Positions 1 to 64,000 of a stretch of 64,000 nucleotides of DNA are shown here, in pieces; positions within the stretch are counted from its first letter, which is position 1; each line of letters starts with the position of its first letter. The position numbers and the translations under genes were made by a program. The stretch comes from Acidobacteriota bacterium. Its GTDB lineage: Bacteria > Acidobacteriota > Terriglobia > Acidiferrales > UBA7541. The DNA is taken from NCBI GenBank assembly GCA_003225295.1, contig QHYZ01000051.1, positions 1 to 64,000 on the forward strand. The letters are read 5' to 3'. The notes under the pieces are model-generated. The model made no database searches and had not been told where the DNA came from. It worked only from the letters and a program-made list of their open reading frames with translations.

Positions 1-1
1 A

Positions 2-499
2 GAATTGCTCAACCAGGTGGAAAAGCAGTTGCGGCGGTATTCCCATGAACTTCGGCCAACCGTTTTGGATGATCTTGGGTGGATTCCGGCCATCCGCTTC
101 CTGGCCGAAGGAGTATCGAAACGCGCCAATCTGCCCATCCACATCAAGGTGGCGTTTGCCGGGCGGCTTCCCAGCACCACCGAGATCGCCCTCTATCGCG
201 TCGTTCAGGAAGCCCTGACCAACGCCACGAAACATGCAAAGGCCAGCCGAGTATGGATTCGAATCGACCGGCAAAATCGCGCATTGTGCTGTTCCATCGA
301 AGACGATGGCGCGGGCTTTGACGTCCAGGCCGTCCAGTCGGACTGCAAGCGAAGGGGTCTAGGACTGACCGGTATGAAGGAACGCTTGCATGCGATCGGA
401 GGAACGCTGATGATCTATTCGGCCTCTGGACAGGGAACCAAACTCTTGATGCAGCTTCCAATGGAGATTTCGAATGCCAATTCGCATCGTGCTCGCTGA
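2..499 (+). CDS. Sensor histidine kinase, NarL/DegS type (3' part only)
   Basis: This is the C-terminal part of a two-component sensor kinase; the gene starts left of the window, so the sensory domain is not seen. The reading frame is open from base 2. The phospho-acceptor box of the HisKA_3 type is visible (YSHELRPTVLDDLGW, presumed phosphorylated His within SHELRP). It is followed by a HATPase_c domain with the N box (EALTNATKHA) and the G boxes (DDGAGFD and GLGLTGMKERL). The product would autophosphorylate and pass phosphate to the response regulator encoded next, whose start overlaps this gene by 26 bases, so the two are very probably co-translated. The signal sensed cannot be inferred. 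Confidence 0.93.
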   Translation, partial: ELLNQVEKQLRRYSHELRPTVLDDLGWIPAIRFLAEGVSKRANLPIHIKVAFAGRLPSTTEIALYRVVQEALTNATKHAKASRVWIRIDRQNRALCCSIEDDGAGFDVQAVQSDCKRRGLGLTGMKERLHAIGGTLMIYSASGQGTKLLMQLPMEISNANSHRAR

Positions 500-1106
500 T
501 GACCATGTCCTGGTGCGCCAGGGTTTGAAGTCCTTGCTCGAACGCGAAGGATTTCAAGTGGTGGGGGAAGCCTCCGATGGGCAAGAGGCTCTTCGTCAAG
601 TGGAGTCGCTTCAACCCGACATCGCCGTAATGGATATCAGCATGCCGACCCTGAACGGACTCAATGCCGCGCGGGAAGTGGGCCGTTCTTCTCCGAAGAC
701 CAAGACCATTCTTCTTACACAACATGACGAAGGGCAGTACATCTCCGACGCGCTGGAAGCAGGCGTGAAGGGGTATGTGCTGAAAAGCCAAGTCGCCAGC
801 GATTTGCTGCTAGCTATTCGGCAAGTTTCACGTGGGCAGGTCTATCTGAGCCCCGGGGTATCTAACGCCGTCGTGGAGGCGTATAGTTCTAAGTCGGAGA
901 AATCCAAGAGCCCTTTGACGCTGAGAGAGCGACAAGTGCTCCAATTGATCGCCGAAGGGAAATCCACCAAAGATGTGGCATCTCTGCTGGGCATCAGCGT
1001 GAAAACAGCCGAATCTCACCGCACGAGACTCATGCACAAGCTGGATATTCACGAGACGGCAAGCTTAGTGCGCTACGCCGTACGCCGAGGCATCGTACAG
1101 CCCTGA
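474..1106 (+). CDS. LuxR/NarL-family response regulator
   Basis: A 210-residue DNA-binding response regulator. The receiver domain (about residues 1-120) has the acidic pair (LADDH), the phosphorylation site Asp54 (AVMDISMP), the switch Thr (ILLTQHD) and the conserved Lys (GYVLKS). A GerE/LuxR helix-turn-helix follows at about residues 145-205 (LTLRERQVLQLIAEGKSTKD, then a recognition helix around SVKTAESHR). The ATG lies inside the end of the upstream kinase gene, so the two form a cognate pair. Targets are unknown; the secreted-protein genes starting 156 bases downstream are possible but unproven. The length is normal for the family. Confidence 0.95.
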   Translation: MPIRIVLADDHVLVRQGLKSLLEREGFQVVGEASDGQEALRQVESLQPDIAVMDISMPTLNGLNAAREVGRSSPKTKTILLTQHDEGQYISDALEAGVKGYVLKSQVASDLLLAIRQVSRGQVYLSPGVSNAVVEAYSSKSEKSKSPLTLRERQVLQLIAEGKSTKDVASLLGISVKTAESHRTRLMHKLDIHETASLVRYAVRRGIVQP

Positions 1107-1262
1107 AATACGAAATCTGTTCGGTGCGATCGATCCGGTAGACAATTTTTCGACACCAAGTTTACTAATGGCGCTTACGGTAAGGCTTGACGACTTCCTC
1201 ACTATGCATTGTGCCGGCGTGCGATAAAATAAAAAGACGAATGAATAAGGAGAATTCCTTCC

Positions 1263-2000
1263 GTGTGCTGGCACACTCTCGCCTTCATTCTTTTTTTCTT
1301 GGTGGCCGGGCTGCCCGCCTTTCCGCAGTCGCCCGATCCCTCGAGCGCCTCGCCGCAGAGCAGCCCTGCTCCCGCGCCTTGCGCGGCTAACTGCCCGCAG
1401 ACGCCTGCCAAGCCTGCAACCGCGAGTCCCGCTTCGCCGGCTAAGCCCCCCGCGAAGCCGCACAAGGTCTACACCAACGAAGATATCGACGCGCGCCCTC
1501 ATGACATCACCGTCGAAGGCGCTCGTGACCTTCTACAACAACTGAATGCCTGCGACCGCACCTGCTTCGATCAGGTCGCCCAGCGCGCAGCACTGAATGC
1601 TGGCTCCGGCCCTCGCTGGAAACTAGCGCTTCTCGACGCCATTGAAGTCGTAAAAGCCGACGTTGCCTGGCAAGGAATTCTTGGCGAGATCATCGGCGTC
1701 CAGGGGCAAGCCTGCGAGACGCAAGTCAAGAAAACGCAAGACATCCAGCGATATGCCGACTCCCGCAACATCACACCGAGCGAGTTAGCCGTCGAACGCG
1801 AGTACGAACCGAAGTTCCGCGAGGTCCAGAACCGTCTAAAGGCCGCGCTGGACCGGGCCAGCGCGCACATCGCCAAGTCTTCGCCCGGCAATCTGCAGTC
1901 TCAATATATGCACATGCAGGTCGACAAAATCGTTCATGCCACCTGCAAGATTAATGTCCCCAGGCCTCCCGATGACACTGATGATGCCGATGATCCGTGA
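1263..2000 (+). CDS. Secreted protein of unknown family, first of three tandem paralogues
   Basis: Product of 245 residues that I do not recognise. The GTG start is supported by an AAGGAG ribosome site about ten bases upstream (1246-1251) and by the signal peptide that follows it (residues 1 to about 21, hydrophobic core LAFILFFLVAGL). A Pro/Ala/Ser-rich linker runs to about residue 66. Then come two signatures shared with the next two genes: HKVYTNEDID (67-76) and a Cys pair in CDRTCF (97-102). The rest is mostly helical and charged, with a late Cys, and the tail is acidic (DDTDDADDP), like that of the third paralogue. It is probably periplasmic or exported. No catalytic motif is apparent. 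The next gene starts inside its last codons. Confidence 0.8.
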   Translation: MCWHTLAFILFFLVAGLPAFPQSPDPSSASPQSSPAPAPCAANCPQTPAKPATASPASPAKPPAKPHKVYTNEDIDARPHDITVEGARDLLQQLNACDRTCFDQVAQRAALNAGSGPRWKLALLDAIEVVKADVAWQGILGEIIGVQGQACETQVKKTQDIQRYADSRNITPSELAVEREYEPKFREVQNRLKAALDRASAHIAKSSPGNLQSQYMHMQVDKIVHATCKINVPRPPDDTDDADDP

Positions 2001-2742
2001 GGTCTGCCGCATCCGTTTTCCTGAGCGAATGTTTCTTGCGTCCGCACGCGGCGCCCATTATTTTGTTGCCTTCGTTCTGTTGCTGATCACTGGTTCGTGC
2101 GTCGCGGCGCCGCTGCAGCATTCGCAGGATCCCACTGCGAAACCGACGCACGCTGCCGCTGCGCAGCAGCCTCCGGCGGCTTCCTCCAATCCTTCTCCCC
2201 ACAGGTCAACGGAGTCCACTCCGCTGCAGAAAGCTGTTCATCAGAAAAAGGTCATCACGGAAGATGATCTCGCAAAGCCGGCACTGGTCATCTCCCTGGG
2301 AGAACTCGAAGGAGAAGAGAACAATCCGACGTGCGATCTTTCCTGCGAAGCCGAACTCCGCTCGCAGATGGGTTTCGGACCCGAACGCGAGGCTGAGTTT
2401 CGGAATCAGTTGACGCTCGCCCGCCATGAAATCGGCGACGACAAAGTATGGAATTCCACGCTGCCGGCCGCTCTTCAGGCGGCGGGGCTCTTCTGCGACC
2501 TCCAGCGCCAAAAAGCCCAGATCTTCAGCAAAGGGGTGGTGTCGCAGCCGATTCGAGACAGCGTTAATTCTCGCTTCGTCGAGCGCGAGCGCAACCTGAT
2601 CTCGCAATACAAGAATTCTGCGGGCCTCCTCACCCAGCGCGTTCAGACAGTGCAACGCTTCGCACCCTTCCGAGCCACGGTCATGCAGTATCAGTGGAAC
2701 GAAGCCACCGCAAGAGTTTGTCCGGATTACACTCTCCCATGA
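1990..2742 (+). CDS. Secreted protein of unknown family, second of three tandem paralogues
   Basis: Product of 250 residues from the ATG at 1990, which overlaps the previous stop by 11 bases; an ATG at 2029 is an alternative start. A hydrophobic segment (about residues 23-40, ending GSCVAA) is a signal peptide or lipoprotein signal. A low-complexity linker follows. The family signatures are KKVITEDDL (about 86-94) and the Cys pair in CDLSCE (about 115-120); a late Cys (CPDYTLP) closes the protein. Similarity to its two neighbours is low overall but the order of motifs is the same, so I infer old tandem duplication. The function is unknown. Confidence 0.75.
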   Translation: MIREVCRIRFPERMFLASARGAHYFVAFVLLLITGSCVAAPLQHSQDPTAKPTHAAAAQQPPAASSNPSPHRSTESTPLQKAVHQKKVITEDDLAKPALVISLGELEGEENNPTCDLSCEAELRSQMGFGPEREAEFRNQLTLARHEIGDDKVWNSTLPAALQAAGLFCDLQRQKAQIFSKGVVSQPIRDSVNSRFVERERNLISQYKNSAGLLTQRVQTVQRFAPFRATVMQYQWNEATARVCPDYTLP

Positions 2743-3518
2743 TCTCCGCCTCACGCTCTGGAGCCGTCACCGTTCTTTCGCGACCCACTCTTGCGTCGTT
2801 CTTCCTGCTGGCCCTTCTTGGCGTGCCGCCACATGCCCGGGCTCTCTCCCCGCAATCCTCCGGCGCGCCGTCGGCAGAGCAGCAGCCGGCTCAGAATCCT
2901 ACAAAGAAGAATTCCGCAAGCACCGCATCCGATTCGGCCGCTTCGAAAACGAATTCTCCCAAGGCGCATCGAGTCTTTACCAACGACGATCTCTCCCCGG
3001 GCTCCGATATTCCCATTGCTCCGGGCGCGCGCCGCCGTCTCAAGCAGCTCAATCGATGCGACCGTGCCTGCTTCAACGACGTGAAGAAACAAGCCATAAG
3101 TTTCGGTTACATCACTGCTTTTCCCCGGTCCACGCGTGAAGAGATGGACGACCGGCTCGCCAATGACATACAGGAGCTTCAAAACGATCTCAAGTGGCAG
3201 AATCTTCTTCTCGGATTGATTTCTGCGCACGTCGGTTATTGCGCCACAAGGCAGAAGAGTCCGCCACTGGACAACTCCCCGTCTCACACTCCCACGCGTG
3301 CCGAGATCCTCGAAGAAGAAGCGCGCGCGAGCCAGCCTCGCCAGGCTCCCACCAGCAACTACGGCGCGGCCGGATCGGCCGTTATGTCCTACCGCTTCAG
3401 TAGCAGACCCGATCCCCTCAAAGCTTCGCTGATGGTCCATCAATATATGGACGAGGTGCACCGAGACTGCCCCCTCTCGCAATCAACCGCGGACACTGAC
3501 GATGATCAAGATCCGTGA
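2739..3518 (+). CDS. Secreted protein of unknown family, third of three tandem paralogues
   Basis: Product of 259 residues. The ATG overlaps the previous stop as ATGA, which argues for translational coupling and fixes the start. There is a signal peptide (hydrophobic core LASFFLLALLGV, about residues 18-29) and a Ser/Ala/Lys-rich linker. The family signatures are HRVFTNDDL (77-85) and CDRACF (107-112). The C-terminus has a late Cys and an acidic tail (ADTDDDQDP), closely resembling the tail of the first paralogue. No enzymatic motif is seen. The shared CDxxCF pair could form a disulphide or bind a ligand; that is speculation. Confidence 0.8.
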   Translation: MISASRSGAVTVLSRPTLASFFLLALLGVPPHARALSPQSSGAPSAEQQPAQNPTKKNSASTASDSAASKTNSPKAHRVFTNDDLSPGSDIPIAPGARRRLKQLNRCDRACFNDVKKQAISFGYITAFPRSTREEMDDRLANDIQELQNDLKWQNLLLGLISAHVGYCATRQKSPPLDNSPSHTPTRAEILEEEARASQPRQAPTSNYGAAGSAVMSYRFSSRPDPLKASLMVHQYMDEVHRDCPLSQSTADTDDDQDP

Positions 3519-3551
3519 TCGCCGGGCCGGCACAGCCGTTTCGGCAGCAAA

Positions 3552-4805
3552 ATGCAAAATGGCTCAAGCATGAAACCCACCGAGGTTCTCCTCCTTTCCG
3601 GCCTGCTACTTGCGCTTTGTCTAACCAGTCTGTTCGCGTTATGGCGCCGCGCCAATCGAATGCAGTCCGAAGTAGACGGCGCTCCTCGCATCCGGTGGAC
3701 CTACACTCCGGGCTCCAGCCCCCTTTCCGGAATCGCTCTCGCTCCCAATGGCACCATCCATTTCGCTGCCGCTGACGGTATTTATGCACTGTCGCCCGAA
3801 GGCCGATTGCTGTGGAAATCACCGCTGCCATCAGGTCCCGTCGTGGCCGCCCCGACACTCGCGCCCAGCGGCACGCTCTATGCCGCGAGCCAGTCCGGCA
3901 TGCTCTTTGCTCTCGACGCTTCCGGAAACCTGATTTGGCAATCCGTCAGCACGCAGCACAAATTTCTCACCCCGCCAGCCCTGGAGGACGATGACGCGCT
4001 CTACGTCGCCGACGACTACACCGATTTGTTTGCGTTTGCGCCGAGGCTGGGCCCCAACCTCAATTGGAAACAAATGAGCTACAGTCCCACAGGTTCAAAA
4101 GAAGACATCTTGCTCGGCCGCAATCCGTACGGGGATGGCTGGTGGAGATCCTCTCCCGTTATCGGCGGGGACGACGTGATCTATCTCGCCCATCAGGAGT
4201 GGCTCTACCGGCTCAATCGGCGCGGCGACGTTATTTGGTTCATCCAATTACCGGTTGGGCAGCTCGATTTTCTCGCTATCAGTGCAGACGGAACGATCTA
4301 CATCGAAGGCCACAATCCGGTGTGGTTGTTCGCCATTGGCCGCGACGGCAAGCAGCGCTGGGTGGTGCGGCCCTCCAACGTCCTAAGAGGTTCTCCGGTA
4401 GTTGACAATGCCGGCGTCATTTATTTTTGCGATTCCGATTTCGTCAAGGCCATTCTGCCGGATAGCCAAAGTCACTGGTATCTTCGGTCCGACTGCAACT
4501 CCGGTCCGGCCCTCGCCGCCGATGGCACGCTCTATCTAGGAACGAACGGCCCGGAGGAGAAACAGGGCCCTCGCAAATCTTTTCTCACTGGCTTCACTCC
4601 CGATGGCCATCTCAAATGGAAGATCGAAATCCACGGAATGGTTCGCGACGCTCCCGCCATAGCTTCCGATGGAACCATCTTCTTCACTACCGATAAGGGC
4701 TACGCCTACGCCATATCTGACGCCGGATCTCCTCCTATGGACTCGCCCTGGCCGCGTTTCCAACACGACGCACAGAATTCCGGCCGGGTCCAGGTTTATC
4801 GGTAG
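3552..4805 (+). CDS. Membrane-anchored PQQ-like beta-propeller protein
   Basis: Product of 417 residues from 3552; an ATG at 3570 gives 411 residues, and neither start has a clear ribosome site. One N-terminal membrane segment (LLLSGLLLALCLTSLFALW) is followed by repeated blades of the PQQ/BamB type, each with a pattern such as APNGTIHFAAADGIYALSPE, APSGTLYAASQSGMLFALD, ADGTIYIEGHNPVWLFAIG or SDGTIFFTTDKGYAYAISD. No quinoprotein dehydrogenase active-site motif was noticed, so it is more likely a scaffold or ligand-binding propeller on the outer face of the inner membrane than an enzyme. It follows the secreted trio by 33 bases and may belong to the same transcription unit. Confidence 0.85.
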   Translation: MQNGSSMKPTEVLLLSGLLLALCLTSLFALWRRANRMQSEVDGAPRIRWTYTPGSSPLSGIALAPNGTIHFAAADGIYALSPEGRLLWKSPLPSGPVVAAPTLAPSGTLYAASQSGMLFALDASGNLIWQSVSTQHKFLTPPALEDDDALYVADDYTDLFAFAPRLGPNLNWKQMSYSPTGSKEDILLGRNPYGDGWWRSSPVIGGDDVIYLAHQEWLYRLNRRGDVIWFIQLPVGQLDFLAISADGTIYIEGHNPVWLFAIGRDGKQRWVVRPSNVLRGSPVVDNAGVIYFCDSDFVKAILPDSQSHWYLRSDCNSGPALAADGTLYLGTNGPEEKQGPRKSFLTGFTPDGHLKWKIEIHGMVRDAPAIASDGTIFFTTDKGYAYAISDAGSPPMDSPWPRFQHDAQNSGRVQVYR

Positions 4806-4843
4806 AATTCATTCATCGCGTGCAGGAGTCCGAGTTCCACATT

Positions 4844-5231
4844 ATGAACCGGAGCTTTCGCCAGTTCGTTCTCGATTACCAGTATCCGGAAGAGGTCGCT
4901 GCTTGGGACCAGGAAATCAAACTGAGCTCCTGGAGGGCCGTGCTCAGTCCTTGTAGCAGGTGTAGTGCTGGGAGTATGGATGGTTTATTCCCAGCAACAG
5001 GTCGTTCATCTGGCCCTCGGATATGTCGGCGTTCTCGGCGCGCCGCCACTGTGGGCAGTCTTGTCAGCGCCCTCAGAAACCGCGGCTCGCGTCCCGGGAC
5101 AGACGCCGCAAAGACGGCCTGAGTCCGACCGTTTTGTCGACGCCTGGCCGCCCATTGCGGGGCCTGCCACACCACAAGCGACTAGGACTTCGCCGCGTCC
5201 AAAAAAACTCGACATCCTCTGGACCATCTAG
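4844..5231 (+). pseudogene. Possible small membrane-protein gene with a frameshift
   Basis: From ATG 4844 the frame reads MNRSFRQFVLDYQYPEEVAA and runs to WRAVLS. At about 4948 the protein-like reading moves to another frame: LVAGVVLGVWMVYSQQQVVH, a membrane helix, continuing with a Pro-rich tail to the TAG at 5229-5231. Joining the two gives a plausible single-span protein of about 128 residues, which one base gained or two lost would explain. No clear ribosome site is present and I do not recognise the family. The evidence is only how protein-like the joined reading looks. Confidence 0.35.
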
Positions 5232-5276
5232 ATATTCCCAATAGCCAATCCTTCACCTGCTCCGGCATCCGCTGCT

Positions 5277-5567
5277 TCAGCCAATCATCTCCGTCCTCGT
5301 GACCTCGCGCGGCTGATCCAGCAGCGTATCCACCCGTTCGAGGAATCGCACGGTATGCGGCAATCCCGAGTGCTCCTGGAATGCCGCTGCATCCACTCAC
5401 CGCGAATGAATAAAAAAGAGCCGCCGGTCCCGCATCGAGCGGAAGATGTGAAAACTCAAGCAGCCGACCTCCTCCCTGGATAGCCCTGTCACCTTGCGCA
5501 ACACCTCCTCCACCATACTCTCCTCCCCTTCACGCGCATGCAGCCGCACAAACACATATTGTTCCAC
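5277..5567 (-). pseudogene. Antibiotic-biosynthesis-monooxygenase-like (ABM) domain gene interrupted by TGA
   Basis: On the minus strand a GTG at 5567 preceded by GGAGGG opens a 96-codon frame of ABM-fold type (VEQYVFVRLHAREGEESMVE, VGCLSFHIFRSMRDRRLFF). At codon 57 (5397-5399) there is an in-frame TGA, after which the same frame continues convincingly (VDAAAFQEHSGLPHTVRFLE) to a natural stop at 5277-5279. ABM proteins often have Trp at this place (the F-Y-E-x-W type motif), so the likely change is TGG to TGA. The total length fits the family. Such proteins are small dimeric haem or quinol monooxygenases or have unknown roles. It is a recent nonsense mutation or a base-call error. Confidence 0.8.
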
Positions 5568-6138
5568 GCTCCCTCCATCTCCCTCGGCGAAACGCTCGCA
5601 CCGCGGCGATCTTCGCCTCCCCGGCGGCAAAACGCGACAGCCAATTTGCCTCCAGTTGTCCTTCCTTCTGCTCTTGGTAGGCTGGTGTTCAGACCAGCTC
5701 GTAGACGCTCCGGTCGTGGCCGCTCGAACTGTTTGTCATGAAGGTTTCTTCTGGGAGTCAGCTTCCGGAATGGGGGGCTCCGAGCATTGGTGAGTCGGAC
5801 TCGGGATCTGCGGCTGAGCCTGAATCCCAGGCCGTATCGGTGTCTTCGTCACGGCAAGCGCCTAAGGTGTGCGCACGGGTCCCCCGAGGCGGTCGGAATA
5901 GGCTCCCACCTTTCCCACCTCTGTTCGCAGGTAAATACCAGTGTTTAGTTATGGTTAGTGAGGATCCCGAAAGGGCGCGGCTTCTGATGCGGGCGAGGGC
6001 TAGCGCATCGTTGGTCCCGGTTTTCGGCTCCGTTCTAGTACATCGGTACTTCTTAAAATTGAATCGATTTTGTATCCGGAGTCCTATTGTTCCCTGGGTC
6101 TCACCCGGATACACTTTTCCTTCGATCAGGAGGCTTCT
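5568..6138. other. Intergenic stretch without a supported gene
   Basis: I see no open frame with a family signature here on either strand. The minus-strand frame of the ABM gene can be extended upstream to about 5630, but the extension is low-complexity and the GTG at 5567 has the ribosome site. The last part carries the AGGAGG ribosome site (6129-6133 plus flanking A) of the PilZ gene. No riboswitch-like fold was recognised. Confidence 0.5.
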
Positions 6139-6471
6139 TTGACTGGTTCTGAACGCCGCACTACCCAGCGCTTTTCCATGCGGCTGCCGCTCACCGTCCG
6201 TTGGACCACGGGAGCCGCAGTGGGTGAGACTAGCACCGAGTCACGGGACGTCAGCTCCCGCGGCGTCTACTTCTTCCTTTCCAAGGATGTCAGGGAAGGC
6301 TCGCCCGTTGAGATTCTTCTGACCCTTCCGAACGAGATCACTCTGGCCGGACCTGTACGGGTCCGCTGCCTCGGCCGCGTGCAGCGCACCGAGCCTCGCG
6401 AAGAAGGCGCAATTGGCGTGGTTGCCGCCATTGAGCGCTACGAATTCCTTCGCGGCGACGAAGATAAGTAG
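6139..6471 (+). CDS. PilZ-domain protein
   Basis: A small single-domain protein of 110 residues. The TTG at 6139 is chosen because it lies five bases after a perfect AGGAGG and gives the usual PilZ start (TGSERRTTQRFSMRLPL). PilZ domains typically bind cyclic di-GMP through an N-terminal RxxxR-type motif and a D/NxSxxG motif. Here the sequences are RRTTQRF (about residues 6-12) and RDVSSRGVYF, in which D-V-S-S-R-G fits the second motif. It probably acts in the cytoplasm as a c-di-GMP receptor for motility, polysaccharide output or a partner protein. No neighbour reveals the partner. Confidence 0.85.
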   Translation: MTGSERRTTQRFSMRLPLTVRWTTGAAVGETSTESRDVSSRGVYFFLSKDVREGSPVEILLTLPNEITLAGPVRVRCLGRVQRTEPREEGAIGVVAAIERYEFLRGDEDK

Positions 6472-7028
6472 AGAGTTCCGGGAAGGGAAGTCCCGCGCTT
6501 CCTGGTTCACGGCCGCCCAAGATTTTGCGGCGGCAAAAAATCCGCAGGCCGAACTTGCAGCGCTTTCACGGCCCTGCGCTCATAAAAGTTCTTGAACACC
6601 TTTCTGCCTCTGCGGCAGGGGGAATTCTTGACGAGTTTCTTGCTCGCTCACTGCGGAGGCGGGCAGGATAAGCCGGGGTGCCTTGGCCCCTCAGCGAAGC
6701 TACCCCGGCACTGTTTTCTTGTAGCCATTCGAATCTGGTATTTTTCCACTCCCCCTCGTTCGTAGATGATTCGCTACTCGCTGTGTCCCCGTCTTCGAAT
6801 CCGCTCACGTCGCTGGTCTTCCCATCCGGCCCCCGTTACCTCTGCGCCGCCTGTACTTGCGGGCAGGCGATTTCTTCGGCGCGGATAGGAGAGGATAAAG
6901 GTAGCCCAGCGGAGAGCGAACTATAACGGGGAATTCGCACCATACCCGGAAGAATTCGAAAGCAAAGAACTCGAAAAGGTTGCCAGGCGCGATCGCGCGC
7001 CCGGTTTGAGCCGTGGGAGTGCGCTAGC
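6472..7028. other. Intergenic stretch without a supported gene
   Basis: About 550 bases in which I see no credible coding frame. A short GC-rich inverted repeat with a purine-rich flank lies near 6510-6535 but has no T-tract on either strand, so I do not call a terminator. The end should hold the promoter of the pentapeptide-repeat gene; no clear -35/-10 pair could be fixed. Confidence 0.45.
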
Positions 7029-9116
7029 ATGGGTGAGAGCGGGCAAAGAAAGTTGGGGGGGAATGTTAGAATGGGCCTGGAAATAGACGCAGTCAAAGAA
7101 ATTGAAGAACTGAAGAACGAAATCGCAACTGAGCGTCCCGCCGGAGGAGACGTTTTGAGCGGAAGCGATTCCATCGGAATCTCGCTCCTCGATCTTGCCG
7201 AGATTCTGGATCAGCACAAAATGTGGGTGGAATCGGGCGGAGAATCGGGCGTCAAGGCCGATCTGTGCGGTGTGAATTTAACCAAAGCGGACCTGACCGG
7301 TGTGAATTTGCAGGGCGCGCATCTGCACCGAATGAACCTTGCGGGCGCGGATCTTTCGATGGCCAATTTGCGCGGGGCCAGCCTAGTCCGCTCGAATCTA
7401 CAGAATGCAAACCTGCTGGGCACGGAACTGCGCGGCGCAAATCTGATGGGTGCCAATCTGTATGGTGCGGAAGGTCTCTGGCTTGGCCGGCTGGGGGGGA
7501 CGAATCTGTTCGATGCAGTGCTCCCCGAATCGATTTCCGCGGTTAACAGTTCGAAGGCGATCAATGATGCGACGAAAGTCGCGCGCTGGTTTTATTTCCT
7601 CACCGTGGGAGCGAGCCTTCTCTGCTGTCTGCTGATCGCGTTCACCACCGACGTGCGCTTGCTGCTGAATTCGTCGGCGCTGCCCTTCCTGCGACTGGGC
7701 AATGTGCTTCCCATGACGGGGCTTTATCTCGGTGGCCCGTTGGTTCTTCTGGCGCTCTCCCTGCGATTTCATTTTCTGCTGCTGAGGTTGTGGGGAAGCA
7801 TGGCCGCGCTCCCCACCGTTTTCCCGGATGGGCAAACGCTGGAGAAAGATGGCCCGTGGTATCTGATGGGGCTGGTGCGCAGACACTTTCGGTGGCAAGG
7901 GGAATCGCGTTCCGCGATGATCGCGTTCGAAACAGTGCTTTCGACGGTGTTGGCGTATTGGATTGTTCCATCGACGCTGTTCCTCTACTGGTTTCGGTAT
8001 CTGCCGCGGCAGGATTTCCGGGGGACGCTACTGCATGTGTTGCTGATGACTCTCTCGGTGGCAAGCGCGACGTGTCTGCCTTTTGTCGTGTCGCGAGTGC
8101 TGCGACCGGGTGACATCCGTATGCCCAAGTCGAAAAACATCCTACGAATGATTCTGGGAACCACGCGCGTGGCGCTGACGACGGGCTGCATCCTTTTTCT
8201 CTTTTCTCTTGGCGTGAACCGGGGGTTGCCTTTCGACAGGAGCACGGCCACGGAAGAATCACCGGGCGATGTGAGACGTTGGGCGGCGATGGTGTTTCAG
8301 TCGGTAGGCTACCGCCCGTACGCGGATTTGACGGAAGCGACGCTGTCGTCACCTCCGCCGCGTGGCACAGTCTGGACGGATGAGACAGTGGAGAAAATCG
8401 TGGGCGCGCGGCTGAATCAGATGAATTTGCGGTTTGCGCGAGGCTACCGGGCATTTCTGACCAATGCAAAACTGTGGCGCGCGAATCTTGAGGGGGCCTA
8501 TCTATCCGAGGCGGACCTGCGCGGTGCGAATCTCCGCGAAGCGCTACTGCGCTCCGCGATACTCGATCGCGCCCAGATGACACACGCCGTGTTGGTGTCC
8601 GCCAAGGCCACCGGTGCAAATCTGACGGCGTCGGATTTGCGGTTTGCCGATCTCTCATACGGCACGTTTGAAAATGCAGTGCTTTCGAATGCAAAGATTT
8701 CCGGGGCATCGCTTTACGCCGTGAATATGCGGAATGCGCAACTGCTGCGGACCGACCTTTCGCGCACGGACATGCGCGATACGAAACTCGAGCACGCGGT
8801 GCTGTCGTTTGCAAATCTGGAGCAGACAGACCTGTCTTCCGCGAAGCTTGGAGAAGCGAACCTGACCGGCGCTGTTCTGAAAGGGAGCATCCTGCTGGAC
8901 GCCGACTTGAAGAAGGCGGATCTGCGCGGAGCGTATTTGACGGGCGCGATTTTTCGCGGTGTTGAACTCGATGGAGCGAATTTGGCGGGTGCGGATTTGC
9001 GGGGCGCTTCAGGAATCACGGCCGTGCAGGTTTGCTCTGGCTTACATGGGCGCAGCGCATTGATGGATCCCGATCTTGCCGCCGAAGTCCAGCTCCGCTG
9101 TGGAGCCTCACAATAG
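7029..9116 (+). CDS. Pentapeptide-repeat protein with a central membrane domain
   Basis: Product of 695 residues from ATG 7029; an ATG at 7071 is an alternative start. A charged N-terminus leads into a first block of A(D/N)LxG-type pentapeptides at about residues 75-150 (VNLTKADLTGVNLQGAHLHR). A hydrophobic region of about five or six membrane segments covers residues 180-405. A second, longer pentapeptide block (about 465-675, LEGAYLSEADLRGANLREAL) ends the protein. Pentapeptides fold as a right-handed quadrilateral beta-helix. Two helices flanking a membrane domain suggest a membrane scaffold with soluble arms on the same or opposite sides. The function is unknown. The gene is monocistronic. 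Confidence 0.88.
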   Translation: MGESGQRKLGGNVRMGLEIDAVKEIEELKNEIATERPAGGDVLSGSDSIGISLLDLAEILDQHKMWVESGGESGVKADLCGVNLTKADLTGVNLQGAHLHRMNLAGADLSMANLRGASLVRSNLQNANLLGTELRGANLMGANLYGAEGLWLGRLGGTNLFDAVLPESISAVNSSKAINDATKVARWFYFLTVGASLLCCLLIAFTTDVRLLLNSSALPFLRLGNVLPMTGLYLGGPLVLLALSLRFHFLLLRLWGSMAALPTVFPDGQTLEKDGPWYLMGLVRRHFRWQGESRSAMIAFETVLSTVLAYWIVPSTLFLYWFRYLPRQDFRGTLLHVLLMTLSVASATCLPFVVSRVLRPGDIRMPKSKNILRMILGTTRVALTTGCILFLFSLGVNRGLPFDRSTATEESPGDVRRWAAMVFQSVGYRPYADLTEATLSSPPPRGTVWTDETVEKIVGARLNQMNLRFARGYRAFLTNAKLWRANLEGAYLSEADLRGANLREALLRSAILDRAQMTHAVLVSAKATGANLTASDLRFADLSYGTFENAVLSNAKISGASLYAVNMRNAQLLRTDLSRTDMRDTKLEHAVLSFANLEQTDLSSAKLGEANLTGAVLKGSILLDADLKKADLRGAYLTGAIFRGVELDGANLAGADLRGASGITAVQVCSGLHGRSALMDPDLAAEVQLRCGASQ

Positions 9117-9193
9117 GTCAGCTTCTCGCATCGGATCTGCGCAGGAGTTGAACCCTGGCGTCTGATCAAATCTTTTCGTTGGGGGACTAAGGC

Positions 9194-9643
9194 TCATTCC
9201 TGGAAGTTCATTTTCCTAACGAGCGCTTGAAAATCCGGATCGGAGCGCAAGGGCACCAGGACCGGATCGCACTTCACACAGATCATCTGGCCTTCCCGTG
9301 CCATGAACGCCTTCTGCAACGAGCTCACGGCCTCGTTCTTCCTTCCCAAGAGAGTTAACAGCTTCGCATCCTGTAGGGCTGCTCGCCGGCAAGCGGACGC
9401 TTTGGAAGGTGGTCGAGCAAGTTCTGCAGGGAGGTCTGGAGGTCGGAGTTTCGATAGATTTCTCCAGCAGCAGCGGCCAGCGCTGGGTCTGCACTCAGCG
9501 CTATTCTAGCGACCCACTGATAATGGGGGAGAGGCAGGAATTTCAGTGCAACGAATCGGTGGAGGCGCCGTGTCCTCCGCCTTGTGCACCACGCCCATGC
9601 CTCCACCGCCGAGTTTCTCGACGCAGCTGTTCGGTACGGTCAT
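9194..9643 (-). pseudogene. Relic of a serine/threonine protein kinase with C-terminal TPR-type tail
   Basis: Read on the minus strand, a kinase glycine loop is clear (EKLGGGGMGVVHKAEDT). One extra base near 9568 then shifts the frame, after which RLHRFVALKFLP follows with the expected catalytic Lys. Nearly all the kinase core is missing: the sequence passes directly to material ending in a typical tail of kinase-TPR proteins (GRKNEAVSSLQKAFMAREGQ, then DPVLVPLRSDPDFQALVRKM) before the TGA at 9194-9196. Another frame change separates these pieces. The gene is therefore an internally deleted, frameshifted relic. Confidence 0.8.
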
Positions 9644-9912
9644 TGGTCTATTGGGCGCTAGCACAGACTGAACTGCCAGCGCCTTACGAGCCTTGCTGCC
9701 CACCATCTCCGTTTAACTGTCTTTCCAGCCTGTAAGTGAACGGGAAGCGGCAATCACTCATTTGCCGCCCATCTCTGGTTCAGCCGCAAGGTAAGTCAAC
9801 GCGGTGAGGCGGTATCATAGTAGAAGAGCGTTCTGCTTGAGCAAAGTAGCAATGTCCGAATTGCCGAGCTTGCGCGTATCATGGAACGCGGAAATTGTCA
9901 GGAGAGGCGAGT

Positions 9913-11814
9913 ATGAGCAACACGAGGAAGGAAAGACTGACGACGCCACAGATTCGCGAGAATGGGAAGCATCGCCCGGCGAGTTGGGACGAGGCTCTGG
10001 ACCGGGTTGCCGCAGGGTTTCGACGGGAGATCGAGAAACATGGCCCGCGGACGTTTGGGATGTTCAGTTGTTCGAAGACCACCAATGAACTTAATTACGT
10101 GGCACAAAAGTTTGTGCGGTCGGTGATCGGTACCAACAACATCGACAGTTGCAACCGAACTTGACACGCGCCCAGCGTCGCCGGTCTGGCGGCGGTATTC
10201 GGAGCCGGTGGGGGAACGAGCTCGTACCGCGAAATCGAAGAGTGCGAGGTAATCCTGCTGTGGGGTTCGAACGCCCGCGAGACACACCCGATCTTTTTTC
10301 ACCACGTCCTGAAGGGGGTTCGCAACGGAGCGAAATTGTACGTGGTGGATCCGCGGCGCACGAGTTCGGCGCAATGGGCGGATGTGTGGCTGGGGCTTGA
10401 CGTGGGAAGTGACATTTCGTTGGCCAACGCCATGGGTCGGGAGATCATCGTATCCGGTTTGGCCAATGAGGCCTTCATCCGGCACGCGACGAGTGGATTT
10501 GAGGCTTACCGCCAGTGCGTGGAGAAATACACGCTGGACAGAGCGGAGCGCGAGACCGGTGTGCCAGCGGAAGCGATTCGGCAGACGGCGCATGCTTACG
10601 CGAAGGCTAAGAGCGGCCAGATTTGCTGGACGCTCGGGATTACGGAACATCACAATGCAGTGGACAACGTGGTGGCGCTGATCAACCTGGCGCTGTTGAC
10701 AGGACACGTCGGGAGATATGGCAGCGGCGTGAATCCGCTGCGCGGGCAGAACAATGTGCAGGGTGGCGGAGACATGGGTGCGATTCCGGACCGTTTGACC
10801 GGGTTCCAACACCTGGAGAATCCGGAGCTGCGAGCGAAATTCGAGCGCGCCTGGCGCGCCAAGATTGAGCCGAAGCGCGGATGGCATTTGAGCGCGATGT
10901 TCGATGCTATGGAGCGCGGGGAACTGACCTTGCTCTATGTGTTGGGAGAAAACCCCGTGGATTCGGAGGCCGACCGGCATCGCGCGGTGAAGCTCCTCCG
11001 CGGGCTGAAATTCATGGTAGTGCAGGATCTTTTTTGCACGAGGACGGCGGAGATGGCCGATGTGGTCCTGCCCGGCTCCGCCGGATGGTGCGAGACCGAA
11101 GGGACGGTGACGAGCAGCGAGCGGCGCGTGCAGCGTGTGCGCGCAGCAGTGCCGTTGCCCCATGGTGTGCCGGACGACATCGAGATTATTTATCAACTTG
11201 CGCGCCGATTCGGACACGAATGGGGTATGCCGGACGCTGAAGCCATCTGGAACGAAGTGCGGCAGTTGAGTCCGATGCATGCGGGCATGAGTTACCGCCG
11301 GCTGGAGGAACTTGGCGGGATTCAGTGGCCGTGTTACGACGAGACACATCCCGGCGAAATGTACTTGCACAGCCGGCTCTGGCAGGAACCGTTGATCGGT
11401 CCGCGCGCACCGTTCCATGCAGTGGAGTTCGAGCCGCCCGTGGACGAATTGAATGAGCAGTATCCGATGCGGCTGACCACCGGGCGGTATTTGGATTCCT
11501 ACAACACCGGTGCGCAAAGCCAGCGATTTCCATCTCCGCTGCGCCGCGCCGCGACCATCGACCTCTCGCCGGAAGACGGCGAGCGGTACCAGGTGGGCGA
11601 AGGAGAAAAAGTACGCATCAGTTCGCGGCGCGGGTCGATAATCGCTCCGGTGCGCTTCGACTCGGGATTGCGGCCCGGACTGGCCTTTCTATCGGTCCAT
11701 TTTCACGAGCAAGTAGCGACGAACGATCTCACGATTGACGCCGTGGATCCCAAGTCCGGAACGTCCGAGTTCAAGGCGACGGCGATTCGCATCGAGAAAT
11801 ACGCGGAGAAATGA
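9913..11814 (+). CDS. fdhA: Formate dehydrogenase alpha subunit, catalytic molybdopterin part, selenocysteine-containing
   Basis: This should be read as one 633-residue protein with selenocysteine encoded by the TGA at 10162-10164 (residue 84). The context is SCNRT-U-HAPSVAGL, the active-site signature of the formate dehydrogenase family, where Sec or Cys coordinates Mo or W. The frame before the TGA (KHRPASWDEALDRVAAGFRR) and after it (VAGLAAVFGAGGGTSSYREI) both match the family and are in register. Later parts are the molybdopterin oxidoreductase core (GQNNVQGGGDMG, WCETEGTVTSSERRVQR) and the dinucleotide-binding domain (RLTTGRYLDSYNTGAQSQR). The start ATG has GGAG about eight bases upstream. 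The [4Fe-4S] domain that normally begins this subunit is missing here and is encoded two genes downstream. Reaction: formate to CO2, electrons passed to the Fe-S partner and then to NAD. No sel genes lie in the window. Confidence 0.92.
10162..10194 (+). promoter_or_regulatory. UGA selenocysteine codon with bacterial SECIS-like hairpin
   Basis: Just after the TGA, bases 10176-10182 (CGTCGCC) and 10188-10194 (GGCGGCG) can form a seven-pair stem with one G-U pair. The loop is GGTCT (10183-10187). The apical GGUCU and its distance of 18 bases from the UGA are the same as in Escherichia coli fdhF, where this element binds SelB. The hairpin lies inside the coding sequence, as bacterial SECIS elements must. 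Confidence 0.85.
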
Positions 11815-13692
11815 GTGGACCTGCATCTGACCGCGGCAGCAGCAAGCGCTGAAGAACAAGCTGCTATTGACGCCCTGCTCGGCGAACCGGAGTCCAGTTG
11901 GGACGGCGGAGCGAGACAGATCGAGCGCGATGGGCGCGCAGTGTTCGGTGGTGGGACGGCACGCTCGCGTCGGCATCTGCTGCTCCCCGTGCTGCATGCG
12001 ATTCAAGAACGAATCGGCTGGATCAGTCCCGGTGCGCTCAACTATGCGTCGGTACGATTGAACGTGGCGCCAGCCGAAGTGCATGGCGTCGCTTCGTTTT
12101 ATGGAATGTTTTCGCTGTCGCCGCGGCCTCCGGTGACTGCGCATGTGTGCGACGACATTGCTTGCATGACTCGCGGCGCAGGCGCGCTGTGCGCTGAACT
12201 GGAACACAAACTTGGGCCGGCGGGATCGCCTTCGGAAGGCGGGCAAACCATCTGGCAACGCAGCGCGTGTCTAGGGCTCTGCGAACGCGCTCCGGCGGCG
12301 CTGATCAGCGCGGCGGGAACGACGGCGCGAGAGCGCGTGGTTGCGCCGGCGGCCACGGAAAATCTTATTTCCACCATGCAAGATGCCGTGAACGGCAGGC
12401 TTCCGGCAGAACCTGACACATTGAGTACGAAGCTCTCGGTGCCACAAGCGGGGCAGGCGCAACTGCGCCTGTTGCGGCGCGCAGGACAAGTCGATCCGTC
12501 CAGCATTGAGGATTATCTGCAGCGTGGCGGTTATGAAGCATTGCGACGGTCGTTCGAGCTTGGCGCGGAACGCGTCATCCAGGAAGTCATCGATTCGAAA
12601 TTGCTGGGGCGTGGGGGTGCGGCATTTCCCACGGGGAAGAAATGGGAAGCGGTGCATTTGCAGCGCCATCTTGGGTACCCGCATTACGTAATTTGCAACG
12701 CGGATGAATCGGAGCCGGGCACCTTCAAGGATCGTATCGTGATGGAGGGCGATCCGTTTGCGGTTTTGGAGGGGATGACGATTGCCGGGTTCGCGGTGGG
12801 CGCGCAGAAGGGCTACGTCTATGTTCGCGGGGAGTATCCGCTGGCGACGGAGCGGCTGAATCACGCCATCAGAGCCGCTCGAGCGCAGAAGCTCTTGGGG
12901 CAGGACATTCTCGGCCGCGGACTTCGTTTTGATGTCGAGCTGCGGCGCGGGGCGGGAGCATACATTTGCGGGGAAGAAACGGCGTTGCTCAATTCGATCG
13001 AAGGCTACCGCGGTGAACCGCGCAATAAACCACCGTTTCCGACGCAGTCTGGGCTGTTTCACCTGCCAACGGTCGTCAACAACGTCGAGACGCTGATCAA
13101 TATTCCAGAGATTATTCTGGGCGGCGGCGCCGCTTACGCGCGGATCGGCAAGGGAAATTCCGCCGGGTATCGATTGTTTTGCGTTTCAGGTCACGTGGTC
13201 CGTCCGGGTGTCTACGAAACGCCTTACGGACCTACGATTCGAAACGTGATCGACATGGCGGGAGGTGTCGGAGGGACGGGGCGTCTGCAGGCGGTTTTGC
13301 TCGGTGGCGCGGCCGGCAGCTTTGTTTCGCCGATGGAACTCGACACTCCCTTGACGTTTGAAGGGACGCGCGCGATCGGTGCTACGCTCGGCTCCGGAGT
13401 AGTGTTGTTGTTCGATGATTCCACGGATCTGCAGCAGGTGCTTCTTCGCATCGCGGCGTTTTTTAGGGACGAGACCTGTGGGCAGTGCGTGCCGTGCCGA
13501 GTTGGCTCGGTTCGCCAGGAAGAGGTGCTGCAGAGGCTGGTTCGCCGCCAGACGATTGGTTCAGTCGCCGAAGAGCGCAACACTCTGCAGGAGATTGCAC
13601 AAGCAATGCGCGATGCCTCCATTTGCGGATTAGGGCAAACAGCCTCCGGCGCAATTCTTTCGGCGATGAATCGATGGAGCCTATTTTCATGA
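11815..13692 (+). CDS. fdhB: Formate dehydrogenase NAD-linked subunit, NuoE/NuoF fusion
   Basis: A 625-residue diaphorase subunit; the GTG start follows the fdhA stop with no gap. Residues 1 to about 190 are a NuoE-like thioredoxin-fold [2Fe-2S] domain with Cys pairs in VCDDIACMTRG and ACLGLCE. Residues from about 225 are NuoF-like: NADH/FMN site GRGGAAFPTGKKW and GAGAYICGEETALLNSIEG, with the [4Fe-4S] motif ETCGQCVPCRVG plus the distal Cys in ICGLGQ. It should pass electrons from formate oxidation to NAD+. Similar fused beta subunits are known in NAD-linked formate dehydrogenases such as FDH1 of Methylobacterium. The next start overlaps the stop as ATGA. Confidence 0.95.
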   Translation: MDLHLTAAAASAEEQAAIDALLGEPESSWDGGARQIERDGRAVFGGGTARSRRHLLLPVLHAIQERIGWISPGALNYASVRLNVAPAEVHGVASFYGMFSLSPRPPVTAHVCDDIACMTRGAGALCAELEHKLGPAGSPSEGGQTIWQRSACLGLCERAPAALISAAGTTARERVVAPAATENLISTMQDAVNGRLPAEPDTLSTKLSVPQAGQAQLRLLRRAGQVDPSSIEDYLQRGGYEALRRSFELGAERVIQEVIDSKLLGRGGAAFPTGKKWEAVHLQRHLGYPHYVICNADESEPGTFKDRIVMEGDPFAVLEGMTIAGFAVGAQKGYVYVRGEYPLATERLNHAIRAARAQKLLGQDILGRGLRFDVELRRGAGAYICGEETALLNSIEGYRGEPRNKPPFPTQSGLFHLPTVVNNVETLINIPEIILGGGAAYARIGKGNSAGYRLFCVSGHVVRPGVYETPYGPTIRNVIDMAGGVGGTGRLQAVLLGGAAGSFVSPMELDTPLTFEGTRAIGATLGSGVVLLFDDSTDLQQVLLRIAAFFRDETCGQCVPCRVGSVRQEEVLQRLVRRQTIGSVAEERNTLQEIAQAMRDASICGLGQTASGAILSAMNRWSLFS

Positions 13693-14609
13693 GCGAGCCG
13701 TCCCAAGCGCCATCTCCGCTGATCCCTGTGCCGCGGGCACCGGTCCCGCAGATCCCCGCGGCAGCTCCGCGCCGTGAGATTGAAATCACCATCGACGGAA
13801 AGCGTGTGGCGGTTCCGGAGGGCGCCACGATTCTGGAAGCGACGCGCAAGCTCGGCATCGATACTCCTACGCTTTGCTTTCTTGAAACGCTCACTCCCGT
13901 GAATGCGTGCCGCGTCTGCGTGGTGGAGCTGGAGGGATCGCGCACGCTCGTTCCCGCATGCTCGCGGAAAGCTGAAGCGGGCATGGCCGTTCACACCGAA
14001 TCCGAGCGCGTGCTACTCAGCCGCCGGCTCGTGCTGGACTTCCTGGCGTCATCCGTGGACGTCTCGACCGCGCCGACGCTGCGAGCTTACATGGAGCAAT
14101 ACGGCGCGCGCCCCGACAGATTCGGCGCGCGGGCCCAGACGGTGGCGCAGGCGCCGAAAATCGACAACGAACTCTACATGCGCGACTACTCGAAGTGCAT
14201 CCTTTGCTACAAGTGTGTGGAGGCTTGCGGAGTGGATGCGCAGAATACCTTTGCGATTAGCGTCGCGGGGCGAGGCTTTTCCGCGCATATTTCCACGGAG
14301 TTCGATATTCCTCTGCCGCAATCGGCGTGCGTCTATTGCGGCAATTGCATCGGCGTGTGCCCCACGGGCGCACTGATGTTCAAGACCGAGTACGACAGGC
14401 GGGCGGCGGGGACTTGGGATGAAACTCAGCAGACGCAGACCGACACGATTTGTCCGTATTGCGGTGTGGGTTGCGAACTTACGGTTCACGCGCAGGAGGG
14501 GCAAATCGTGAAAGTGAGCTCGCCGCTGGATCATTCGGTCACGCAGGGAAATCTCTGCATCAAGGGACGATTTGGTTGGCAATTTACAGATTCGCGAGCA
14601 GCGACTTGA
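13689..14609 (+). CDS. Formate dehydrogenase alpha subunit, N-terminal iron-sulphur part as a separate protein
   Basis: Product of 306 residues; the ATG overlaps the previous stop (ATGA). After a Pro-rich leader it carries a [2Fe-2S] domain (Cys 63, 74, 77, 91), two ferredoxin-like [4Fe-4S] sites (Cys 170, 173, 176, 180 and 214, 217, 220, 224) and finally the Mo-bisPGD [4Fe-4S] domain (ICPYCGVGC with Cys 255, 258, 262; Cys 290 in NLCIKGRFGW). In usual FdhA/FdsA proteins this is the N-terminal half and is followed directly by the catalytic half. Here the protein stops at residue 306 and that half is the separate, first gene of the operon. The His-Cys [4Fe-4S] motif found between the first two domains in FdsA and NuoG is absent. 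It is presumably the electron wire between the two other subunits. Confidence 0.9.
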   Translation: MSEPSQAPSPLIPVPRAPVPQIPAAAPRREIEITIDGKRVAVPEGATILEATRKLGIDTPTLCFLETLTPVNACRVCVVELEGSRTLVPACSRKAEAGMAVHTESERVLLSRRLVLDFLASSVDVSTAPTLRAYMEQYGARPDRFGARAQTVAQAPKIDNELYMRDYSKCILCYKCVEACGVDAQNTFAISVAGRGFSAHISTEFDIPLPQSACVYCGNCIGVCPTGALMFKTEYDRRAAGTWDETQQTQTDTICPYCGVGCELTVHAQEGQIVKVSSPLDHSVTQGNLCIKGRFGWQFTDSRAAT

Positions 14610-15029
14610 TGCCCTGCCGAAGAAACCCTTTCCTTCTTCTCGTTGACAAAAAACAAAGCTGAATGCTTCCCCTCCAATCTTGCGCTCATTTCATCCTTAC
14701 TGCATGCGGTACAACGCTCTCAATCCAGTGACGCACAAGGAAGCCAAATTGGACTGCCGATGGGGAAAAGAGCTTCCGGATATTGCATAAATTATCTTGA
14801 CCGCTCCTGGATGCTTGACATGTATGGACGCTATTCTTCTCGCCTTCTGGTGGGAACGCGCCTGCGGGGTGGGATCACTGCGAGTGGTTGAGTAAGTGGT
14901 GTGTGGGCACGCGGTGGTTAGCCAAGCGAGCGCTCCGGCATTGCTTTGCGTGTCTGTGCTCTGGCGTGCTCGCACTCCTCTCTCTCCCAATATTCTTGAA
15001 TTGCCAAAAAATTAAGAAGGGGTGGGTAC
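14610..15029. other. Intergenic stretch before the TonB receptor relic
   Basis: About 420 bases with no frame I can support on either strand and no clear terminator after the formate dehydrogenase operon. The 3' end holds an AAGGGG ribosome site before the GTG at 15030. Promoter elements could not be fixed by eye. Confidence 0.45.
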
Positions 15030-18000
15030 GTGAAAAAGATAGGCGTATTTTTCTTTTTTCCCGGTTTGTTTCTGATTTATTAAACCATCTCGCAACCAGC
15101 CAAGCCGCAAACAGTAACGACTGGGACCGTGATTGGAACGGTCACAGATCCCAGCGGAGCTGCGATTATGGATGCGACAGTGGTACTGCGCAACAGAGCT
15201 ACCAACGGCCAAGCAACGCAGAAGACCAATTCAGCCGGTCAATATACCTTTGTGAACGTGGCACCGGGCGAGTACGAAGTTACAGTAAAAAAGGATGGCT
15301 TCCGGACAGCGGATGTGGCCTCGCTTACGGTGGAGGTGTCAAGGAGTTACAACGTGGATGTGAGACTGGAGATCGGCGCGGCGTCGGAATCGGTGACAGT
15401 GACGACGGAGGCGCGCGTCGAATTGCAGACTACGGACGCGCAACTCGGCGATGTCGTGGGTGGTACGACACTCGTGCGTTTGCCAACGCTGCAGCGTGAT
15501 GCCTCTGAACTATTGACCCTTCAACCTGGTACTACACCCTATGACACGACGGCGAACGGCGGTTTTGGCAACCAAGGAGGCACAGTGGCAGGCGCCCGTA
15601 GCGACCAGAACACAATTGTTATGGACGGAATCGACATAACGGACAATACCGTTGGGGGCGGCTCGAACGCGCAAAACTTCATTCCCACGGGAGTGGAGAG
15701 CCTGGAAGAGTTTAAGGTTGGGGTTACGAATTCAAATGCCACGTTCAGCCGTGCTTCCGGTGGACAGATCCCCCTGGTCAGCAAGGGCGGCGGCAACACA
15801 CTTCACGGGGATGGCTATTGGTTCCATCAGAGCGATGGTTACAATGCCAACTCCTGGGACCTCAACCGTGTGGGCCAGAAGAAATCGCCGTTCAAGGATA
15901 ACCGCGAAGGAGTCAGCATAGGTGGTCCTGTCTTCCATAACAAAACGTTTTTCTTCAGCAACTATGAAAAACGGCGTTTTCCAGCCGGGCAGACGGTAAC
16001 GCACATCGTCCCGACCGACAGCCTGCGCAACGGCATTCTGGAATTCAAGGATGGCGGCGGAGTACTCCGGCAGTATGACCTGGCCACCGCAGCCAATTGC
16101 GGCCCCGGCGGCAATCTCGCTTGCGATCCCAGGGGCATTGGCATCAGCCCGACAGTGCAAGCCCTGTACAAACTGAACCCGGCAGGCACTGACTCCAGCG
16201 TTCCCGGAGTAGATGGGAATAACACTCTTGGGCTGCGCACATCGGTCACCACGCCGATTAAACAGGACTACATCACGTTCCGGTTGGATCATAACTTCAC
16301 CGACAAGATGCACTTCTTCGGCCGGTACATTTATTCCCGGAACCTGCAAATCACCCCGACCCAGATAGCGGCGCTCGCTGGCAAACCCACTATCGCCACG
16401 ACCGGCAACGATACGCGTGGGGATGGCGTCATCGGCGCCCTCAATTATGCCTTTAACTCGACCACCAACAACGTGATCCGATATGGGTGGATTCGCAGCC
16501 GAATCTTCCTGCCGGGTCTTTCCCCGAGCGCATCGGCAGCCTCACTTGCGCTCCCCGGCACCGATTCGTCAGGGGGCCCGGTGGCACTTGCACCTGGGCT
16601 TGGCACCGTTGGGTTGCTCGACGTTCCGATCGACGTGGATACGCAACGTGCACGCACACAGGGCAACTTCCAGCGTACCAAGCAGTTGATCGATGATTTT
16701 TCGAAGATCAACGGAAGACACAACATCGTGGCCGGGGGCAGCATCCGGTGGCTCCCGATCACCGCGCAACGCAATGACAAGGTGGTTGGCTCGCTGGCTT
16801 CGCTGGTAGCTCTAATGGATGCCGATGGCAATGGCGGCGCCTCCCCGATTCCGGATGTCAACCGGCCTCCGACGTGCAATCTCGCAGGTCAATCCTTCTG
16901 CTTGCAGGGTGCTGACGTACAGAAGTGGGATCGCCTTTATGCCGCAACGCTTGGCGTCGTCGACAACATCAATGTGCTTGCGGTGCGGGATGGAAACTTG
17001 AATCCGCTACCCTTCGGCACTCCATTGATCGCCAACGCAAACATGCAAGCCTATGATATGTACGTCCAGGATACCTGGAGGTTCAAGCCCAGCCTCACAC
17101 TCACCTATGGTCTTTCCTACGGATGGCAGACGCCTCCGCACGAGGCCCGCAACGAACAAACGTTCATCGTGGATGCGGCGACCAGTCAGATCCTGACGGC
17201 CCAGGGCTATATCAATTCTAAGAAGCAAGCCGCTCTGAACGGGCAAGCCTTCAATCCTGTATATAGCCTATCTCCCCATCGCCAAGTCTGGACGGAACAA
17301 TATCTACAATCCGGACTATCTTGACCTAGGTCCGCGCGCATCGCTGGCATGGAGTCCTTCCTATTCGGATGGTTTTCTCGGACGCCTGTTCGGCAGCGGG
17401 AAGACCGTGACGCGGGCAGGGTTCGGCATCTACTATGACCGAATCAACAATGTACAAAGCGTGGAAATCCCACAGCTTGGCGTGGGTTTTGCACAAACGC
17501 TGGTCCTGAAGTCACCTCTCTGCAACGTCAATGGCGCATCGGCAGGGGCCAATTGCAACGCCGCGGCGGGCACAAATGACATCGGAGGATCCGGTTTCCG
17601 GGTCGGTGTGGACGGGACTATACCGGTGCCTGGGTTTCCCACGGTTACATCACCTGTGAAGCCCGCCAGCCCGTTCGGCGAGTTTCTTTCCTTTTCGCTC
17701 GATCCGTCGTTCAAGGTAGGCAGGAGCTACAGCTTTGATTTTACCGTGCAGCGAGAATTGCCCGGCAACATGTTGATGGAGATCGGCTATATCGGACGGC
17801 TGGGGCGAAGTCTTCCCAACAGCATCGATTTCGATTCCTCTCCTTATATGTTGAAGGACCAGGCGTCCGGCCAAACATTTGCCCAGGCGTTCGACGCGGT
17901 CGCAGCGCAAGTTTCCGCACATACGCCGCTGGCGAACATCGCACCGCAGCCGTGGTTCGAAAACCAATTGCCGGGCTTTGGGGCATCGTCCGCCTCTGGC

Positions 18001-19044
18001 CCATTTGCTCAAGGTTGCGGAGACCCCACGCTCACCGCAACGCAGTGCCTTGTTTCCCAAAATGGAGGCGCCTTCCAGGCTCGTTCGGTAAACGCGCTCT
18101 TTCAATCCATGGGGTTTGACCGTGAGTTGCTCGGAGAGACCGCTTACAACAATCTTCAGGTATTCCTAGCCCTGTTCGTGCGCACTCACATTGACCTCTC
18201 GAACTACCACGCGGCCACATTCACGTTACGCAAGCGGCCGTCGCACGGTCTGCAATTCGATCTGAATTACACGTTCTCGAAATCCCTGGATCAGCTAGGC
18301 GGCGTGCAGAACAACGCCGGCACCTACGCGTCCAGCTTCAATCCCAACCTCCAATACGGACCGTCTCTGTTCGATCGGACTCACGTGTTCAACGCTATCT
18401 TCAACTATGACCTGCCCGCTGGCAAAGGGCACAAGTTCAGTTTCAGCAACAGCGTGCTCGACAAGATCATCAGTGGTTGGTATGTGACCGGTGTGTTCCG
18501 CGCGAACAGCGGGTTGCCTATACCCGTTGTCGGAGGCGACTTCGGCGGGGGGCCGTTCTCCAACGGCGTCAACATGATTGCGACGGTCGATCCCAGTTCG
18601 CTGGGAGCCAGCGCTCACAGCAGTGTTTGCGGATCCGCTGGTCTCAACGGACTGACTTATGGAAGCGCTGGTGATGGTCCAAACTGCGCTCCCACTGACA
18701 CAGGTTCCGGACGAAATCTATTCTCTGATCCGGGAGCCGCTTCCATGAAATTTCGCTACCCGGGCGTGAGCACCGACGGCCGAGACGGCTCAGGACATCC
18801 CGTTCGCGGCCTTGGCTTGTGGAATTTGGATTCGCGGCTGGGGAAAACGACGTCGTTCCACGAGCGTTTCAAAGTGGAGATTTCCGCCGACTTCTTTAAC
18901 CTGTTCAACCACGTGAACTTCTTCGATCCATCGCTGAACATCAACAGCCCGGAGACTTTTGGCGTGATCAGCTCGGAACTGATTCCCGCTAATCGCACGC
19001 AGGGGAGTCGCTGGATCGAACTGGGTTTGCGCGTTTCGTTCTGA
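15030..19044 (+). pseudogene. TonB-dependent receptor with carboxypeptidase-like N-terminal domain, broken by a stop and a frameshift
   Basis: The natural start is probably GTG 15030, after AAGGGG, giving a signal peptide (VKKIGVFFFFPGLFLIY). It is cut by TAA at 15081-15083; the same frame then continues without another stop through a carboxypeptidase regulatory-like domain (IGTVTDPSGAAIMDATVVLR), the plug (VMDGIDITDN) and much of the barrel. Near 17269 one extra base shifts the frame, and the new frame (LPIAKSGRNNIYNPDYLDLG) runs to a normal C-terminus (GSRWIELGLRVSF). Repaired, the product would be about 1,337 residues, typical of acidobacterial Oar-like receptors for large substrates. Two independent lesions suggest decay, but both are single-base events in an otherwise intact gene. 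Confidence 0.85.
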
Positions 19045-19062
19045 GGGACAACCCTTAAACAG

Positions 19063-19107
19063 AAACCAGGAAGCGGGCTGTCCGCCTGCTCCCTGGTTTT
19101 TCTTTTT
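19063..19107 (+). terminator. Rho-independent terminator
   Basis: An 8-pair outer stem (AAACCAGG with CCTGGTTT) is extended by an inner stem (AGCGGGC with GCCTGCT, one G-U pair) around a five-base loop and followed by a T-rich tract (TTTTTCTTTTT). It lies 18 bases after the receptor frame and ends that transcription unit. The opposite strand lacks a comparable T-tract, so it should act mainly rightward. Confidence 0.9.
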
Positions 19108-19131
19108 CGCGCGTATGAGTCGCGATACAAC

Positions 19132-21255
19132 TTAGAGCTCGTCGCCGAAGCGCTTGATGTCCTCGGGGCCTTCTTTCAGAGGACCGACGTTACGGCCCTG
19201 GACGAGCTCGCGAATCTGCTCGACGATGTCGGGGTTCGCGAGAGTAGTGATGTCGCCGGTGTCCATGTGGTTGGAGATGGCCGCGAGGACGCGGCGCATG
19301 ATCTTTCCGGAGCGGGTCTTGGGCATGTCCGGGACAATGTGGACGGTCTTGGGCCGAGCGATTTTGCCGATCATCGTTTCGATCGTGGCGACGACTTTGT
19401 CCTGGATGGCTTTGGTGGTCGGAACGCCGGGCTTTAGGGAGATGTAGACGACCGGAACGCGGCCTTTGACTTCGTCCACGGCGGGAACGACTGCGGCTTC
19501 GGCGATCTCGGAAATCGTGAGGCAGGCGGATTCGACTTCCTTGGTGCCGAGGCGGTGGCCGGCGACATTGATGACGTCGTCGACGCGGCCGAGGATGCGG
19601 TAGTAGCCGTCGGCGGAGAGCATGGCACCGTCTGCCGCGTAGTAAGGCCAATCGCGCCAGTCCTTGCTTTTGGGATTCTTGTTGTACTTTTTGTAATACT
19701 GATTGACGAAGCGCTGGGGATCGCCCCAGATGGTCTGCATGATGCCTGGCCAGGGATTCCGAATGCAGATGTTGCCGGCGTTTCCAGATCCTGCTTTAAC
19801 TTCATTGCCCTCCTCGTCCCAAATGATCGGATAAATGCCGAGCACTGCGGGACCCGCGCTACCGGGCTTCATGAGGTCGAGCGCAGGCTTGGTGGAGCAA
19901 AGGAAGCCGCCGGTTTCGGTTTGCCACCAGGTGTCGACGATGACGGCTTGGCGCTTGCCAACGACTTCGTAATACCACTTCCAGACTTCCGGCTCGATGG
20001 GTTCGCCGACGGTGGTCATGTGTTTGAAGCGGTAGTTGTAATTCTTCGGCTCGTCGCCGCCGGCTTTGCGAAGCATGCGGATGGCCGTGGGTGAAGTGTG
20101 GAAAATGTTGACGTCGAGGCGTTCGGCGATACGCCAGGGACGGCCGGCATCGGGGAATTGTGGAACGCCTTCGTAGAGCACGCCGGTGGCGGCGAGAGCC
20201 ATCGGGCCGTAAACGATATAAGAGTGCCCGGTAATCCAGCCGATGTCCGCCATGCACCAGTAGACGTCTTCGGGATGAATGTCCTGGTAATACTTGGCGG
20301 TGCCGACGACGTAGGCGAGATAACCTCCGGTACGATGCTGGCAGCCCTTGGGTTTGCCCGTCGTGCCGCTGGTGTACATGAGGAAGAGCGGAGCCTCAGC
20401 GTCCTGCGAGACGGGCTCGACGATCTGGCCGCGATAGCCTTGCAGGACTTCGTCGACGAAGAAGTCGCGGCCCATGATCATGGGTGTTTCGGAAGTATAT
20501 TTTCCGGGATAGCGTTTCCACACCAGGACTTTGTCAATCTCCTGACCCTCCTTCGTCGCGGTTCGCACGGCGATATCTGCGCCGGCTTTATGATCCACCC
20601 ACTTGCCATTGCGGTGATAGCCGTCGGCGTAAATCAGCACGCGGCTGCCGGAATCGGCGGCACGGAGGCCGCAAGCTTCGCCGCTGAAACCGCCGAAGAC
20701 GACGGAGTGCACCACACCGAGGCGCGCGCAGGCCAGCATAGTGATCGGCAACTCCGGAATCATGGGCATGTGGATGGTGACGCGATCGCCGGTCTTGAGT
20801 CCGGCGAAATCACGCAGCATCGCGGCAACTTCGTTCACACGCTTGTAGAGTTCCTGGTAGGTGATAACGGTGGGAGATTCGCTCTCCGGTTCGGGGACGA
20901 AGATCAGCGCGGCTTTGTTCTTGTATCTGGCGAGGTGGCGATCAACACAGTTGTAACAGGCGTTTAGTTTTCCGCCGACAAACCATTTCCAGAAGGGAGG
21001 ATCGCTGGTGTCGAGCGTCTTGCGCCAGGGCTTGTCCCAATCGAGGAGGGAAGCGTAATGATCGAAGCATTCGGGAAACTGTTTTTCGCTGAATTTCTTG
21101 ACGAAGGCAGGATCGGCGAGATTGGCCTGAGCAAGAAACGTTTTGGAGGCGCGAAAGTATTCCTCCTCTTTCCAGTGAACGGCAATTTGCGCTTCGGTGA
21201 GTTTGTTCTTACTCCTGGATGTCTTCGCTTTTGTTTTCTGGCGAACTTTGGCCAC
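19132..21255 (-). CDS. acsA: Acetyl-CoA synthetase (AMP-forming)
   Basis: Product of 707 residues, slightly longer than usual because of a Lys-rich N-terminus. The GTG start has AAGGGAG about ten bases upstream. Family landmarks are the ATP/AMP loop (YTSGTTGKPKG), TWWQTETGG, the hinge region (YRILGRVDDVINVAGHRLG) and the C-terminal motif KTRSGKIMRR, whose Lys (in SGK) is needed for adenylation and is the usual acetylation site. It activates acetate with ATP and CoA in the cytoplasm. The MHS transporter upstream on the same strand may feed it substrate. Propionyl-CoA synthetase is less likely given the close Acs signature. Confidence 0.96.
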   Translation of the reverse strand: MAKVRQKTKAKTSRSKNKLTEAQIAVHWKEEEYFRASKTFLAQANLADPAFVKKFSEKQFPECFDHYASLLDWDKPWRKTLDTSDPPFWKWFVGGKLNACYNCVDRHLARYKNKAALIFVPEPESESPTVITYQELYKRVNEVAAMLRDFAGLKTGDRVTIHMPMIPELPITMLACARLGVVHSVVFGGFSGEACGLRAADSGSRVLIYADGYHRNGKWVDHKAGADIAVRTATKEGQEIDKVLVWKRYPGKYTSETPMIMGRDFFVDEVLQGYRGQIVEPVSQDAEAPLFLMYTSGTTGKPKGCQHRTGGYLAYVVGTAKYYQDIHPEDVYWCMADIGWITGHSYIVYGPMALAATGVLYEGVPQFPDAGRPWRIAERLDVNIFHTSPTAIRMLRKAGGDEPKNYNYRFKHMTTVGEPIEPEVWKWYYEVVGKRQAVIVDTWWQTETGGFLCSTKPALDLMKPGSAGPAVLGIYPIIWDEEGNEVKAGSGNAGNICIRNPWPGIMQTIWGDPQRFVNQYYKKYNKNPKSKDWRDWPYYAADGAMLSADGYYRILGRVDDVINVAGHRLGTKEVESACLTISEIAEAAVVPAVDEVKGRVPVVYISLKPGVPTTKAIQDKVVATIETMIGKIARPKTVHIVPDMPKTRSGKIMRRVLAAISNHMDTGDITTLANPDIVEQIRELVQGRNVGPLKEGPEDIKRFGDEL

Positions 21256-21403
21256 GGCAGCAACTCCCTTTGGAGGATCGATTTCATTGCGACGCTACAA
21301 CGAGGAACAGCCTGGTTCGGGCAAGCTCATTTCAGGAAAAGAAAGAACTTGCCCGAACCGATGATGCTACTGCGCAGCCACGCGAGTCAATCTATGAAGG
21401 TCG

Positions 21404-22867
21404 CTACTTCATCCCGCCAACCTCGTCCCAAATCTTGTGGCCGTGCGTTTCCTGGAGCAGTAGGCCGCCGACGACAAAGGTCATCGAGGCGACAATCATC
21501 GGGTAATAGAGACCCGCAAGAATGTTGCCAGTCGCCGCACAGCTCGACAATCCGATGAGCGGCAGGAGTCCACCAAAAACGCCGTTGCCGATGTGATAGG
21601 GAAGCGAAAGAGACGTATAGCGTATCTTCGCCGGGAAAGCCTCGACGAGATAGGCCGCGATAGGGCCGTAGACCATGCAGACGTAAATCACCTGGATGAA
21701 GACCAGAAAAACAAGCATGGGCACATTCGGGTTGGGCGCTTCTTTCGCGGGGACTTGAGCATTGGTAGCGGGGTCGATGGTTATGGGGGTCAGACTGATG
21801 GCCCCGGTAACTTTGTTTCTTGAGGATTTTACCGTGACAACGTTGTTACCCGCAGCGCTTTGCATCGCTTTGTAAATCGGGATGTAGGTGACGACGGCGA
21901 GCAGACACGCACCCAGCATGAGCCACTTGCGGCCGATCCTGTCCGAGATCGCGCCGAAGACCGTGAAGAATGGCATGGCGCAGAGCAGAGCGATAGCGAT
22001 AATGATGTTGGCGGTTTTGGTGTTCACCTTGAGGATGGTCTGCAAGTAAAAGAGAGCATAGAACTGGCCGGTATACCAAACTACGCCCTGGCCCGCCGTG
22101 GCGCCGAAAAGAGAGATGAGGACGCGCTTGAGATTCTCCCACTTCCCAAAAGCATCCGTCAGCGGCTGCGTAGAGGTCATTCCCGCGCTCTTGATGGAGG
22201 CGAAGATCGGTGATTCCTTCATCTTCAAGCGGATGTAAAGCGAGATGGAGACCAGGATGATGGAGATCAAGAAAGGAACGCGCCAGCCCCAATTGTTGAA
22301 ATTGTCCTTGGTCATCGAATACTGCGTTGCAAGAATTACCAGAAGCGATACGAAAAGACCTAGGGTGGCAGTGATCTGAATGAAGCTGGTGTAGAAACCA
22401 CGCTTGTTATCGGCAACATGCTCGGCCACGTAAACGGCCGCACCGCCGTACTCCCCGCCGAGGGCTAACCCTTGCAAAACCCGGATGAGAATCAAGGTGA
22501 CAGGAGCGAACCAGCCGGCGCTGGTGTATGTTGGCATTAGGCCAATCAGAAAAGTAGCACCGCCCATGATGGTCAGTGTCACGAGGAAAGCATATTTACG
22601 GCCGACCAGGTCGCCAATGCGTCCGAAGAAAAGCGCTCCGAACGGACGCACGAGGAAGCCCACTGCGAAGGTCGCCAGATAGGCGATGTAGGCGAAAGTA
22701 TCGTTTCCCGGTGGATAGAACTTGAGTGCCAGGACAGCAGCCAGGCTGCCGAAAATATAGAAGTCGTACCACTCGATCATGGTGCCAACAGCAGAAGCGA
22801 GGATTACCCGCCAAATGCCATATTCGGCCGTACCACCCATCGGAACTGCGTCTGCACGGCTGGCCAT
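21404..22867 (-). CDS. MFS transporter of the metabolite:H+ symporter (MHS) type
   Basis: A 487-residue inner-membrane protein with about 12 membrane segments. The MHS-type start (GTMIEWYDFYIFGSLAAVLA) and the conserved loop GRIGDLVGRKYAF are clear, as is RVLQGLALGGEYGGAAVYVA. A hydrophilic insert of about 40 residues (around 335-375) separates two late segments. The ATG has a strong GGAGGGAG site. Relatives carry alpha-ketoglutarate, shikimate, proline or short acids with protons. Its place before acsA suggests a small organic acid as substrate, which is inference. Confidence 0.9.
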   Translation of the reverse strand: MASRADAVPMGGTAEYGIWRVILASAVGTMIEWYDFYIFGSLAAVLALKFYPPGNDTFAYIAYLATFAVGFLVRPFGALFFGRIGDLVGRKYAFLVTLTIMGGATFLIGLMPTYTSAGWFAPVTLILIRVLQGLALGGEYGGAAVYVAEHVADNKRGFYTSFIQITATLGLFVSLLVILATQYSMTKDNFNNWGWRVPFLISIILVSISLYIRLKMKESPIFASIKSAGMTSTQPLTDAFGKWENLKRVLISLFGATAGQGVVWYTGQFYALFYLQTILKVNTKTANIIIAIALLCAMPFFTVFGAISDRIGRKWLMLGACLLAVVTYIPIYKAMQSAAGNNVVTVKSSRNKVTGAISLTPITIDPATNAQVPAKEAPNPNVPMLVFLVFIQVIYVCMVYGPIAAYLVEAFPAKIRYTSLSLPYHIGNGVFGGLLPLIGLSSCAATGNILAGLYYPMIVASMTFVVGGLLLQETHGHKIWDEVGGMK

Positions 22868-23201
22868 GCTCCCTCCTGTTCAACTTCGACCTGGGTATCG
22901 AGGCGCGGCGCTGCTCATCGCTGGCACGAGCGATGCGGCAAGACACACCTCACTGGACGTCTCTTCTCCCTTCCCTTGAATCCCCCCTTTGACTCACTTT
23001 GGGGGGTGCGGAGTCAGGTCTTCAGTGCCGGGAAGGGCCTTGGAATCCCCCGTTCATATACGCCTCCGCCCGCGTTGTCAAGAAATGACTCATGCGGCCA
23101 CTAGCGAGATCGGAATTTGCCAGCCGGTTTCACCGCTTTCCGCAACCCTGGGGCTCGGCTCCTCCCTAGAGCGCAAAGCTCAATCGTGGTAAAACTTCAG
23201 T
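22868..23201. other. Intergenic stretch between divergent transporter genes
   Basis: It should hold the promoters of the leftward MHS transporter and the rightward TSUP permease. Runs of C and G around 22981-23012 and 23045-23050 are noticeable (short GGAATCCCCC-like copies near 22978 and 23042), but I can assign them no function. No coding frame is supported. Confidence 0.45.
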
Positions 23202-23969
23202 TTGAACCTGCACAACGCCATCTTCCTGTTTTTCGCCGGCGCCCTCGGCGGAGCGATCAACGCGGTGGCTGGTGGAGGGAGTTTCGTCGCTTTTCCTGCG
23301 CTCCTGTTCACCGGAGTACCGCCCATCCCGGCGAACGCCACCAATACGCTTGCCCTGTGGGTAGGAACGACTGCGAGCGGCGGAGCGTACTCCCAGAAGC
23401 TGAACATCTCACGCCGCGTCATGATTCCCCTCGTAGCGACCAGCATTGTCGGAGGGCTGGCGGGCGCATTTCTCTTGATCAAGACCCCCGCGCAAACTTT
23501 TCTTCGCATTCTTCCCTGGCTGCTCCTCGGTGCGACGCTGCTGTTCGCCTTTGGCAAGCATCTGACCGGGCGCATTTCCGCCGGCATTTCGCACGACGCA
23601 TCGAATGCAAAAGTGACAGGTGCTTCGACCTTCGAACTTCTCGTAGCGGTCTACGGGGGTTACTTCGGCGGCGGGATTGGGATCATGAACTTAGCAATGC
23701 TCGCGGCAATGGGCATGACCGACATCCACGCCATGAACAAACTCAAGGTGAGGCTTGGCGGCGTGATCAACGGTGTTGCCACGATTACTTTTATCGCCAC
23801 ACGGGCGATCCTTTGGCCGCAGGCGATGGTGATGACCGCCGGCTCCATTCTTGGCGGATATTCGAGCGCTCATTTTGCCCAAAGGCTCCCGCAAGCCTGG
23901 GTGAAGTCCTTCGTCATCCTGGTGGGAACGGCCATGACGATTTATTTCTTCGTCCGCGGCTATCGTTAG
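23202..23969 (+). CDS. TSUP-family permease (TauE/SafE)
   Basis: A 255-residue membrane protein with about eight segments in two halves, each starting with a Gly-rich helix: FAGALGGAINAVAGGGSFVA near the start and VAVYGGYFGGGIGIMNLAML in the middle. These are the hallmarks of the TSUP family, which moves sulphite, sulphoacetate or other small anions across the inner membrane. The TTG start gives the correct N-terminus; no strong ribosome site is visible. The gene stands alone, so the substrate cannot be inferred. Confidence 0.9.
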   Translation: MNLHNAIFLFFAGALGGAINAVAGGGSFVAFPALLFTGVPPIPANATNTLALWVGTTASGGAYSQKLNISRRVMIPLVATSIVGGLAGAFLLIKTPAQTFLRILPWLLLGATLLFAFGKHLTGRISAGISHDASNAKVTGASTFELLVAVYGGYFGGGIGIMNLAMLAAMGMTDIHAMNKLKVRLGGVINGVATITFIATRAILWPQAMVMTAGSILGGYSSAHFAQRLPQAWVKSFVILVGTAMTIYFFVRGYR

Positions 23970-24359
23970 AGCCCCTGGTTGAGCGTTTCAAGCCCATCGA
24001 TTTTTCCTTCCACCGGCAACGGCTCTTGATATAGTCCGGCGGCATGTCCCCTGCTGGCATCCACCTGCAAGCACAGCCCGCCAAAGCGACGCCGCTCACT
24101 CGAAATCAAGTTCGAAGGTTCTGGGCCTCGCGGGGAGGGTGGACGCTTGACGAGATGGATTCGTACTTTTATCTCCTCTAGGGCGGACTGCTCTTGGCAG
24201 TTTTCTCTCCGGATGGGGCTGGCGTTTCTGTGGTGCCCCGTCGGTGGTAAATTTGGGCGCGCTCGGAGATTGATGCTGACAGTGGCTTCGGTGCGTCACG
24301 AGCTAACCGAGCCTGTGCCCGGGCGGACCCTGCCGGCGTAGATTTCGCGATGGTCGAGG
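23970..24359. other. Intergenic stretch without a supported gene
   Basis: About 390 bases. Several short frames exist on both strands but none has a recognisable domain, signal or ribosome site. No hairpin with a T-tract was found after the permease gene. Confidence 0.45.
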
Positions 24360-25457
24360 ATGAACATGACCGACGTTGAGACAAAAAGCTTCCCTGTCGA
24401 AGCCTTGTGTGAATTCAGCACCCGTATGTTCCTGCACTTCGGAGTTCCCAAGACCGATGCCATGCAGGCTGCCGAGGTGCTTGCTTGCGCGGACTTGCGC
24501 GGCATTGATTCCCACGGCGTCGCCCGTCTGCGCACCTACTTCGAAATGCTGGCTTTGGGCCGCATCAATCCCGGGCCTCAAATCAAAATCGTGCGCTCGA
24601 CACTGAGTACCGCAACCGTGGATGGCGACAATGGCCTGGGACTGGTGGTGGGCCCGCAGTCGAATCGCATGGCCATGGACATGGCGGAGAAAGCCGGCTC
24701 GGGCTGGGTCAGCGTGCGGAATACCAACCACTACGGAATCGCCGGCTACTATGTGCTTAAAGCTCTGGAGCGCGACCTGATCGGTTGGGCGATGACAAAT
24801 TCGACCAAGCTGGTCGCGCCCTTGTGGGGTGCCGAGCGCATGCTTGGCACCAACCCCATTGCCATCGCCTTCCCTGGCAAGGAAGAACCGCCCATCGTGA
24901 TTGACATGGCCACCTGCGCCGCCGCCTACGGAAAAATCGAAATGGCGCGGCGGAGAGGCGAGAAGATCCCCGAAGGATGGAGCGTTGATCGACAGGGTCA
25001 TGTCACCACTAAGCCGGACGACATGGTAAACGGCGGAGCGCTTTTGCCGCTGGGCTCGGATCGCGACCGCGGAGGACACAAGGGCTACGCCCTGGCCATC
25101 ATGGTTGACGTTCTGAGCGGGGTGCTCAGCGGGGCGAATTGGGGGCCGTTTACGCCGCCCTTTGCCCTTCGCCAGGAAATACCGAAACGCAGCGTCGGGA
25201 AAGGCATCGGCCATTTCTTCGGCGCGATGCGCATCGACGGCTTTATGGATGGTGATTCCTTTAAGCGTCAAATCGACGACTACATCCGTGTCTTTCGCGC
25301 CACCAAACCAGCGCCGGGCACGAACGGTCCGCTGCTTCCGGGAGATCCCGAACGCGAGATGGAGGAAGCGCGGCGCAAGAAAGGTGTGCCGCTGATTCTG
25401 CCGGTGGTCGAGGAGTTGCGGGACATCTCTCAGAAAACCGGCATTCCCTTCGACTAG
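24360..25457 (+). CDS. Malate/L-lactate dehydrogenase family oxidoreductase (Ldh_2)
   Basis: Product of 365 residues. Signs of the Ldh_2 (MDH2) fold are the N-terminal helix with DLRGIDSHGVARL, the catalytic region VRNTNHYGIAGYY (active-site His) and TNSTKLVAPLWGAERMLGTN for NAD binding. The family oxidises or reduces 2-hydroxy acids (malate, L-lactate, sulpholactate, ureidoglycolate) with NAD(P). It converges on the glycolate/lactate operon, fitting a role in 2-hydroxy-acid use. The exact substrate cannot be told from sequence. The C-terminal extension after about residue 320 is charged and ends in GIPFD. Confidence 0.9.
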   Translation: MNMTDVETKSFPVEALCEFSTRMFLHFGVPKTDAMQAAEVLACADLRGIDSHGVARLRTYFEMLALGRINPGPQIKIVRSTLSTATVDGDNGLGLVVGPQSNRMAMDMAEKAGSGWVSVRNTNHYGIAGYYVLKALERDLIGWAMTNSTKLVAPLWGAERMLGTNPIAIAFPGKEEPPIVIDMATCAAAYGKIEMARRRGEKIPEGWSVDRQGHVTTKPDDMVNGGALLPLGSDRDRGGHKGYALAIMVDVLSGVLSGANWGPFTPPFALRQEIPKRSVGKGIGHFFGAMRIDGFMDGDSFKRQIDDYIRVFRATKPAPGTNGPLLPGDPEREMEEARRKKGVPLILPVVEELRDISQKTGIPFD

Positions 25458-25473
25458 CGGTTGCAGGAATGGA

Positions 25474-26856
25474 TTAACTCCAGGGCGATTCCATCGACTC
25501 GCCACGGACGGACGCATCCACAAGTTGAATGGTGTGCACGACTGGAATCTTCTGGCCCTGACGCGCCAGTGCGGATTGCATTTGCAAAATGCATCCGGGA
25601 TTTCCTGTTGCCACCACATCGGCCTTTATTGGCTCAATGAGCTGGGCCTTGCGGTCCCCCAGCGCGTTGGCGGCGTCGGGCTGCACGAGATTGAAGATTC
25701 CCGCGGAGCCGCAGCAGATGGCGGCTTCGGGAATTTCAACAAGCTCCAGCCCGGGAATCCCGGAAAGTAAAGCGCGGGGTTGTGAACGAACGCCTTGCGC
25801 ATGCTGCAAGTGACACGAATCGTGGAACGCCACTCGCAGTTTGAGCCGCTGTCGTGCGGCGCGCGGCTCGAGTTCGGCCAATAGTTCGCTGACGTCTTTA
25901 CACTTGGCCGCGAAAACCTTGGCTCGATCCGCGTAATGGGGATCATCCCGGAGCAGGTGGCCGTACTCTTTCATATTTGAGCCACATCCAGCGGCGTTAG
26001 TGACGACAGTCTCGACGTCCGCGCGTTCGAACATGTCGATCATCTTTTTCGCCAGCCCCACCGCTCCGGCTTCCTCTCCGGCATGTACCAGCAGCGCTCC
26101 GCAGCACGGCTGCTCCTGCGGCGCAACGACTTCGCAGCCTTCGGCGGCGAGAACCCGAGCAGTGGCGGCATTGATCTGTGGGAGAAATTCGCGCTGTACA
26201 CAACCGAGCAGCAGACCAACCCGGCGGCGCTTCGTGCCGGCGGCCGGCGTGACCTCCGCAACGGTTTCACGCAGTCCAAGCTTCGGAAGCAGCGCTTCCA
26301 TCGCCTGCACTTTCTTCGGCAACAACTTCAGCAGACGCAAACCACGCACGACGGCTTGCAGTCCAGATTTCTGATACACGAGCAGCGGCAAGCGCATTCG
26401 CTGCAAACGATCTGGCCGGGTAAAAGTTTCGAACATAAATCGTCGATGGAGTTTTTCTCCTGGGGAGCGCTCGGTCTTTCGTTCGATCTGGGCGCGTGTT
26501 GCCTCGATGAGTTTTCCGTAGTCCACGCCGGAAGGGCACGCGGTCATGCAAGCCATGCAGCCTAGGCAGCTATCGAAGTGGCTCACCCACGTCGAATTCA
26601 TCTCCGCGGCGCCCTCGCTCGCCATCTTCATTAGGTAGATGCGTCCGCGCGGCGAATCCATTTCCTGGCCCCACAACACATAGGTGGGACACACCGGCAA
26701 ACAAAATCCGCAATGGACGCACTTTTCAATGATCTCGTTCGAAGGCGGATGGTGCGCGTCGAAAACGGATGCGTTGTTTGAGTTGGGAGCCATTTCATCC
26801 ATCGCAAAAGCGGCCGCGCGGCCGCCGCACTCCAAAAGCTTAGATTCCCCCGACAA
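25474..26856 (-). CDS. glcF: Glycolate oxidase iron-sulphur subunit
   Basis: A 460-residue subunit; the start at 26856 overlaps glcE by 17 bases, and an ATG at 26802 is an alternative that would drop a low-complexity leader. It has two ferredoxin motifs (CVHCGFCLPVCP, CLGCMACMTACPSG) and two CCG-type cysteine-rich domains (EQPCCGALLVHAGE and AAICCGSAGIFN). It accepts electrons from the flavin subunits GlcD/GlcE and passes them to the quinone pool at the inner membrane. It is the last gene of a four-gene leftward operon. Confidence 0.94.
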   Translation of the reverse strand: MSGESKLLECGGRAAAFAMDEMAPNSNNASVFDAHHPPSNEIIEKCVHCGFCLPVCPTYVLWGQEMDSPRGRIYLMKMASEGAAEMNSTWVSHFDSCLGCMACMTACPSGVDYGKLIEATRAQIERKTERSPGEKLHRRFMFETFTRPDRLQRMRLPLLVYQKSGLQAVVRGLRLLKLLPKKVQAMEALLPKLGLRETVAEVTPAAGTKRRRVGLLLGCVQREFLPQINAATARVLAAEGCEVVAPQEQPCCGALLVHAGEEAGAVGLAKKMIDMFERADVETVVTNAAGCGSNMKEYGHLLRDDPHYADRAKVFAAKCKDVSELLAELEPRAARQRLKLRVAFHDSCHLQHAQGVRSQPRALLSGIPGLELVEIPEAAICCGSAGIFNLVQPDAANALGDRKAQLIEPIKADVVATGNPGCILQMQSALARQGQKIPVVHTIQLVDASVRGESMESPWS

Positions 26857-28132
26857 ATCGTCCAGGATTCAGCGTGTTTTTGGGATCGAGCTGTTGCTTC
26901 ACCGCTTTCATTAATGCGAGTGCATCCCCGGCCATTCCCCAAGCGTCGAACGCCGGCATCTTGTCTGGACGATGGAGCACAACAAGAGAACCATGCTGGC
27001 CTTGCAATTCGCCGCGCAGCGTCCGAAGCGCCCCGCGCAGCGAGCCGGCGCTGCCTTCCAGACGAAGCCCTCCGAGGCCAGTTGCGTACATCAGCGCTTT
27101 CCATTGGAGCTGATGGGCGTTTGCCGAGTGTGCCACCAGTTCCATCGTGTGCGCCAGGTTTGCCGGCAAGATGCTGATTTTCGCCATGGCCGTGCCTGCC
27201 GGATCCGAAAAAGCCCAAAGGTCTTCGCGGGCCGTCCAGGTTGAGGTGGAAGTTTCCGAAATGTTTGCCGGTGCGGATAGATTTCGCAGTTGCGCCTCTT
27301 GGGCAGTGAGCCCGGCGTCTGTTCCTTCAAACAGAATGTCCGAGACGGGTGGAGCGTCATCCGAAAAATGGGATTGCAGGAAGGCGTGAGCGAGTTTCGA
27401 ATCCTGAACCGCCAGGACAAGTTTCTGCGTCTCTTCCGCATTCACCGTGGAAACGCTGAAGGAGCGCGAATTGAGAGGAAGCGGATGGAGGCGAAACACC
27501 GCGCGGGTGATGACGCCGAGAGTCCCCAAAGCCCCGGTGACAAGCTTGGGAAGATCGTAACCGGCGACGTTTTTCACCACCTTGCCGCCGCTGCTCGCGA
27601 GCGTGCCGTCGGGGAGAGCAATGGTGACGCCAATGATCAGGTCGCGCAGAGCGCCAAAACGCAAACGGAGCGCACCGCTGTCGTTGGTGGAGAGCACGCC
27701 ACCCACGGTGGCTTTTTCCGGCCACAGCGGATCAAGCGCCAACCGCTGGCCATGTTGGGAGAGCGTTTCCTGCAATCTTTGAATGGTGCAGCCGGCCTGG
27801 ACACTTACGGTAAGATCGGCCCAGGCGTGCTCGATGATTTCGGTCATTCGCGCCGTTGACAAAATCAAATCCGCACTCGCGGGGGAATTTCCCCACCCCA
27901 GCTTGGTCCCGCCACCTCGCGGAATCACCGCCAGACCCGCATAATTCGAAAGCAGCAAAACGTTGACAAGCTCTCTTTCCGTTCCTGGTTCAATCACCAG
28001 CTTTGGTTGCGCTCCGACGACGGCATCCGCGGCGGTCGCCGCCCGCACATACTCATTCCCGACCAGGGCAATGAATTTGTGGCGCAGCGCCGGACGCAAC
28101 CCGCTCGCCTCGGATTTGGTTGCGGCGTCCAT
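26840..28132 (-). CDS. glcE: Glycolate oxidase FAD-binding subunit
   Basis: A 430-residue member of the FAD_binding_4 family. The flavin-binding segment is visible (VIPRGGGTKLGWGN), as are VGGVLSTNDSGALRLRFGAL and a degenerate C-terminal domain, typical of GlcE compared with GlcD. It forms the membrane-associated glycolate oxidase with GlcD and GlcF, turning glycolate into glyoxylate. It starts nine bases after the glcD stop and overlaps glcF. Confidence 0.93.
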   Translation of the reverse strand: MDAATKSEASGLRPALRHKFIALVGNEYVRAATAADAVVGAQPKLVIEPGTERELVNVLLLSNYAGLAVIPRGGGTKLGWGNSPASADLILSTARMTEIIEHAWADLTVSVQAGCTIQRLQETLSQHGQRLALDPLWPEKATVGGVLSTNDSGALRLRFGALRDLIIGVTIALPDGTLASSGGKVVKNVAGYDLPKLVTGALGTLGVITRAVFRLHPLPLNSRSFSVSTVNAEETQKLVLAVQDSKLAHAFLQSHFSDDAPPVSDILFEGTDAGLTAQEAQLRNLSAPANISETSTSTWTAREDLWAFSDPAGTAMAKISILPANLAHTMELVAHSANAHQLQWKALMYATGLGGLRLEGSAGSLRGALRTLRGELQGQHGSLVVLHRPDKMPAFDAWGMAGDALALMKAVKQQLDPKNTLNPGRFVGGI

Positions 28133-28141
28133 CGGTCGGCG

Positions 28142-29599
28142 TCAGTAGCGCTCCGCGATTCCCGCGGATTCGATCGCGTGGGGCACGTACTCCCCTGGTT
28201 TTTCGCCGCACAGGCGGGGAGTGGGAAAGATTTTCGTGGGATTCGCGAGCTGCAGCGGATCGAAAGCGCAGCGGACCCGTTGCATGGTTACCAAATCGGG
28301 CTCGGCAAACATTTTCGACATCATTTTCTTTTTGTCTTCGCCAACACCGTGTTCGCCGGTGATCGAGCCGCCAGCGGCGATGCACAATTCGAGAATACTG
28401 TTGGAGAGGGCTTCGGCGGCTTTTTCCTGACCGGGGATGCGGCGGTCGTAGAGAACCAGCGGGTGGAGATTGCCGTCGCCGGCGTGAAACACATTTGCGA
28501 CGCGCACGCCTGCCTCCTGGCTCAGCCGCTCTATTTCGCTCATCACCTGCGGCAACGCCGTTCGCGGGATCACCCCGTCTTGCACAATATAATTTGGCGA
28601 GATCCGCCCCATCGCCGCAAACGCAGCCTTGCGTCCTTTCCAAACAAGTGCACGTTCTCCCTCGGACTGCGCCAAGCGAATTTCCGACGCACCATTCGAA
28701 CGACAAATCTCGTTGACGTGGGTCATCAAGGCTTCGACTTCCGCGAGCGGACCATCGAGTTCGACGAGCAGCAGGCCACCACAGCTCGGATAGTTCGCGT
28801 GGACCGCTGCTTCCGCGGCCTGGATGGCCAGGTTGTCCATCATTTCGATGGCGGCAGGAAGCATGCCGGCGGCGATGATGTCGCTCACCGCCGCGCCCGC
28901 TTCGTTTGTGGAGGGAAAAGCGGCGAGCAACGTCCGAATGCACTCGGGCCGCTTCACGAGGCGCAGAATGATTTCGGTGGCAATGCCCAGAGTGCCTTCG
29001 GAACCCACGAAAACTCCGGCGAGGTCATAGCCGGGAGCATCGAGTGTCTTTCCGCCGAAATGGACGAGCGAGCCATCGGAAAGGACGACTTCCAGGCCGA
29101 GGACATGCGTTGTGGTAAAGCCGTACTTCAGGCAATGTGCGCCGCCTGAATTTTCCGCGACGTTTCCGCCAATGCTGCAGATCGATTGCGAGGAAGGATC
29201 AGGGGCGTAAAAATAATCTCGCGGCGAAACGCGTCCGGAGACGTCAAGATTGATGACCCCGGGTTCGACGACCACGCGGGCATTAGGGAAATCGACTTCC
29301 AGGATACGATTCATTCGCGCCAGGCTGATGACGATCCCGTTTTCAACAGGAAGCGCACCGCCGCTTAAGCCCGTGCCTGAGCCGCGCGCCACGAAGGGGA
29401 TTCGTTCACGGTGACAAATTCGAACGATCCCCTGAACATGCTCTGTGGAATTTGGCAGCAGGACGGCGCGAGGCATGACACGCATATTGGTTAATCCGTC
29501 GCACTCATAGGTATGAAGTTCTTCCGGCGAGGAAATCAGGCCGCGGTCGCCGACGATCGCTCGAAACTGGTCAAGAATGCGCGCTTCCATTGGATTCAT
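28142..29599 (-). CDS. glcD: Glycolate oxidase / D-lactate dehydrogenase flavoprotein subunit
   Basis: A 485-residue FAD-linked oxidase. The FAD-binding loop (VARGSGTGLSGGALPVENGI), the QSICSIGGNVAENSGGAHCL segment and the C-terminal substrate-side motif (NVFHAGDGNLHPLV) are all intact. A second ATG three codons in is an equally good start. With GlcE and GlcF it should oxidise glycolate, and perhaps D-lactate, to the 2-oxo acid. It follows the permease gene by 30 bases in the same operon. Confidence 0.95.
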   Translation of the reverse strand: MNPMEARILDQFRAIVGDRGLISSPEELHTYECDGLTNMRVMPRAVLLPNSTEHVQGIVRICHRERIPFVARGSGTGLSGGALPVENGIVISLARMNRILEVDFPNARVVVEPGVINLDVSGRVSPRDYFYAPDPSSQSICSIGGNVAENSGGAHCLKYGFTTTHVLGLEVVLSDGSLVHFGGKTLDAPGYDLAGVFVGSEGTLGIATEIILRLVKRPECIRTLLAAFPSTNEAGAAVSDIIAAGMLPAAIEMMDNLAIQAAEAAVHANYPSCGGLLLVELDGPLAEVEALMTHVNEICRSNGASEIRLAQSEGERALVWKGRKAAFAAMGRISPNYIVQDGVIPRTALPQVMSEIERLSQEAGVRVANVFHAGDGNLHPLVLYDRRIPGQEKAAEALSNSILELCIAAGGSITGEHGVGEDKKKMMSKMFAEPDLVTMQRVRCAFDPLQLANPTKIFPTPRLCGEKPGEYVPHAIESAGIAERY

Positions 29600-29629
29600 C
29601 CACCGGAGTGAAAGAAGAAGCTTGCCCCA

Positions 29630-31345
29630 TCAGTGAATGAAGTTCAACCCATTGGGGATGGCCTGCTGGAAAACATAGGCGTACAGCATGACGATGAAGC
29701 CGACGATGGCTGCGAGCGCGACGGAGTGCCAGAAAACAAAACGGAAGATGGAGCCTTCGTTGCCGACTTGGTTGGTGGCGGCCGTGGCGATGCAGATGGA
29801 TTGCGCATCGATCATTTTGCCCATCACGCCGCCAGCGCTGTTGGCGGCGCACATGAGAATGGGGCTGAGGTTGAGCTGTTGAGCGGTGATTTTCTGCAAG
29901 CCGCCGAAGAGCACGTTCGAAGACGTGTCGCTGCCCGTGAGGGCTACCCCCAGCCAGCCGATGAAAGTGCCGAAGAAAGGAAAGAACCACCCCGTGCGCG
30001 TGAAAGCGAGACCTAAAACTGCGTCCATGCCAGAGTAGCGCGTGACGTAGCCCAGGCCGAGCATGCAAGTCATTGCCACGACGGCGAATCGCAATCGGAC
30101 AAGAGTGTGGCCGAAGAGCTGGAAGATTCTGCCCGGCCCGAGGCCGAGAAGGAGGGCAGACAGAATAGCCGCCAAGAAGCAGCCCGTTCCCGTGGCCGTG
30201 AGCCAATTGAAATCGAAACGCGCGGCTTCGGCGGTGGCCTTCTGCACAACGGGGACCGTTCGAAACACTTTAGCGTGCAAATACGGCCAGTCCCATCCCG
30301 CCGGGCCGGGGCGAGGTTTGCCGTCGGGCATCATTACCTTGAAGGCGGGCGTCGTAGCCTGATTCATAGCCAATTTTACCGCGGGCAACCCCCAGACGAG
30401 CACGATGACGGAGAGAATCGCGAAGGGCAGCCAAGCCTTGGCGGTCTGGCCACCTGAGTAGTGCTTGGCCATTTCGTTCCGCGCGGCCTTGGCGGCATCT
30501 TCCTGGCGCTCGCCCTCAAATCGCCAGATTCGCTTCGGCTTCCACACGCGGAGGAAGAGCATCGTGGCTATCAGGGAAACGACTCCAGCGGCAATGTCCA
30601 CAAGGTTGCTGTCCATGCGATTGGCCCAGAACCACTGAGTGACGGCGAAGGAGCAGCCGACCATGAGGATGGCCGGAAGAACCTCGAAGGTCTCCGACCA
30701 GCTGACCATGGCACGAACCAGCCAGAAAGGCACGATGACCGCGGTGATGGGAAGAATGCGGCCGATCATCGCACTCAGATCGCTCTCCGGCAGCCCCGTC
30801 ACGCTTGCCAGCGCGTGCACGGGAGTGCCGATAGCGCCCCAGGCGACCGGTGCGGTATTAGCGATGAGGTTGAGCGCGGCGGCTTGAAATGGTTTGAAGC
30901 CAAGGCCGATCATGAAGGCGCCGGCGATAGCGACGGGAGCGCCAAATCCCGCGGAGCCTTCGATAAATGCGCCAAAGCAGAAGGCCACCAGAAGAAGTTG
31001 CAAGCGTCGATCCGGAGTGATGGCGGCGACGGACTGCTTCATGATTTCGAATTGCCCGGTCTCAACGGAAATGTCGTAGAGAAAAACGGCGGCGATGACG
31101 ATCCACACGATTTTGAGGAGGCCGAAGGCCGAGCCATAGAAAAAGCTGCTAACAGCGAGGCGCGCCGGCATTCCAAAGACCACCATCGCGCAAATGACGG
31201 CGGTTGCAGCGCCAGCAACGGCGCAAAGATGTGGCCGCACTTTTATACCCGCCAGCAGACCTAGCAGGACGATGATGGGGAGCGCCGCGACGAGCGTCGA
31301 GAGCCACCAATGTCCCAGGGGATCATAAACTTGTGTCCAAGTCAC
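29630..31345 (-). CDS. lctP: L-lactate/glycolate permease (LctP family)
   Basis: I choose GTG 31345 because GGAGG lies seven bases upstream and it gives the family N-terminus (TWTQVYDPLGHWWLSTLVAA). The frame extends to a TTG at 31507, but that adds 54 atypical residues. The 571-residue product has about 13 membrane segments and family stretches such as FIEGSAGFGAPVAIAGAFM, ANTAPVAWGAIGTPV and ALTGSDTSSNVLFGGLQ. It imports lactate or glycolate with protons. As the first gene of the operon with glcDEF it supplies their substrate. Confidence 0.93.
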   Translation of the reverse strand: MTWTQVYDPLGHWWLSTLVAALPIIVLLGLLAGIKVRPHLCAVAGAATAVICAMVVFGMPARLAVSSFFYGSAFGLLKIVWIVIAAVFLYDISVETGQFEIMKQSVAAITPDRRLQLLLVAFCFGAFIEGSAGFGAPVAIAGAFMIGLGFKPFQAAALNLIANTAPVAWGAIGTPVHALASVTGLPESDLSAMIGRILPITAVIVPFWLVRAMVSWSETFEVLPAILMVGCSFAVTQWFWANRMDSNLVDIAAGVVSLIATMLFLRVWKPKRIWRFEGERQEDAAKAARNEMAKHYSGGQTAKAWLPFAILSVIVLVWGLPAVKLAMNQATTPAFKVMMPDGKPRPGPAGWDWPYLHAKVFRTVPVVQKATAEAARFDFNWLTATGTGCFLAAILSALLLGLGPGRIFQLFGHTLVRLRFAVVAMTCMLGLGYVTRYSGMDAVLGLAFTRTGWFFPFFGTFIGWLGVALTGSDTSSNVLFGGLQKITAQQLNLSPILMCAANSAGGVMGKMIDAQSICIATAATNQVGNEGSIFRFVFWHSVALAAIVGFIVMLYAYVFQQAIPNGLNFIH

Positions 31346-31653
31346 AGGCCAACCTCCAGCATACAAATTTTTTTCGAGATTTCGGGGAGCCCAAATTTCC
31401 CAAAACCGCCGGCGAAAAGTAGGAGTACCTAGCTGCGCCACCGCACTTTTATCCGGGAAACCTTGCGTTTCGGTCGCTGAGATACTTCCTTGCTGCGTTC
31501 TTGTCAAGCGCTATCTATTTCTCCGCTGATTCCTCCTCGGTTTGTAGACGTCAGATCAAGGGAGAAAATGCCAGGCAAATCCGCGGCCCTGGGCAGCATC
31601 AGAGCCGTTGTAGACTATCATCGAGTTTTTGAAACTGGCAAAGGCTTTCGTTT

Positions 31654-33333
31654 ATGTTGCCTAGAACTGTTCTCTTCGTGCTGCTCACCACAAGTCTGCT
31701 GCCTGGGCCGTATTTCGAGCGCCCTCTAGCAGTTATGGTCGGCTCCGCATCCGCGGAGACCCACGACAGCTCCTCGCTCGTCTCGCCGCAGAATTCGAAC
31801 GACGACAAATACTCCTTGCGCGGATCGGTCGTCAATTCGCTCACCGGTGAACCCCTCCGCGGTGTGCTCGTGCAGGTTTATCTCAATGGACAGAGTTCTA
31901 TGCTCACCGGAGCGGATGGAAGATTTCAGTTCGACAACCTTCCCGCTGGACAGAGCACCATTACGGTGCGAAAACCGGGCTTCTTCGCCGAAGACGATTT
32001 TCAACCAAGTGAGCGCGGCCAGGGTCTGGCTACTACCGGACCCAACAGTTCGCCGGTGGTTCTCAAGTTGATTCCAGAAGGTGTCATTTATGGGCACATT
32101 ATTGACGACGATGGCGAACCGATCGAAGGATTGCCGGTCGAGCTGCTCGTACAGCATTTGCAAAACGGCAGAAAGGCATGGGAACAACGGACCGGAGCCG
32201 TAACCGACGAAGACGGAAACTTCCGCATCGCCGAATTGCCGCCCGGTAACTATTTTCTCTCCGCCGGCCCGAGCCGCAATCCGGTGACTTTCCCTGCGAA
32301 GTTGGCGCAGCCTGGCGCGCAGGGTATTCCGCTGGTCTATTATCCGACGGGATCCGAGCTTGCCGCGGCGGCTCCCATCTCCATCGCTCCCGGCAAGAAA
32401 GCCGAGATCAATTTCACACTCTCCCCGCAGCCCCTTTATCGCGTCTCGGGAACGCTCAGCGGCTACTCGCCGAGCGAGTCGGTTAGTCTTCTACTACGCA
32501 ATTCCGCGGGAATTCCCCTCACCTATAATTCGCGTTTTGATGCCGCCAGCGGTTCCTTCCGTATCCCTTGGGTTCCTCCTGGTGCTTACACGCTCGTAGC
32601 CGATGCACCCGATGGTCACGGACATTCTCTGACCGCCGCCGTTCCCCTCACAGTCAATGCCGACGTTTCCGGCGTGCATGTCATCCTTCTGCCCACCGTC
32701 AATATTCCCATTCGCATGAGCGTGATCACTTCTCGAACCGGTACGGAACGTTTCGGCGAGCAGGAAAATTATTTTCCAGCCTACGTCCAGCTGGTGGCCC
32801 GCAATGAGGGCCTGTCTGAGCGCAGATACGGCTCGCAACAAGTCGGAGAGACAGGCGCTTCTTCGCTTGAACTGCAAAATATCGCTCCCGGAACATACCG
32901 TGTCGAGGTCAATCCCAACGGTCCCCTGTATGTGCAATCCGCTATGTTTGGCACGACAGATTTGTTGGAATCCGACCTGTCTGTTGCGCCCGGCAGCTCG
33001 CCGCAGCCCATCGAGATCACCCTCCGCGATGATGTGGCTTCCCTCAGCGGGACCGTCTCCTTGGACAATCGGCCTCTGAGCGCTACCATCTTGGCAATTT
33101 CGGAGCATGCTTCCGCGACTCCCAGATTGCAGCCCACCGATGCGACCGGTGGTTTCCAACTCTCCTTTCTTTCGCCGGGCGTGTACAAGATCCTTGCCGT
33201 AGATCATCCGGACCGGCTCGAATATTCAAATCCGGAAATCCTGCGGAAATATCTTTCGAAAGCACGTGAAGTCATGCTTTTGCCGGATCAATCGGCAAAG
33301 ATCGATTTGGAATTGGCAAGAGTTGGAGAATAG
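31654..33333 (+). CDS. Secreted protein with carboxypeptidase-regulatory-like repeats (first of a pair)
   Basis: Product of 559 residues with an N-terminal signal (LFVLLTTSLLPGP). Beta-sandwich repeats of the CarboxypepD_reg type follow: LRGSVVNSLTGEPLRGVLVQ, IYGHIIDDDGEPIEGLPVEL, VSGTLSGYSPSESVSLLLRN, and further ones toward the C-terminus, each closing with a GxYxLxA-like strand (PPGNYFLSAG, PPGAYTLVAD, APGTYRVEVN). No peptidase domain is present. Such proteins are common in Acidobacteriota and are thought to be extracellular or cell-surface. The next gene, five bases downstream, encodes a paralogue of the same size. Confidence 0.85.
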   Translation: MLPRTVLFVLLTTSLLPGPYFERPLAVMVGSASAETHDSSSLVSPQNSNDDKYSLRGSVVNSLTGEPLRGVLVQVYLNGQSSMLTGADGRFQFDNLPAGQSTITVRKPGFFAEDDFQPSERGQGLATTGPNSSPVVLKLIPEGVIYGHIIDDDGEPIEGLPVELLVQHLQNGRKAWEQRTGAVTDEDGNFRIAELPPGNYFLSAGPSRNPVTFPAKLAQPGAQGIPLVYYPTGSELAAAAPISIAPGKKAEINFTLSPQPLYRVSGTLSGYSPSESVSLLLRNSAGIPLTYNSRFDAASGSFRIPWVPPGAYTLVADAPDGHGHSLTAAVPLTVNADVSGVHVILLPTVNIPIRMSVITSRTGTERFGEQENYFPAYVQLVARNEGLSERRYGSQQVGETGASSLELQNIAPGTYRVEVNPNGPLYVQSAMFGTTDLLESDLSVAPGSSPQPIEITLRDDVASLSGTVSLDNRPLSATILAISEHASATPRLQPTDATGGFQLSFLSPGVYKILAVDHPDRLEYSNPEILRKYLSKAREVMLLPDQSAKIDLELARVGE

Positions 33334-33338
33334 CCCGT

Positions 33339-35021
33339 ATGTTGGTCCAGAAATTGCTAGCGGTTCTTTTTCTAATGACATTCTTTCAGCAGGCCCATGT
33401 GCCTCCTGCTTCTCCGCCAGCCCCGGCCACGCCATCCACGTTTCGAATCAAAGGCAGAGTCATTGACGCAATCACCGGGCAGCCGCTCGCGCGCGCGTCC
33501 CTTGCATTGAATCCTTCGAATTCTCTCGATAATCCCAACTCCCCGGATTCTGGCCGCGTCGAAGTCGCGGATGCGGAAGGAGTTTTTGCCTTCGCCGGCC
33601 TGCCGCCGGGCAAGTATGTCCTCTCCGCGCGCCGTCGCGGTTACATCGAGCAGATGTATCAGCAGCACGAGAGTTTTACGACCGCGATCATCGTTGGGCC
33701 GGGATGCGAATCGGAGAATCTGATTTTCGGTTTGCGGGCCGGCGCTTCCATTTCCGGAGACCTTGTCGATGAGTCGGATGATCCCATCCGTCATGCGGAT
33801 GTCATGCTCTACCACCAGCTATTTACAGGCGGAAAACGCCGGACACTCTTGGTTCGGCGGGTCAATACCAATGACGAAGGCCACTACCACTTCAGCGACT
33901 TGAACCCAGGAACGTATTTTGTTGCCGTTTTGGCACAGCCGTGGTACGCGCAGCACGGTGTTCGCCATCGCGTGAAGCAAGAAAATCAGGATGTGAACGC
34001 GGGCGGCCTTCAGCCTCTCAACGAGCAGAACCAAAGCCTCGATGTCGTCTACCCCATTGCTTTCTATTCGAATGCCAGTGACCTTCCCGGCGCTGCACCG
34101 ATTGCGCTTCGCTCCGGAGACTTGGCGATCGCGGATTTCCGCATGCGTCCAGTTCCTGCCATGCACGTGTTGGTAAGGACTCCTGCAACGGATTCCAATC
34201 AGGGTACGGGTGTGACGGTGACGCAAACTGTGGCGGACAATGACACGATCTTTCTTCCCGCCGAGGTCAATCAACTGGCTCCCGGTCTCATGGAAGTTAC
34301 CGGTGTGCCGCAAGGCCGCTTCAACCTTGTCCTGAACACACAACACGGGAATGCCATGACGCATCGCTCCCAAAGCGTCCAGATCCAGGACGATGCCGAG
34401 GTAGACGTGACGCGAAGCACCTCCTCGCCTGTGGTGAGCGGGGTTTTGCGAGTCGATGATGGTTCCCCGCTGCCGCCGTCCGCGCGCGTGCGGCTGCGAA
34501 GTTCGGCGATAGGCGAATATTTTGACACTGCCGTGTCCGGGACGGGCGAGTTTTCGTTTAAGGAAAATCCGCTGGAACCGGGAAACTACGAGATCATGAT
34601 CATCGAGCCACAAGGACTTTTCATTCGGAGTCTGTCCTCTGCCACCGCAAAAACATCCGGGCGTTCCTTTGAGATCGCGACGGCCCATGACGTGAGCATC
34701 ACGATCAATGCTTCGAGGGGAAACGGCCGGATCACCGGCGTGGCCTTCAAGAAGGACAAACCCGCATCTGGTGTAATGATTGTCCTCGCGCCACGCGATT
34801 TGAAAGGTAACCCCGCGCTGTTCCGGCGGGACCAGTCCGATTCGGACGGAAGTTTCGCGCTGAACTTTGTGGTGCCAGGCCGATACACACTCTTGGCCAT
34901 CGAAGACGGCTGGGATTTGGAATGGGCCGACCCGGCTGTTTTGCAAAGGTATATTGCGGGTGGTGAAAGCGTGCAGATTGCACCAAACCAAGAAACGGAT
35001 GTCTCCGTGAAGGTGCAGTAA
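33339..35021 (+). CDS. Secreted protein with carboxypeptidase-regulatory-like repeats (second of a pair)
   Basis: Product of 560 residues, five bases after its paralogue and almost certainly co-transcribed. The signal peptide (LLAVLFLMTFFQQAH) is followed by a Pro-rich linker and repeats such as IKGRVIDAITGQPLARASLA, ISGDLVDESDDPIRHADVML and ITGVAFKKDKPASGVMIVLA, with GxYxLxA-type ends (PPGKYVLSAR, NPGTYFVAVL, VPGRYTLLAI). Both proteins end in a similar strand (PEILRKYL... versus PAVLQRYI...), supporting duplication of a whole gene. The function is unknown; a surface or matrix role is inferred. Confidence 0.85.
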   Translation: MLVQKLLAVLFLMTFFQQAHVPPASPPAPATPSTFRIKGRVIDAITGQPLARASLALNPSNSLDNPNSPDSGRVEVADAEGVFAFAGLPPGKYVLSARRRGYIEQMYQQHESFTTAIIVGPGCESENLIFGLRAGASISGDLVDESDDPIRHADVMLYHQLFTGGKRRTLLVRRVNTNDEGHYHFSDLNPGTYFVAVLAQPWYAQHGVRHRVKQENQDVNAGGLQPLNEQNQSLDVVYPIAFYSNASDLPGAAPIALRSGDLAIADFRMRPVPAMHVLVRTPATDSNQGTGVTVTQTVADNDTIFLPAEVNQLAPGLMEVTGVPQGRFNLVLNTQHGNAMTHRSQSVQIQDDAEVDVTRSTSSPVVSGVLRVDDGSPLPPSARVRLRSSAIGEYFDTAVSGTGEFSFKENPLEPGNYEIMIIEPQGLFIRSLSSATAKTSGRSFEIATAHDVSITINASRGNGRITGVAFKKDKPASGVMIVLAPRDLKGNPALFRRDQSDSDGSFALNFVVPGRYTLLAIEDGWDLEWADPAVLQRYIAGGESVQIAPNQETDVSVKVQ

Positions 35022-35031
35022 AGCGAACACA

Positions 35032-36444
35032 CTAGCCGGCGCGCACGCGGTGGAAACGTTGTGCGCCGATTGCCAGCAAAGCAGGGAAGCAGACCAGAAC
35101 GTAGCGTGGCTCACAGGTCTGCAGTTGAGTAAGGAATGCGGTGCGCAGGACGATGAAGGCCACGATCAACAAAACTCCAGGATTCAGGCGCCCGGACCAC
35201 GCGGCGGCAAGACCCAGTGCAATATACAAGACGTTGAGCAGCGCCAAGCCGAGCGTGACCTCGAAGTCGATGGGATTGCTGCGATGACTTTCGGCCAGAG
35301 GCCAGAGTCGGCCGGAATAGGGTAGCAGGGTAATCCGTGGAGTAAACCACATCGCCGCGGCGCGTTCGATGGGAATCGATACATAGGTACGAATCGGATG
35401 ACGCTTTGCGCGTTGGCGTGCCAATTCTGCAAACTCCAGATCGAATGTGTGGGTCATCCCGTGGGTGCGGTTGTAGCGATCCAGCAGGGAAGCGACGCGT
35501 GAAAATTCTTCGGCAGAGTCCACTGCGTAGGAAGGCAGATTGTTCAAGTCGATTGGCTGCGAGGGCAGTTTCCAGGTGAATAGATAAGCGTCGCGAAAAC
35601 GAAACATCCAGGTTTTCGTCCAGGCGTAGAAGCCGGTCGGCAGGACGTCGCCGTACGTTTCCGCGTAGCGAGGGGCGAGGAACTGCACGCGTCCAAGACT
35701 GACCGCATTGCGAGCGGCCCAGGGCGCCAACGGCAGCAACAGACCAACGATCATCCACAACGTTGCGACCGTGAGTCCTCTCCAATTCGCAGGACGACCA
35801 TAGCGGAGCCAAAGCGCTATCAGGGCGGCAGCAAGAAGCAGGGGCGTTTCGGGCCGGACGAGCGTACCGAGACCAATAACGAACCCGCCTGCGAACCAGA
35901 CTCGCACGGCGCAGAGCAGATCGCGGTTCGAGGCGATGCGGCTTATTTGCATGGCCGCTGGCGACAGAAAGATTAAAAGCGCGAGGGTGGTGAAAAACGT
36001 TGCCAGGACTTCCGTGAGCGGCACAGCGGCGTAGTTGGCGGTGAAAGGACAGAGAGCAGTGAGCCAGAGTGCGGCCGCCGCAACGCGCCCGCGGGACGTG
36101 TCGAGAGTGCCCGCAGCCAGACCATCGGCGACACCCGCGGCCAGGACGCACGTGGCGAGGTCGACGAAAGCTTGTGCGAGCATGACTGCCTTCCGGCCGG
36201 TTCCGGCCAGGAAATAAATGCCGGCCAGAAATGCGGGATAGCCGGGCGCGCGCGCATCCGAGGGAAGAAGCTGCCCGTTTGAGTAGAAGCCGTAAACGCG
36301 GTGGTACAGCCAGTTGCGAGCAAGCTCTTCGTAATAGGCGGTATCACCGGAATAGAAGGGGAAATGCCAGATGAAAAAAAGGCGCAACCCGAGTCCGGCG
36401 AGCAATGCGGGTACGATATGTTTGAAGAACGACTTGGGGAACAT
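35032..36444 (-). CDS. GT39-like (ArnT/PMT) membrane glycosyltransferase
   Basis: I choose the ATG at 36444 (470 residues); the frame extends to 36546 but the extra part lacks family character. After the first membrane segment comes the acidic motif of lipid-linked sugar transferases (FYSGDTAYYEELARNWLYH) and RAPGYPAFLAGIYF, then about ten membrane helices. The C-terminal part is periplasmic or re-entrant. It probably transfers a sugar from a polyprenyl carrier to a lipid or protein on the outer face of the inner membrane. It converges on the paralogue pair and diverges from the ferredoxin-like gene. Confidence 0.85.
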   Translation of the reverse strand: MFPKSFFKHIVPALLAGLGLRLFFIWHFPFYSGDTAYYEELARNWLYHRVYGFYSNGQLLPSDARAPGYPAFLAGIYFLAGTGRKAVMLAQAFVDLATCVLAAGVADGLAAGTLDTSRGRVAAAALWLTALCPFTANYAAVPLTEVLATFFTTLALLIFLSPAAMQISRIASNRDLLCAVRVWFAGGFVIGLGTLVRPETPLLLAAALIALWLRYGRPANWRGLTVATLWMIVGLLLPLAPWAARNAVSLGRVQFLAPRYAETYGDVLPTGFYAWTKTWMFRFRDAYLFTWKLPSQPIDLNNLPSYAVDSAEEFSRVASLLDRYNRTHGMTHTFDLEFAELARQRAKRHPIRTYVSIPIERAAAMWFTPRITLLPYSGRLWPLAESHRSNPIDFEVTLGLALLNVLYIALGLAAAWSGRLNPGVLLIVAFIVLRTAFLTQLQTCEPRYVLVCFPALLAIGAQRFHRVRAG

Positions 36445-36551
36445 GTGTACGGCCGAACATGAATCGGATTGCACGGGCATTGTAGCAGCACCGGACTGGC
36501 GGCAATAACCACACTGACAAAGGCTTGACATTGAGGGTAAAATCACAAGAC

Positions 36552-36932
36552 ATGGCTAACGCACCGGAAGTGCTAAAAACTCCTGGAATGGTGCCCGACG
36601 AGCTGAAGCAGGAGCCGCGCTCGAAGGGCATTGTCACAGCGCGGAAGAAGAAGCCCAAGGAACTTGCCGTTATCACCGAGTGCTGCACGGGCTGTGCCGG
36701 ATCGCCCGCTTGCGTGGAGTACTGCCCGGTGGAAGACTGCATGTTCTGGGTGCCGGACGAGGACAATCCGCCGTTCGGGCGCATCCAGATTGATCCCATT
36801 CAGTGCATCGGCTGCAAGAAGTGCCTCAGCAAAGGCCCGGACGGCTGCTTCCTGGATGGCTGCCCATGGGACGCCATCGTCATGGTGGATATCGCGGAAG
36901 TAGAAAAAGAAGTTGGCCCGATGGCCTACTGA
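36552..36932 (+). CDS. Ferredoxin-like 4Fe-4S protein
   Basis: A 126-residue soluble protein from the ATG at 36552. Two clusters are likely. The first has C-C-T-G-C-A-G-S-P-A-C-V-E-Y-C-P, with a longer gap than usual between the second and third Cys. The second is CIGCKKCLSKGPDGC followed by FLDGCPWDAI, with a longer gap than the standard CxxCxxCxxxCP. The N-terminus is Lys-rich. Presumably a cytoplasmic electron carrier. It stands alone between the leftward glycosyltransferase gene and the convergent respiratory operon, so its partner is not evident. Confidence 0.85.
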   Translation: MANAPEVLKTPGMVPDELKQEPRSKGIVTARKKKPKELAVITECCTGCAGSPACVEYCPVEDCMFWVPDEDNPPFGRIQIDPIQCIGCKKCLSKGPDGCFLDGCPWDAIVMVDIAEVEKEVGPMAY

Positions 36933-37002
36933 GATCCTCGCAACCGGTGGTTAGCTCGCCTTACCTCATCCCCGGTCCTTGACCGGTGCCGCTAAAGCTC
37001 GC

Positions 37003-37914
37003 TCAAGGTTGTTGGGCGGCCGCGCGGTCACGAATGGATTTTTCGGTGAGCAAGGCTTGCTGGCGGATGCGGTCAGAGATTTCGGGGAGCTCGCGCTGGT
37101 AAGGACCGATGGCGGGCAGGTCACCGGTTTGGCCGATGAGATAGAGCGCGCGAAGGGCTTCCCAGACTTGCCCGTCGCCAGGGTCCACTGTGGCGATTTC
37201 AGTTCCGGCGGCGATGTGCGTTCCGGGCGCGACGGAGATCGTGCGAATGCGGCCGCTGATGGGGGAGCGGAGTTCCGTTGTTTGCCGGCCATCCTGCAGC
37301 TTTGCCACCAGACCGCCTTGGTGGATGGGCGTCCCCGCTTGGTCCACATCGGTCACGCGCCCGGAACGAGATGCGATAATTCTCGCGGATTGCAACAGGG
37401 CGACGATCTGCGCCCGCCCGGACGAATCGCCAAAGCGCACCAGAGAAAGCGCAGCATTGCCGCGCACCATGGGAGAGGAGTCCTCGAGCATCTTCAACAA
37501 CGCCTCGTGAAAACCCGTCCCCGAAGTGTCCTGGCCCATGACCCAGGCGTCGGTGTTGCGCACTTCCTCCACGGGATGCCAAGCCAGCCGGATCAATTCC
37601 GGGTACAAAGGCTTCACGCCGGGGTCGTGCCGCACCATGTGCTCGCCCAGCTGCACGAGCGCATGCTGGATGTGCCGCGGATGCTTTTCATCGTTCAGGA
37701 ATTCGCCGATCTGCTTATCGGAGAGCTGGCGTCCAAACCAGGTGTTCCACCAGAACAGGAACGGCATGAGGACGATCAACCAGGCAGTGAGGAAAAACAG
37801 CGCGCGATTCCGCGGGGACATTTTGTGATGCGGCGACGAAGCGGCCTTTCCCGATGAATCTTCCGGGGCAAACGCTGGCAGATCACCATTTTCTGGAGAT
37901 GGAGGGCTACCCAT
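37003..37914 (-). CDS. Membrane-anchored HEAT-repeat protein with a lipoyl-like domain
   Basis: A 303-residue protein with one membrane segment (about residues 38-56, ALFFLTAWLIVLMPFLFWW). HEAT-like helical repeats follow (about 85-180, VRNTDAWVMGQDTSG and SSPMVRGNAALSLVRFGDSS). Then comes a barrel-sandwich region resembling biotinyl/lipoyl domains of adaptor proteins (about 210-245, SGRIRTISVAPGTHIAAGTE) without the modified Lys. It is the last gene of the leftward operon with the Rieske/cytochrome b genes. I infer a periplasm-facing assembly factor or accessory subunit. Confidence 0.75.
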   Translation of the reverse strand: MGSPPSPENGDLPAFAPEDSSGKAASSPHHKMSPRNRALFFLTAWLIVLMPFLFWWNTWFGRQLSDKQIGEFLNDEKHPRHIQHALVQLGEHMVRHDPGVKPLYPELIRLAWHPVEEVRNTDAWVMGQDTSGTGFHEALLKMLEDSSPMVRGNAALSLVRFGDSSGRAQIVALLQSARIIASRSGRVTDVDQAGTPIHQGGLVAKLQDGRQTTELRSPISGRIRTISVAPGTHIAAGTEIATVDPGDGQVWEALRALYLIGQTGDLPAIGPYQRELPEISDRIRQQALLTEKSIRDRAAAQQP

Positions 37915-37930
37915 GTCTTCCTATTGGTCT

Positions 37931-38170
37931 CTAGCTCTCTTCGGAGGTCGGCGGCCGCTTGGCGGGCTCTGCTTTGCTCTTCCCCAGGAGCCCCTGGTCG
38001 CGAAGCTCCCAGAAAACATTCAGGAAGAAGATCCCGGAAATGCTCAGCATGATCAGGCTTTCGAACAGGCCATCCACCGTGGTGAGCGTCCCGGTGACGA
38101 TGATCCAACCAATCCCCGCAAGAGGGATGAGGCCAAGCAGGATGGAAATCAAGAGCATCACGGGAAGCAA
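37931..38170 (-). CDS. Small two-span membrane protein in the respiratory operon
   Basis: A 79-residue protein with two membrane helices (LPVMLLISILLGLIPLAGIG and SLIMLSISGIFFLNVFWEL) and a charged cytoplasmic tail (GKSKAEPAKRPPTSEES). No family is recognised. It lies 16 bases upstream of the HEAT-repeat gene in the same direction and follows the cupredoxin-like lipoprotein gene, so it could be a small subunit or assembly helper of the quinol-oxidising complex. That role is inferred from position only. Confidence 0.7.
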   Translation of the reverse strand: MLPVMLLISILLGLIPLAGIGWIIVTGTLTTVDGLFESLIMLSISGIFFLNVFWELRDQGLLGKSKAEPAKRPPTSEES

Positions 38171-38316
38171 TGGACCTCCTCACATTCATTCATCGCGACA
38201 GTTCCTGTCGTGACCCGATGACCTCAGCCGCGTGTGTTTGCCATGCTTACAGTTGAATTCCTCGTGCCACCTCAGCGCATGCGCTCAGAATGACACTTGC
38301 GACTATACGTCTTGTC

Positions 38317-39096
38317 TCAGGGCTTGAACGTCGCATCCACCGTCTTGGTGTCTTTCGCGGCAAGCGTGACTTTCATCTCCTGTTCGCCAAGCTTTTCATG
38401 CACGAAGGCGATAGTGTAATCGCCAGGCGGCAGGCCCTTGATTTCAAACTTGCCGTCCGGTCCAGTGACCGCATAAAACGGATTCTTGGTTACGTTGACG
38501 AACATGCGCATCCACGGGTGCTGGTTGCACTTCACGGGCAGCATAATTTCTTCGCGGGCGAAGGTCTTCTCGATAGGTGCGGCCTGAGGAGGCTGTGACT
38601 CGTTCCACTCGCGGTTATCCTTCGGCGTGGGATGAATATTGTGGGTCGTGGGATCGCTGTTGACGATCTTGACGGTCTGACCGGCCACTACGCCCAGCAC
38701 ATGGGGATGGTATTTGCAGCCGCTCTGATCGAGGGTGATGGCTTCCTTGGGAACCTCGAAAGTGCGGCTGCCCAAGCCTTCTTTCACATAGACAAAGACG
38801 TTGGCTAAGTGGCCTCCGCTGGCCATTACGTTTTCGGCCGTGTTCGTACCTTTGCAGGCGGGGTCCTGGCTCATATCAATCACCGCGGCCTTTGGCGCGG
38901 GACCATCGAACTTTACAACGCCAATGATCGTGGCTGCCGTGGCGGGATCGATGGGCGTGGCCGGCGCCGCTGGCGCGGTAGCGGCGGGAGCCGCGGGCTG
39001 TTCCTCCGCAGATTCCTTCTTGCCGCATCCCGCAAGCAGCGCGAGGCCCAGCATGGCGGGCGGGCAATAAATCGTGAGCAATTTTTTCGCTTTCAT
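38317..39096 (-). CDS. Cupredoxin-like lipoprotein
   Basis: Product of 259 residues from the ATG at 39096, with GAGGTG about nine bases upstream; a GTG four codons earlier is possible. A lipobox (LALLAGC) predicts an outer- or inner-membrane lipoprotein. After an Ala/Pro linker the body has features of a type 1 copper site: a His in THNIHPTP and a Cys-His-Met cluster in PVKCNQHPWMRM. It then closes with a carboxypeptidase-like beta-sandwich (GPDGKFEIKGLPPGDYTIAF). In the operon of a multihaem cytochrome it could shuttle electrons. Copper binding is inferred. Confidence 0.8.
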   Translation of the reverse strand: MKAKKLLTIYCPPAMLGLALLAGCGKKESAEEQPAAPAATAPAAPATPIDPATAATIIGVVKFDGPAPKAAVIDMSQDPACKGTNTAENVMASGGHLANVFVYVKEGLGSRTFEVPKEAITLDQSGCKYHPHVLGVVAGQTVKIVNSDPTTHNIHPTPKDNREWNESQPPQAAPIEKTFAREEIMLPVKCNQHPWMRMFVNVTKNPFYAVTGPDGKFEIKGLPPGDYTIAFVHEKLGEQEMKVTLAAKDTKTVDATFKP

Positions 39097-39147
39097 ATTG
39101 TCGCGCACCTCATCTAGAAATTTGCAGACTCACACAAATGGAACTTC

Positions 39148-42100
39148 TTATTCTTGGCCGCCGCGACCGGCGTTACCAGACGCTTGCACCCCGGAAGGAG
39201 CGCTGCCGCTGGAGGCGCGCGCGCGGCCCATCGCAGCGCCAACCCGCCGCTGCTCATCCGCGGTGAGCTGGAGGATGTAATCCACCAGCAGCTTGGTCTG
39301 ATCCCTATCATAGTCTCGGAACGAAGGTGGAGTAGGACCAGAAAAGACCCAGTGATCGTTTTCCCGCTTGAAAAGGCCGGAAGGCATGGAGGTGCCCGGG
39401 CTGATGGCCTGCGGGTCGATGATCCAGCGCTCCATCCAATCGGGTTTCAGGCGGCCGCGTGCTTGCAAGAAGTTGGGGGCGGTGGCGGTGCGGTCGTGAG
39501 CCGGATCGCCGGTGGCGTGACACTTCAAGCAGGGCGCTGCCGTGCTGCTAAACAGGCTCCGCGCCATCTCTGTTTCCTTCGTGGTCAGCACCGGGACCTC
39601 TTCCGGTATGTAAGGGAAGGGCTGGCGCGCCAGTGCTTGGAAGAACCGCACCAGCTTGCCTAGCTCATTTTCGGAAAAAGAGAACGTTGGCATGCGCACT
39701 TGCAGGTACGAGCGCACGCCGTTGCGATTGGTGTCCGTGCCGTTCAACGCCGGGTTTTTCAGGAAACGCAACAACCACTCGGGATCAACACGTGCGCCTT
39801 CGGTGAGGAGCTTCGGTGGCAACGTCTCCTGTCCGTCGGGGCCCTGATAGCGTGCCATCGACATGAGCGAAGTGCGTTGACCGGGAATGAGCTGGTGGCA
39901 GCCCATGCAGTTGTATTTCTTGACCACCCACCAGCCTTCCTGAATGTCGCGCCGATAATCCATGGGCCGGTATTGATAGCTGGCGGGAAGTGGGTTCTCC
40001 TGGCTGCCTAACAGAAAAGTCGTGAGCGCGCGAATCTGTTCCTTGGTCAGGTGCAAATTCGGCATTCTCAATTTTTCCGTTTCCGGTTTGTCCTTGCCCT
40101 GGTCCCAGATGTTCGGCTCGGCCAGTTTGTGTTCGAAGAAGCCCTTCTGGTCATACCAGGGTTGTTTGGCTGGACCTTCGGGCAACCGCGCTAGATCGTC
40201 TGGATCGGTGATCGGTTCGCGGCCGCCGCGCTGCGCCGTTTCTGTAAGCAACGCGAAATCCAACCGCTCAATTGGTTTGCTGCCTTCAATGGTCAGCTCC
40301 GTACCAATGCGGCCTTCGTCTTCGAGGCCGGAAATTTCATGGCATCCGGCGCAGCCGAAGTGGCGAACCCACTTCTTGCCTTCCGGCTTCAAATTTGGAT
40401 CGTCCATGAATGATGCGTCGGCATACGCGGAGGCCTCTTGCTTTTTCAACGTCACCAGATAGCTGGCGACGTCTTCCGCATCTTGAGGAGACAGCCGCAA
40501 ACTGGGCATCACGGTCATGTTCTGCACTTGCAGCTCGTGTCCATCGTTCGGGCACCTGCTGTGTTCCAGGTCAAAAATATAGGGCAGACCCTTCTTTTTG
40601 TAATCTTCGGGACCGATGTCCTTCTTTTCGTAGGGGCAGTAGGGACGCGTGCGCTCACGCGCGTTGTGAACCCAACGCACCAGATAGTCGTAGCTGTCCT
40701 TCTCACCCACGCGGGTAAGATTCGCGGCGAAGGTTCCGCCCTGCAATTGGTCGCCCTCGCCGATGGAGTGACATGCCAGGCAGCCACGCGTTTCAAACAG
40801 CTCTTGGCCGTGAGCCGCGTTTCCCGGTTTGTGCTTGGGCAAGGGATCCGTCAGCGCCGACTGCCACACGTACGCGGAGATGGCTTTGATCTGTTCATCG
40901 TTGAGCCGGAAATTCGGCATCTTGGTTGAGCTGCGGAAGTCGCTGGGCTTCTTTAGCCAAACCGGAATCCAATTCTTGTTTAATTTGAGGCGCGCGTCCT
41001 TAAGATTGGGCCCAACCTTTTTCAGGTCTTGCAGCAAGCTCTTGGTCGAACGGTCCAGCTGCACGATACGCAGGTCCAGCTTGCTGTTTGTGACTTTCAG
41101 CGCGACGGCGCGGTCGTTCAGCCGGTTGGCCTCCTCGTTGCTCTCGGCTTTGTCGGCTTCCTTCATCAAATCATCCGCTTGCTTAACATTGTCCTTCTTC
41201 TCTTGGTCGAGCTGCTTGATCTGCTGTGCGACGGAGAGCAGGTCTTCGGGTTCCTTGTCATAGCCTTCGTAACGGTGACAGCCCATGCAGCCGCGCTGGC
41301 GGAAAAGATCTTTGCCATCGCTGAGCGTCCAGCCCACTTCGTTGCTTACCAGCACCATGTCCGCAGCATGGCAGGTCTGGCAACCGGCTTCCATATTTCC
41401 CTTGCGGAACAGAGGCCAGAGCCAGTGCTCGTAGGTGCCATGCGCTTTTTCGACGCCCGTGGTTGCGCGTCCGTTGCCCTGGTGGCAAGGCGAACAGCCG
41501 TATTTTTCCGGGTCGTGAATCTTCAAGAGTTCGCGTTCCGGATGACTGGTGAAGGCGCGCGCGTACTCGTCCGGTTTCTTGTCCTTCGCTGACATGGAGG
41601 TGGCCGTCAACTTGACCGGCTCGCGAACCCCCATGTGGCAGGATTCGCAGCGGTCCACGATATTGGCTTCAGGGACGTTGATCTGCAGAATTTTTGGCGT
41701 CCAGGCTTCGGTCTTGTTCTGCAGGCCGACGAGTTGTGGGGGCGTGAGGTTCACCATGTGATCGGTGACGTAGGCATCCAGCAATTCTTTCTTTTCGTTG
41801 ACCGGCTTGATCAATTCGCCGAGCTCCGCGCTCAGTTGGGTGCGCTCGTTTTTCAAGTCGTTATAAGTCTTTTCGAGCTCGTCGTAATCCTTAAAAGTCT
41901 GTTTCTTACCGTCCGGCATTTCGGCGGCGGTGCTTTCTTTCTTGTATTCGTCCAGATTCCTTTGTTTGCGTTGTTTTGCGGAAAGACTTGTCTCGGTCTC
42001 GATGTCATACGTGGAGGCGCTCACATAGGCGCGCCGGTCGGTGAAAACGCTTTGCACGGCCAAAATCTGCGCGCTTAGGTCGCGCAGCTTTTCGTTGATT

Positions 42101-42402
42101 TCCTTGATGCGCGGGGCAGCGTTCTGACTGGCATTCTCGTAATCTTGTTTCAGCTTCTGGTAGTCGGGACTGCTCTCGACGTCTTTTTGCGACTCGCTCG
42201 ACTGCGATCGGGCAGTCTTTAGGAATGTCGAGTAGCGGTCTTTCCACTCATGCTGGAAGGCCTTCCACGGACGTTGCCCGAAGTCCTCGTCCCACAGTGC
42301 CCAGAACAGCGTGGCCATCAAGATGACCATGGAGATGACGTAATGCGGCGCGAGCGACTTGCTGACTACCGGGTCGTTTTCGGGAATGGGCTTTTCGGGC
42401 AC
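39148..42402 (-). CDS. Membrane-anchored eight-haem c-type cytochrome, 1084 residues
   Basis: One membrane segment (about residues 20-37) anchors a very large extracytoplasmic protein. A long, highly charged, probably coiled-coil stretch spans about 50-215. Eight CxxCH haem sites follow, with first Cys at residues 252, 303, 341, 372, 541, 684, 832 and 958. A second coiled coil lies at about 385-460. Two further Cys in YCPYE (589) and RCPNDGHELQ (617) are not haem sites. The C-terminus is Ala/Gly-rich. Located directly after split cytochrome b, it takes the place of the small cytochrome c1 or f and probably carries electrons onward to the oxidase encoded divergently. It may be a fusion of several cytochrome modules. 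Confidence 0.9.
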   Translation of the reverse strand: MPEKPIPENDPVVSKSLAPHYVISMVILMATLFWALWDEDFGQRPWKAFQHEWKDRYSTFLKTARSQSSESQKDVESSPDYQKLKQDYENASQNAAPRIKEINEKLRDLSAQILAVQSVFTDRRAYVSASTYDIETETSLSAKQRKQRNLDEYKKESTAAEMPDGKKQTFKDYDELEKTYNDLKNERTQLSAELGELIKPVNEKKELLDAYVTDHMVNLTPPQLVGLQNKTEAWTPKILQINVPEANIVDRCESCHMGVREPVKLTATSMSAKDKKPDEYARAFTSHPERELLKIHDPEKYGCSPCHQGNGRATTGVEKAHGTYEHWLWPLFRKGNMEAGCQTCHAADMVLVSNEVGWTLSDGKDLFRQRGCMGCHRYEGYDKEPEDLLSVAQQIKQLDQEKKDNVKQADDLMKEADKAESNEEANRLNDRAVALKVTNSKLDLRIVQLDRSTKSLLQDLKKVGPNLKDARLKLNKNWIPVWLKKPSDFRSSTKMPNFRLNDEQIKAISAYVWQSALTDPLPKHKPGNAAHGQELFETRGCLACHSIGEGDQLQGGTFAANLTRVGEKDSYDYLVRWVHNARERTRPYCPYEKKDIGPEDYKKKGLPYIFDLEHSRCPNDGHELQVQNMTVMPSLRLSPQDAEDVASYLVTLKKQEASAYADASFMDDPNLKPEGKKWVRHFGCAGCHEISGLEDEGRIGTELTIEGSKPIERLDFALLTETAQRGGREPITDPDDLARLPEGPAKQPWYDQKGFFEHKLAEPNIWDQGKDKPETEKLRMPNLHLTKEQIRALTTFLLGSQENPLPASYQYRPMDYRRDIQEGWWVVKKYNCMGCHQLIPGQRTSLMSMARYQGPDGQETLPPKLLTEGARVDPEWLLRFLKNPALNGTDTNRNGVRSYLQVRMPTFSFSENELGKLVRFFQALARQPFPYIPEEVPVLTTKETEMARSLFSSTAAPCLKCHATGDPAHDRTATAPNFLQARGRLKPDWMERWIIDPQAISPGTSMPSGLFKRENDHWVFSGPTPPSFRDYDRDQTKLLVDYILQLTADEQRRVGAAMGRARASSGSAPSGVQASGNAGRGGQE

Positions 42403-42411
42403 CAGTTCCTC

Positions 42412-43341
42412 CTAAACGTTGAACCAAGGCGTAATCCACACGTACTTAATGTGGAACAGCAACCGCAACAGCATTTTGATCGGCAATGCGAGCATGGTGA
42501 GCAGAAAGGTCATCATGATCGAGTACTGCAGCAAGCTCATGCGCTTGTAATCTTTGGCGTTGTGCCGCCGGAAAAATGCGTGCACAAGCATGCCGCCAAT
42601 GGCGAAAAAGCCTCCAACTACTGCTGCCCCGAAGATGCCTTTGCCCCAATTCGAGGTGATACCGAAGAGATCCGGCAAGTCGCGATTCACTTCATAAATG
42701 AGCCGGTTGTGGTCCCAAGTCTGCCCCGGCCAGAACCACTGCCATCCGGGTCCACGAATAAACGTGCCGATGAAAATCATCGAGACCCACAGGATGATGA
42801 AGCCAAAAAGAAAAGTTCCGATGGCAAACTTGCGTTGCTTCCAGGTGTAGTAGCCGGCGCCCAACGGGTTGGTATCGATATAGGGAATCACCATCAGACC
42901 AACGATGATCAGCGTGGGCATGACCACGCCTGCGATCCAGGGATCGAAGTAAACCAGCATTTCCTGGAGTCCGAGGAAGTACCACGGTGCCTTCGCGGGG
43001 TTCATGGTCAGGTTGGGGTTCGCCGGTTCTTCCAGCGGGGCATTCAAAGTGATGGACCAAACCATCAGGATGATGGTGACGATGATGGCGGCGAGGAATT
43101 CCACGCGCAGCAGAAACGGCCAGACATGCACTTCTTTCGCCCACGCCGGCTTGAAGGGCCACGCCTTGCGGTGATGCGTTTTCGCCAGCGCCGCATTGCC
43201 TTCGAGCTCGGCAATGATCAGGTCATTGGCGTGCGCTTGTCTCCACGCGAGGTACATATAGAAAGCCAGCAGCGGAATCATGGCGATGATTGGCACGTTG
43301 TCCGCGGCGGAGAGAATTTCCCATAGTTGCTTCCAATCCAT
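42412..43341 (-). CDS. Cytochrome b C-terminal-domain subunit (subunit IV type, extended)
   Basis: A 309-residue membrane protein equivalent to the C-terminal part of cytochrome b or PetD. The Qo-site loop is recognisable as NPAKAPWYFLGLQEMLVYFD, with APWY in place of the canonical PEWY/PDWY. An extra N-terminal helix (PIIAMIPLLAFYMYLAW) and extra C-terminal helices make it longer than PetD. It starts two bases after the stop of the N-terminal cytochrome b gene and would form the quinol site with it. Confidence 0.92.
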   Translation of the reverse strand: MDWKQLWEILSAADNVPIIAMIPLLAFYMYLAWRQAHANDLIIAELEGNAALAKTHHRKAWPFKPAWAKEVHVWPFLLRVEFLAAIIVTIILMVWSITLNAPLEEPANPNLTMNPAKAPWYFLGLQEMLVYFDPWIAGVVMPTLIIVGLMVIPYIDTNPLGAGYYTWKQRKFAIGTFLFGFIILWVSMIFIGTFIRGPGWQWFWPGQTWDHNRLIYEVNRDLPDLFGITSNWGKGIFGAAVVGGFFAIGGMLVHAFFRRHNAKDYKRMSLLQYSIMMTFLLTMLALPIKMLLRLLFHIKYVWITPWFNV

Positions 43342-43343
43342 GG

Positions 43344-44270
43344 CTATTTTTTCGCCTCCTTTATCTCGGAGTCGAGCACCACGGCAGCCGGGCCGGAGAT
43401 GCCGCCATCCTTACGCACCCGCCAGAAGTGCAGCACCATGAAGATGGAAGCGATGATGGGAATGCCGATGCAGTGCCAAATGTAGGAGCGCAGGAGCGCG
43501 TTGGCGTCCACGATCGAGCCGCCCAGCAGGCCGAAGCGAACGTCGTTGTACGGCGTCATGCCTAACTGCGCGCCGAAGGGACCTTCGTGTCCGAGGAGAG
43601 GCGTGGCGCGCGCCATGTTTGTCCCCACGGTCACGGCCCAGAAGCCGAGTTGATCGTCGGGAAGCAGATAACCGGTGAAGGAGAGTAGCAGCGTCAGCAC
43701 CAGCAGGATCACGCCCACGTTCCAATTGAACTCGCGCGGCTTCTTATACGACCCGGTGAGAAACACACGGAACATGTGCAGCTCGACGGCGATCACCATC
43801 AAGTGCGCAGCCCAGCGATGCATGTTGCGCAGCAATTTGCCGAACGGCACATCGTGTTCCAGGTACAGCACATCCCTAAATGCCTGCACTTTGCTGGGAT
43901 GGTAGTAAAACATCAGCAGTACGCCGGTAAGGGTAAGCACGATGAACAAATAAAACGTGATACCACCCATCCCCCATGTGTAGCTGTAGCGCACCGCGTC
44001 ACGATTGATCTTGGCCGGATGCAGATGCAGGAAAACGTTGGAGAGCACGCCCAAGGCACGGTTGCGCGGCGTGTCGTCGTGCTTGTGCCGGAAGATTGAA
44101 GTGAAAACCTGAGTCTTGCTGGGCTTCTTCAGCAGTTCGACCTGTTCTCTTGCTTTTGCAGGCAGGTCCGTCCTGAGGGACTCGAGGTCCTCCTTGACGC
44201 CCGCTTTGAGGCGCTCGACCAAGCCAACCGATTTGTCATTTTTTCCGTTCGTGGTTTTCTCTTCGGGCAT
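43344..44270 (-). CDS. Cytochrome b N-terminal-domain subunit (b6 type)
   Basis: A 308-residue protein with a charged, about 60-residue cytoplasmic leader and four membrane helices. The two haem-ligand His pairs are visible: MHRWAAHLMVIAVELHMF (His 14 apart) and WHCIGIPIIASIFMVLHFW, where 14 residues separate the His pair. That spacing is that of b6f-type rather than bc1-type cytochrome b. With the C-terminal subunit and the Rieske protein it forms the quinol-oxidising core. Two bases separate it from the next gene. Confidence 0.94.
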   Translation of the reverse strand: MPEEKTTNGKNDKSVGLVERLKAGVKEDLESLRTDLPAKAREQVELLKKPSKTQVFTSIFRHKHDDTPRNRALGVLSNVFLHLHPAKINRDAVRYSYTWGMGGITFYLFIVLTLTGVLLMFYYHPSKVQAFRDVLYLEHDVPFGKLLRNMHRWAAHLMVIAVELHMFRVFLTGSYKKPREFNWNVGVILLVLTLLLSFTGYLLPDDQLGFWAVTVGTNMARATPLLGHEGPFGAQLGMTPYNDVRFGLLGGSIVDANALLRSYIWHCIGIPIIASIFMVLHFWRVRKDGGISGPAAVVLDSEIKEAKK

Positions 44271-44351
44271 CTTCTGCTCTCCGGTCCTAGCGTGTCTCGA
44301 TCCGTTCCTGCTTTTCCCTCACCTCCAGGCACGACCCCACGGCATCCTCAA

Positions 44352-44993
44352 TCACACTTGCAAAAATGATCCTGGATCGCTGAAATGGCTCGGTTGTCCC
44401 TTGGGCCACTGGTAGAGCCGGGAGGTATCCACAATAATCTGTCCGTCTGGCGCCAGTTCCACGTGCGCGCGATCCATTGGACGCGGTGCCGGTCCTTCAA
44501 AGTTGACACCTTCGCTGTCGTATCCGCTCCCGTGGCAAGGGCACTTAAACTTGTTTTCGCTGGCCTTCCAATCGGGTGTGCAGCCCAAGTGAGTGCAGCG
44601 GGCGTAGATGACAAACACGCGGTCCGGCGTGCGGTCCACCCATATGCGGTACTTCTGCTGCCATTTGGTATCGACGCCGAGGGCGTAGTCCGAAGCGTAA
44701 CCGATCTTGAACACGGTGGGGGGTTCGAAGAGCGTACGTGGCAGGAAAAAACGAAGAAAGGCGATGAACCAAGCGCCCAAAAATCCGGTGACGGCAGTCC
44801 ACACCAGCCGCCGACGCCGCTGGTTGATTTCACTTGGCTCGGGACCCACGGTGGCCAAACCGCCCGCCGCTGCTGCTTTGGACGTACCCACGGCAGGCGT
44901 ACCAACATACCTGGTTGCATCTCCGCCACCGGCAGCGGATGATTTCGCTGCGTCTGGCTTTGGTTTGGCCGAATCAGTTTCCGGGCCCGCCAT
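44352..44993 (-). CDS. Rieske [2Fe-2S] protein
   Basis: A 213-residue protein and the first gene of the leftward respiratory operon. An Ala/Lys-rich N-terminus of about 60 residues precedes one membrane anchor (LVWTAVTGFLGAWFIAFLRFFL). The soluble domain has both cluster-binding boxes, CTHLGC and CPCHGSGYD, with the ligand Cys and His residues intact. It takes one electron from quinol and passes it to the multihaem cytochrome. Confidence 0.95.
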   Translation of the reverse strand: MAGPETDSAKPKPDAAKSSAAGGGDATRYVGTPAVGTSKAAAAGGLATVGPEPSEINQRRRRLVWTAVTGFLGAWFIAFLRFFLPRTLFEPPTVFKIGYASDYALGVDTKWQQKYRIWVDRTPDRVFVIYARCTHLGCTPDWKASENKFKCPCHGSGYDSEGVNFEGPAPRPMDRAHVELAPDGQIIVDTSRLYQWPKGQPSHFSDPGSFLQV

Positions 44994-45574
44994 GCGATAC
45001 CTCCTGGGTTGCTGTCCTCGAAAATAATCGGCGGCCCCTGAAAGCGCCGCCCGTTCCCCCTTCGGTTATGAGCCCGGTCACCGCAGTCTGGTCGCGGTCA
45101 AAAATAGCCTGGACCGGAGCTCCACATCGTTTCAGAAATGATTTCGATTTGTCCGCGGTGAGGGAAGACGGCAGTCCCCAGGACTCAAAATGTTTTGCGG
45201 ATGGAGTGGACAAACTGCTGCGAGAGCGCGCCCTCACTGCGAGCGTGCGGGGCCCGTCGGATTGGGAAAGTGTGATACGAAAACATCGCGAGGTCCTCAA
45301 CATTTTCGCTGGACCCCCCAGAAACGAAACGGATATTACTCAAAACAAAAAATTTCGTCAATGCGTCTTTGCTGAAGTTGTCCGGCAAGGATTTGCAGCT
45401 CGTCGCGAGAAGAAGCTTCGCCAGCAAAAAAGAGCTGATACAAGAACCCGCTTGCGCTCAGAATAAGCTGTGATATATTCGCCCCGGTTTGCGTTTCCCC
45501 ACTTCTCTGATCCGGGAATTCGCAGCGGGCCTCAGTGGGGAAGGGCGAGAATCCAACTCGGGGGGTCGTGCGGC
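44994..45574. other. Divergent control region between the quinol-oxidising and oxidase operons
   Basis: About 580 bases between the Rieske start and the coxB start. Frames cross it on both strands but none has a domain, signal sequence or ribosome site, so I call no gene. It should carry the promoters of both operons; I could not fix -35/-10 pairs or an operator by eye. Confidence 0.5.
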
Positions 45575-46384
45575 ATGGGCCTCGTTCTTCTGATCATTAT
45601 CTGGCTGATTACCTTCGCCAGCACGTATTTCTTCATCGCCAAGACATGGTGGTTACCCACCGGGGCCTCTGCCGCGGCCGCCGGAATCGATCATCACTTC
45701 ACGACGACTTTCATCCTCATGGGCATTGTTTTCGTCGCTGCGCAGGTTTCCTTGGGCGCCCTTGTCTGGATTTACCGTGACCGCGGTTCTTCGTCTTCTA
45801 AGGTGACGTATTCCCACGGCAACACGAAATTGGAAATCGTCTGGACCTTGCTCACGACCATCCTTTTCGTGGGGTTAAACCTGATGAGCAGTTCCATTTG
45901 GGCTTCGGAGCGTTTCCGTCCCGCGGAAGTGGATGCCGTGCGTGTGGAAGTGACGGGGATGCAGTTCGCCTGGTATTTCCGCTATCCCGGGCCCGACGGC
46001 AAGTTTGGCGCGACAAATCCAGAACTTGAAGACGCCTCGGCCGGTGGCGAAGCAGCTTTGGGTCTCGATACCAAAGACGGCGCATCCAAAGACGATGTCG
46101 TGACGGGAACGATGGTAGTGCCGGTGAACCGCGAAATCGAAGTGATTTTGCGTGCCCACGACGTCATCCACAGCTTCTTTATTCCGACCATGCGCTTTAA
46201 GCAGGACGCTGTGCCTGGCCTCGCGATCCACATGCATTTCACGCCCATACAAACCGGAGATTATGAAATTCTCTGTGCCGAGCTTTGCGGGCTCGGTCAC
46301 TACAAGATGCACGGCATGTTGAAGGTCGTCAGTCAGGAGGAGTTTGACAAATGGCTGGCGGCACGGGAGGCCGAGAAGCAATAA
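45575..46384 (+). CDS. coxB: Cytochrome c oxidase subunit II
   Basis: A 269-residue subunit from the ATG at 45575; the frame is open further upstream, but that part is not family-like. Two membrane helices (LVLLIIIWLITFASTYFFI and LMGIVFVAAQVSLGALVW) are followed by the cupredoxin domain with the CuA ligands: His in HDVIHSFF, and CAELCGLGHYKM with both Cys, His and Met. No fused cytochrome c domain is present. It accepts electrons on the periplasmic side. One base separates its stop from the coxA start. Confidence 0.95.
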   Translation: MGLVLLIIIWLITFASTYFFIAKTWWLPTGASAAAAGIDHHFTTTFILMGIVFVAAQVSLGALVWIYRDRGSSSSKVTYSHGNTKLEIVWTLLTTILFVGLNLMSSSIWASERFRPAEVDAVRVEVTGMQFAWYFRYPGPDGKFGATNPELEDASAGGEAALGLDTKDGASKDDVVTGTMVVPVNREIEVILRAHDVIHSFFIPTMRFKQDAVPGLAIHMHFTPIQTGDYEILCAELCGLGHYKMHGMLKVVSQEEFDKWLAAREAEKQ

Positions 46385-46385
46385 C

Positions 46386-48131
46386 ATGGCTACTCACGAA
46401 TTCGCGGCCCAGGAATCTCACGCGCACGCGGCCCCCCAGGGCTTCGTCCGCAAATGGGTCTTTAGTCTCGACCACAAAGTTATCGGCCTCCAGTATTACT
46501 TCCTTGCGCTGGCGGCGGTGTTTGTTGGCATGTTCCTCTCGCTGCTCATGCGCATCCACTTGATCTGGCCCACATTGCCTTTGCCGCTCCTGGGCGACAT
46601 CAAGCCGGAAACGTATCTCACCTTGGTAACCATGCACGGCACCATCATGGTGTTCTTTGTGCTCACGACCGCGCCACAGGGTGGCTTCGGGAATTACTTC
46701 TTGCCCATTCAGATCGGCGCGCCGGACATGGCTTTTCCGGTGCTGAACATGCTTTCGTTCTGGACAACCTTGCTGGGCTTTATCGTAATGATCGCGGCTT
46801 TCTTCGTGGCCGGCGGGGCGCCACTGCACGGGTGGACCGGCTACGCGCCGTTGAGCGCCATGCAATCAACCGGGCCGGGCGAAGGACTCGGCGCGGACTT
46901 GTGGATCATCAGTATTGCTATTTTCTGCATCGGTGCACTGATGGGTGCGCTGAACTTCATCACCACGACACTTGATATGCGAGCTAAGGGCATGACCATG
47001 ATGCGCCTGCCACTGACCGTTTGGGCATGGTTCGTCACCGCTATCCTGGGGCTGCTCGCGTTCGGCGTGCTCCTCTCGGCCGGCATTCTCCTGCTGATGG
47101 ATCGCAACCTGGGCACTAGCTTTTTCGTGCCGCTGGTGACCATCAACGGCCAGCTAACCGGGCATAAGGGTGGCTCGCCGCTTTTGTGGCAGCACCTGTT
47201 CTGGTTCTTCGGCCATCCGGAGGTTTACATCGCGATCTTGCCGGCCATGGGGATGTGCTCGCAGTTGCTCTCGGTGTTCTCGCGCAAACCGATCTTCGGT
47301 TACAAAGCCATGGTATACGCTATCCTGGGCATTGGTTTCCTGGGCTTCATGGTCTGGGGACATCACATGTTCATGAGCGGTATGAGCCCTTATACCGCCT
47401 TCGCGTTTTCCATCATGACCATGGGCATCGGAGTCCCTTCGGCCATAAAGACATTCAACTGGCTCGGTACGCTCATGCGCGGGCGGATCCGTTTTACTTC
47501 GCCCATGCTATTCGCCATCGGATTCGTCTCGCTTTTCGTTTCCGGCGGGATCAGTGGCCCCTTCCTGGCGCAACCCGTGCTCGACATTCAGTTGCACGAC
47601 ACCTATTTCGTGCCGGCTCACTTTCACCTTATCATGGGAGTGGCCTCCATCTTCGGCATCTTTGCGGCAACCTATTATTGGTTTCCCAAGATGTTCGGAC
47701 GCATGATGAACGAATCCATGGCGCGCTGGCACTTCTGGTTCAGTTTCATTGGGACGTACGCGATCTTCATGCCCATGCACTATCTCGGTATGGCGGGGAT
47801 GCCGCGCCGCTATTCGCAGCTTACGGAGGTCACCTATCTCCACGGACTGATTCCGCTGCAGAAGTTCATCACCTATGCGGCGTTCGTCACCATCGCGGGT
47901 CAATTGATCTTTCTGGTGAATCTCTTTTGGAGCATGTTCAAGGGGAAGCAGGCCAGCGACAATCCCTGGGAAGCGACCACCCTCGAGTGGACCACAGCGA
48001 CGCCGCCTCCTCACGACAATTTCGGCGGGCACACGCCAGTGGTTCACAACGGTCCTTACGAGTACAACGTGCCCGGGGCGCCCCGCGATTACGTGATGCA
48101 GAGCGATCCGGAAATCGGGCCGGCACACTGA
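46386..48131 (+). CDS. coxA: Cytochrome c oxidase subunit I
   Basis: A 581-residue haem-copper oxidase core subunit with twelve membrane helices. Key residues are present: the low-spin haem His in TMHGTIMVFF, the CuB site with the His-Tyr pair in WFFGHPEVYIAILP, VWGHHMF with two CuB His, and YFVPAHFHLIMG for the haem ligands. The ATG at 46386 follows the coxB stop closely. It reduces O2 to water and pumps protons. The His-Tyr motif and loop residues point to an A-type oxidase. Confidence 0.97.
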   Translation: MATHEFAAQESHAHAAPQGFVRKWVFSLDHKVIGLQYYFLALAAVFVGMFLSLLMRIHLIWPTLPLPLLGDIKPETYLTLVTMHGTIMVFFVLTTAPQGGFGNYFLPIQIGAPDMAFPVLNMLSFWTTLLGFIVMIAAFFVAGGAPLHGWTGYAPLSAMQSTGPGEGLGADLWIISIAIFCIGALMGALNFITTTLDMRAKGMTMMRLPLTVWAWFVTAILGLLAFGVLLSAGILLLMDRNLGTSFFVPLVTINGQLTGHKGGSPLLWQHLFWFFGHPEVYIAILPAMGMCSQLLSVFSRKPIFGYKAMVYAILGIGFLGFMVWGHHMFMSGMSPYTAFAFSIMTMGIGVPSAIKTFNWLGTLMRGRIRFTSPMLFAIGFVSLFVSGGISGPFLAQPVLDIQLHDTYFVPAHFHLIMGVASIFGIFAATYYWFPKMFGRMMNESMARWHFWFSFIGTYAIFMPMHYLGMAGMPRRYSQLTEVTYLHGLIPLQKFITYAAFVTIAGQLIFLVNLFWSMFKGKQASDNPWEATTLEWTTATPPPHDNFGGHTPVVHNGPYEYNVPGAPRDYVMQSDPEIGPAH

Positions 48132-48138
48132 TCACCAT

Positions 48139-48879
48139 ATGGCAAGTTTCTCCACGACCGCGATGGTAGAAGATCCTAGAATCGCATTGGGCGACGGTGG
48201 CATCCTGCCTCCCACCCGGGGCGGCGGTGGTGATGATTCCGGTCCGGGATTGCCGGATTACGCAACGCGCCTGCGCCGGGCGCGTCTTGGGCTGCTGGTC
48301 GCGCTGACGCCCGTGCTGATGCTGTTTGTCTCCTTCACAAGCGCCTACATTGTGCGTCAGGGTCTTCCCACGCTCGATCCGCGCACGAATACGCTGGTAC
48401 GCGACTGGATCCCGGTAACACTTCCCAAGCTGCTGCTGATCAATACAGGCGTGCTGATCTTGAGCAGCGTGTTCATCGAGCTGGCGCGTCGCCAGATTAA
48501 GGGTCAGGCAGCTCTTCGGCCGAACACAGCCCATCCAAGAGTCTCCGCCGGTGACCCAATGAGGATTCCCTGGCTGTCAATGACTCTGGTCCTTGGCCTC
48601 ACTTTCCTTCTCGGTCAGTGGACGGCCTGGCGGCAACTGGCCGCCAATGGCTTTTATGTGGCGACCACCCCAAGCAGCTCTTTTGTCTATCTGCTGACCG
48701 GCACACACGCTATTCACTTGATGGGTGGTGTTCTCGCCCTGTTCGTCGCAGGCATCGCTTCGCTTCTCGGTCGCTCCGCGGCTACACGGAGCATTGTGGT
48801 GGATTTGACCGCGTGGTACTGGCATTTCATGGCCGCGCTGTGGATTTATATTTTGTGTTTGCTAGAGTTTGCCAGCTAA
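48139..48879 (+). CDS. Cytochrome c oxidase subunit III-like protein (five-helix type)
   Basis: A 246-residue membrane protein seven bases after coxA. A Gly-rich leader is followed by about five helices (LLVALTPVLMLFVSFTSAYI, LLLINTGVLILSSVFIELAR). It ends in YWHFMAALWIYILCLLEF, a conserved subunit III element with the WHF motif. The next gene encodes a second subunit III homologue, so two different subunit III proteins belong to one oxidase operon. Confidence 0.88.
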   Translation: MASFSTTAMVEDPRIALGDGGILPPTRGGGGDDSGPGLPDYATRLRRARLGLLVALTPVLMLFVSFTSAYIVRQGLPTLDPRTNTLVRDWIPVTLPKLLLINTGVLILSSVFIELARRQIKGQAALRPNTAHPRVSAGDPMRIPWLSMTLVLGLTFLLGQWTAWRQLAANGFYVATTPSSSFVYLLTGTHAIHLMGGVLALFVAGIASLLGRSAATRSIVVDLTAWYWHFMAALWIYILCLLEFAS

Positions 48880-48909
48880 CCGTACGTTTCTGAGCAGGAG
48901 GCCGGACGC

Positions 48910-49704
48910 ATGGCTGATTCCGCAGTGCACGATATCCAGTCGGTCTATGAACCGTCGCTGTTTGGCACTTACTCCAAGAAAATCGGGATGTGGCTATTCT
49001 TGCTCTCCGATTCGCTGACGTTTGGCGCATTGCTCTATGCCTACAGCTATGGGCGCATTTCGACTGAAGGCTGGCCCACGCCTTTCCATTCCGAGAGCAT
49101 CGTCAACGCCACCATCATGACGGCGTTTCTCCTTACAAGTTCCTTGACGATGGTGCTGGCGGTGAGGGCTTCCGTCCATGGCGATGCCAAAGGGCAGCGC
49201 CTGTGGCTGCTTGCCACTATGCTCTGCGGCACGGGATTCATCGTTCTTCACGGCCGCGAGTGGAGCAACTTGATCGCGGAAGGTTTGACTCTGCCAATGT
49301 TCCCTAAAGTGCCGGGTCGTGAAGCCGCCAGTGAGTTTGTTAACGTATCGAAAACCGTGCCGCAGTTTGGCGCGACTTTCTTCGGGCTGACGGGGATGCA
49401 CATGCTGCATGTGACTCTGGGCGTGATTTATCTCGGCGTGGTCGCGCTGCGGCGCAAATTCATCCCCATCCTGCTGGTCCTCTGGCTGGTCGCTTGGCTG
49501 GCAACGCCGGCTTATAGCCCCTTTCACTATGGCGCGCACGTGCTCTTAATCGGCGCGATTGTCTGCTCGATCATTCTGTGGTTGAAGCCCAAGCTATACG
49601 ACTCGTCCGACGTCGAAGTGGCCGGCTTGTACTGGCACTTCGTGGACCTCGTATGGATGTTCATCTTTCCTTTGGTCTATTTGATGTCCGCGAAAATTCT
49701 CTAG
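48910..49704 (+). CDS. coxC: Cytochrome c oxidase subunit III
   Basis: A 264-residue protein with about seven helices, GGAGG-like sequence before the ATG, and the family parts KKIGMWLFLLSDSLTFGALL, GMHMLHVTLGVIYLG and LYWHFVDLVWMFIFPLVYL. It stabilises subunit I and supports proton uptake. It lies between the other subunit III homologue and subunit IV. Confidence 0.93.
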   Translation: MADSAVHDIQSVYEPSLFGTYSKKIGMWLFLLSDSLTFGALLYAYSYGRISTEGWPTPFHSESIVNATIMTAFLLTSSLTMVLAVRASVHGDAKGQRLWLLATMLCGTGFIVLHGREWSNLIAEGLTLPMFPKVPGREAASEFVNVSKTVPQFGATFFGLTGMHMLHVTLGVIYLGVVALRRKFIPILLVLWLVAWLATPAYSPFHYGAHVLLIGAIVCSIILWLKPKLYDSSDVEVAGLYWHFVDLVWMFIFPLVYLMSAKIL

Positions 49705-49717
49705 CAGCCGGAGGGAT

Positions 49718-50056
49718 ATGGATACCATTCAAATAGCTATCGCGGAACGGGTCGCCGAGCAGCACCGCCATCACGGCAAAGCGCTGTTCTTTTGGGTTTG
49801 GGGCGCGCTGCTGTTGATGACCGCCATCGAAGTCTATCTGACCTATCAGAATATGCAGCCCGGGAAAATGTTGACCATTTTGCTGGGCTTGTCGCTTGTG
49901 AAGGCCGCGCTGATCATCGGCTACTTCATGCACCTAAAGTACGAGGTATCGAGCATGAAGTGGCTTACAATGTGTTCGGTGGTCGCTTGTCTGATCCTGA
50001 TGACCATCTTTTTCTTTCCGGATGCTTTTCGCATTCTCTATCTGGGAGTGAAATGA
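49718..50056 (+). CDS. coxD: Cytochrome c oxidase subunit IV (prokaryotic type)
   Basis: A 112-residue protein with three membrane helices (FFWVWGALLLMTAIEVYLTY, LTILLGLSLVKAALIIGYFM, LTMCSVVACLILMTIFFF) and the conserved YFMHLKYE motif of prokaryotic subunit IV. The ATG has GGAGG nine bases upstream. Its stop overlaps the next start as ATGA. Confidence 0.92.
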   Translation: MDTIQIAIAERVAEQHRHHGKALFFWVWGALLLMTAIEVYLTYQNMQPGKMLTILLGLSLVKAALIIGYFMHLKYEVSSMKWLTMCSVVACLILMTIFFFPDAFRILYLGVK

Positions 50057-50283
50057 CAGCTCGCGCCGCGCTTCTCGTCTTATCGTTCTTTTTGTGGGCT
50101 ACTCCCGCGTTTAGCCAGGGTTGTGCCATGTGTCGCAGTTCCGCCGCGGCAACCTCCAAGGACGGCCAGAAGGCTATCAGCAAGGGTGTCCTCGTGCTGG
50201 TGGTCCCTCCCATTGGATTCATGACCCTCGGGGTCGGGCTGGCGTTTCGCTACGGAAGGAAGCGCGATCTCGAGAACTGCTGA
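50053..50283 (+). CDS. Small secreted/membrane protein at the end of the oxidase operon
   Basis: Product of 76 residues; the ATG overlaps the coxD stop (ATGA), which supports translation. It has a signal peptide (ALLVLSFFLWATPAFSQ), then a mature start QGCAMCRSSAAATS with a Cys-x2-Cys pair, then one membrane helix (GVLVLVVPPIGFMTLGVGLA) and a basic tail. No family is recognised with certainty. The CxxC next to the membrane, in an oxidase operon, suggests a copper-handling or assembly role. This is inference. Confidence 0.75.
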   Translation: MTARAALLVLSFFLWATPAFSQGCAMCRSSAAATSKDGQKAISKGVLVLVVPPIGFMTLGVGLAFRYGRKRDLENC

Positions 50284-50505
50284 ATGCCGTGTTCCGAGAG
50301 AGCTGGCAATTTCTCCCCCAACGGGGACAGCAATAGCGGCCACGTCGGTGTTCGTTGAGCGGGGAGTCTTGGGACGGAGTAAATTCCAACGGCATCAGCG
50401 CAGGCTCAATTCCTGCGGCGGAGCCCTCAGTTGAGCCAACCGCTATAGCCCGGAGAGATTGCCTTCCCGTCCCTGCCGGAAGTCCTCTGCCGGAACCAAA
50501 TAGCT

Positions 50506-50718
50506 TTACCCGACCCGTGAGCAGGGGAATCGCTTGCCAATTTTCAACTGATAATATCCCTCTTTGGAGGCGGCATTCATCAGTCCGTCGAAGACATCCG
50601 CAGGAACATTAAAAAACTGATACACCCCGCCGGGCTCGAATTTGATTTCGAGAGTTTCAGAGCGTTCCTGGTACCCAACCTGGGTAATTTCCTTGGAGGG
50701 AATGGGGATCCGTTGCAT
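50506..50718 (-). CDS. KTSC-domain protein
   Basis: A 70-residue protein from the ATG at 50718 (GGGAG upstream). It matches the small KTSC domain: ITQVGYQERSETLEIKFEPG, GVYQFFNVPADVFDGLMNA, ASKEGYYQLKIGKRFPC. The frame is open further upstream but that part is not family-like. KTSC domains occur alone or beside lysyl-tRNA-synthetase-like or nuclease domains; the function is unknown. It stands alone in a gene-poor stretch. Confidence 0.8.
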   Translation of the reverse strand: MQRIPIPSKEITQVGYQERSETLEIKFEPGGVYQFFNVPADVFDGLMNAASKEGYYQLKIGKRFPCSRVG

Positions 50719-51327
50719 TTTTTTAGAGCTCCCTTTCTGGTGAGAGACGCTTCCATCGGGTGGCGGCGGGATTCGCCATCCTGGCACGGCCTTGGTGGTA
50801 GTGTGTCTATGGTGGAGATCCATTTTCCGCCTGACCGTGGCCTTCTGTCGTCCCTCTTGGTAGTGGCTCAACGGCGCGATCTTAGCATCATAAAATTGAT
50901 TCAAAGTTGTTCCTTAACAAAGGAAGCGATTGGTCAGGGCGCGCGGATTTGAACCGGGACCTCCCGTGCTCAAGGCCGTCCCAGAAAGTCTATCTTGTTG
51001 GCCCGTTTAGCTTTGTTCTGCCTCGCGGTAGACGGTTTTGGATCTAATTTAGCAGCATTTGGCCCCCCAGCTTTTCTGAGAGCACCGCTGGTCGTCGAGG
51101 CCTTTGGCGCACCGTGGGGTGGCCCTCCACGGAGTTTGGGCTTAGTTCGATGACGCGCCCGTAGTCCTTGCCCACGACGTTCCCGCCCTTCCAGGCGAGC
51201 CCGGCAGGCGGCCATGGGAAGATGAGCGGTCAGATGGGCCTCCCCGAGCGCCAAAGCCTTCCTGACCGCCGCCTGTACCTGCCAGCACCACATGTGCTCC
51301 TGGCTTCGCTGAACTCGGGAACGGTTA
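50719..51327. other. Gene-poor stretch with a tRNA-like fragment
   Basis: Apart from the tRNA 3'-end-like piece at 50931-50975, I see no supported gene. A minus-strand frame at 50970-51365 contains a peptide-like run (KALALGEAHLTAHLPMAACR) that may be part of a decayed gene, but it has no ribosome site or recognised domain and is left uncalled. Confidence 0.4.
50931..50975 (-). other. tRNA 3'-end-like fragment
   Basis: On the minus strand the sequence ends in CCA (50931-50933), preceded by an acceptor-like arm (CGCCCTGA). Before that is a T-arm core (CCCGG TTCAAAT CCGCG), which pairs only in part. No matching 5' half (expected CAGGGCG-like) exists within the next 40 bases. The arm resembles the 3' end of a proline tRNA. 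It could be the scar of an integrated element or a chance likeness. Confidence 0.35.
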
Positions 51328-51513
51328 GTGCATCTTGCCCCCGTCGAATCGGCAATCATCGCCATCTATTTCCTGGCAGTGATGGGCATCGGAATTTATT
51401 TGAAGCGCTTCATCTAAACCGGCGAAGACTTCTTCCTCGCGGCCGCGAAAGACGGCGTGGGTTGCCGGGCTGGCCTTTGTTTCGGCCAACCTTGGAACGC
51501 TGGAACTGCTAAG
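51328..51513 (+). pseudogene. Relic of a sodium:solute symporter (SSS family) N-terminus
   Basis: From GTG 51328 the frame reads into a typical first helix of SSS transporters (AIIAIYFLAVMGIGIYLKRF). It is then cut by TAA at 51415-51417, followed in the same frame by TGEDFFLAAAK. Another frame then carries on as AWVAGLAFVSANLGTLELL, the expected next segment. Beyond about 51513 the likeness ends. The rest of the roughly 500-residue transporter is missing, so this is a truncated, frameshifted relic. Confidence 0.75.
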
Positions 51514-51778
51514 TCGGGCGCACTTCGATGAAATGACATGGCTCCCACGACGCCTCCAAAATTCTGGCGATGGCCGCCAGTTGCTTCCCCACGCTCGCGT
51601 TGCGCTGTTGAGCGATTAGGTTAGGGGGCTCCAGCTACATCAAACAGCGTTCCGCACGCTCGGCGTTGCAAATCGCGCAGATGGGAAAATTGCTGCTAGT
51701 ACCCCCACGGATGATTTGTCTTTAGTCACCGTGCAACCTGGTCGTGATAAGCTCTGTCCAAGACATGGAGGTGTTCGA

Positions 51779-52315
51779 ATGTGGCGTAAGGCGGAAGACA
51801 ACAATCAAAAATCCTCGCCTGACACTTCGCCTTCGCCTGTTTTCTCGGCGGAGCGTGCTGACACCGCGGCGCAGGATTCTCCGGGGACGCCAGCCGCCGT
51901 GAGTCAGGGGATCAAGATCGAAGGGGAAGTCTCCGGTAACGGTGATTTGTTCATGGATGGCGAGTTCGATGGAAAAATTAGCCTCGGCACGGGGACTTTC
52001 ACAGTCGGCCGAAACGCGCGGGTCAGCGCCGAAATCGAGGCCCGTGAAGTAATCATTCGTGGCGAAGTGATTGGCACGCTCAAGGCCTGCGAGCGCGTCC
52101 ACATCCGGAGCACCGGTAAATTCACAGGTTACCTGGAGACCCGCGGCATCGTGATCGAAGATGGCGCGGTGTTGCATAGCAACGTAGCCGTCCCTCAAGC
52201 CGCAGTCGTCGAAGTCGCAGTGCCAGATGTCTCGGTAAGCGAAACAGACCAGTCGTCCCAGCCTTCTAGCCCGGAGCCTAGCCCGCGCGTCAAAGGCGCC
52301 GGCGGTACCCAGTAG
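51779..52315 (+). CDS. Bactofilin-family cytoskeletal protein
   Basis: A 178-residue protein. The ATG at 51779 has GGAGG eight bases upstream. A polar N-terminal tail of about 45 residues leads into the bactofilin beta-helix (GIKIEGEVSGNGDLFMDGEF, AREVIIRGEVIGTLKACERV, TGKFTGYLETRGIVIEDGAV), and the C-terminal tail is Ser/Pro-rich. Bactofilins polymerise without nucleotide and help place cell-wall or polarity proteins. It is flanked by relics and is probably monocistronic. Confidence 0.9.
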   Translation: MWRKAEDNNQKSSPDTSPSPVFSAERADTAAQDSPGTPAAVSQGIKIEGEVSGNGDLFMDGEFDGKISLGTGTFTVGRNARVSAEIEAREVIIRGEVIGTLKACERVHIRSTGKFTGYLETRGIVIEDGAVLHSNVAVPQAAVVEVAVPDVSVSETDQSSQPSSPEPSPRVKGAGGTQ

Positions 52316-52462
52316 CCGTGCCGAGCCCGCACAATGAACGCTCGTTCGGTCAAGTTTCCGATGTGCATAAACTGGGAGTTGCGTTCCCGGCGCTTCGATC
52401 GACGCCGCGCAACCTAGTCCACGTCAGGCGCCGAGGCACGTCACTTACTGCCGCCTGGTGCG

Positions 52463-53107
52463 CTATCCGCTCCAAGTAGGGAGCTCGAGGGCGCGCTCAA
52501 AGGCGGCGCGGGTATGCACCGGCTCGCCGTGCGAGACGATCACGTGCTCGAACGGAAGCTCCAGCAGCACGCGTAGGGCGGGCAACGCTCGTTCTTCATG
52601 GCACGGCGACGCCCAGACACGCAACTCGCCCCTCGGCGCCGTCAGCGCGTCGGCGAAAACGAGGGTACGTTGCTCGGGCAGCCACAGTGGGGTTTCGTTG
52701 CGGCCGCGTCCGTCGTAGAGGGCGACGATCCCTCCCGGAAGCTGGCTGCCTGGCTCGATCCACTCCAGCTCGGTGTCGGGGATGTCGTTGCGAAAAAAGA
52801 GGCGCGGGCCGAACGCGCGAGCACCGTAGCCTCGTACGAACAGATCGACGTGCCGAACGTGATCCGGCTTGAGAATGACAACCGCAGTCGGCGGATGCGC
52901 TTCGAGCCGTTCCCACACTTCCGTCGCATCGGCGGGCGGAGCAAGTGGATCCAGAAGCAGTGTCTCGCCCCTTGACTCGACGCACGTCGAGGCCACGAGC
53001 GGCTCCCAGCCCTGACCCGGCTTCCAGGCAGGATGTTCGAGACGCCATATCCACAGACCCGCCGCCACGTCCTTGATCTCCACTTGAAATGGGGGGTCCT
53101 GCTTCAT
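52463..53107 (-). CDS. MBL-fold-like protein with incomplete metal site
   Basis: A 214-residue protein with the general order of a metallo-beta-lactamase fold: an N-terminal strand pair (TLLLDPLAPP), a central loop ILKPDHVRHVDLFVRGYG, an Asp-bearing strand (RTLVFADALTAP) and a late His (HVIVSHGEPVH). In the HxHxDH motif only the final D-H remains; the first two positions are Ile and Lys. So it may bind metal poorly or not at all. The function is unknown; members of this kind occur widely as single genes. Confidence 0.75.
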   Translation of the reverse strand: MKQDPPFQVEIKDVAAGLWIWRLEHPAWKPGQGWEPLVASTCVESRGETLLLDPLAPPADATEVWERLEAHPPTAVVILKPDHVRHVDLFVRGYGARAFGPRLFFRNDIPDTELEWIEPGSQLPGGIVALYDGRGRNETPLWLPEQRTLVFADALTAPRGELRVWASPCHEERALPALRVLLELPFEHVIVSHGEPVHTRAAFERALELPTWSG

Positions 53108-53445
53108 CTGGCAAGCCTGGTCACGACGCTATACATTTTGACTGCTTCGAAACCCATAAGTGACAGAAACCCACATCGAGTAAATGTGCACGTGTGCCTC
53201 GCCGGGGGCCTTCCAACAGAAACATATGGAAGTCCGGGGCCAGAGGTTCGCCGCCAAGCTGCCGCATCATCGGTTCGACTTAACCTCGGATGGCAAGTCC
53301 ATGGTTCGCCCGATGTTCGATTGACAAGACTCGATCAGCAAGCCATACCCCGATCCTCCGCCACTTTACGCTGTTCCCCCATTCTGCGCGAGCTTTCTTC
53401 AGAAAAATGATGTACCCTCTGTTAGATACATAACATTAGATAGAA
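53108..53445. other. Leader region of the chromate/efflux cluster
   Basis: About 340 bases with no supported gene. The last 30 bases before chrB are AT-rich, unlike the surroundings, and contain a direct repeat (next entry). A -10-like TAACAT occurs at 53431-53436 but no convincing -35 is placed 17 bases before it. Confidence 0.5.
53422..53442 (+). repeat. Direct repeat TTAGATA upstream of chrB, possible operator
   Basis: TTAGATA occurs at 53422-53428 and again at 53436-53442, 14 bases apart start to start, ending three bases before the chrB ATG and overlapping a -10-like TAACAT. The position would suit autoregulation by ChrB, which is a chromate-sensing regulator in some bacteria. This is inference. 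Confidence 0.4.
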
Positions 53446-54375
53446 ATGGATGTACGCACAAAGTCGAGCACGGCTTGGCTGCTGCTGACGTTCACGCTGC
53501 CCACGAAGCGAGCCAGTCAGCGGGTGGAGGTCTGGCGAAAGCTGCAACGCTACGGAACCGTGCCGCTTGGCAATTCAGGGTACCTGCTGCCCAGCAATCC
53601 CACGAACGAGGAGCGCTTTCAGTGGCTCGCAACGGCCATTCGCAAATACGGAGGTGACGCTTCCATTGTTCACGTACGTTCCATCGACAACATATCGACT
53701 CCCCAATTGATCGGGCGGTTTGCGGAGGCCCGCGCGCGCGAATACCAGGAGTTGATTCGCGAACTGCAGAAGTTTTCTTCCATGCCGGTACAGAAGCGGG
53801 CCGTTGGTCGTCTGAGCCGGCTACGGAGCCGTTTCCAGGAGATTGTGGAGGTCGATTTCTTCGTCAGTCCCTTGCAGAAGCGTGTCGGGGAACTGTTTGC
53901 GCGGGCCGACGAAGCGCGCGTGGCGACGCCGGTGCCCGAGACAACGCGAATCAACCCGCGGGATTACAAGGGCAGAATCTGGGTCACGAGGCCGAGGCCG
54001 GGCGTGGATCGCTCCGCGTCCGCGTGGCTGATTCGGAGCTTCATCGACCCCAGGGCACGATTTGCCTTTGCGCCGGAAGGACAAACACCGCCCTCAGCCG
54101 TGCCATTTGACATGTTCCGCGGTGGATTCGGGCACCGCGGCGACTACTGCACTTTCGAGGTCCTGCAAAAAGACTTTAGGATTCGCGACCGGAGGATGAA
54201 GGTTATTTCTGAGGTGATTCATGACGCGGACTTAGCCGATGGCAAGTTCGGTCGCAAAGAGGGTTATGGGATCGATGAGGTACTCAAGGGTTGGGCGCGA
54301 CAAGGAATCCCGGACCAGGACCTTCTAGATCGCGGAATGCAGTTGATTGAGGGGCTCTACCACTCGCTCGCGTGA
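53446..54375 (+). CDS. chrB: Chromate resistance protein ChrB
   Basis: A 309-residue protein with both parts of ChrB. The N-terminal domain (about 1-155) is WLLLTFTLPTKRASQRVEVW with a long helical region; the C-terminal domain (about 170-305) has IWVTRPRPGVDRSASAWLIR, FDMFRGGFGHRGDYCTFEVL and EVIHDADLADGKFG. In other bacteria ChrB regulates or supports chromate efflux by ChrA. No chrA is seen in this window; it may lie beyond the right edge or be replaced by the efflux set that follows. The gene heads a rightward cluster of eight. Confidence 0.92.
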   Translation: MDVRTKSSTAWLLLTFTLPTKRASQRVEVWRKLQRYGTVPLGNSGYLLPSNPTNEERFQWLATAIRKYGGDASIVHVRSIDNISTPQLIGRFAEARAREYQELIRELQKFSSMPVQKRAVGRLSRLRSRFQEIVEVDFFVSPLQKRVGELFARADEARVATPVPETTRINPRDYKGRIWVTRPRPGVDRSASAWLIRSFIDPRARFAFAPEGQTPPSAVPFDMFRGGFGHRGDYCTFEVLQKDFRIRDRRMKVISEVIHDADLADGKFGRKEGYGIDEVLKGWARQGIPDQDLLDRGMQLIEGLYHSLA

Positions 54376-54420
54376 GTGGCCAGCTCGCCGAACGGAGTTT
54401 GTGAAAGGAGAGAGCAGATC

Positions 54421-55848
54421 GTGTTAACGAATTGTCGCACCTACCTCCGATGGATTGCGGTCACCCTGGTTCTGTGTGTGCTAGTCGGGCCGACGATCCT
54501 GGCGCAAGCCGGTGGAGCGAGCAAGGCCCTTACGCTCGAACAGGCAGTTGATTTCTCTCTCAAGAACTACCCGGCTGTCCGCGCTTCGTTAGAGAGGGTC
54601 GGCGCGGCTCAGGCAGCCATTGGCTTGGCACAAACGAATTACCTCCCTCGCGCGGATGTGGTTTGGCAAATGAATCGCGCGACGGACAACAACATTACGG
54701 GACTTCTTCTACCGCAATCCATCATCGCGCCGATCTCCGGACCCGTTACGGTGTCACTCTCAAACCACAGCGCGTGGGGAAGCGCTGCCGGGCTGCTGTT
54801 TTCCTGGGAGCCGGTCGATTTTGGATACCGGGGAGCTAAGGTAGACGCCGCGCGTGCCGTTCGGGATCGAGTCACTGCGGAAGCTTCGCTGACACGCCTC
54901 GATGTGGCCGTCGCCACGGTGAATGCCTATTTGACGATGCTGGCTGCCCAGCAAACAGCGCACGCCGCCGAGGCGGACGTGCAACGGCGGGAGACCTTCG
55001 ACAAGGCCGTCCGGGTGCTGGTCGATAACCAGCTTCGTGCGGGAGCGGATGCTTCCCGTGCGGATGCGGAATTAGCTCGCGCCAAAGTCAACTTGGCCCG
55101 TGCCAGGCAACTACAGAAAGTAAGCAGAGCGGCATTGGCCGACATCCTCGGATTGCCGGATACCTCGGTAGAGGTACAAGAAAGCTCTCTGCTTGGTCCG
55201 CCTCCCGACGGATCTCCACACACCACTCTGCTTAAGAACAATCCGATCGCGGAGGTGCAGCACGCCCGGGTGGAAGAAGCCCAGGCGCAGATCCATATCT
55301 TGGACCGTTCCTACTATCCGAAGCTCTATCTTCAATCGTCGGTGTATGGACGCGGTAGCGGGTGGGACCCCACAGGCAAATTCGAGGGAGGAACGGCAGG
55401 CCTAGGCCCGGACCGTTCGAACTGGGCAGTTGGCTTGACCGTGACCTTTCCGGCATTGGACATCTTCGCGATCCGATCTCGAAAGGCGGTTGCATCGGCG
55501 AATGAGCGTGCTGAGGCAGCTCGCTACGATCAAGCCCTGCAGGACCTGACAGGTCAATGGCGGAAGGCGCAAGCCTCTCTCGAAGGGGCTCGCAGTGTCG
55601 CTGAGAACACGCCGCAGGAATTGGACGCGGCGCGCACAACCGAGAATCAAGTGCGAGCACGTTACCAATCTGGTCTCGCGACGCTCGTCGATGTTGCGGA
55701 CGCGCAGAGCCTCCTGGTGCAGGCGGAAACGGACGACGCTCTTGCCCGGCTCGCGGTCTGGCAGAATCTGGCAGCGGTCGCGGCGTCAGAAGGCGATCTT
55801 CAGCCGTTCCTGCAGTTTCTCCACGATAAGACCCAGGGAGGGCCGTAA
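54421..55848 (+). CDS. TolC-family outer-membrane efflux protein
   Basis: A 475-residue protein from GTG 54421 (GGAGAG upstream). The signal peptide (LRWIAVTLVLCVLVGPTILA) precedes two OEP repeats with long helices. The start TLEQAVDFSLKNYPAVRASL and the late DAARTTENQVRARYQSGLAT are typical. It forms the outer-membrane channel of a tripartite exporter with the RND pump and adaptor encoded next; three bases separate it from the pump gene. Confidence 0.93.
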   Translation: MLTNCRTYLRWIAVTLVLCVLVGPTILAQAGGASKALTLEQAVDFSLKNYPAVRASLERVGAAQAAIGLAQTNYLPRADVVWQMNRATDNNITGLLLPQSIIAPISGPVTVSLSNHSAWGSAAGLLFSWEPVDFGYRGAKVDAARAVRDRVTAEASLTRLDVAVATVNAYLTMLAAQQTAHAAEADVQRRETFDKAVRVLVDNQLRAGADASRADAELARAKVNLARARQLQKVSRAALADILGLPDTSVEVQESSLLGPPPDGSPHTTLLKNNPIAEVQHARVEEAQAQIHILDRSYYPKLYLQSSVYGRGSGWDPTGKFEGGTAGLGPDRSNWAVGLTVTFPALDIFAIRSRKAVASANERAEAARYDQALQDLTGQWRKAQASLEGARSVAENTPQELDAARTTENQVRARYQSGLATLVDVADAQSLLVQAETDDALARLAVWQNLAAVAASEGDLQPFLQFLHDKTQGGP

Positions 55849-55851
55849 CGC

Positions 55852-58800
55852 ATGTGGCTGCTCCGCACTGCACTTCGCCGCCCGTTCACGGTCATCGTGG
55901 CGGTCATCGGCATAGCCCTTTGCTCGATCCTTGCTCTTACGCGAATGCCGATCGACATCTTCCCCAATCTAAACCTGCCTGTTGTTTACGTGGCGCAACC
56001 GTTCGGCGGCATGTCTCCCTCGCAGATGGAAGGCTATCTCGTCTACTACTACGAATATCATTTCCTGTACATCACCGGGATTGAGTCCGTGGAATCGAAA
56101 TCCATTCAAAATGTCGGCCTGGTTAAGCTCACGTTTCACCCCGAAACAGATATGAGCCAGGCGTTGGCTCAGACCGTCGGCTACGTCGACCGCGCCCGCG
56201 CGTTTATGCCGCCGGGCACTGTTTCCCCATTCATTATGCGGTTCGACGCAGGCAGCGTGCCCGTCGGCTATCTGGTTTTTTCCAGTGCGACGCGGAGTGT
56301 CGCGGAGATCCAGGATCTTGCGCTGAACCGTGTGCGGCCGCTGTTTGCGACTTTGCCTGGAGTGTCCGCCCCCCCTCCCTTTGGTGGTGCCGCACGAACG
56401 ATTGTCGTCAGTGTTGACCCTGATCGCCTCCGTGCCTACCGCATGTCGCCCGAGGAAGTCATCCAGGCACTGAATGCGGGAAACACCATCGTGCCGGCGG
56501 GGAACGTACGCACCGGCGATTTGCTGCGACTCGCACCGATCAATTCCGTGGTTACGAATATTAAGGACCTGAAGAATCTCCCAATTCGCACAGGTTCTGG
56601 CCCTACCGTCCTTCTCCGCGACGTGGGCACGATAGAGGATTCCAGCGACATCGTCACGGGTTATGCCGAGGTGAATGGGCGGCGGACCGTGTACATTCCC
56701 GTCACCAAGCGCGCCGATGCCTCGACGCTGAGCGTCGTAAACGAAGTCAAAGCGAATCTCGCGCAGTTCCAATCCGCCGTTCCGCCGGAGATCAAAATCG
56801 ACTACGAATTTGACCAGTCTTCGTATGTGCGAAATTCTCTGTTGTCGGTTGTGCGAGAAGGCTTGCTCGGCGCGTTGCTGACCGGCATCGTGGTCCTGCT
56901 GTTCCTGCGCGACTGGCGTAGTGCGCTGATCGTGGCCGCCACCATCCCCTTTGCGTTGCTCACTGCCGTCGTGGCCCTCTGGGGTGCAGGACAGACCATC
57001 AACATAATGACGCTCGGCGGATTGGCACTGGCCGTCGGGATTCTGGTCGATGAATCCACGGTGGTGATGGAAAACATTCATAGCCACTTGGGTCAAGGGC
57101 AAGCGCGGGCGGTCGCCGTGCTGGAGGCAAGCAAGGAAGTTCAGATTCCGCGCTTGCTCGCCATGCTGTGTGTGCTCGCGGTGTTCGTGCCGTCCTTCCT
57201 TATGGTCGGCGTCTCCCGCTCCCTATTTATTCCGCTCTCTCTGGCGGTCGGATTCGCGATGGCCGCTTCGTATCTATTGTCCAGCTCGCTAGTGCCGGTG
57301 CTCTCGACGTGGATTCTCCGCGCCCATGTCCCTGACGACGAAAAAGGTGCACCCTCACTCCTCGCCAGATGGCGCGAAAGGCTCGGAAGGATTCTAGAGA
57401 GATCGACGCGAAACCGCCGCATCGTTGTCTCGCTGTATGCGGCTGCCTCACTCGCAGTCATCGTCCTCGTCGGTCCGTATCTCGGAAGAGAAATTTTTCC
57501 GCGGGTCTCATCCGGCCAACTTTTGCTGCGCTTTCGAGCACCCATAGGAAGCCGCGTAGAAGCGACCGAGAGATTATCTCTCGACGTGCTCCGCTCCATC
57601 GAAAAGGATGCTGGGCCGGGGAATGTGACGATCACTTTGGGGTATGTTGGTGCACCACCACCGAATTACCCCATCAACACGATTTACCTATGGACGAGCG
57701 GCCAGCACGAAGCTGTCTTGCGAGTTGCGCTGAATCCGGACTCAAAGATCCGTGTGGACGAGTTCCAGAATCAATTGCGAAAAACGCTTCCGTCACAATT
57801 TCCAGGGTGCCAGTTTTCTTTCGAAGCGGCGGACATCGTGACCCAGATCATGAATTTCGGTGCGCCTACCCCGGTGGAAATCAACGTAAGTGGACCAGAC
57901 CTGGGCGCGAGCCGGGCGTTCGCTGAAAAGGTTCGTGGCGAACTCGCCCAGGTTCATGCACTCCGCGACCTTCAGTACGACGAGCCGTTGGACTATCCGA
58001 GCCTGGACGTCAACATCGACCGGGAGCGTGCCGGGCAAATGGGAGTTACCGCGGCTAGCGTAGGCCGCTCTTTCCTGGCCGCAACGTCGTCGAGCCGGTT
58101 TGTGATTCCGAATTACTGGGCCGACCCGAAGTCCGGTGTCGGATATCAAGTCCAGGTGCAAGTTCCTCAGTCGGAGATGACCTCCATCCAGGACGTTGAG
58201 CACATTCCCGTCATGCCGGGCACCGCTTCGCATCCGTTGTTGGGCGACGTGGCTCAGGTGGACTACGGCACTGTCGTCGGGGAATATCACCGTCTAAACG
58301 GACAAAGGATGGTGACACTTACCGCCAACGTGTCGGGTGCGGACCTCGGTCGCGTATCGATACAGTTGGATGAAGCCATCCAACGCGCTGGAGTCCCACC
58401 TCGCGGCGTAAAGGTCAACGTGCGCGGGCAGATTGGCCCGATGAAGCAAACATTGTCGAGCTTGGGAGTGGGACTTCTGCTCGCGGTCCTGGTCATCTTC
58501 CTTTTGCTTGCGGCGAATTTCCAGTCGATGCGACTGGCATTCGTCGTCCTGTCCACCATTCCCGCCGTCGTTTGCGGCGTGATTTTCATTCTTCTGATCA
58601 CCCGGACCACTCTGAACGTGCAGTCTTTCATGGGTGCCATTATGGCCATCGGGGTGGCTGTCGCGAACGCCATTCTGCTTATCATTTTCGCCGAGGAGCA
58701 CCGGCGTGCCGGGAACACCTCAAGTGTCGCCGCGATCCACGGCGCGCAAACTCGTATGAGACCCATCTTGATGACCAGTATGGCCATGATCGCAGGAATG

Positions 58801-59040
58801 ATTCCCATGGCGCTGGGAATCGGGGAAGGGGCCCAACAAACGGCCCCCCTCGGACGGGCCGTCATCGGCGGGTTGTTGTTTGCTACCGCTGGGACTCTAC
58901 TGATCCTGCCTCTGGTGTTTTCCATAATTCAGGAGCGAGCTGGAGTGCAATCGCTGTCACTGGATCCTGAGGATCCCCAAAGCGCGTTCGCCAGCGGGCC
59001 GCCGCGGAATCGGAATCCCTTGCCGGGAGAGGCTCTATGA
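55852..59040 (+). CDS. RND-family efflux pump
   Basis: A 1062-residue proton-driven pump with two halves of six helices and two large periplasmic loops. The N-terminus ([20 protein letters not shown]) and helix 4 ([20 protein letters not shown]) are diagnostic. The proton-relay pair, Asp-Asp in AcrB, is Asp400-Glu401 here. No CusA-type Met triad or CzcA metal motif was noticed, so the substrate (drug, metal or organic) remains open. The stop overlaps the adaptor start (ATGA). Confidence 0.95.
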
Positions 59041-60227
59041 GTCGAATGAGGGTTCTATCTAATCTTGTCCTCGCCGGTGGCGTTTGTTTGTGCAGTTCCT
59101 GCGGCTCGAACTCGGCCTCCTCCGCCAGCGCACCGAATGCACAAGGGACTGCGTCCACTCCTACTGTGGAAGTTACCAAGGTCGTATCCAAGAAGCTTGC
59201 CATCACCGCGCGCTTGCCAGGGGAACTGCAGCCTTATGAGGTTGTCGCCGTCTATCCCAAAGTTACCGCATTCGTTGATTCGATCAACGTGGATCGCGGA
59301 TCGGTTGTGAAAGCAGGACAGCTCATGGCCCGTCTGCTGGCTCCTGAAATTGCCGCCCAGCGCGCCGAGGCGCAATCGAAACTCCAGGGAGCGGAGGCTC
59401 AACGGGGAGAAGCAGAAGCCAAGCTTGCCTCGGATGAAAGCACCTACCAACGACTGAAGGCGGCTTCCGCAACTCCAGGTGTTGTCGCCGGAAATGATTT
59501 GGAGGTTGCGCAAAAGGCAGTCGAGGCAGACCGTGCACGGCTCGAATCCGTCCGCGAAGGTGCCCAGGCGGCGCGGTCGGCATTGAAATCAGTCAGCGAA
59601 ATAGAAGGGTATCTCCAGGTGCGGGCGCCCTTTGACGGCGTTGTAACAGAGAGGAACGTTCATCCAGGAGCGCTCGTGGGGCCGTCCAGCGGATCCGGTG
59701 TTGGAGTCCCCATCGTGCGGGTGGAAAAGATTTCACGTTTGCGGCTCCTTGTTCCTGTCCCCGAAAAATATGTGGCCGGTATAAAGGAAGGAGCTAAAGT
59801 CCGATTCAGTGTCCCGGCCTTTCCGAATCAAGCTTTCTCTGGAAAAGTTGCGCGGATTGCTCATTCGGTGGATGTGAAAACGCGAACGATGCCCGTCGAG
59901 TTGGACGTTACGAATACGGATGGACGTCTGGCTTCGGGCATGTTTCCGGAAGTGCTTTGGCCTCTCAGTCGATCGCAATCCACTCTTTTCGTTCCAACAT
60001 CCGCTGTGGTCCGAACCACAGAAGCTGTTTTCGTCGTTCGTATCCGGGGTGGCAGCGCAGAGTGGGTGAATGTCCAAACGGGCGAGGTGGACGGAAAGCT
60101 GACAGAGGTCTTCGGTGACTTGCGAGAGGGAGATGACGTTGCTGTGCGAGGCACCGACGAGTTGCGTGCTGGGACTCATGTTGCTTCGAGACAGAGCTCG
60201 CCGGACTTGAAAGGCTCAGAGAAGTAG
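59037..60227 (+). CDS. RND efflux periplasmic adaptor (membrane fusion protein)
   Basis: A 396-residue protein with a lipoprotein-like signal (CLCSSCGSN). The order is barrel-sandwich ([20 protein letters not shown]), alpha-hairpin ([20 protein letters not shown]), return strand ([20 protein letters not shown]), beta-barrel and membrane-proximal domain. It links the RND pump with the TolC-like channel. Its gene order after the pump gene is unusual, since adaptors more often precede the pump. Confidence 0.93.
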
Positions 60228-60289
60228 CCTGAGAGCTGTCTCGTCCAGCGGCGGCCCGGTCTACATGGGGCCCGCTCGAGGGGTTCTTG

Positions 60290-60732
60290 ATGAGGTGGGT
60301 TACGAGAACAGACATTAAAGTGGGCCGCGTCGCCTGCCCTTGGCTCATTCGGCGATTCATTGACGCACACGGCGAGTTCCTCTGCGCGCCCGAAGACCGG
60401 CTTCTCGAAATCGCTAGCAGAGAAGGGGCCATCCCGTTTGACGCAGCTCGGTTCCCTGAAGTGCAGCTGAATCATCGGGGGGAACGCTGTGCGTTTGAGG
60501 CTATCGTCGAGGATTACAAACTCAATGATCCTGCACTTCGCCGTCTCGCATTCAGGGTACGAGGGGCAGACGTCAAAGGGCAGGAACACATCGCTGCGGA
60601 GGGTCTTGGATTGCGCGCCATCGCTCGGGGCTTCGCGCTTCCTGGGATAAGCGATGAAGAGCGTCTGCGAAGGAATACCCACTCTACGACGCGCTGTATG
60701 AATACGTCCGTCAGAAGTCCAACAAGCAGTAG
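60290..60732 (+). pseudogene. Stand-alone ChrB C-terminal-domain gene with a late frameshift
   Basis: From ATG 60290 (GAGGGG seven bases upstream) the frame encodes a domain like the C-terminal half of ChrB: GRVACPWLIRRFIDAHGEFL, IPFDAARFPEVQLNHRGERC. Near 60680 one base seems missing: the current frame runs on as nonsense to 60769, while the shifted frame reads YPLYDALYEYVRQKSNKQ to a TAG at 60730-60732, the normal family ending. Most of the domain is intact, so it is either a recent frameshift or a read error; a protein with an altered tail could still be made. Confidence 0.8.
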
Positions 60733-60781
60733 CAAGACTAATTTCTGGATTTTCAAACTCGAACACTAGGAGGTTCGACAC

Positions 60782-61708
60782 ATGCCTCGTTTGATCCGAA
60801 AAGGAATAGTGGTTTTATTCGGGAGTATTGGTCTGCTGTTCTGCGGCCTGAGCGCTTTCGCCCAGGACGTGCCAAGCGATTATCAGGAGGTTTTAAGATT
60901 TCTCGACCGGAAGGGTGATTTCAAGACGGGCGTGCTCAAGGTCAACATCCCGCGTAGTGACTTGAAAATCTCCATTCAGGGTTTCTCGACGCCGACGCCT
61001 TTTGGATTCGGTGGTTGGATTGCGCTGACCAAAAGTACCGACGGTTCGGACGTGATGATGGGCGATCTGGTGCTCTTGCAGGAAGAAGTGAACCCCGTCA
61101 TGTCCGCGCTGCTGGATAACGGAATCGATGTCACCGCGCTGCACAACCATTTCTTTTGGGACGATCCGCACGTCTACTTCATGCACGTACACGGCCTGGG
61201 CAAGGCAGCTGACCTTGCCCGCCGCGTGAAGCCGGGACTGGATCTAATCGGCCATGTCGTTCCCTCGGCTGCTGCGCCGGGTTCTGGCACCGGTACTCCG
61301 CTCGACACAGAAAAACTAGCCAAGCTCATTGGCCATCCTGGCGAGCAATCCGGCGCTGTCTATAAAATCACTATCGGACGTGACGACATTGCCATGAAAG
61401 ACCACGGTGCGGCGATCAATACCCGCATGGGGCTGAACACGTGGGCCGCGTTTGTCGGAACCCAAGGCGACGCTGCGATCGCTGGCGACATCGCTATGCT
61501 TGAAAACGAAGTCACGCCGGTGCTGAAAGCGCTCCGCAAGAACGGTCTCGATGTAGTCGCAATTCACCACCACATGACCGAGGATCGGCCCATCGTGATC
61601 TTTCTCCACTATTGGGGCAGAGGTCCGGCAGAAAAGCTAGCCACTGGCTTTAAAGCGGCTCTCGACGAACTCGGCAAGGGCGTCGCGGCCCACGCGATGG
61701 CGCACTAG
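60782..61708 (+). CDS. DUF1259 (LppY/LpqO-like) secreted protein
   Basis: A 308-residue protein with AGGAGG before the ATG and a signal peptide (LFGSIGLLFCGLSAFAQ). It consists of two homologous DUF1259 halves, each with a His-rich motif: TALHNHFFWDDPHVYFMHVH in the first and VAIHHHMTEDRPIVIFLHYW in the second. The His clusters could bind metal. The function is unknown, but the family is often found next to metal or chromate resistance genes, as here. Confidence 0.9.
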   Translation: MPRLIRKGIVVLFGSIGLLFCGLSAFAQDVPSDYQEVLRFLDRKGDFKTGVLKVNIPRSDLKISIQGFSTPTPFGFGGWIALTKSTDGSDVMMGDLVLLQEEVNPVMSALLDNGIDVTALHNHFFWDDPHVYFMHVHGLGKAADLARRVKPGLDLIGHVVPSAAAPGSGTGTPLDTEKLAKLIGHPGEQSGAVYKITIGRDDIAMKDHGAAINTRMGLNTWAAFVGTQGDAAIAGDIAMLENEVTPVLKALRKNGLDVVAIHHHMTEDRPIVIFLHYWGRGPAEKLATGFKAALDELGKGVAAHAMAH

Positions 61709-61743
61709 CAACAAAATTCTGAAGAGGTTACTGGGGGCTTTTT

Positions 61744-62754
61744 ATGCAGAAACGAATTCTGATAGCCGGATTTATCGCCTTGTCCGGAGCTATGGCACTC
61801 GCAGCCAGTCCGGGTGGCCTTACTCTCAAGAAGGTGGCCGAATTCGATTTGCCGGGACCACCAGGCAAGCGCTTCGACTATCTCACCATTACGCCCGACG
61901 ATCACTATTTGCTCTCAGCTCATCTCGCTGCAGGACAGACGTACGTCATCGATCTGCGCACAAACAAAATTGTGGCCACGGTGACCGACACGCCGGGTGC
62001 TGAAGGCGTTGAGTACGTCCCCGAATTAAAGAAAGCATACACGTCGAACGCTGGCGACAACACCATAGGTGTGCTGGACCTTCGTCAGATGAGGGTAGTC
62101 AAGAAAATTCCCACCGAAGCCAAACCGGACGGCAGCGCCTACGCTGCACCGTTCCACAAGCTCTACGTTTCCGATGAACGAGGCAAAGCGGAAGCCATCG
62201 TAGATGTCCGCACAGATAATATCGTTAAGACACTCCACTTCGACAGTGAAACGGGAATGCCGCAGTACGATCCCGTCGCCCAGAGGGTTTACGTAAACCT
62301 CCAGGACAAAAATATCTTCGCGGTCATCGATCCAGCTACAGATGAAGTCGCCGGCCGCTATCCGGTGGGGCGGTGCGCAGGGAATCACGGGATGACCCTT
62401 GACCCAGAGCATCATCGTGCCTTCCTCGCCTGCGAAGGCAACGACTTGATGACGGTCTTTAATCTCGACACTCACCAACCCATCGCGTTCCTTCCGGTGG
62501 CTGGCGGCCCGGATGTCATCAAATTCGATTCTGGACTCAGGCGAATCTACGTGGCCTGCTCGAGCGGAGCCATATCGGTATTCCAGATGGACGACCCCGA
62601 TCACTACCGCAAGCTGGAGGATTTTCCGGTTCAAAAAAAGGTGCACACCCTGGCAGTGGACCCCGACACTCACCGTGTCTACGCGCCGGAGCAGGAAGCG
62701 GACGGCAAAGCCGTGGCGCGCATGGTCGTATACGACGCCGTAATCAATCCGTAG
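61744..62754 (+). CDS. YncE-like secreted beta-propeller (YVTN repeats)
   Basis: A 336-residue protein with a signal peptide (AGFIALSGAMALAAS) and about seven blades of the YVTN type: YVIDLRTNKIVATVTDTPGA, IGVLDLRQMRVVKKIPTEAK, YVNLQDKNIFAVIDPATDEV. It is presumably periplasmic. No enzymatic site is evident; a binding or sensing role in the resistance cluster is inferred from context alone. Confidence 0.88.
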   Translation: MQKRILIAGFIALSGAMALAASPGGLTLKKVAEFDLPGPPGKRFDYLTITPDDHYLLSAHLAAGQTYVIDLRTNKIVATVTDTPGAEGVEYVPELKKAYTSNAGDNTIGVLDLRQMRVVKKIPTEAKPDGSAYAAPFHKLYVSDERGKAEAIVDVRTDNIVKTLHFDSETGMPQYDPVAQRVYVNLQDKNIFAVIDPATDEVAGRYPVGRCAGNHGMTLDPEHHRAFLACEGNDLMTVFNLDTHQPIAFLPVAGGPDVIKFDSGLRRIYVACSSGAISVFQMDDPDHYRKLEDFPVQKKVHTLAVDPDTHRVYAPEQEADGKAVARMVVYDAVINP

Positions 62755-62823
62755 CTGAACGCATCTCTCGATAAGGTGCATACCGGTTCCTTCGACGATC
62801 CGGAGCGGAGCCACCGAATTACG

Positions 62824-64000
62824 ATGTTGACCATCGACGCAGCACCCGGCGCGCTCAAAGGACTGACGCGTGATGGATGGTTATTGTTCCTTACACGATT
62901 CATACGCCTGTTCGCGTACGGGTCGTTATCCGTAGTTCTGGTCTTTTACCTAATCGCCTTGGGACTCAGCGAATCGCAAACCGGTATACTTCTCACCCTC
63001 ACGCTCGTCGGCGATGTTGTGGTTTCACTCTTTCTCACGACTCGGGCGGATCGGATGGGCCGGCGTCGCATGCTTATTGTTGGTGCCATTCTCATGGCGG
63101 CGGCAGGCCTAGCCTTTGCCTGCACCAAGAATCTTTTGCTCCTGATTATCGCCGGCACGATTGGCGTCATAAGTCCAAGCGGTAACGAAGTGGGCCCGTT
63201 TCTGTCGATTGAGCAGGCCGCGCTTTCTCATGTGGTTTCTCAGCAAACCAGGACGGAGGCATTTGCCTGGTACACGCTAACCGGATCGGTAGCCACGGCG
63301 ATGGGAGCACTATTCGGCGGGACGGTCACACATGCACTGCAAAGAACCACCTGGACGCCGGTGGGAACCTACCGGGTGGTGGTGGTTCTGTACTCGCTTC
63401 TGGGCGTTATCTTGGCGTATTCCTTTACTCGTCTCTCACCCGCGGCGGAAGTGAGTTTGCCGCAAGAAGGATCGGCTTTGCCCGGAACGATCGGGAGCTT
63501 CTTGGGGATCGGCCATTCCCGGCCAATGGTTATGAAACTTTCGAGTTTGTTCGCCCTGGACTCGTTTGCCGGTGGTTTTGTGGTGCAGAGCTTTGCGGCG
63601 TTTTGGTTCTACCTGCGATTCGGTGTAAACCCGGGAACACTCGGCGTCATTTTCTTTTGGGCAAATATCTTTGCGGGGATTTCCGCACTATTGGCGTCCC
63701 GTCTGGCCTCGCGCTTGGGCCTCATCAACACGATGGTGGTTACGCACCTCCCTTCCAACGTCTTGCTCATCCTTGTGCCACTAATGCCCAGCCTCTCGCT
63801 GGCGGTTTTGGTTCTTCTGGTGCGCTTTAGCATCAGTCAGATGGATGTTCCGACGAGGCAGTCGTACACGATGGCCGTGGTGCGCCCGGAAGAACGCTCG
63901 GCGGCCGCTGGAATCACTGGCGTCGCGCGAACGATGGGCGCTGCCATCAGCCCCTTGTTCGTGGGATTTATGTTTGCCCGGCCTTCTTGGATCAATGTGC
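62824..64000 (+). CDS. MFS transporter (3' end outside the window)
   Basis: The frame is open from ATG 62824 (GGAG-rich sequence upstream) to the end of the window, at least 392 residues, with about eleven membrane helices so far. The MFS loop motif is clear (TTRADRMGRRRMLIVG). Helix 5 carries ISPSGNEVGPFLSIEQAALS, and late motifs include DVPTRQSYTMAVVRPEERSA. This group is often found beside chromate and arsenic resistance genes and may export an anion; the substrate is unknown. The stop lies beyond 64000. Confidence 0.9.
   Translation, partial: MLTIDAAPGALKGLTRDGWLLFLTRFIRLFAYGSLSVVLVFYLIALGLSESQTGILLTLTLVGDVVVSLFLTTRADRMGRRRMLIVGAILMAAAGLAFACTKNLLLLIIAGTIGVISPSGNEVGPFLSIEQAALSHVVSQQTRTEAFAWYTLTGSVATAMGALFGGTVTHALQRTTWTPVGTYRVVVVLYSLLGVILAYSFTRLSPAAEVSLPQEGSALPGTIGSFLGIGHSRPMVMKLSSLFALDSFAGGFVVQSFAAFWFYLRFGVNPGTLGVIFFWANIFAGISALLASRLASRLGLINTMVVTHLPSNVLLILVPLMPSLSLAVLVLLVRFSISQMDVPTRQSYTMAVVRPEERSAAAGITGVARTMGAAISPLFVGFMFARPSWINV

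Follow-up and report, generated by a model that had tools for sequence, protein, structure and literature searches.

The octahaem cytochrome c encoded within this b6f-type gene row of a soil acidobacterium is probably, at roughly two chances in three, a subunit of a quinol-oxidising Rieske/cytochrome b complex that feeds cytochrome oxidase. The kind is known from the octahaem Rieske/cytochrome b complexes of Nitrospina, Kuenenia and Methylomirabilis; the coiled variant linked to oxygen respiration appears to be new. In the open-access literature no description of a coiled octahaem subunit in Acidobacteriota was recognised, and an earlier description elsewhere is possible. The genes lie in the order Rieske protein, cytochrome b, subunit IV, octahaem cytochrome and cupredoxin, with a divergent cytochrome oxidase cluster beside them (Table 1), in a window of 64 kb, the whole stretch of DNA analysed.

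Table 1. Features of the octahaem locus, with positions in the window, strand and basis of assignment.
Feature	Position	Strand	Basis
Membrane-anchored HEAT + barrel-sandwich-hybrid protein	37003..37914	-	Profile searches
Small two-TM ORF, TTG start	37931..38170	-	tblastn conservation in relatives
Probable lipoprotein (LAGC by eye); amicyanin-like cupredoxin domain (His156, Cys194, His197, Met200), transthyretin-like domain at the C-terminus	38317..39108	-	Profile searches, alignment
Octahaem membrane-anchored cytochrome c, 1084 aa	39148..42402	-	ORF, CxxCH count, alignment, AlphaFold2 model
Class I domain, haem 958, Met1006	39235..39570	-	Alignment
Class I domain, haem 832, Met904	39628..39945	-	Alignment, hhalign
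Class I domain, haem 684, Met780	40003..40395	-	Alignment, hhalign
Class I domain, haem 541, Met632	40438..40821	-	Pfam, alignment, hhalign
Class I cytochrome c domain, haem 372, Met495, split by coil 2	40843..41322	-	Alignment, hhalign
Hairpin of coil 2 (helices at aa 384-417 and 422-459) within haem-372 domain	41026..41253	-	Model
Trihaem module, haems 252, 303 and 341; conserved His 287, 296 and 321	41323..41685	-	CxxCH, alignment, model (lower confidence at aa 311-330)
Coil 1, with helices at aa 45-76 and 79-136, short strands in 158-170 and a return helix at 173-215	41758..42270	-	Model
N-terminal transmembrane anchor, aa 18-42, then RxWK motif, aa 44-47	42277..42351	-	Model helix 18-42, hydropathy
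Subunit IV-like protein, Qo-site motif KAPWYF	42412..43341	-	PF00032
Cytochrome b, b6-like, Gly100 at b6 haem-cn cysteine position	43344..44270	-	PF00033
Rieske iron-sulfur protein	44352..44993	-	PF00355
Oxidase cluster cox2-cox1-cox3-cox3-cox4, divergent, cox2 without CxxCH	45470..50056	+	cox2 by Pfam; others by homology and hydropathy by eye

The octahaem reading frame begins with GTG, five bases behind an AGGAGG sequence, and its product has CxxCH sites at residues 252, 303, 341, 372, 541, 684, 832 and 958, against a mean of 0.005 and a maximum of one in 2000 shuffles of its residues. These counts confirm the eight-haem cytochrome of the initial annotation, and its membrane anchor is upheld by hydropathy and by a helix in the structural model. 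Among window ORFs of at least 60 residues, no other has more than one CxxCH, and a single site occurs in one (26915-27241, + strand). All eight haem sites are kept in 100-101 of 101 aligned rows, which were picked for at least seven sites, and residue Trp46 of the RxWK motif is kept in 100 of the 101. A promoter and terminator scan was uninformative, with four promoter-like sites against 3.1 expected.

The 101 octahaem rows, all from Acidobacteriota, sort into a short architecture, a mid one that has coil 1 and a long one that has both coils, the last including the window's protein. These three correspond to three supported cytochrome b clades, each forming one side of a supported branch. Rieske, cytochrome b and subunit IV genes each lie upstream on the same strand in 46/47 long, 24/24 mid and 8/9 short loci, counted in a non-redundant set of relatives whose upstream sequence reaches 3.5 kb. 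In the window, gaps of 81, 2 and 9 bases separate these three genes and the octahaem gene, and 39 bases follow before the next. Pfam matches and tight packing corroborate the b6f-type operon proposed earlier, and the conserved upstream genes, together with the match between architecture and cytochrome b clade, bear out that the octahaem protein stands where cytochrome c1/f would. No cytochrome f model appeared among the Pfam and NCBIfam matches of the scanned proteins, the octahaem subunit taking its place.

The cupredoxin gene directly follows the octahaem gene in 52/53 long, 17/29 mid and 0/10 short loci, and elsewhere in the source genome another cox cluster has a relative immediately before cox2. 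Pfam copper-protein models match few members (Cupredoxin_1, 3/26; Copper-bind, 1/26). The cupredoxin is a candidate carrier to the oxidase. The small two-TM ORF, with tblastn matches at E ≤ 1e-3 in 65 loci (among L001-L197, many of them overlapping), is a possible small subunit.

From its N-terminus, the octahaem protein comprises a transmembrane anchor, a coiled hairpin, one trihaem module and five class I cytochrome c domains, with the second hairpin placed between the haem site and the Met of the first class I domain. The five class I domains are mutually homologous (hhalign E 2e-10 to 3e-31 in 10/10 pairs) and conserve a Met-Pro pair. Fusion of several mono- and dihaem modules had been suggested from the wide, uneven haem spacing (residues 252 to 958); the spacing stands, but its explanation is a single trihaem module followed by five class I domains, with two hairpins inserted, rather than mono- and dihaem units. 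Three conserved His and five conserved Met residues provide a candidate sixth ligand for every haem in the mid and long classes, so none of these haems appears obviously open for substrate; we infer this ligand assignment from sequence conservation. At the column of residue Met1006, Met occupies 91/91 mid and long rows, and Glu, Asp or Asn occupies 10/10 short rows.

A PDB sequence search with the octahaem family gave a single weak match, to a NorC-like protein. Homology of the trihaem part to the class I domains was considered and not counted, the hhalign matches (E 4e-4 to 4e-3) covering just 10-18 columns around CxxCH. In Pfam, the trihaem part scores above cut-off against the MtrC/MtrF domain (34.0 bits), Paired_CXXCH (31.6 bits) and cytochrome c7 (28.2 bits) models, which would suit a protein that serves extracellular electron transfer on its own and has no more than its operon in common with the complex. 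This reading is the least likely of the readings weighed here: the protein has an N-terminal transmembrane anchor, its architectures are congruent with the cytochrome b clades, its neighbours are a cupredoxin and an oxidase, and no porin was found among the eight neighbouring proteins scanned with Pfam.

An ad hoc heptad test passed 202 residues of the octahaem protein, compared with 56 on average and at most 183 across 300 shuffles; 28 of the 202, at 559-586, lie outside both coils. Structure prediction with haems had been proposed; the AlphaFold2 model, built from the 101-row alignment, is of a single haem-free chain (pLDDT 90, pTM 0.82), so that contacts with other subunits lie outside it, and is weaker at residues 311-330. 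A first model, from 18 close relatives, was poor (pLDDT 53.6, pTM 0.31) and was discarded. Both coils are predicted to be antiparallel hairpins, with block pLDDT of at least 91 for residues 51-215 and 381-460. The two long charged helices of the initial annotation are thus supported as long helical stretches, each a helical hairpin rather than one helix. Foldseek returned 326 matches to the model, none at E ≤ 0.001; SoxX-type domains of SoxAX filled four of the first five rows, and many further rows were coiled proteins. The 50 matches listed by VIA-align were mostly coiled coils, at Z 8.7-10.8, under the tool's telling level for helical folds; they barely probe the haem domains and were used for the hairpin shape of coil 2 alone, which superposes on the antiparallel arms of SerRS.

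Coil length is nearly constant in the long class: across 59 aligned long rows, 205-221 residues separate Trp46 from Cys252 and 122-124 separate Cys372 from Met495. The coils had been suggested to span the distance to the oxidase, and they could act as spacers or arms taking the haem wire over that gap, or could bind the oxidase. A divergent cox cluster does adjoin the octahaem gene in the source genome and in relatives, and cox1 lies nearby in 10/26 long against 2/8 mid loci with 7 kb on both sides. However, both coils are predicted to fold back and would therefore extend the protein hardly at all; the mid class, with its few cox1 neighbours, has a coil 1 of similar length, and cox1 was not found within the 7 kb each side in 16/26 long loci. 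We consider this arm reading unlikely, and place it below the subunit reading. Given the predicted hairpins and their near-constant length, the coils make better sense as clamps holding the complex than as arms toward the oxidase.

The Rieske cluster motif residues are invariant in 46/46 sequences, and cytochrome b residues His151, His165, His266 and His281, which we take to be the b-haem ligands, are kept in 89-91 of 91 rows. The column of residue Gly100 presumably corresponds to Cys35 of b6, the haem-cn cysteine. It holds Gly in 53/53 long rows, the window's among them, Cys in 30/30 mid rows and Tyr in the short class. Gly100 accompanies coil 2 in all 53 long rows, a pairing that shows no functional link, because the tree allows a single event. 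The Qo motif of subunit IV is KAPWYF in 94/96 rows and RAPWYF in one, with none found in one; this motif is reported to differ among lineages (PMC9162462). By crude hydropathy, subunit IV has six transmembrane helices in 49/56 long rows, eight in 22/32 mid rows and four or five in 8/8 short rows.

Of 297 relatives in a contig scan, the best 80 carry acidobacterial labels except three (Acidimicrobiia, HR08 and HR10). The long form was not found in 12/25 same-genus genomes, six of these 94-99% complete, and is therefore not indispensable. The window's locus was first assumed to be the acidobacterial 'bc1-A1 caa3 superoperon' (PMC8407424), an equation that is doubtful. Six f11 genomes have no octahaem match at E ≤ 1e-30; two of them have no cytochrome b match and four have cytochrome b in frames of 495-538 residues, so the superoperon may be a different complex. 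The source genome has two further cytochrome b genes and an ACIII-like cluster, and also a short octahaem form (locus L021, G000:C69) next to an NAD(P)-oxidoreductase gene.

Of the nine short loci for which 3.5 kb upstream could be read, eight have such an oxidoreductase gene. An alternative reading is that the window's complex splits electron pairs to form NAD(P)H, as proposed for Kuenenia. The octahaem core is common to the NAD(P)-linked short form, cytochrome b is split, and its residue His82, invariant in 91/91 rows, lies near the extra haem b ligand modelled in Kuenenia, by position alone. Against this, no such gene was found in the window (best tblastn E 0.19) or in any of the long loci whose sequence extends 7 kb to either side (0/26). 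The search covered the window and the loci, and a partner elsewhere in the genome is possible. NAD(P)H formation is very unlikely here and ranks below the subunit reading.

The subunit reading draws on gene order, congruence with the cytochrome b clades, conserved haem sites and ligands, class I homology, the downstream cupredoxin, near-fixed hairpin length and the text on the Kuenenia model. Weighing against it are absences of the long form, the other cytochrome b genes and ACIII-like cluster, the patchy cupredoxin outside the long class, the minority of long loci with cox1 and the weak Pfam copper-model matches. We infer subunit status, the electron path, and the roles of the coils and cupredoxin as follows. 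Quinol, which is menaquinol in the phylum, would be oxidised at the Qo site, and one electron would go by way of the Rieske cluster into the trihaem module near the membrane and on through the five His/Met class I haems. It may then exit to the membrane-tethered, amicyanin-like cupredoxin, directly to CuA of the oxidase, or both. Coil 1, following the anchor, would clamp the c-subunit to the complex, as in the published model of Kuenenia Kustd1485; coil 2, an insert of near-exact length in the first class I domain, may be a second brace or a docking face. A bolder extension, which we hold rather improbable, is a hard-wired menaquinol:O2 supercomplex. In it, the octahaem subunit and tethered amicyanin-like protein would replace both cytochrome c1/f and diffusible cytochrome c, and coil 2 would be a dock of exact length, facing the oxidase or bridging the dimer, with its origin in the same lineage as the loss of covalent haem cn from cytochrome b.

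Octahaem Rieske/cytochrome b complexes have been described from anammox bacteria, from nitrite oxidisers and from methane oxidisers that depend on nitrite. Many Acidobacteriota have complexes of the same core design, and these come as three discrete forms that go with cytochrome b, the haem-cn site and partner genes (an NAD(P) oxidoreductase, or a cupredoxin and sometimes an oxidase). The set amounts to a natural experiment: one haem wire comes with or without either coil and with or without haem cn, and a single genome carries two of the forms, so that what haem cn and the extra haems do can be tested.

Among known systems, the NCBIfam model of QcrC, the dihaem subunit of the bcc complex, scores 46 bits, under its cut-off of 200. 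Of Geobacter ExtOPQ(S), ExtP is the best NCBIfam match of the window's cytochrome b (263 bits, below the cut-off of 290), and ExtS scores 28.7 bits against the octahaem protein (cut-off 100); the Ext cluster is described with different cytochromes and a putative porin (PMC5877670). Like cytochrome b6f, the window combines a Rieske protein and b6-like cytochrome b with a separate subunit IV, but its Qo motif is APWY rather than PEWY and the long class lacks the haem-cn Cys. The short form L021 shares the homologous eight-haem core, Rieske protein, cytochrome b and subunit IV, but is 676 residues long, has neither long coils nor a Met in the ligand column of the eighth haem, and lies with an NAD(P)-oxidoreductase gene (631 aa), a neighbour it has in common with anammox bacteria and not with the window's form.

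That the subunit might be well studied, which the initial annotation took to count against its proposal, is true in part, since octahaem subunits of such complexes have been published (PMC3578206, PMC12954380). The b6f-like operon of Nitrospina gracilis is described, with those of Kuenenia and Methylomirabilis, as having an 'atypical octaheme cytochrome c' (PMC3578206). Likened by description rather than by sequence, it shares with the window a Rieske protein, split cytochrome b and octahaem cytochrome c; the passages on this operon mention neither coiled coils nor an oxidase link. As in Nitrospina and Kuenenia, the window's multihaem c-subunit is encoded with Rieske, cytochrome b and subunit IV proteins, Kustd1485 being compared by description alone. 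The Kuenenia octahaem/hexahaem complexes (Kustd1480-1485 and Kuste4569-4574) are reported with an NAD(P) oxidoreductase, and haem cn is modelled in them; the window has neither such an oxidoreductase gene nor a cysteine at the site, and adds a cupredoxin and an oxidase cluster. Five transmembrane helices are given for subunit IV of the Kuenenia subtype; the crude hydropathy counts above are mostly six, eight, or four to five, depending on class. The Kuenenia and window complexes both have a b6-like cytochrome b, a subunit IV-like protein and a large, TM-anchored multihaem cytochrome c replacing cytochrome f, and Kustd1485 is itself modelled with long helices wound around the complex, Rieske protein included (PMC12954380).

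The octahaem gene encodes a 1084-residue protein with an N-terminal transmembrane anchor, and its GTG start codon has an AGGAGG motif five bases 5′ of it. A sequence scan recovers eight CxxCH sites between residues 252 and 958, as in the initial annotation, and at most one CxxCH appeared in any of 2000 shuffles of the protein's residues. The Rieske, cytochrome b and subunit IV genes lie upstream with successive gaps of 81, 2 and 9 bases. The open reading frame, its eight haem sites and these upstream genes bear out the proposal of a 1084-residue, eight-haem gene in a b6f-type operon. The cupredoxin gene, whose product is a probable lipoprotein, follows 39 bases downstream, and a divergent cox2-cox1-cox3-cox3-cox4 cluster begins 476 bases from the Rieske gene. 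The host belongs with soil acidobacteria close to gp2/Acidoferrales: among the best 80 of 297 relatives, the closest named one is 98% identical over residues 133–1084, and gp2-labelled relatives are 80–91% identical.

Features of the octahaem operon, its product and a related locus
Feature	Position	Description
Rieske gene	44352-44993(-)	
Cytochrome b gene	43344-44270(-)	
Subunit IV gene	42412-43341(-)	
Octahaem gene	39148-42402(-)	
Cupredoxin gene	38317-39108(-)	
Small ORF	37931-38170(-)	two TM helices; TTG start; conserved among relatives
HEAT-repeat gene	37003-37914(-)	HEAT repeats and barrel-sandwich-hybrid domain
Ferredoxin-like gene	36525-36932(+)	convergent with HEAT-repeat gene
Coil 1	aa 45-76, 79-136; 158-170; 173-215	helices; short strands within; return helix (AlphaFold2 model)
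Coil 2	aa 384-417, 422-459	helices (AlphaFold2 model)
Fusion ORF, locus L026 (G017:C74)	1874-4969(-)	cytochrome b in-frame with eight-CxxCH cytochrome; 1032 aa called

Among loci with 7 kb of sequence on each flank, the HEAT-repeat gene recurs by the complex in 18/26 long-form and 3/8 mid-form ones, and its product is a possible assembly factor. The ferredoxin-like gene lies near the complex in 14 of these 26 long-form loci.

Conservation was assessed in an alignment of the window protein and 100 relatives (101 rows). Relatives came from annotated loci, leaving out the short, search-made loci L001–L020, L121–L130 and L151–L157. Entry required an open reading frame matching the window protein with at least seven CxxCH sites (n = 149); removing nine cut-off frames left 140, many representing the same genome duplicated across two collections, and thinning at 88% identity gave 100. 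Frames with fewer sites, for example in loci L025, L029, L030 and L163, lie outside the counts. Each haem site is kept in 100–101 of 101 rows, a conservation that is partly by choice because at least seven sites were the entry rule. Independent of row choice are His287 (100/101), His296 and His321 (both 101/101), and Met495 (99/101), Met632 (100/101), Met780 (101/101) and Met904 (100/101). Met1006 is present in all 91 mid and long rows, and its column holds Glu, Asp or Asn in all 10 short rows. Three His and five Met are therefore candidate distal ligands for the eight haems: judging from these columns, haems 1–3 are probably bis-His and haems 4–8 His/Met, and the mid and long classes would have no obvious open haem site.

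In profile comparisons, the five Met-type domains are mutually homologous in all 10 pairs (E 2e-10 to 3e-31); the trihaem part matches them at E 4e-4 to 4e-3, limited to 10–18 columns around CxxCH. The uneven haem spacing noticed initially therefore arises from a single trihaem module joined to five class I cytochrome domains, plus two inserts, rather than from fused mono- and dihaem modules.

The inserts are the two coils. The AlphaFold2 model, built from the 101 rows, has a pLDDT of 90.2 and a pTM of 0.82; its weakest inner blocks, at residues 311–330, score 71 and 57. Coil 2, between the CxxCH of haem 372 and Met495, can be superposed onto the antiparallel seryl-tRNA synthetase arms (76–78 residues, rmsd 1.7–2.9, Z 9.0–10.4). 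The Trp46–Cys252 distance is 205–221 residues in the 59 long rows, 146–225 in the 32 mid ones (median 211) and 27–42 in the 10 short ones; Cys372–Met495 spans 122–124, 46–49 and 16–61 residues, respectively. Within the long class, coil lengths are nearly invariant despite less conserved sequence (0.57 and 0.64, versus 0.75–0.83 in the haem domains), and this fixed length with looser sequence fits a brace or ruler. The suggestion that the coils span the distance to the oxidase is not favoured, since the model shows hairpins, and a hairpin adds no reach to what comes after it.

The short (without long coils), mid (coil 1) and long (both coils) builds have median lengths of 707, 963 and 1088 residues and correspond to three cytochrome b tree groups, each on one side of a supported branch (69 rows); two rows outside the groups have very long branches, and a long-branch join warning involves locus L162. 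The cytochrome b residue at window position 100, which we take to be the site of the b6 haem-cn cysteine, is Tyr in 8/8 short, Cys in 30/30 mid and Gly in 53/53 long rows. Subunit IV carries the Qo-site motif KAPWYF in 94 of 96 rows; the mitochondrial cytochrome b motif is PEWY (PMC9162462). Cytochrome b His82 is invariant (91/91 rows). It is residue 44 in the short form, near Kuenenia Kuste4571 His43 by position only; His43 is modelled in PMC12954380 to ligate an additional haem b at the dimer interface. At L026, beside a Rieske gene, the predicted reading frame is a natural fusion of cytochrome b and the octahaem subunit.

Partner genes also follow the build. Of nine short-form loci with 3.5 kb of upstream sequence, eight carry an NAD(P)-oxidoreductase gene; none was found in long-form loci with 7 kb on each flank (0/26) or in the 64-kb window (best E 0.19). 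The mid loci gave two weak matches, of 24 and 113 aligned residues, which were attributed to other proteins. The window's own genome holds an acidobacterial short octahaem complex with this gene (L021, G000:C69), an anammox-like build; its oxidoreductase has Pyr_redox_2, Fer4_20 and Fer4 domains, and its octahaem protein lacks Met in the ligand column of the eighth haem. The cupredoxin gene lies directly 3′ of the octahaem gene in 52/53 long, 17/29 mid and 0/10 short loci, the short loci having a relative elsewhere in the cluster; a paralogue lies directly 5′ of cox2 in another oxidase cluster of the genome. Cupredoxin His156, Cys194, His197 and Met200 are invariant (26 rows), and the profile matches amicyanins across the copper site (best E 2e-5). 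Its top PDB match is NOMO2 (E 8e-13), to the C-terminal transthyretin-like domain, which Pfam finds in 26/26 members, copper models matching only 3/26 and 1/26. Among loci with 7 kb on each flank, a cox1 gene was located in 10/26 long, 2/8 mid and 0/3 short ones.

At E ≤ 1e-30, the long-form profile matches 53 of 247 evenly sampled Acidobacteriota genomes, 15 full-length and 38 over the C-terminal domains (open frames of 734–1167 residues, read by eye). Of 25 genomes in the genus to which the window belongs, 13 have the long form, the window's own among them (one in pieces, one cut at a contig end), and it was not found in the other 12. The window's genome also has the short complex, a third cytochrome b with its own Rieske protein, four COX1 genes altogether and an ACIII-like cluster whose cox2 is of the caa3 type; the window's complex is therefore one among several routes. 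At L190 (G000:C113), an NrfD-family gene, as in ACIII, lies beside an oxidase whose cox2 bears a cytochrome c domain. The L111 contig, labelled Acidimicrobiia (Actinomycetota), carries a long-form operon of the usual kind along with cox genes; its cytochrome b groups with acidobacterial ones, and the contig is perhaps mislabelled or misbinned.

In the most likely path, quinol would be oxidised at Qo, and electrons would pass from the Rieske cluster to the trihaem module, traverse the five His/Met domains and exit to the tethered cupredoxin or to CuA. Membrane-near bis-His haems followed by farther His/Met haems would be downhill for electrons.

In the open-access literature, with several key reviews outside coverage, no description was found of the coiled form in Acidobacteriota, of its link to an oxidase, of the three builds, or of a coil-2 class that lacks the haem-cn cysteine. 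Octahaem c-subunits adjoining a split cytochrome b are described for Nitrospina, Kuenenia and Methylomirabilis in PMC3578206 and PMC12954380. The octahaem Rieske/cytochrome b kind is already known; with moderate confidence, its acidobacterial coiled form is new.
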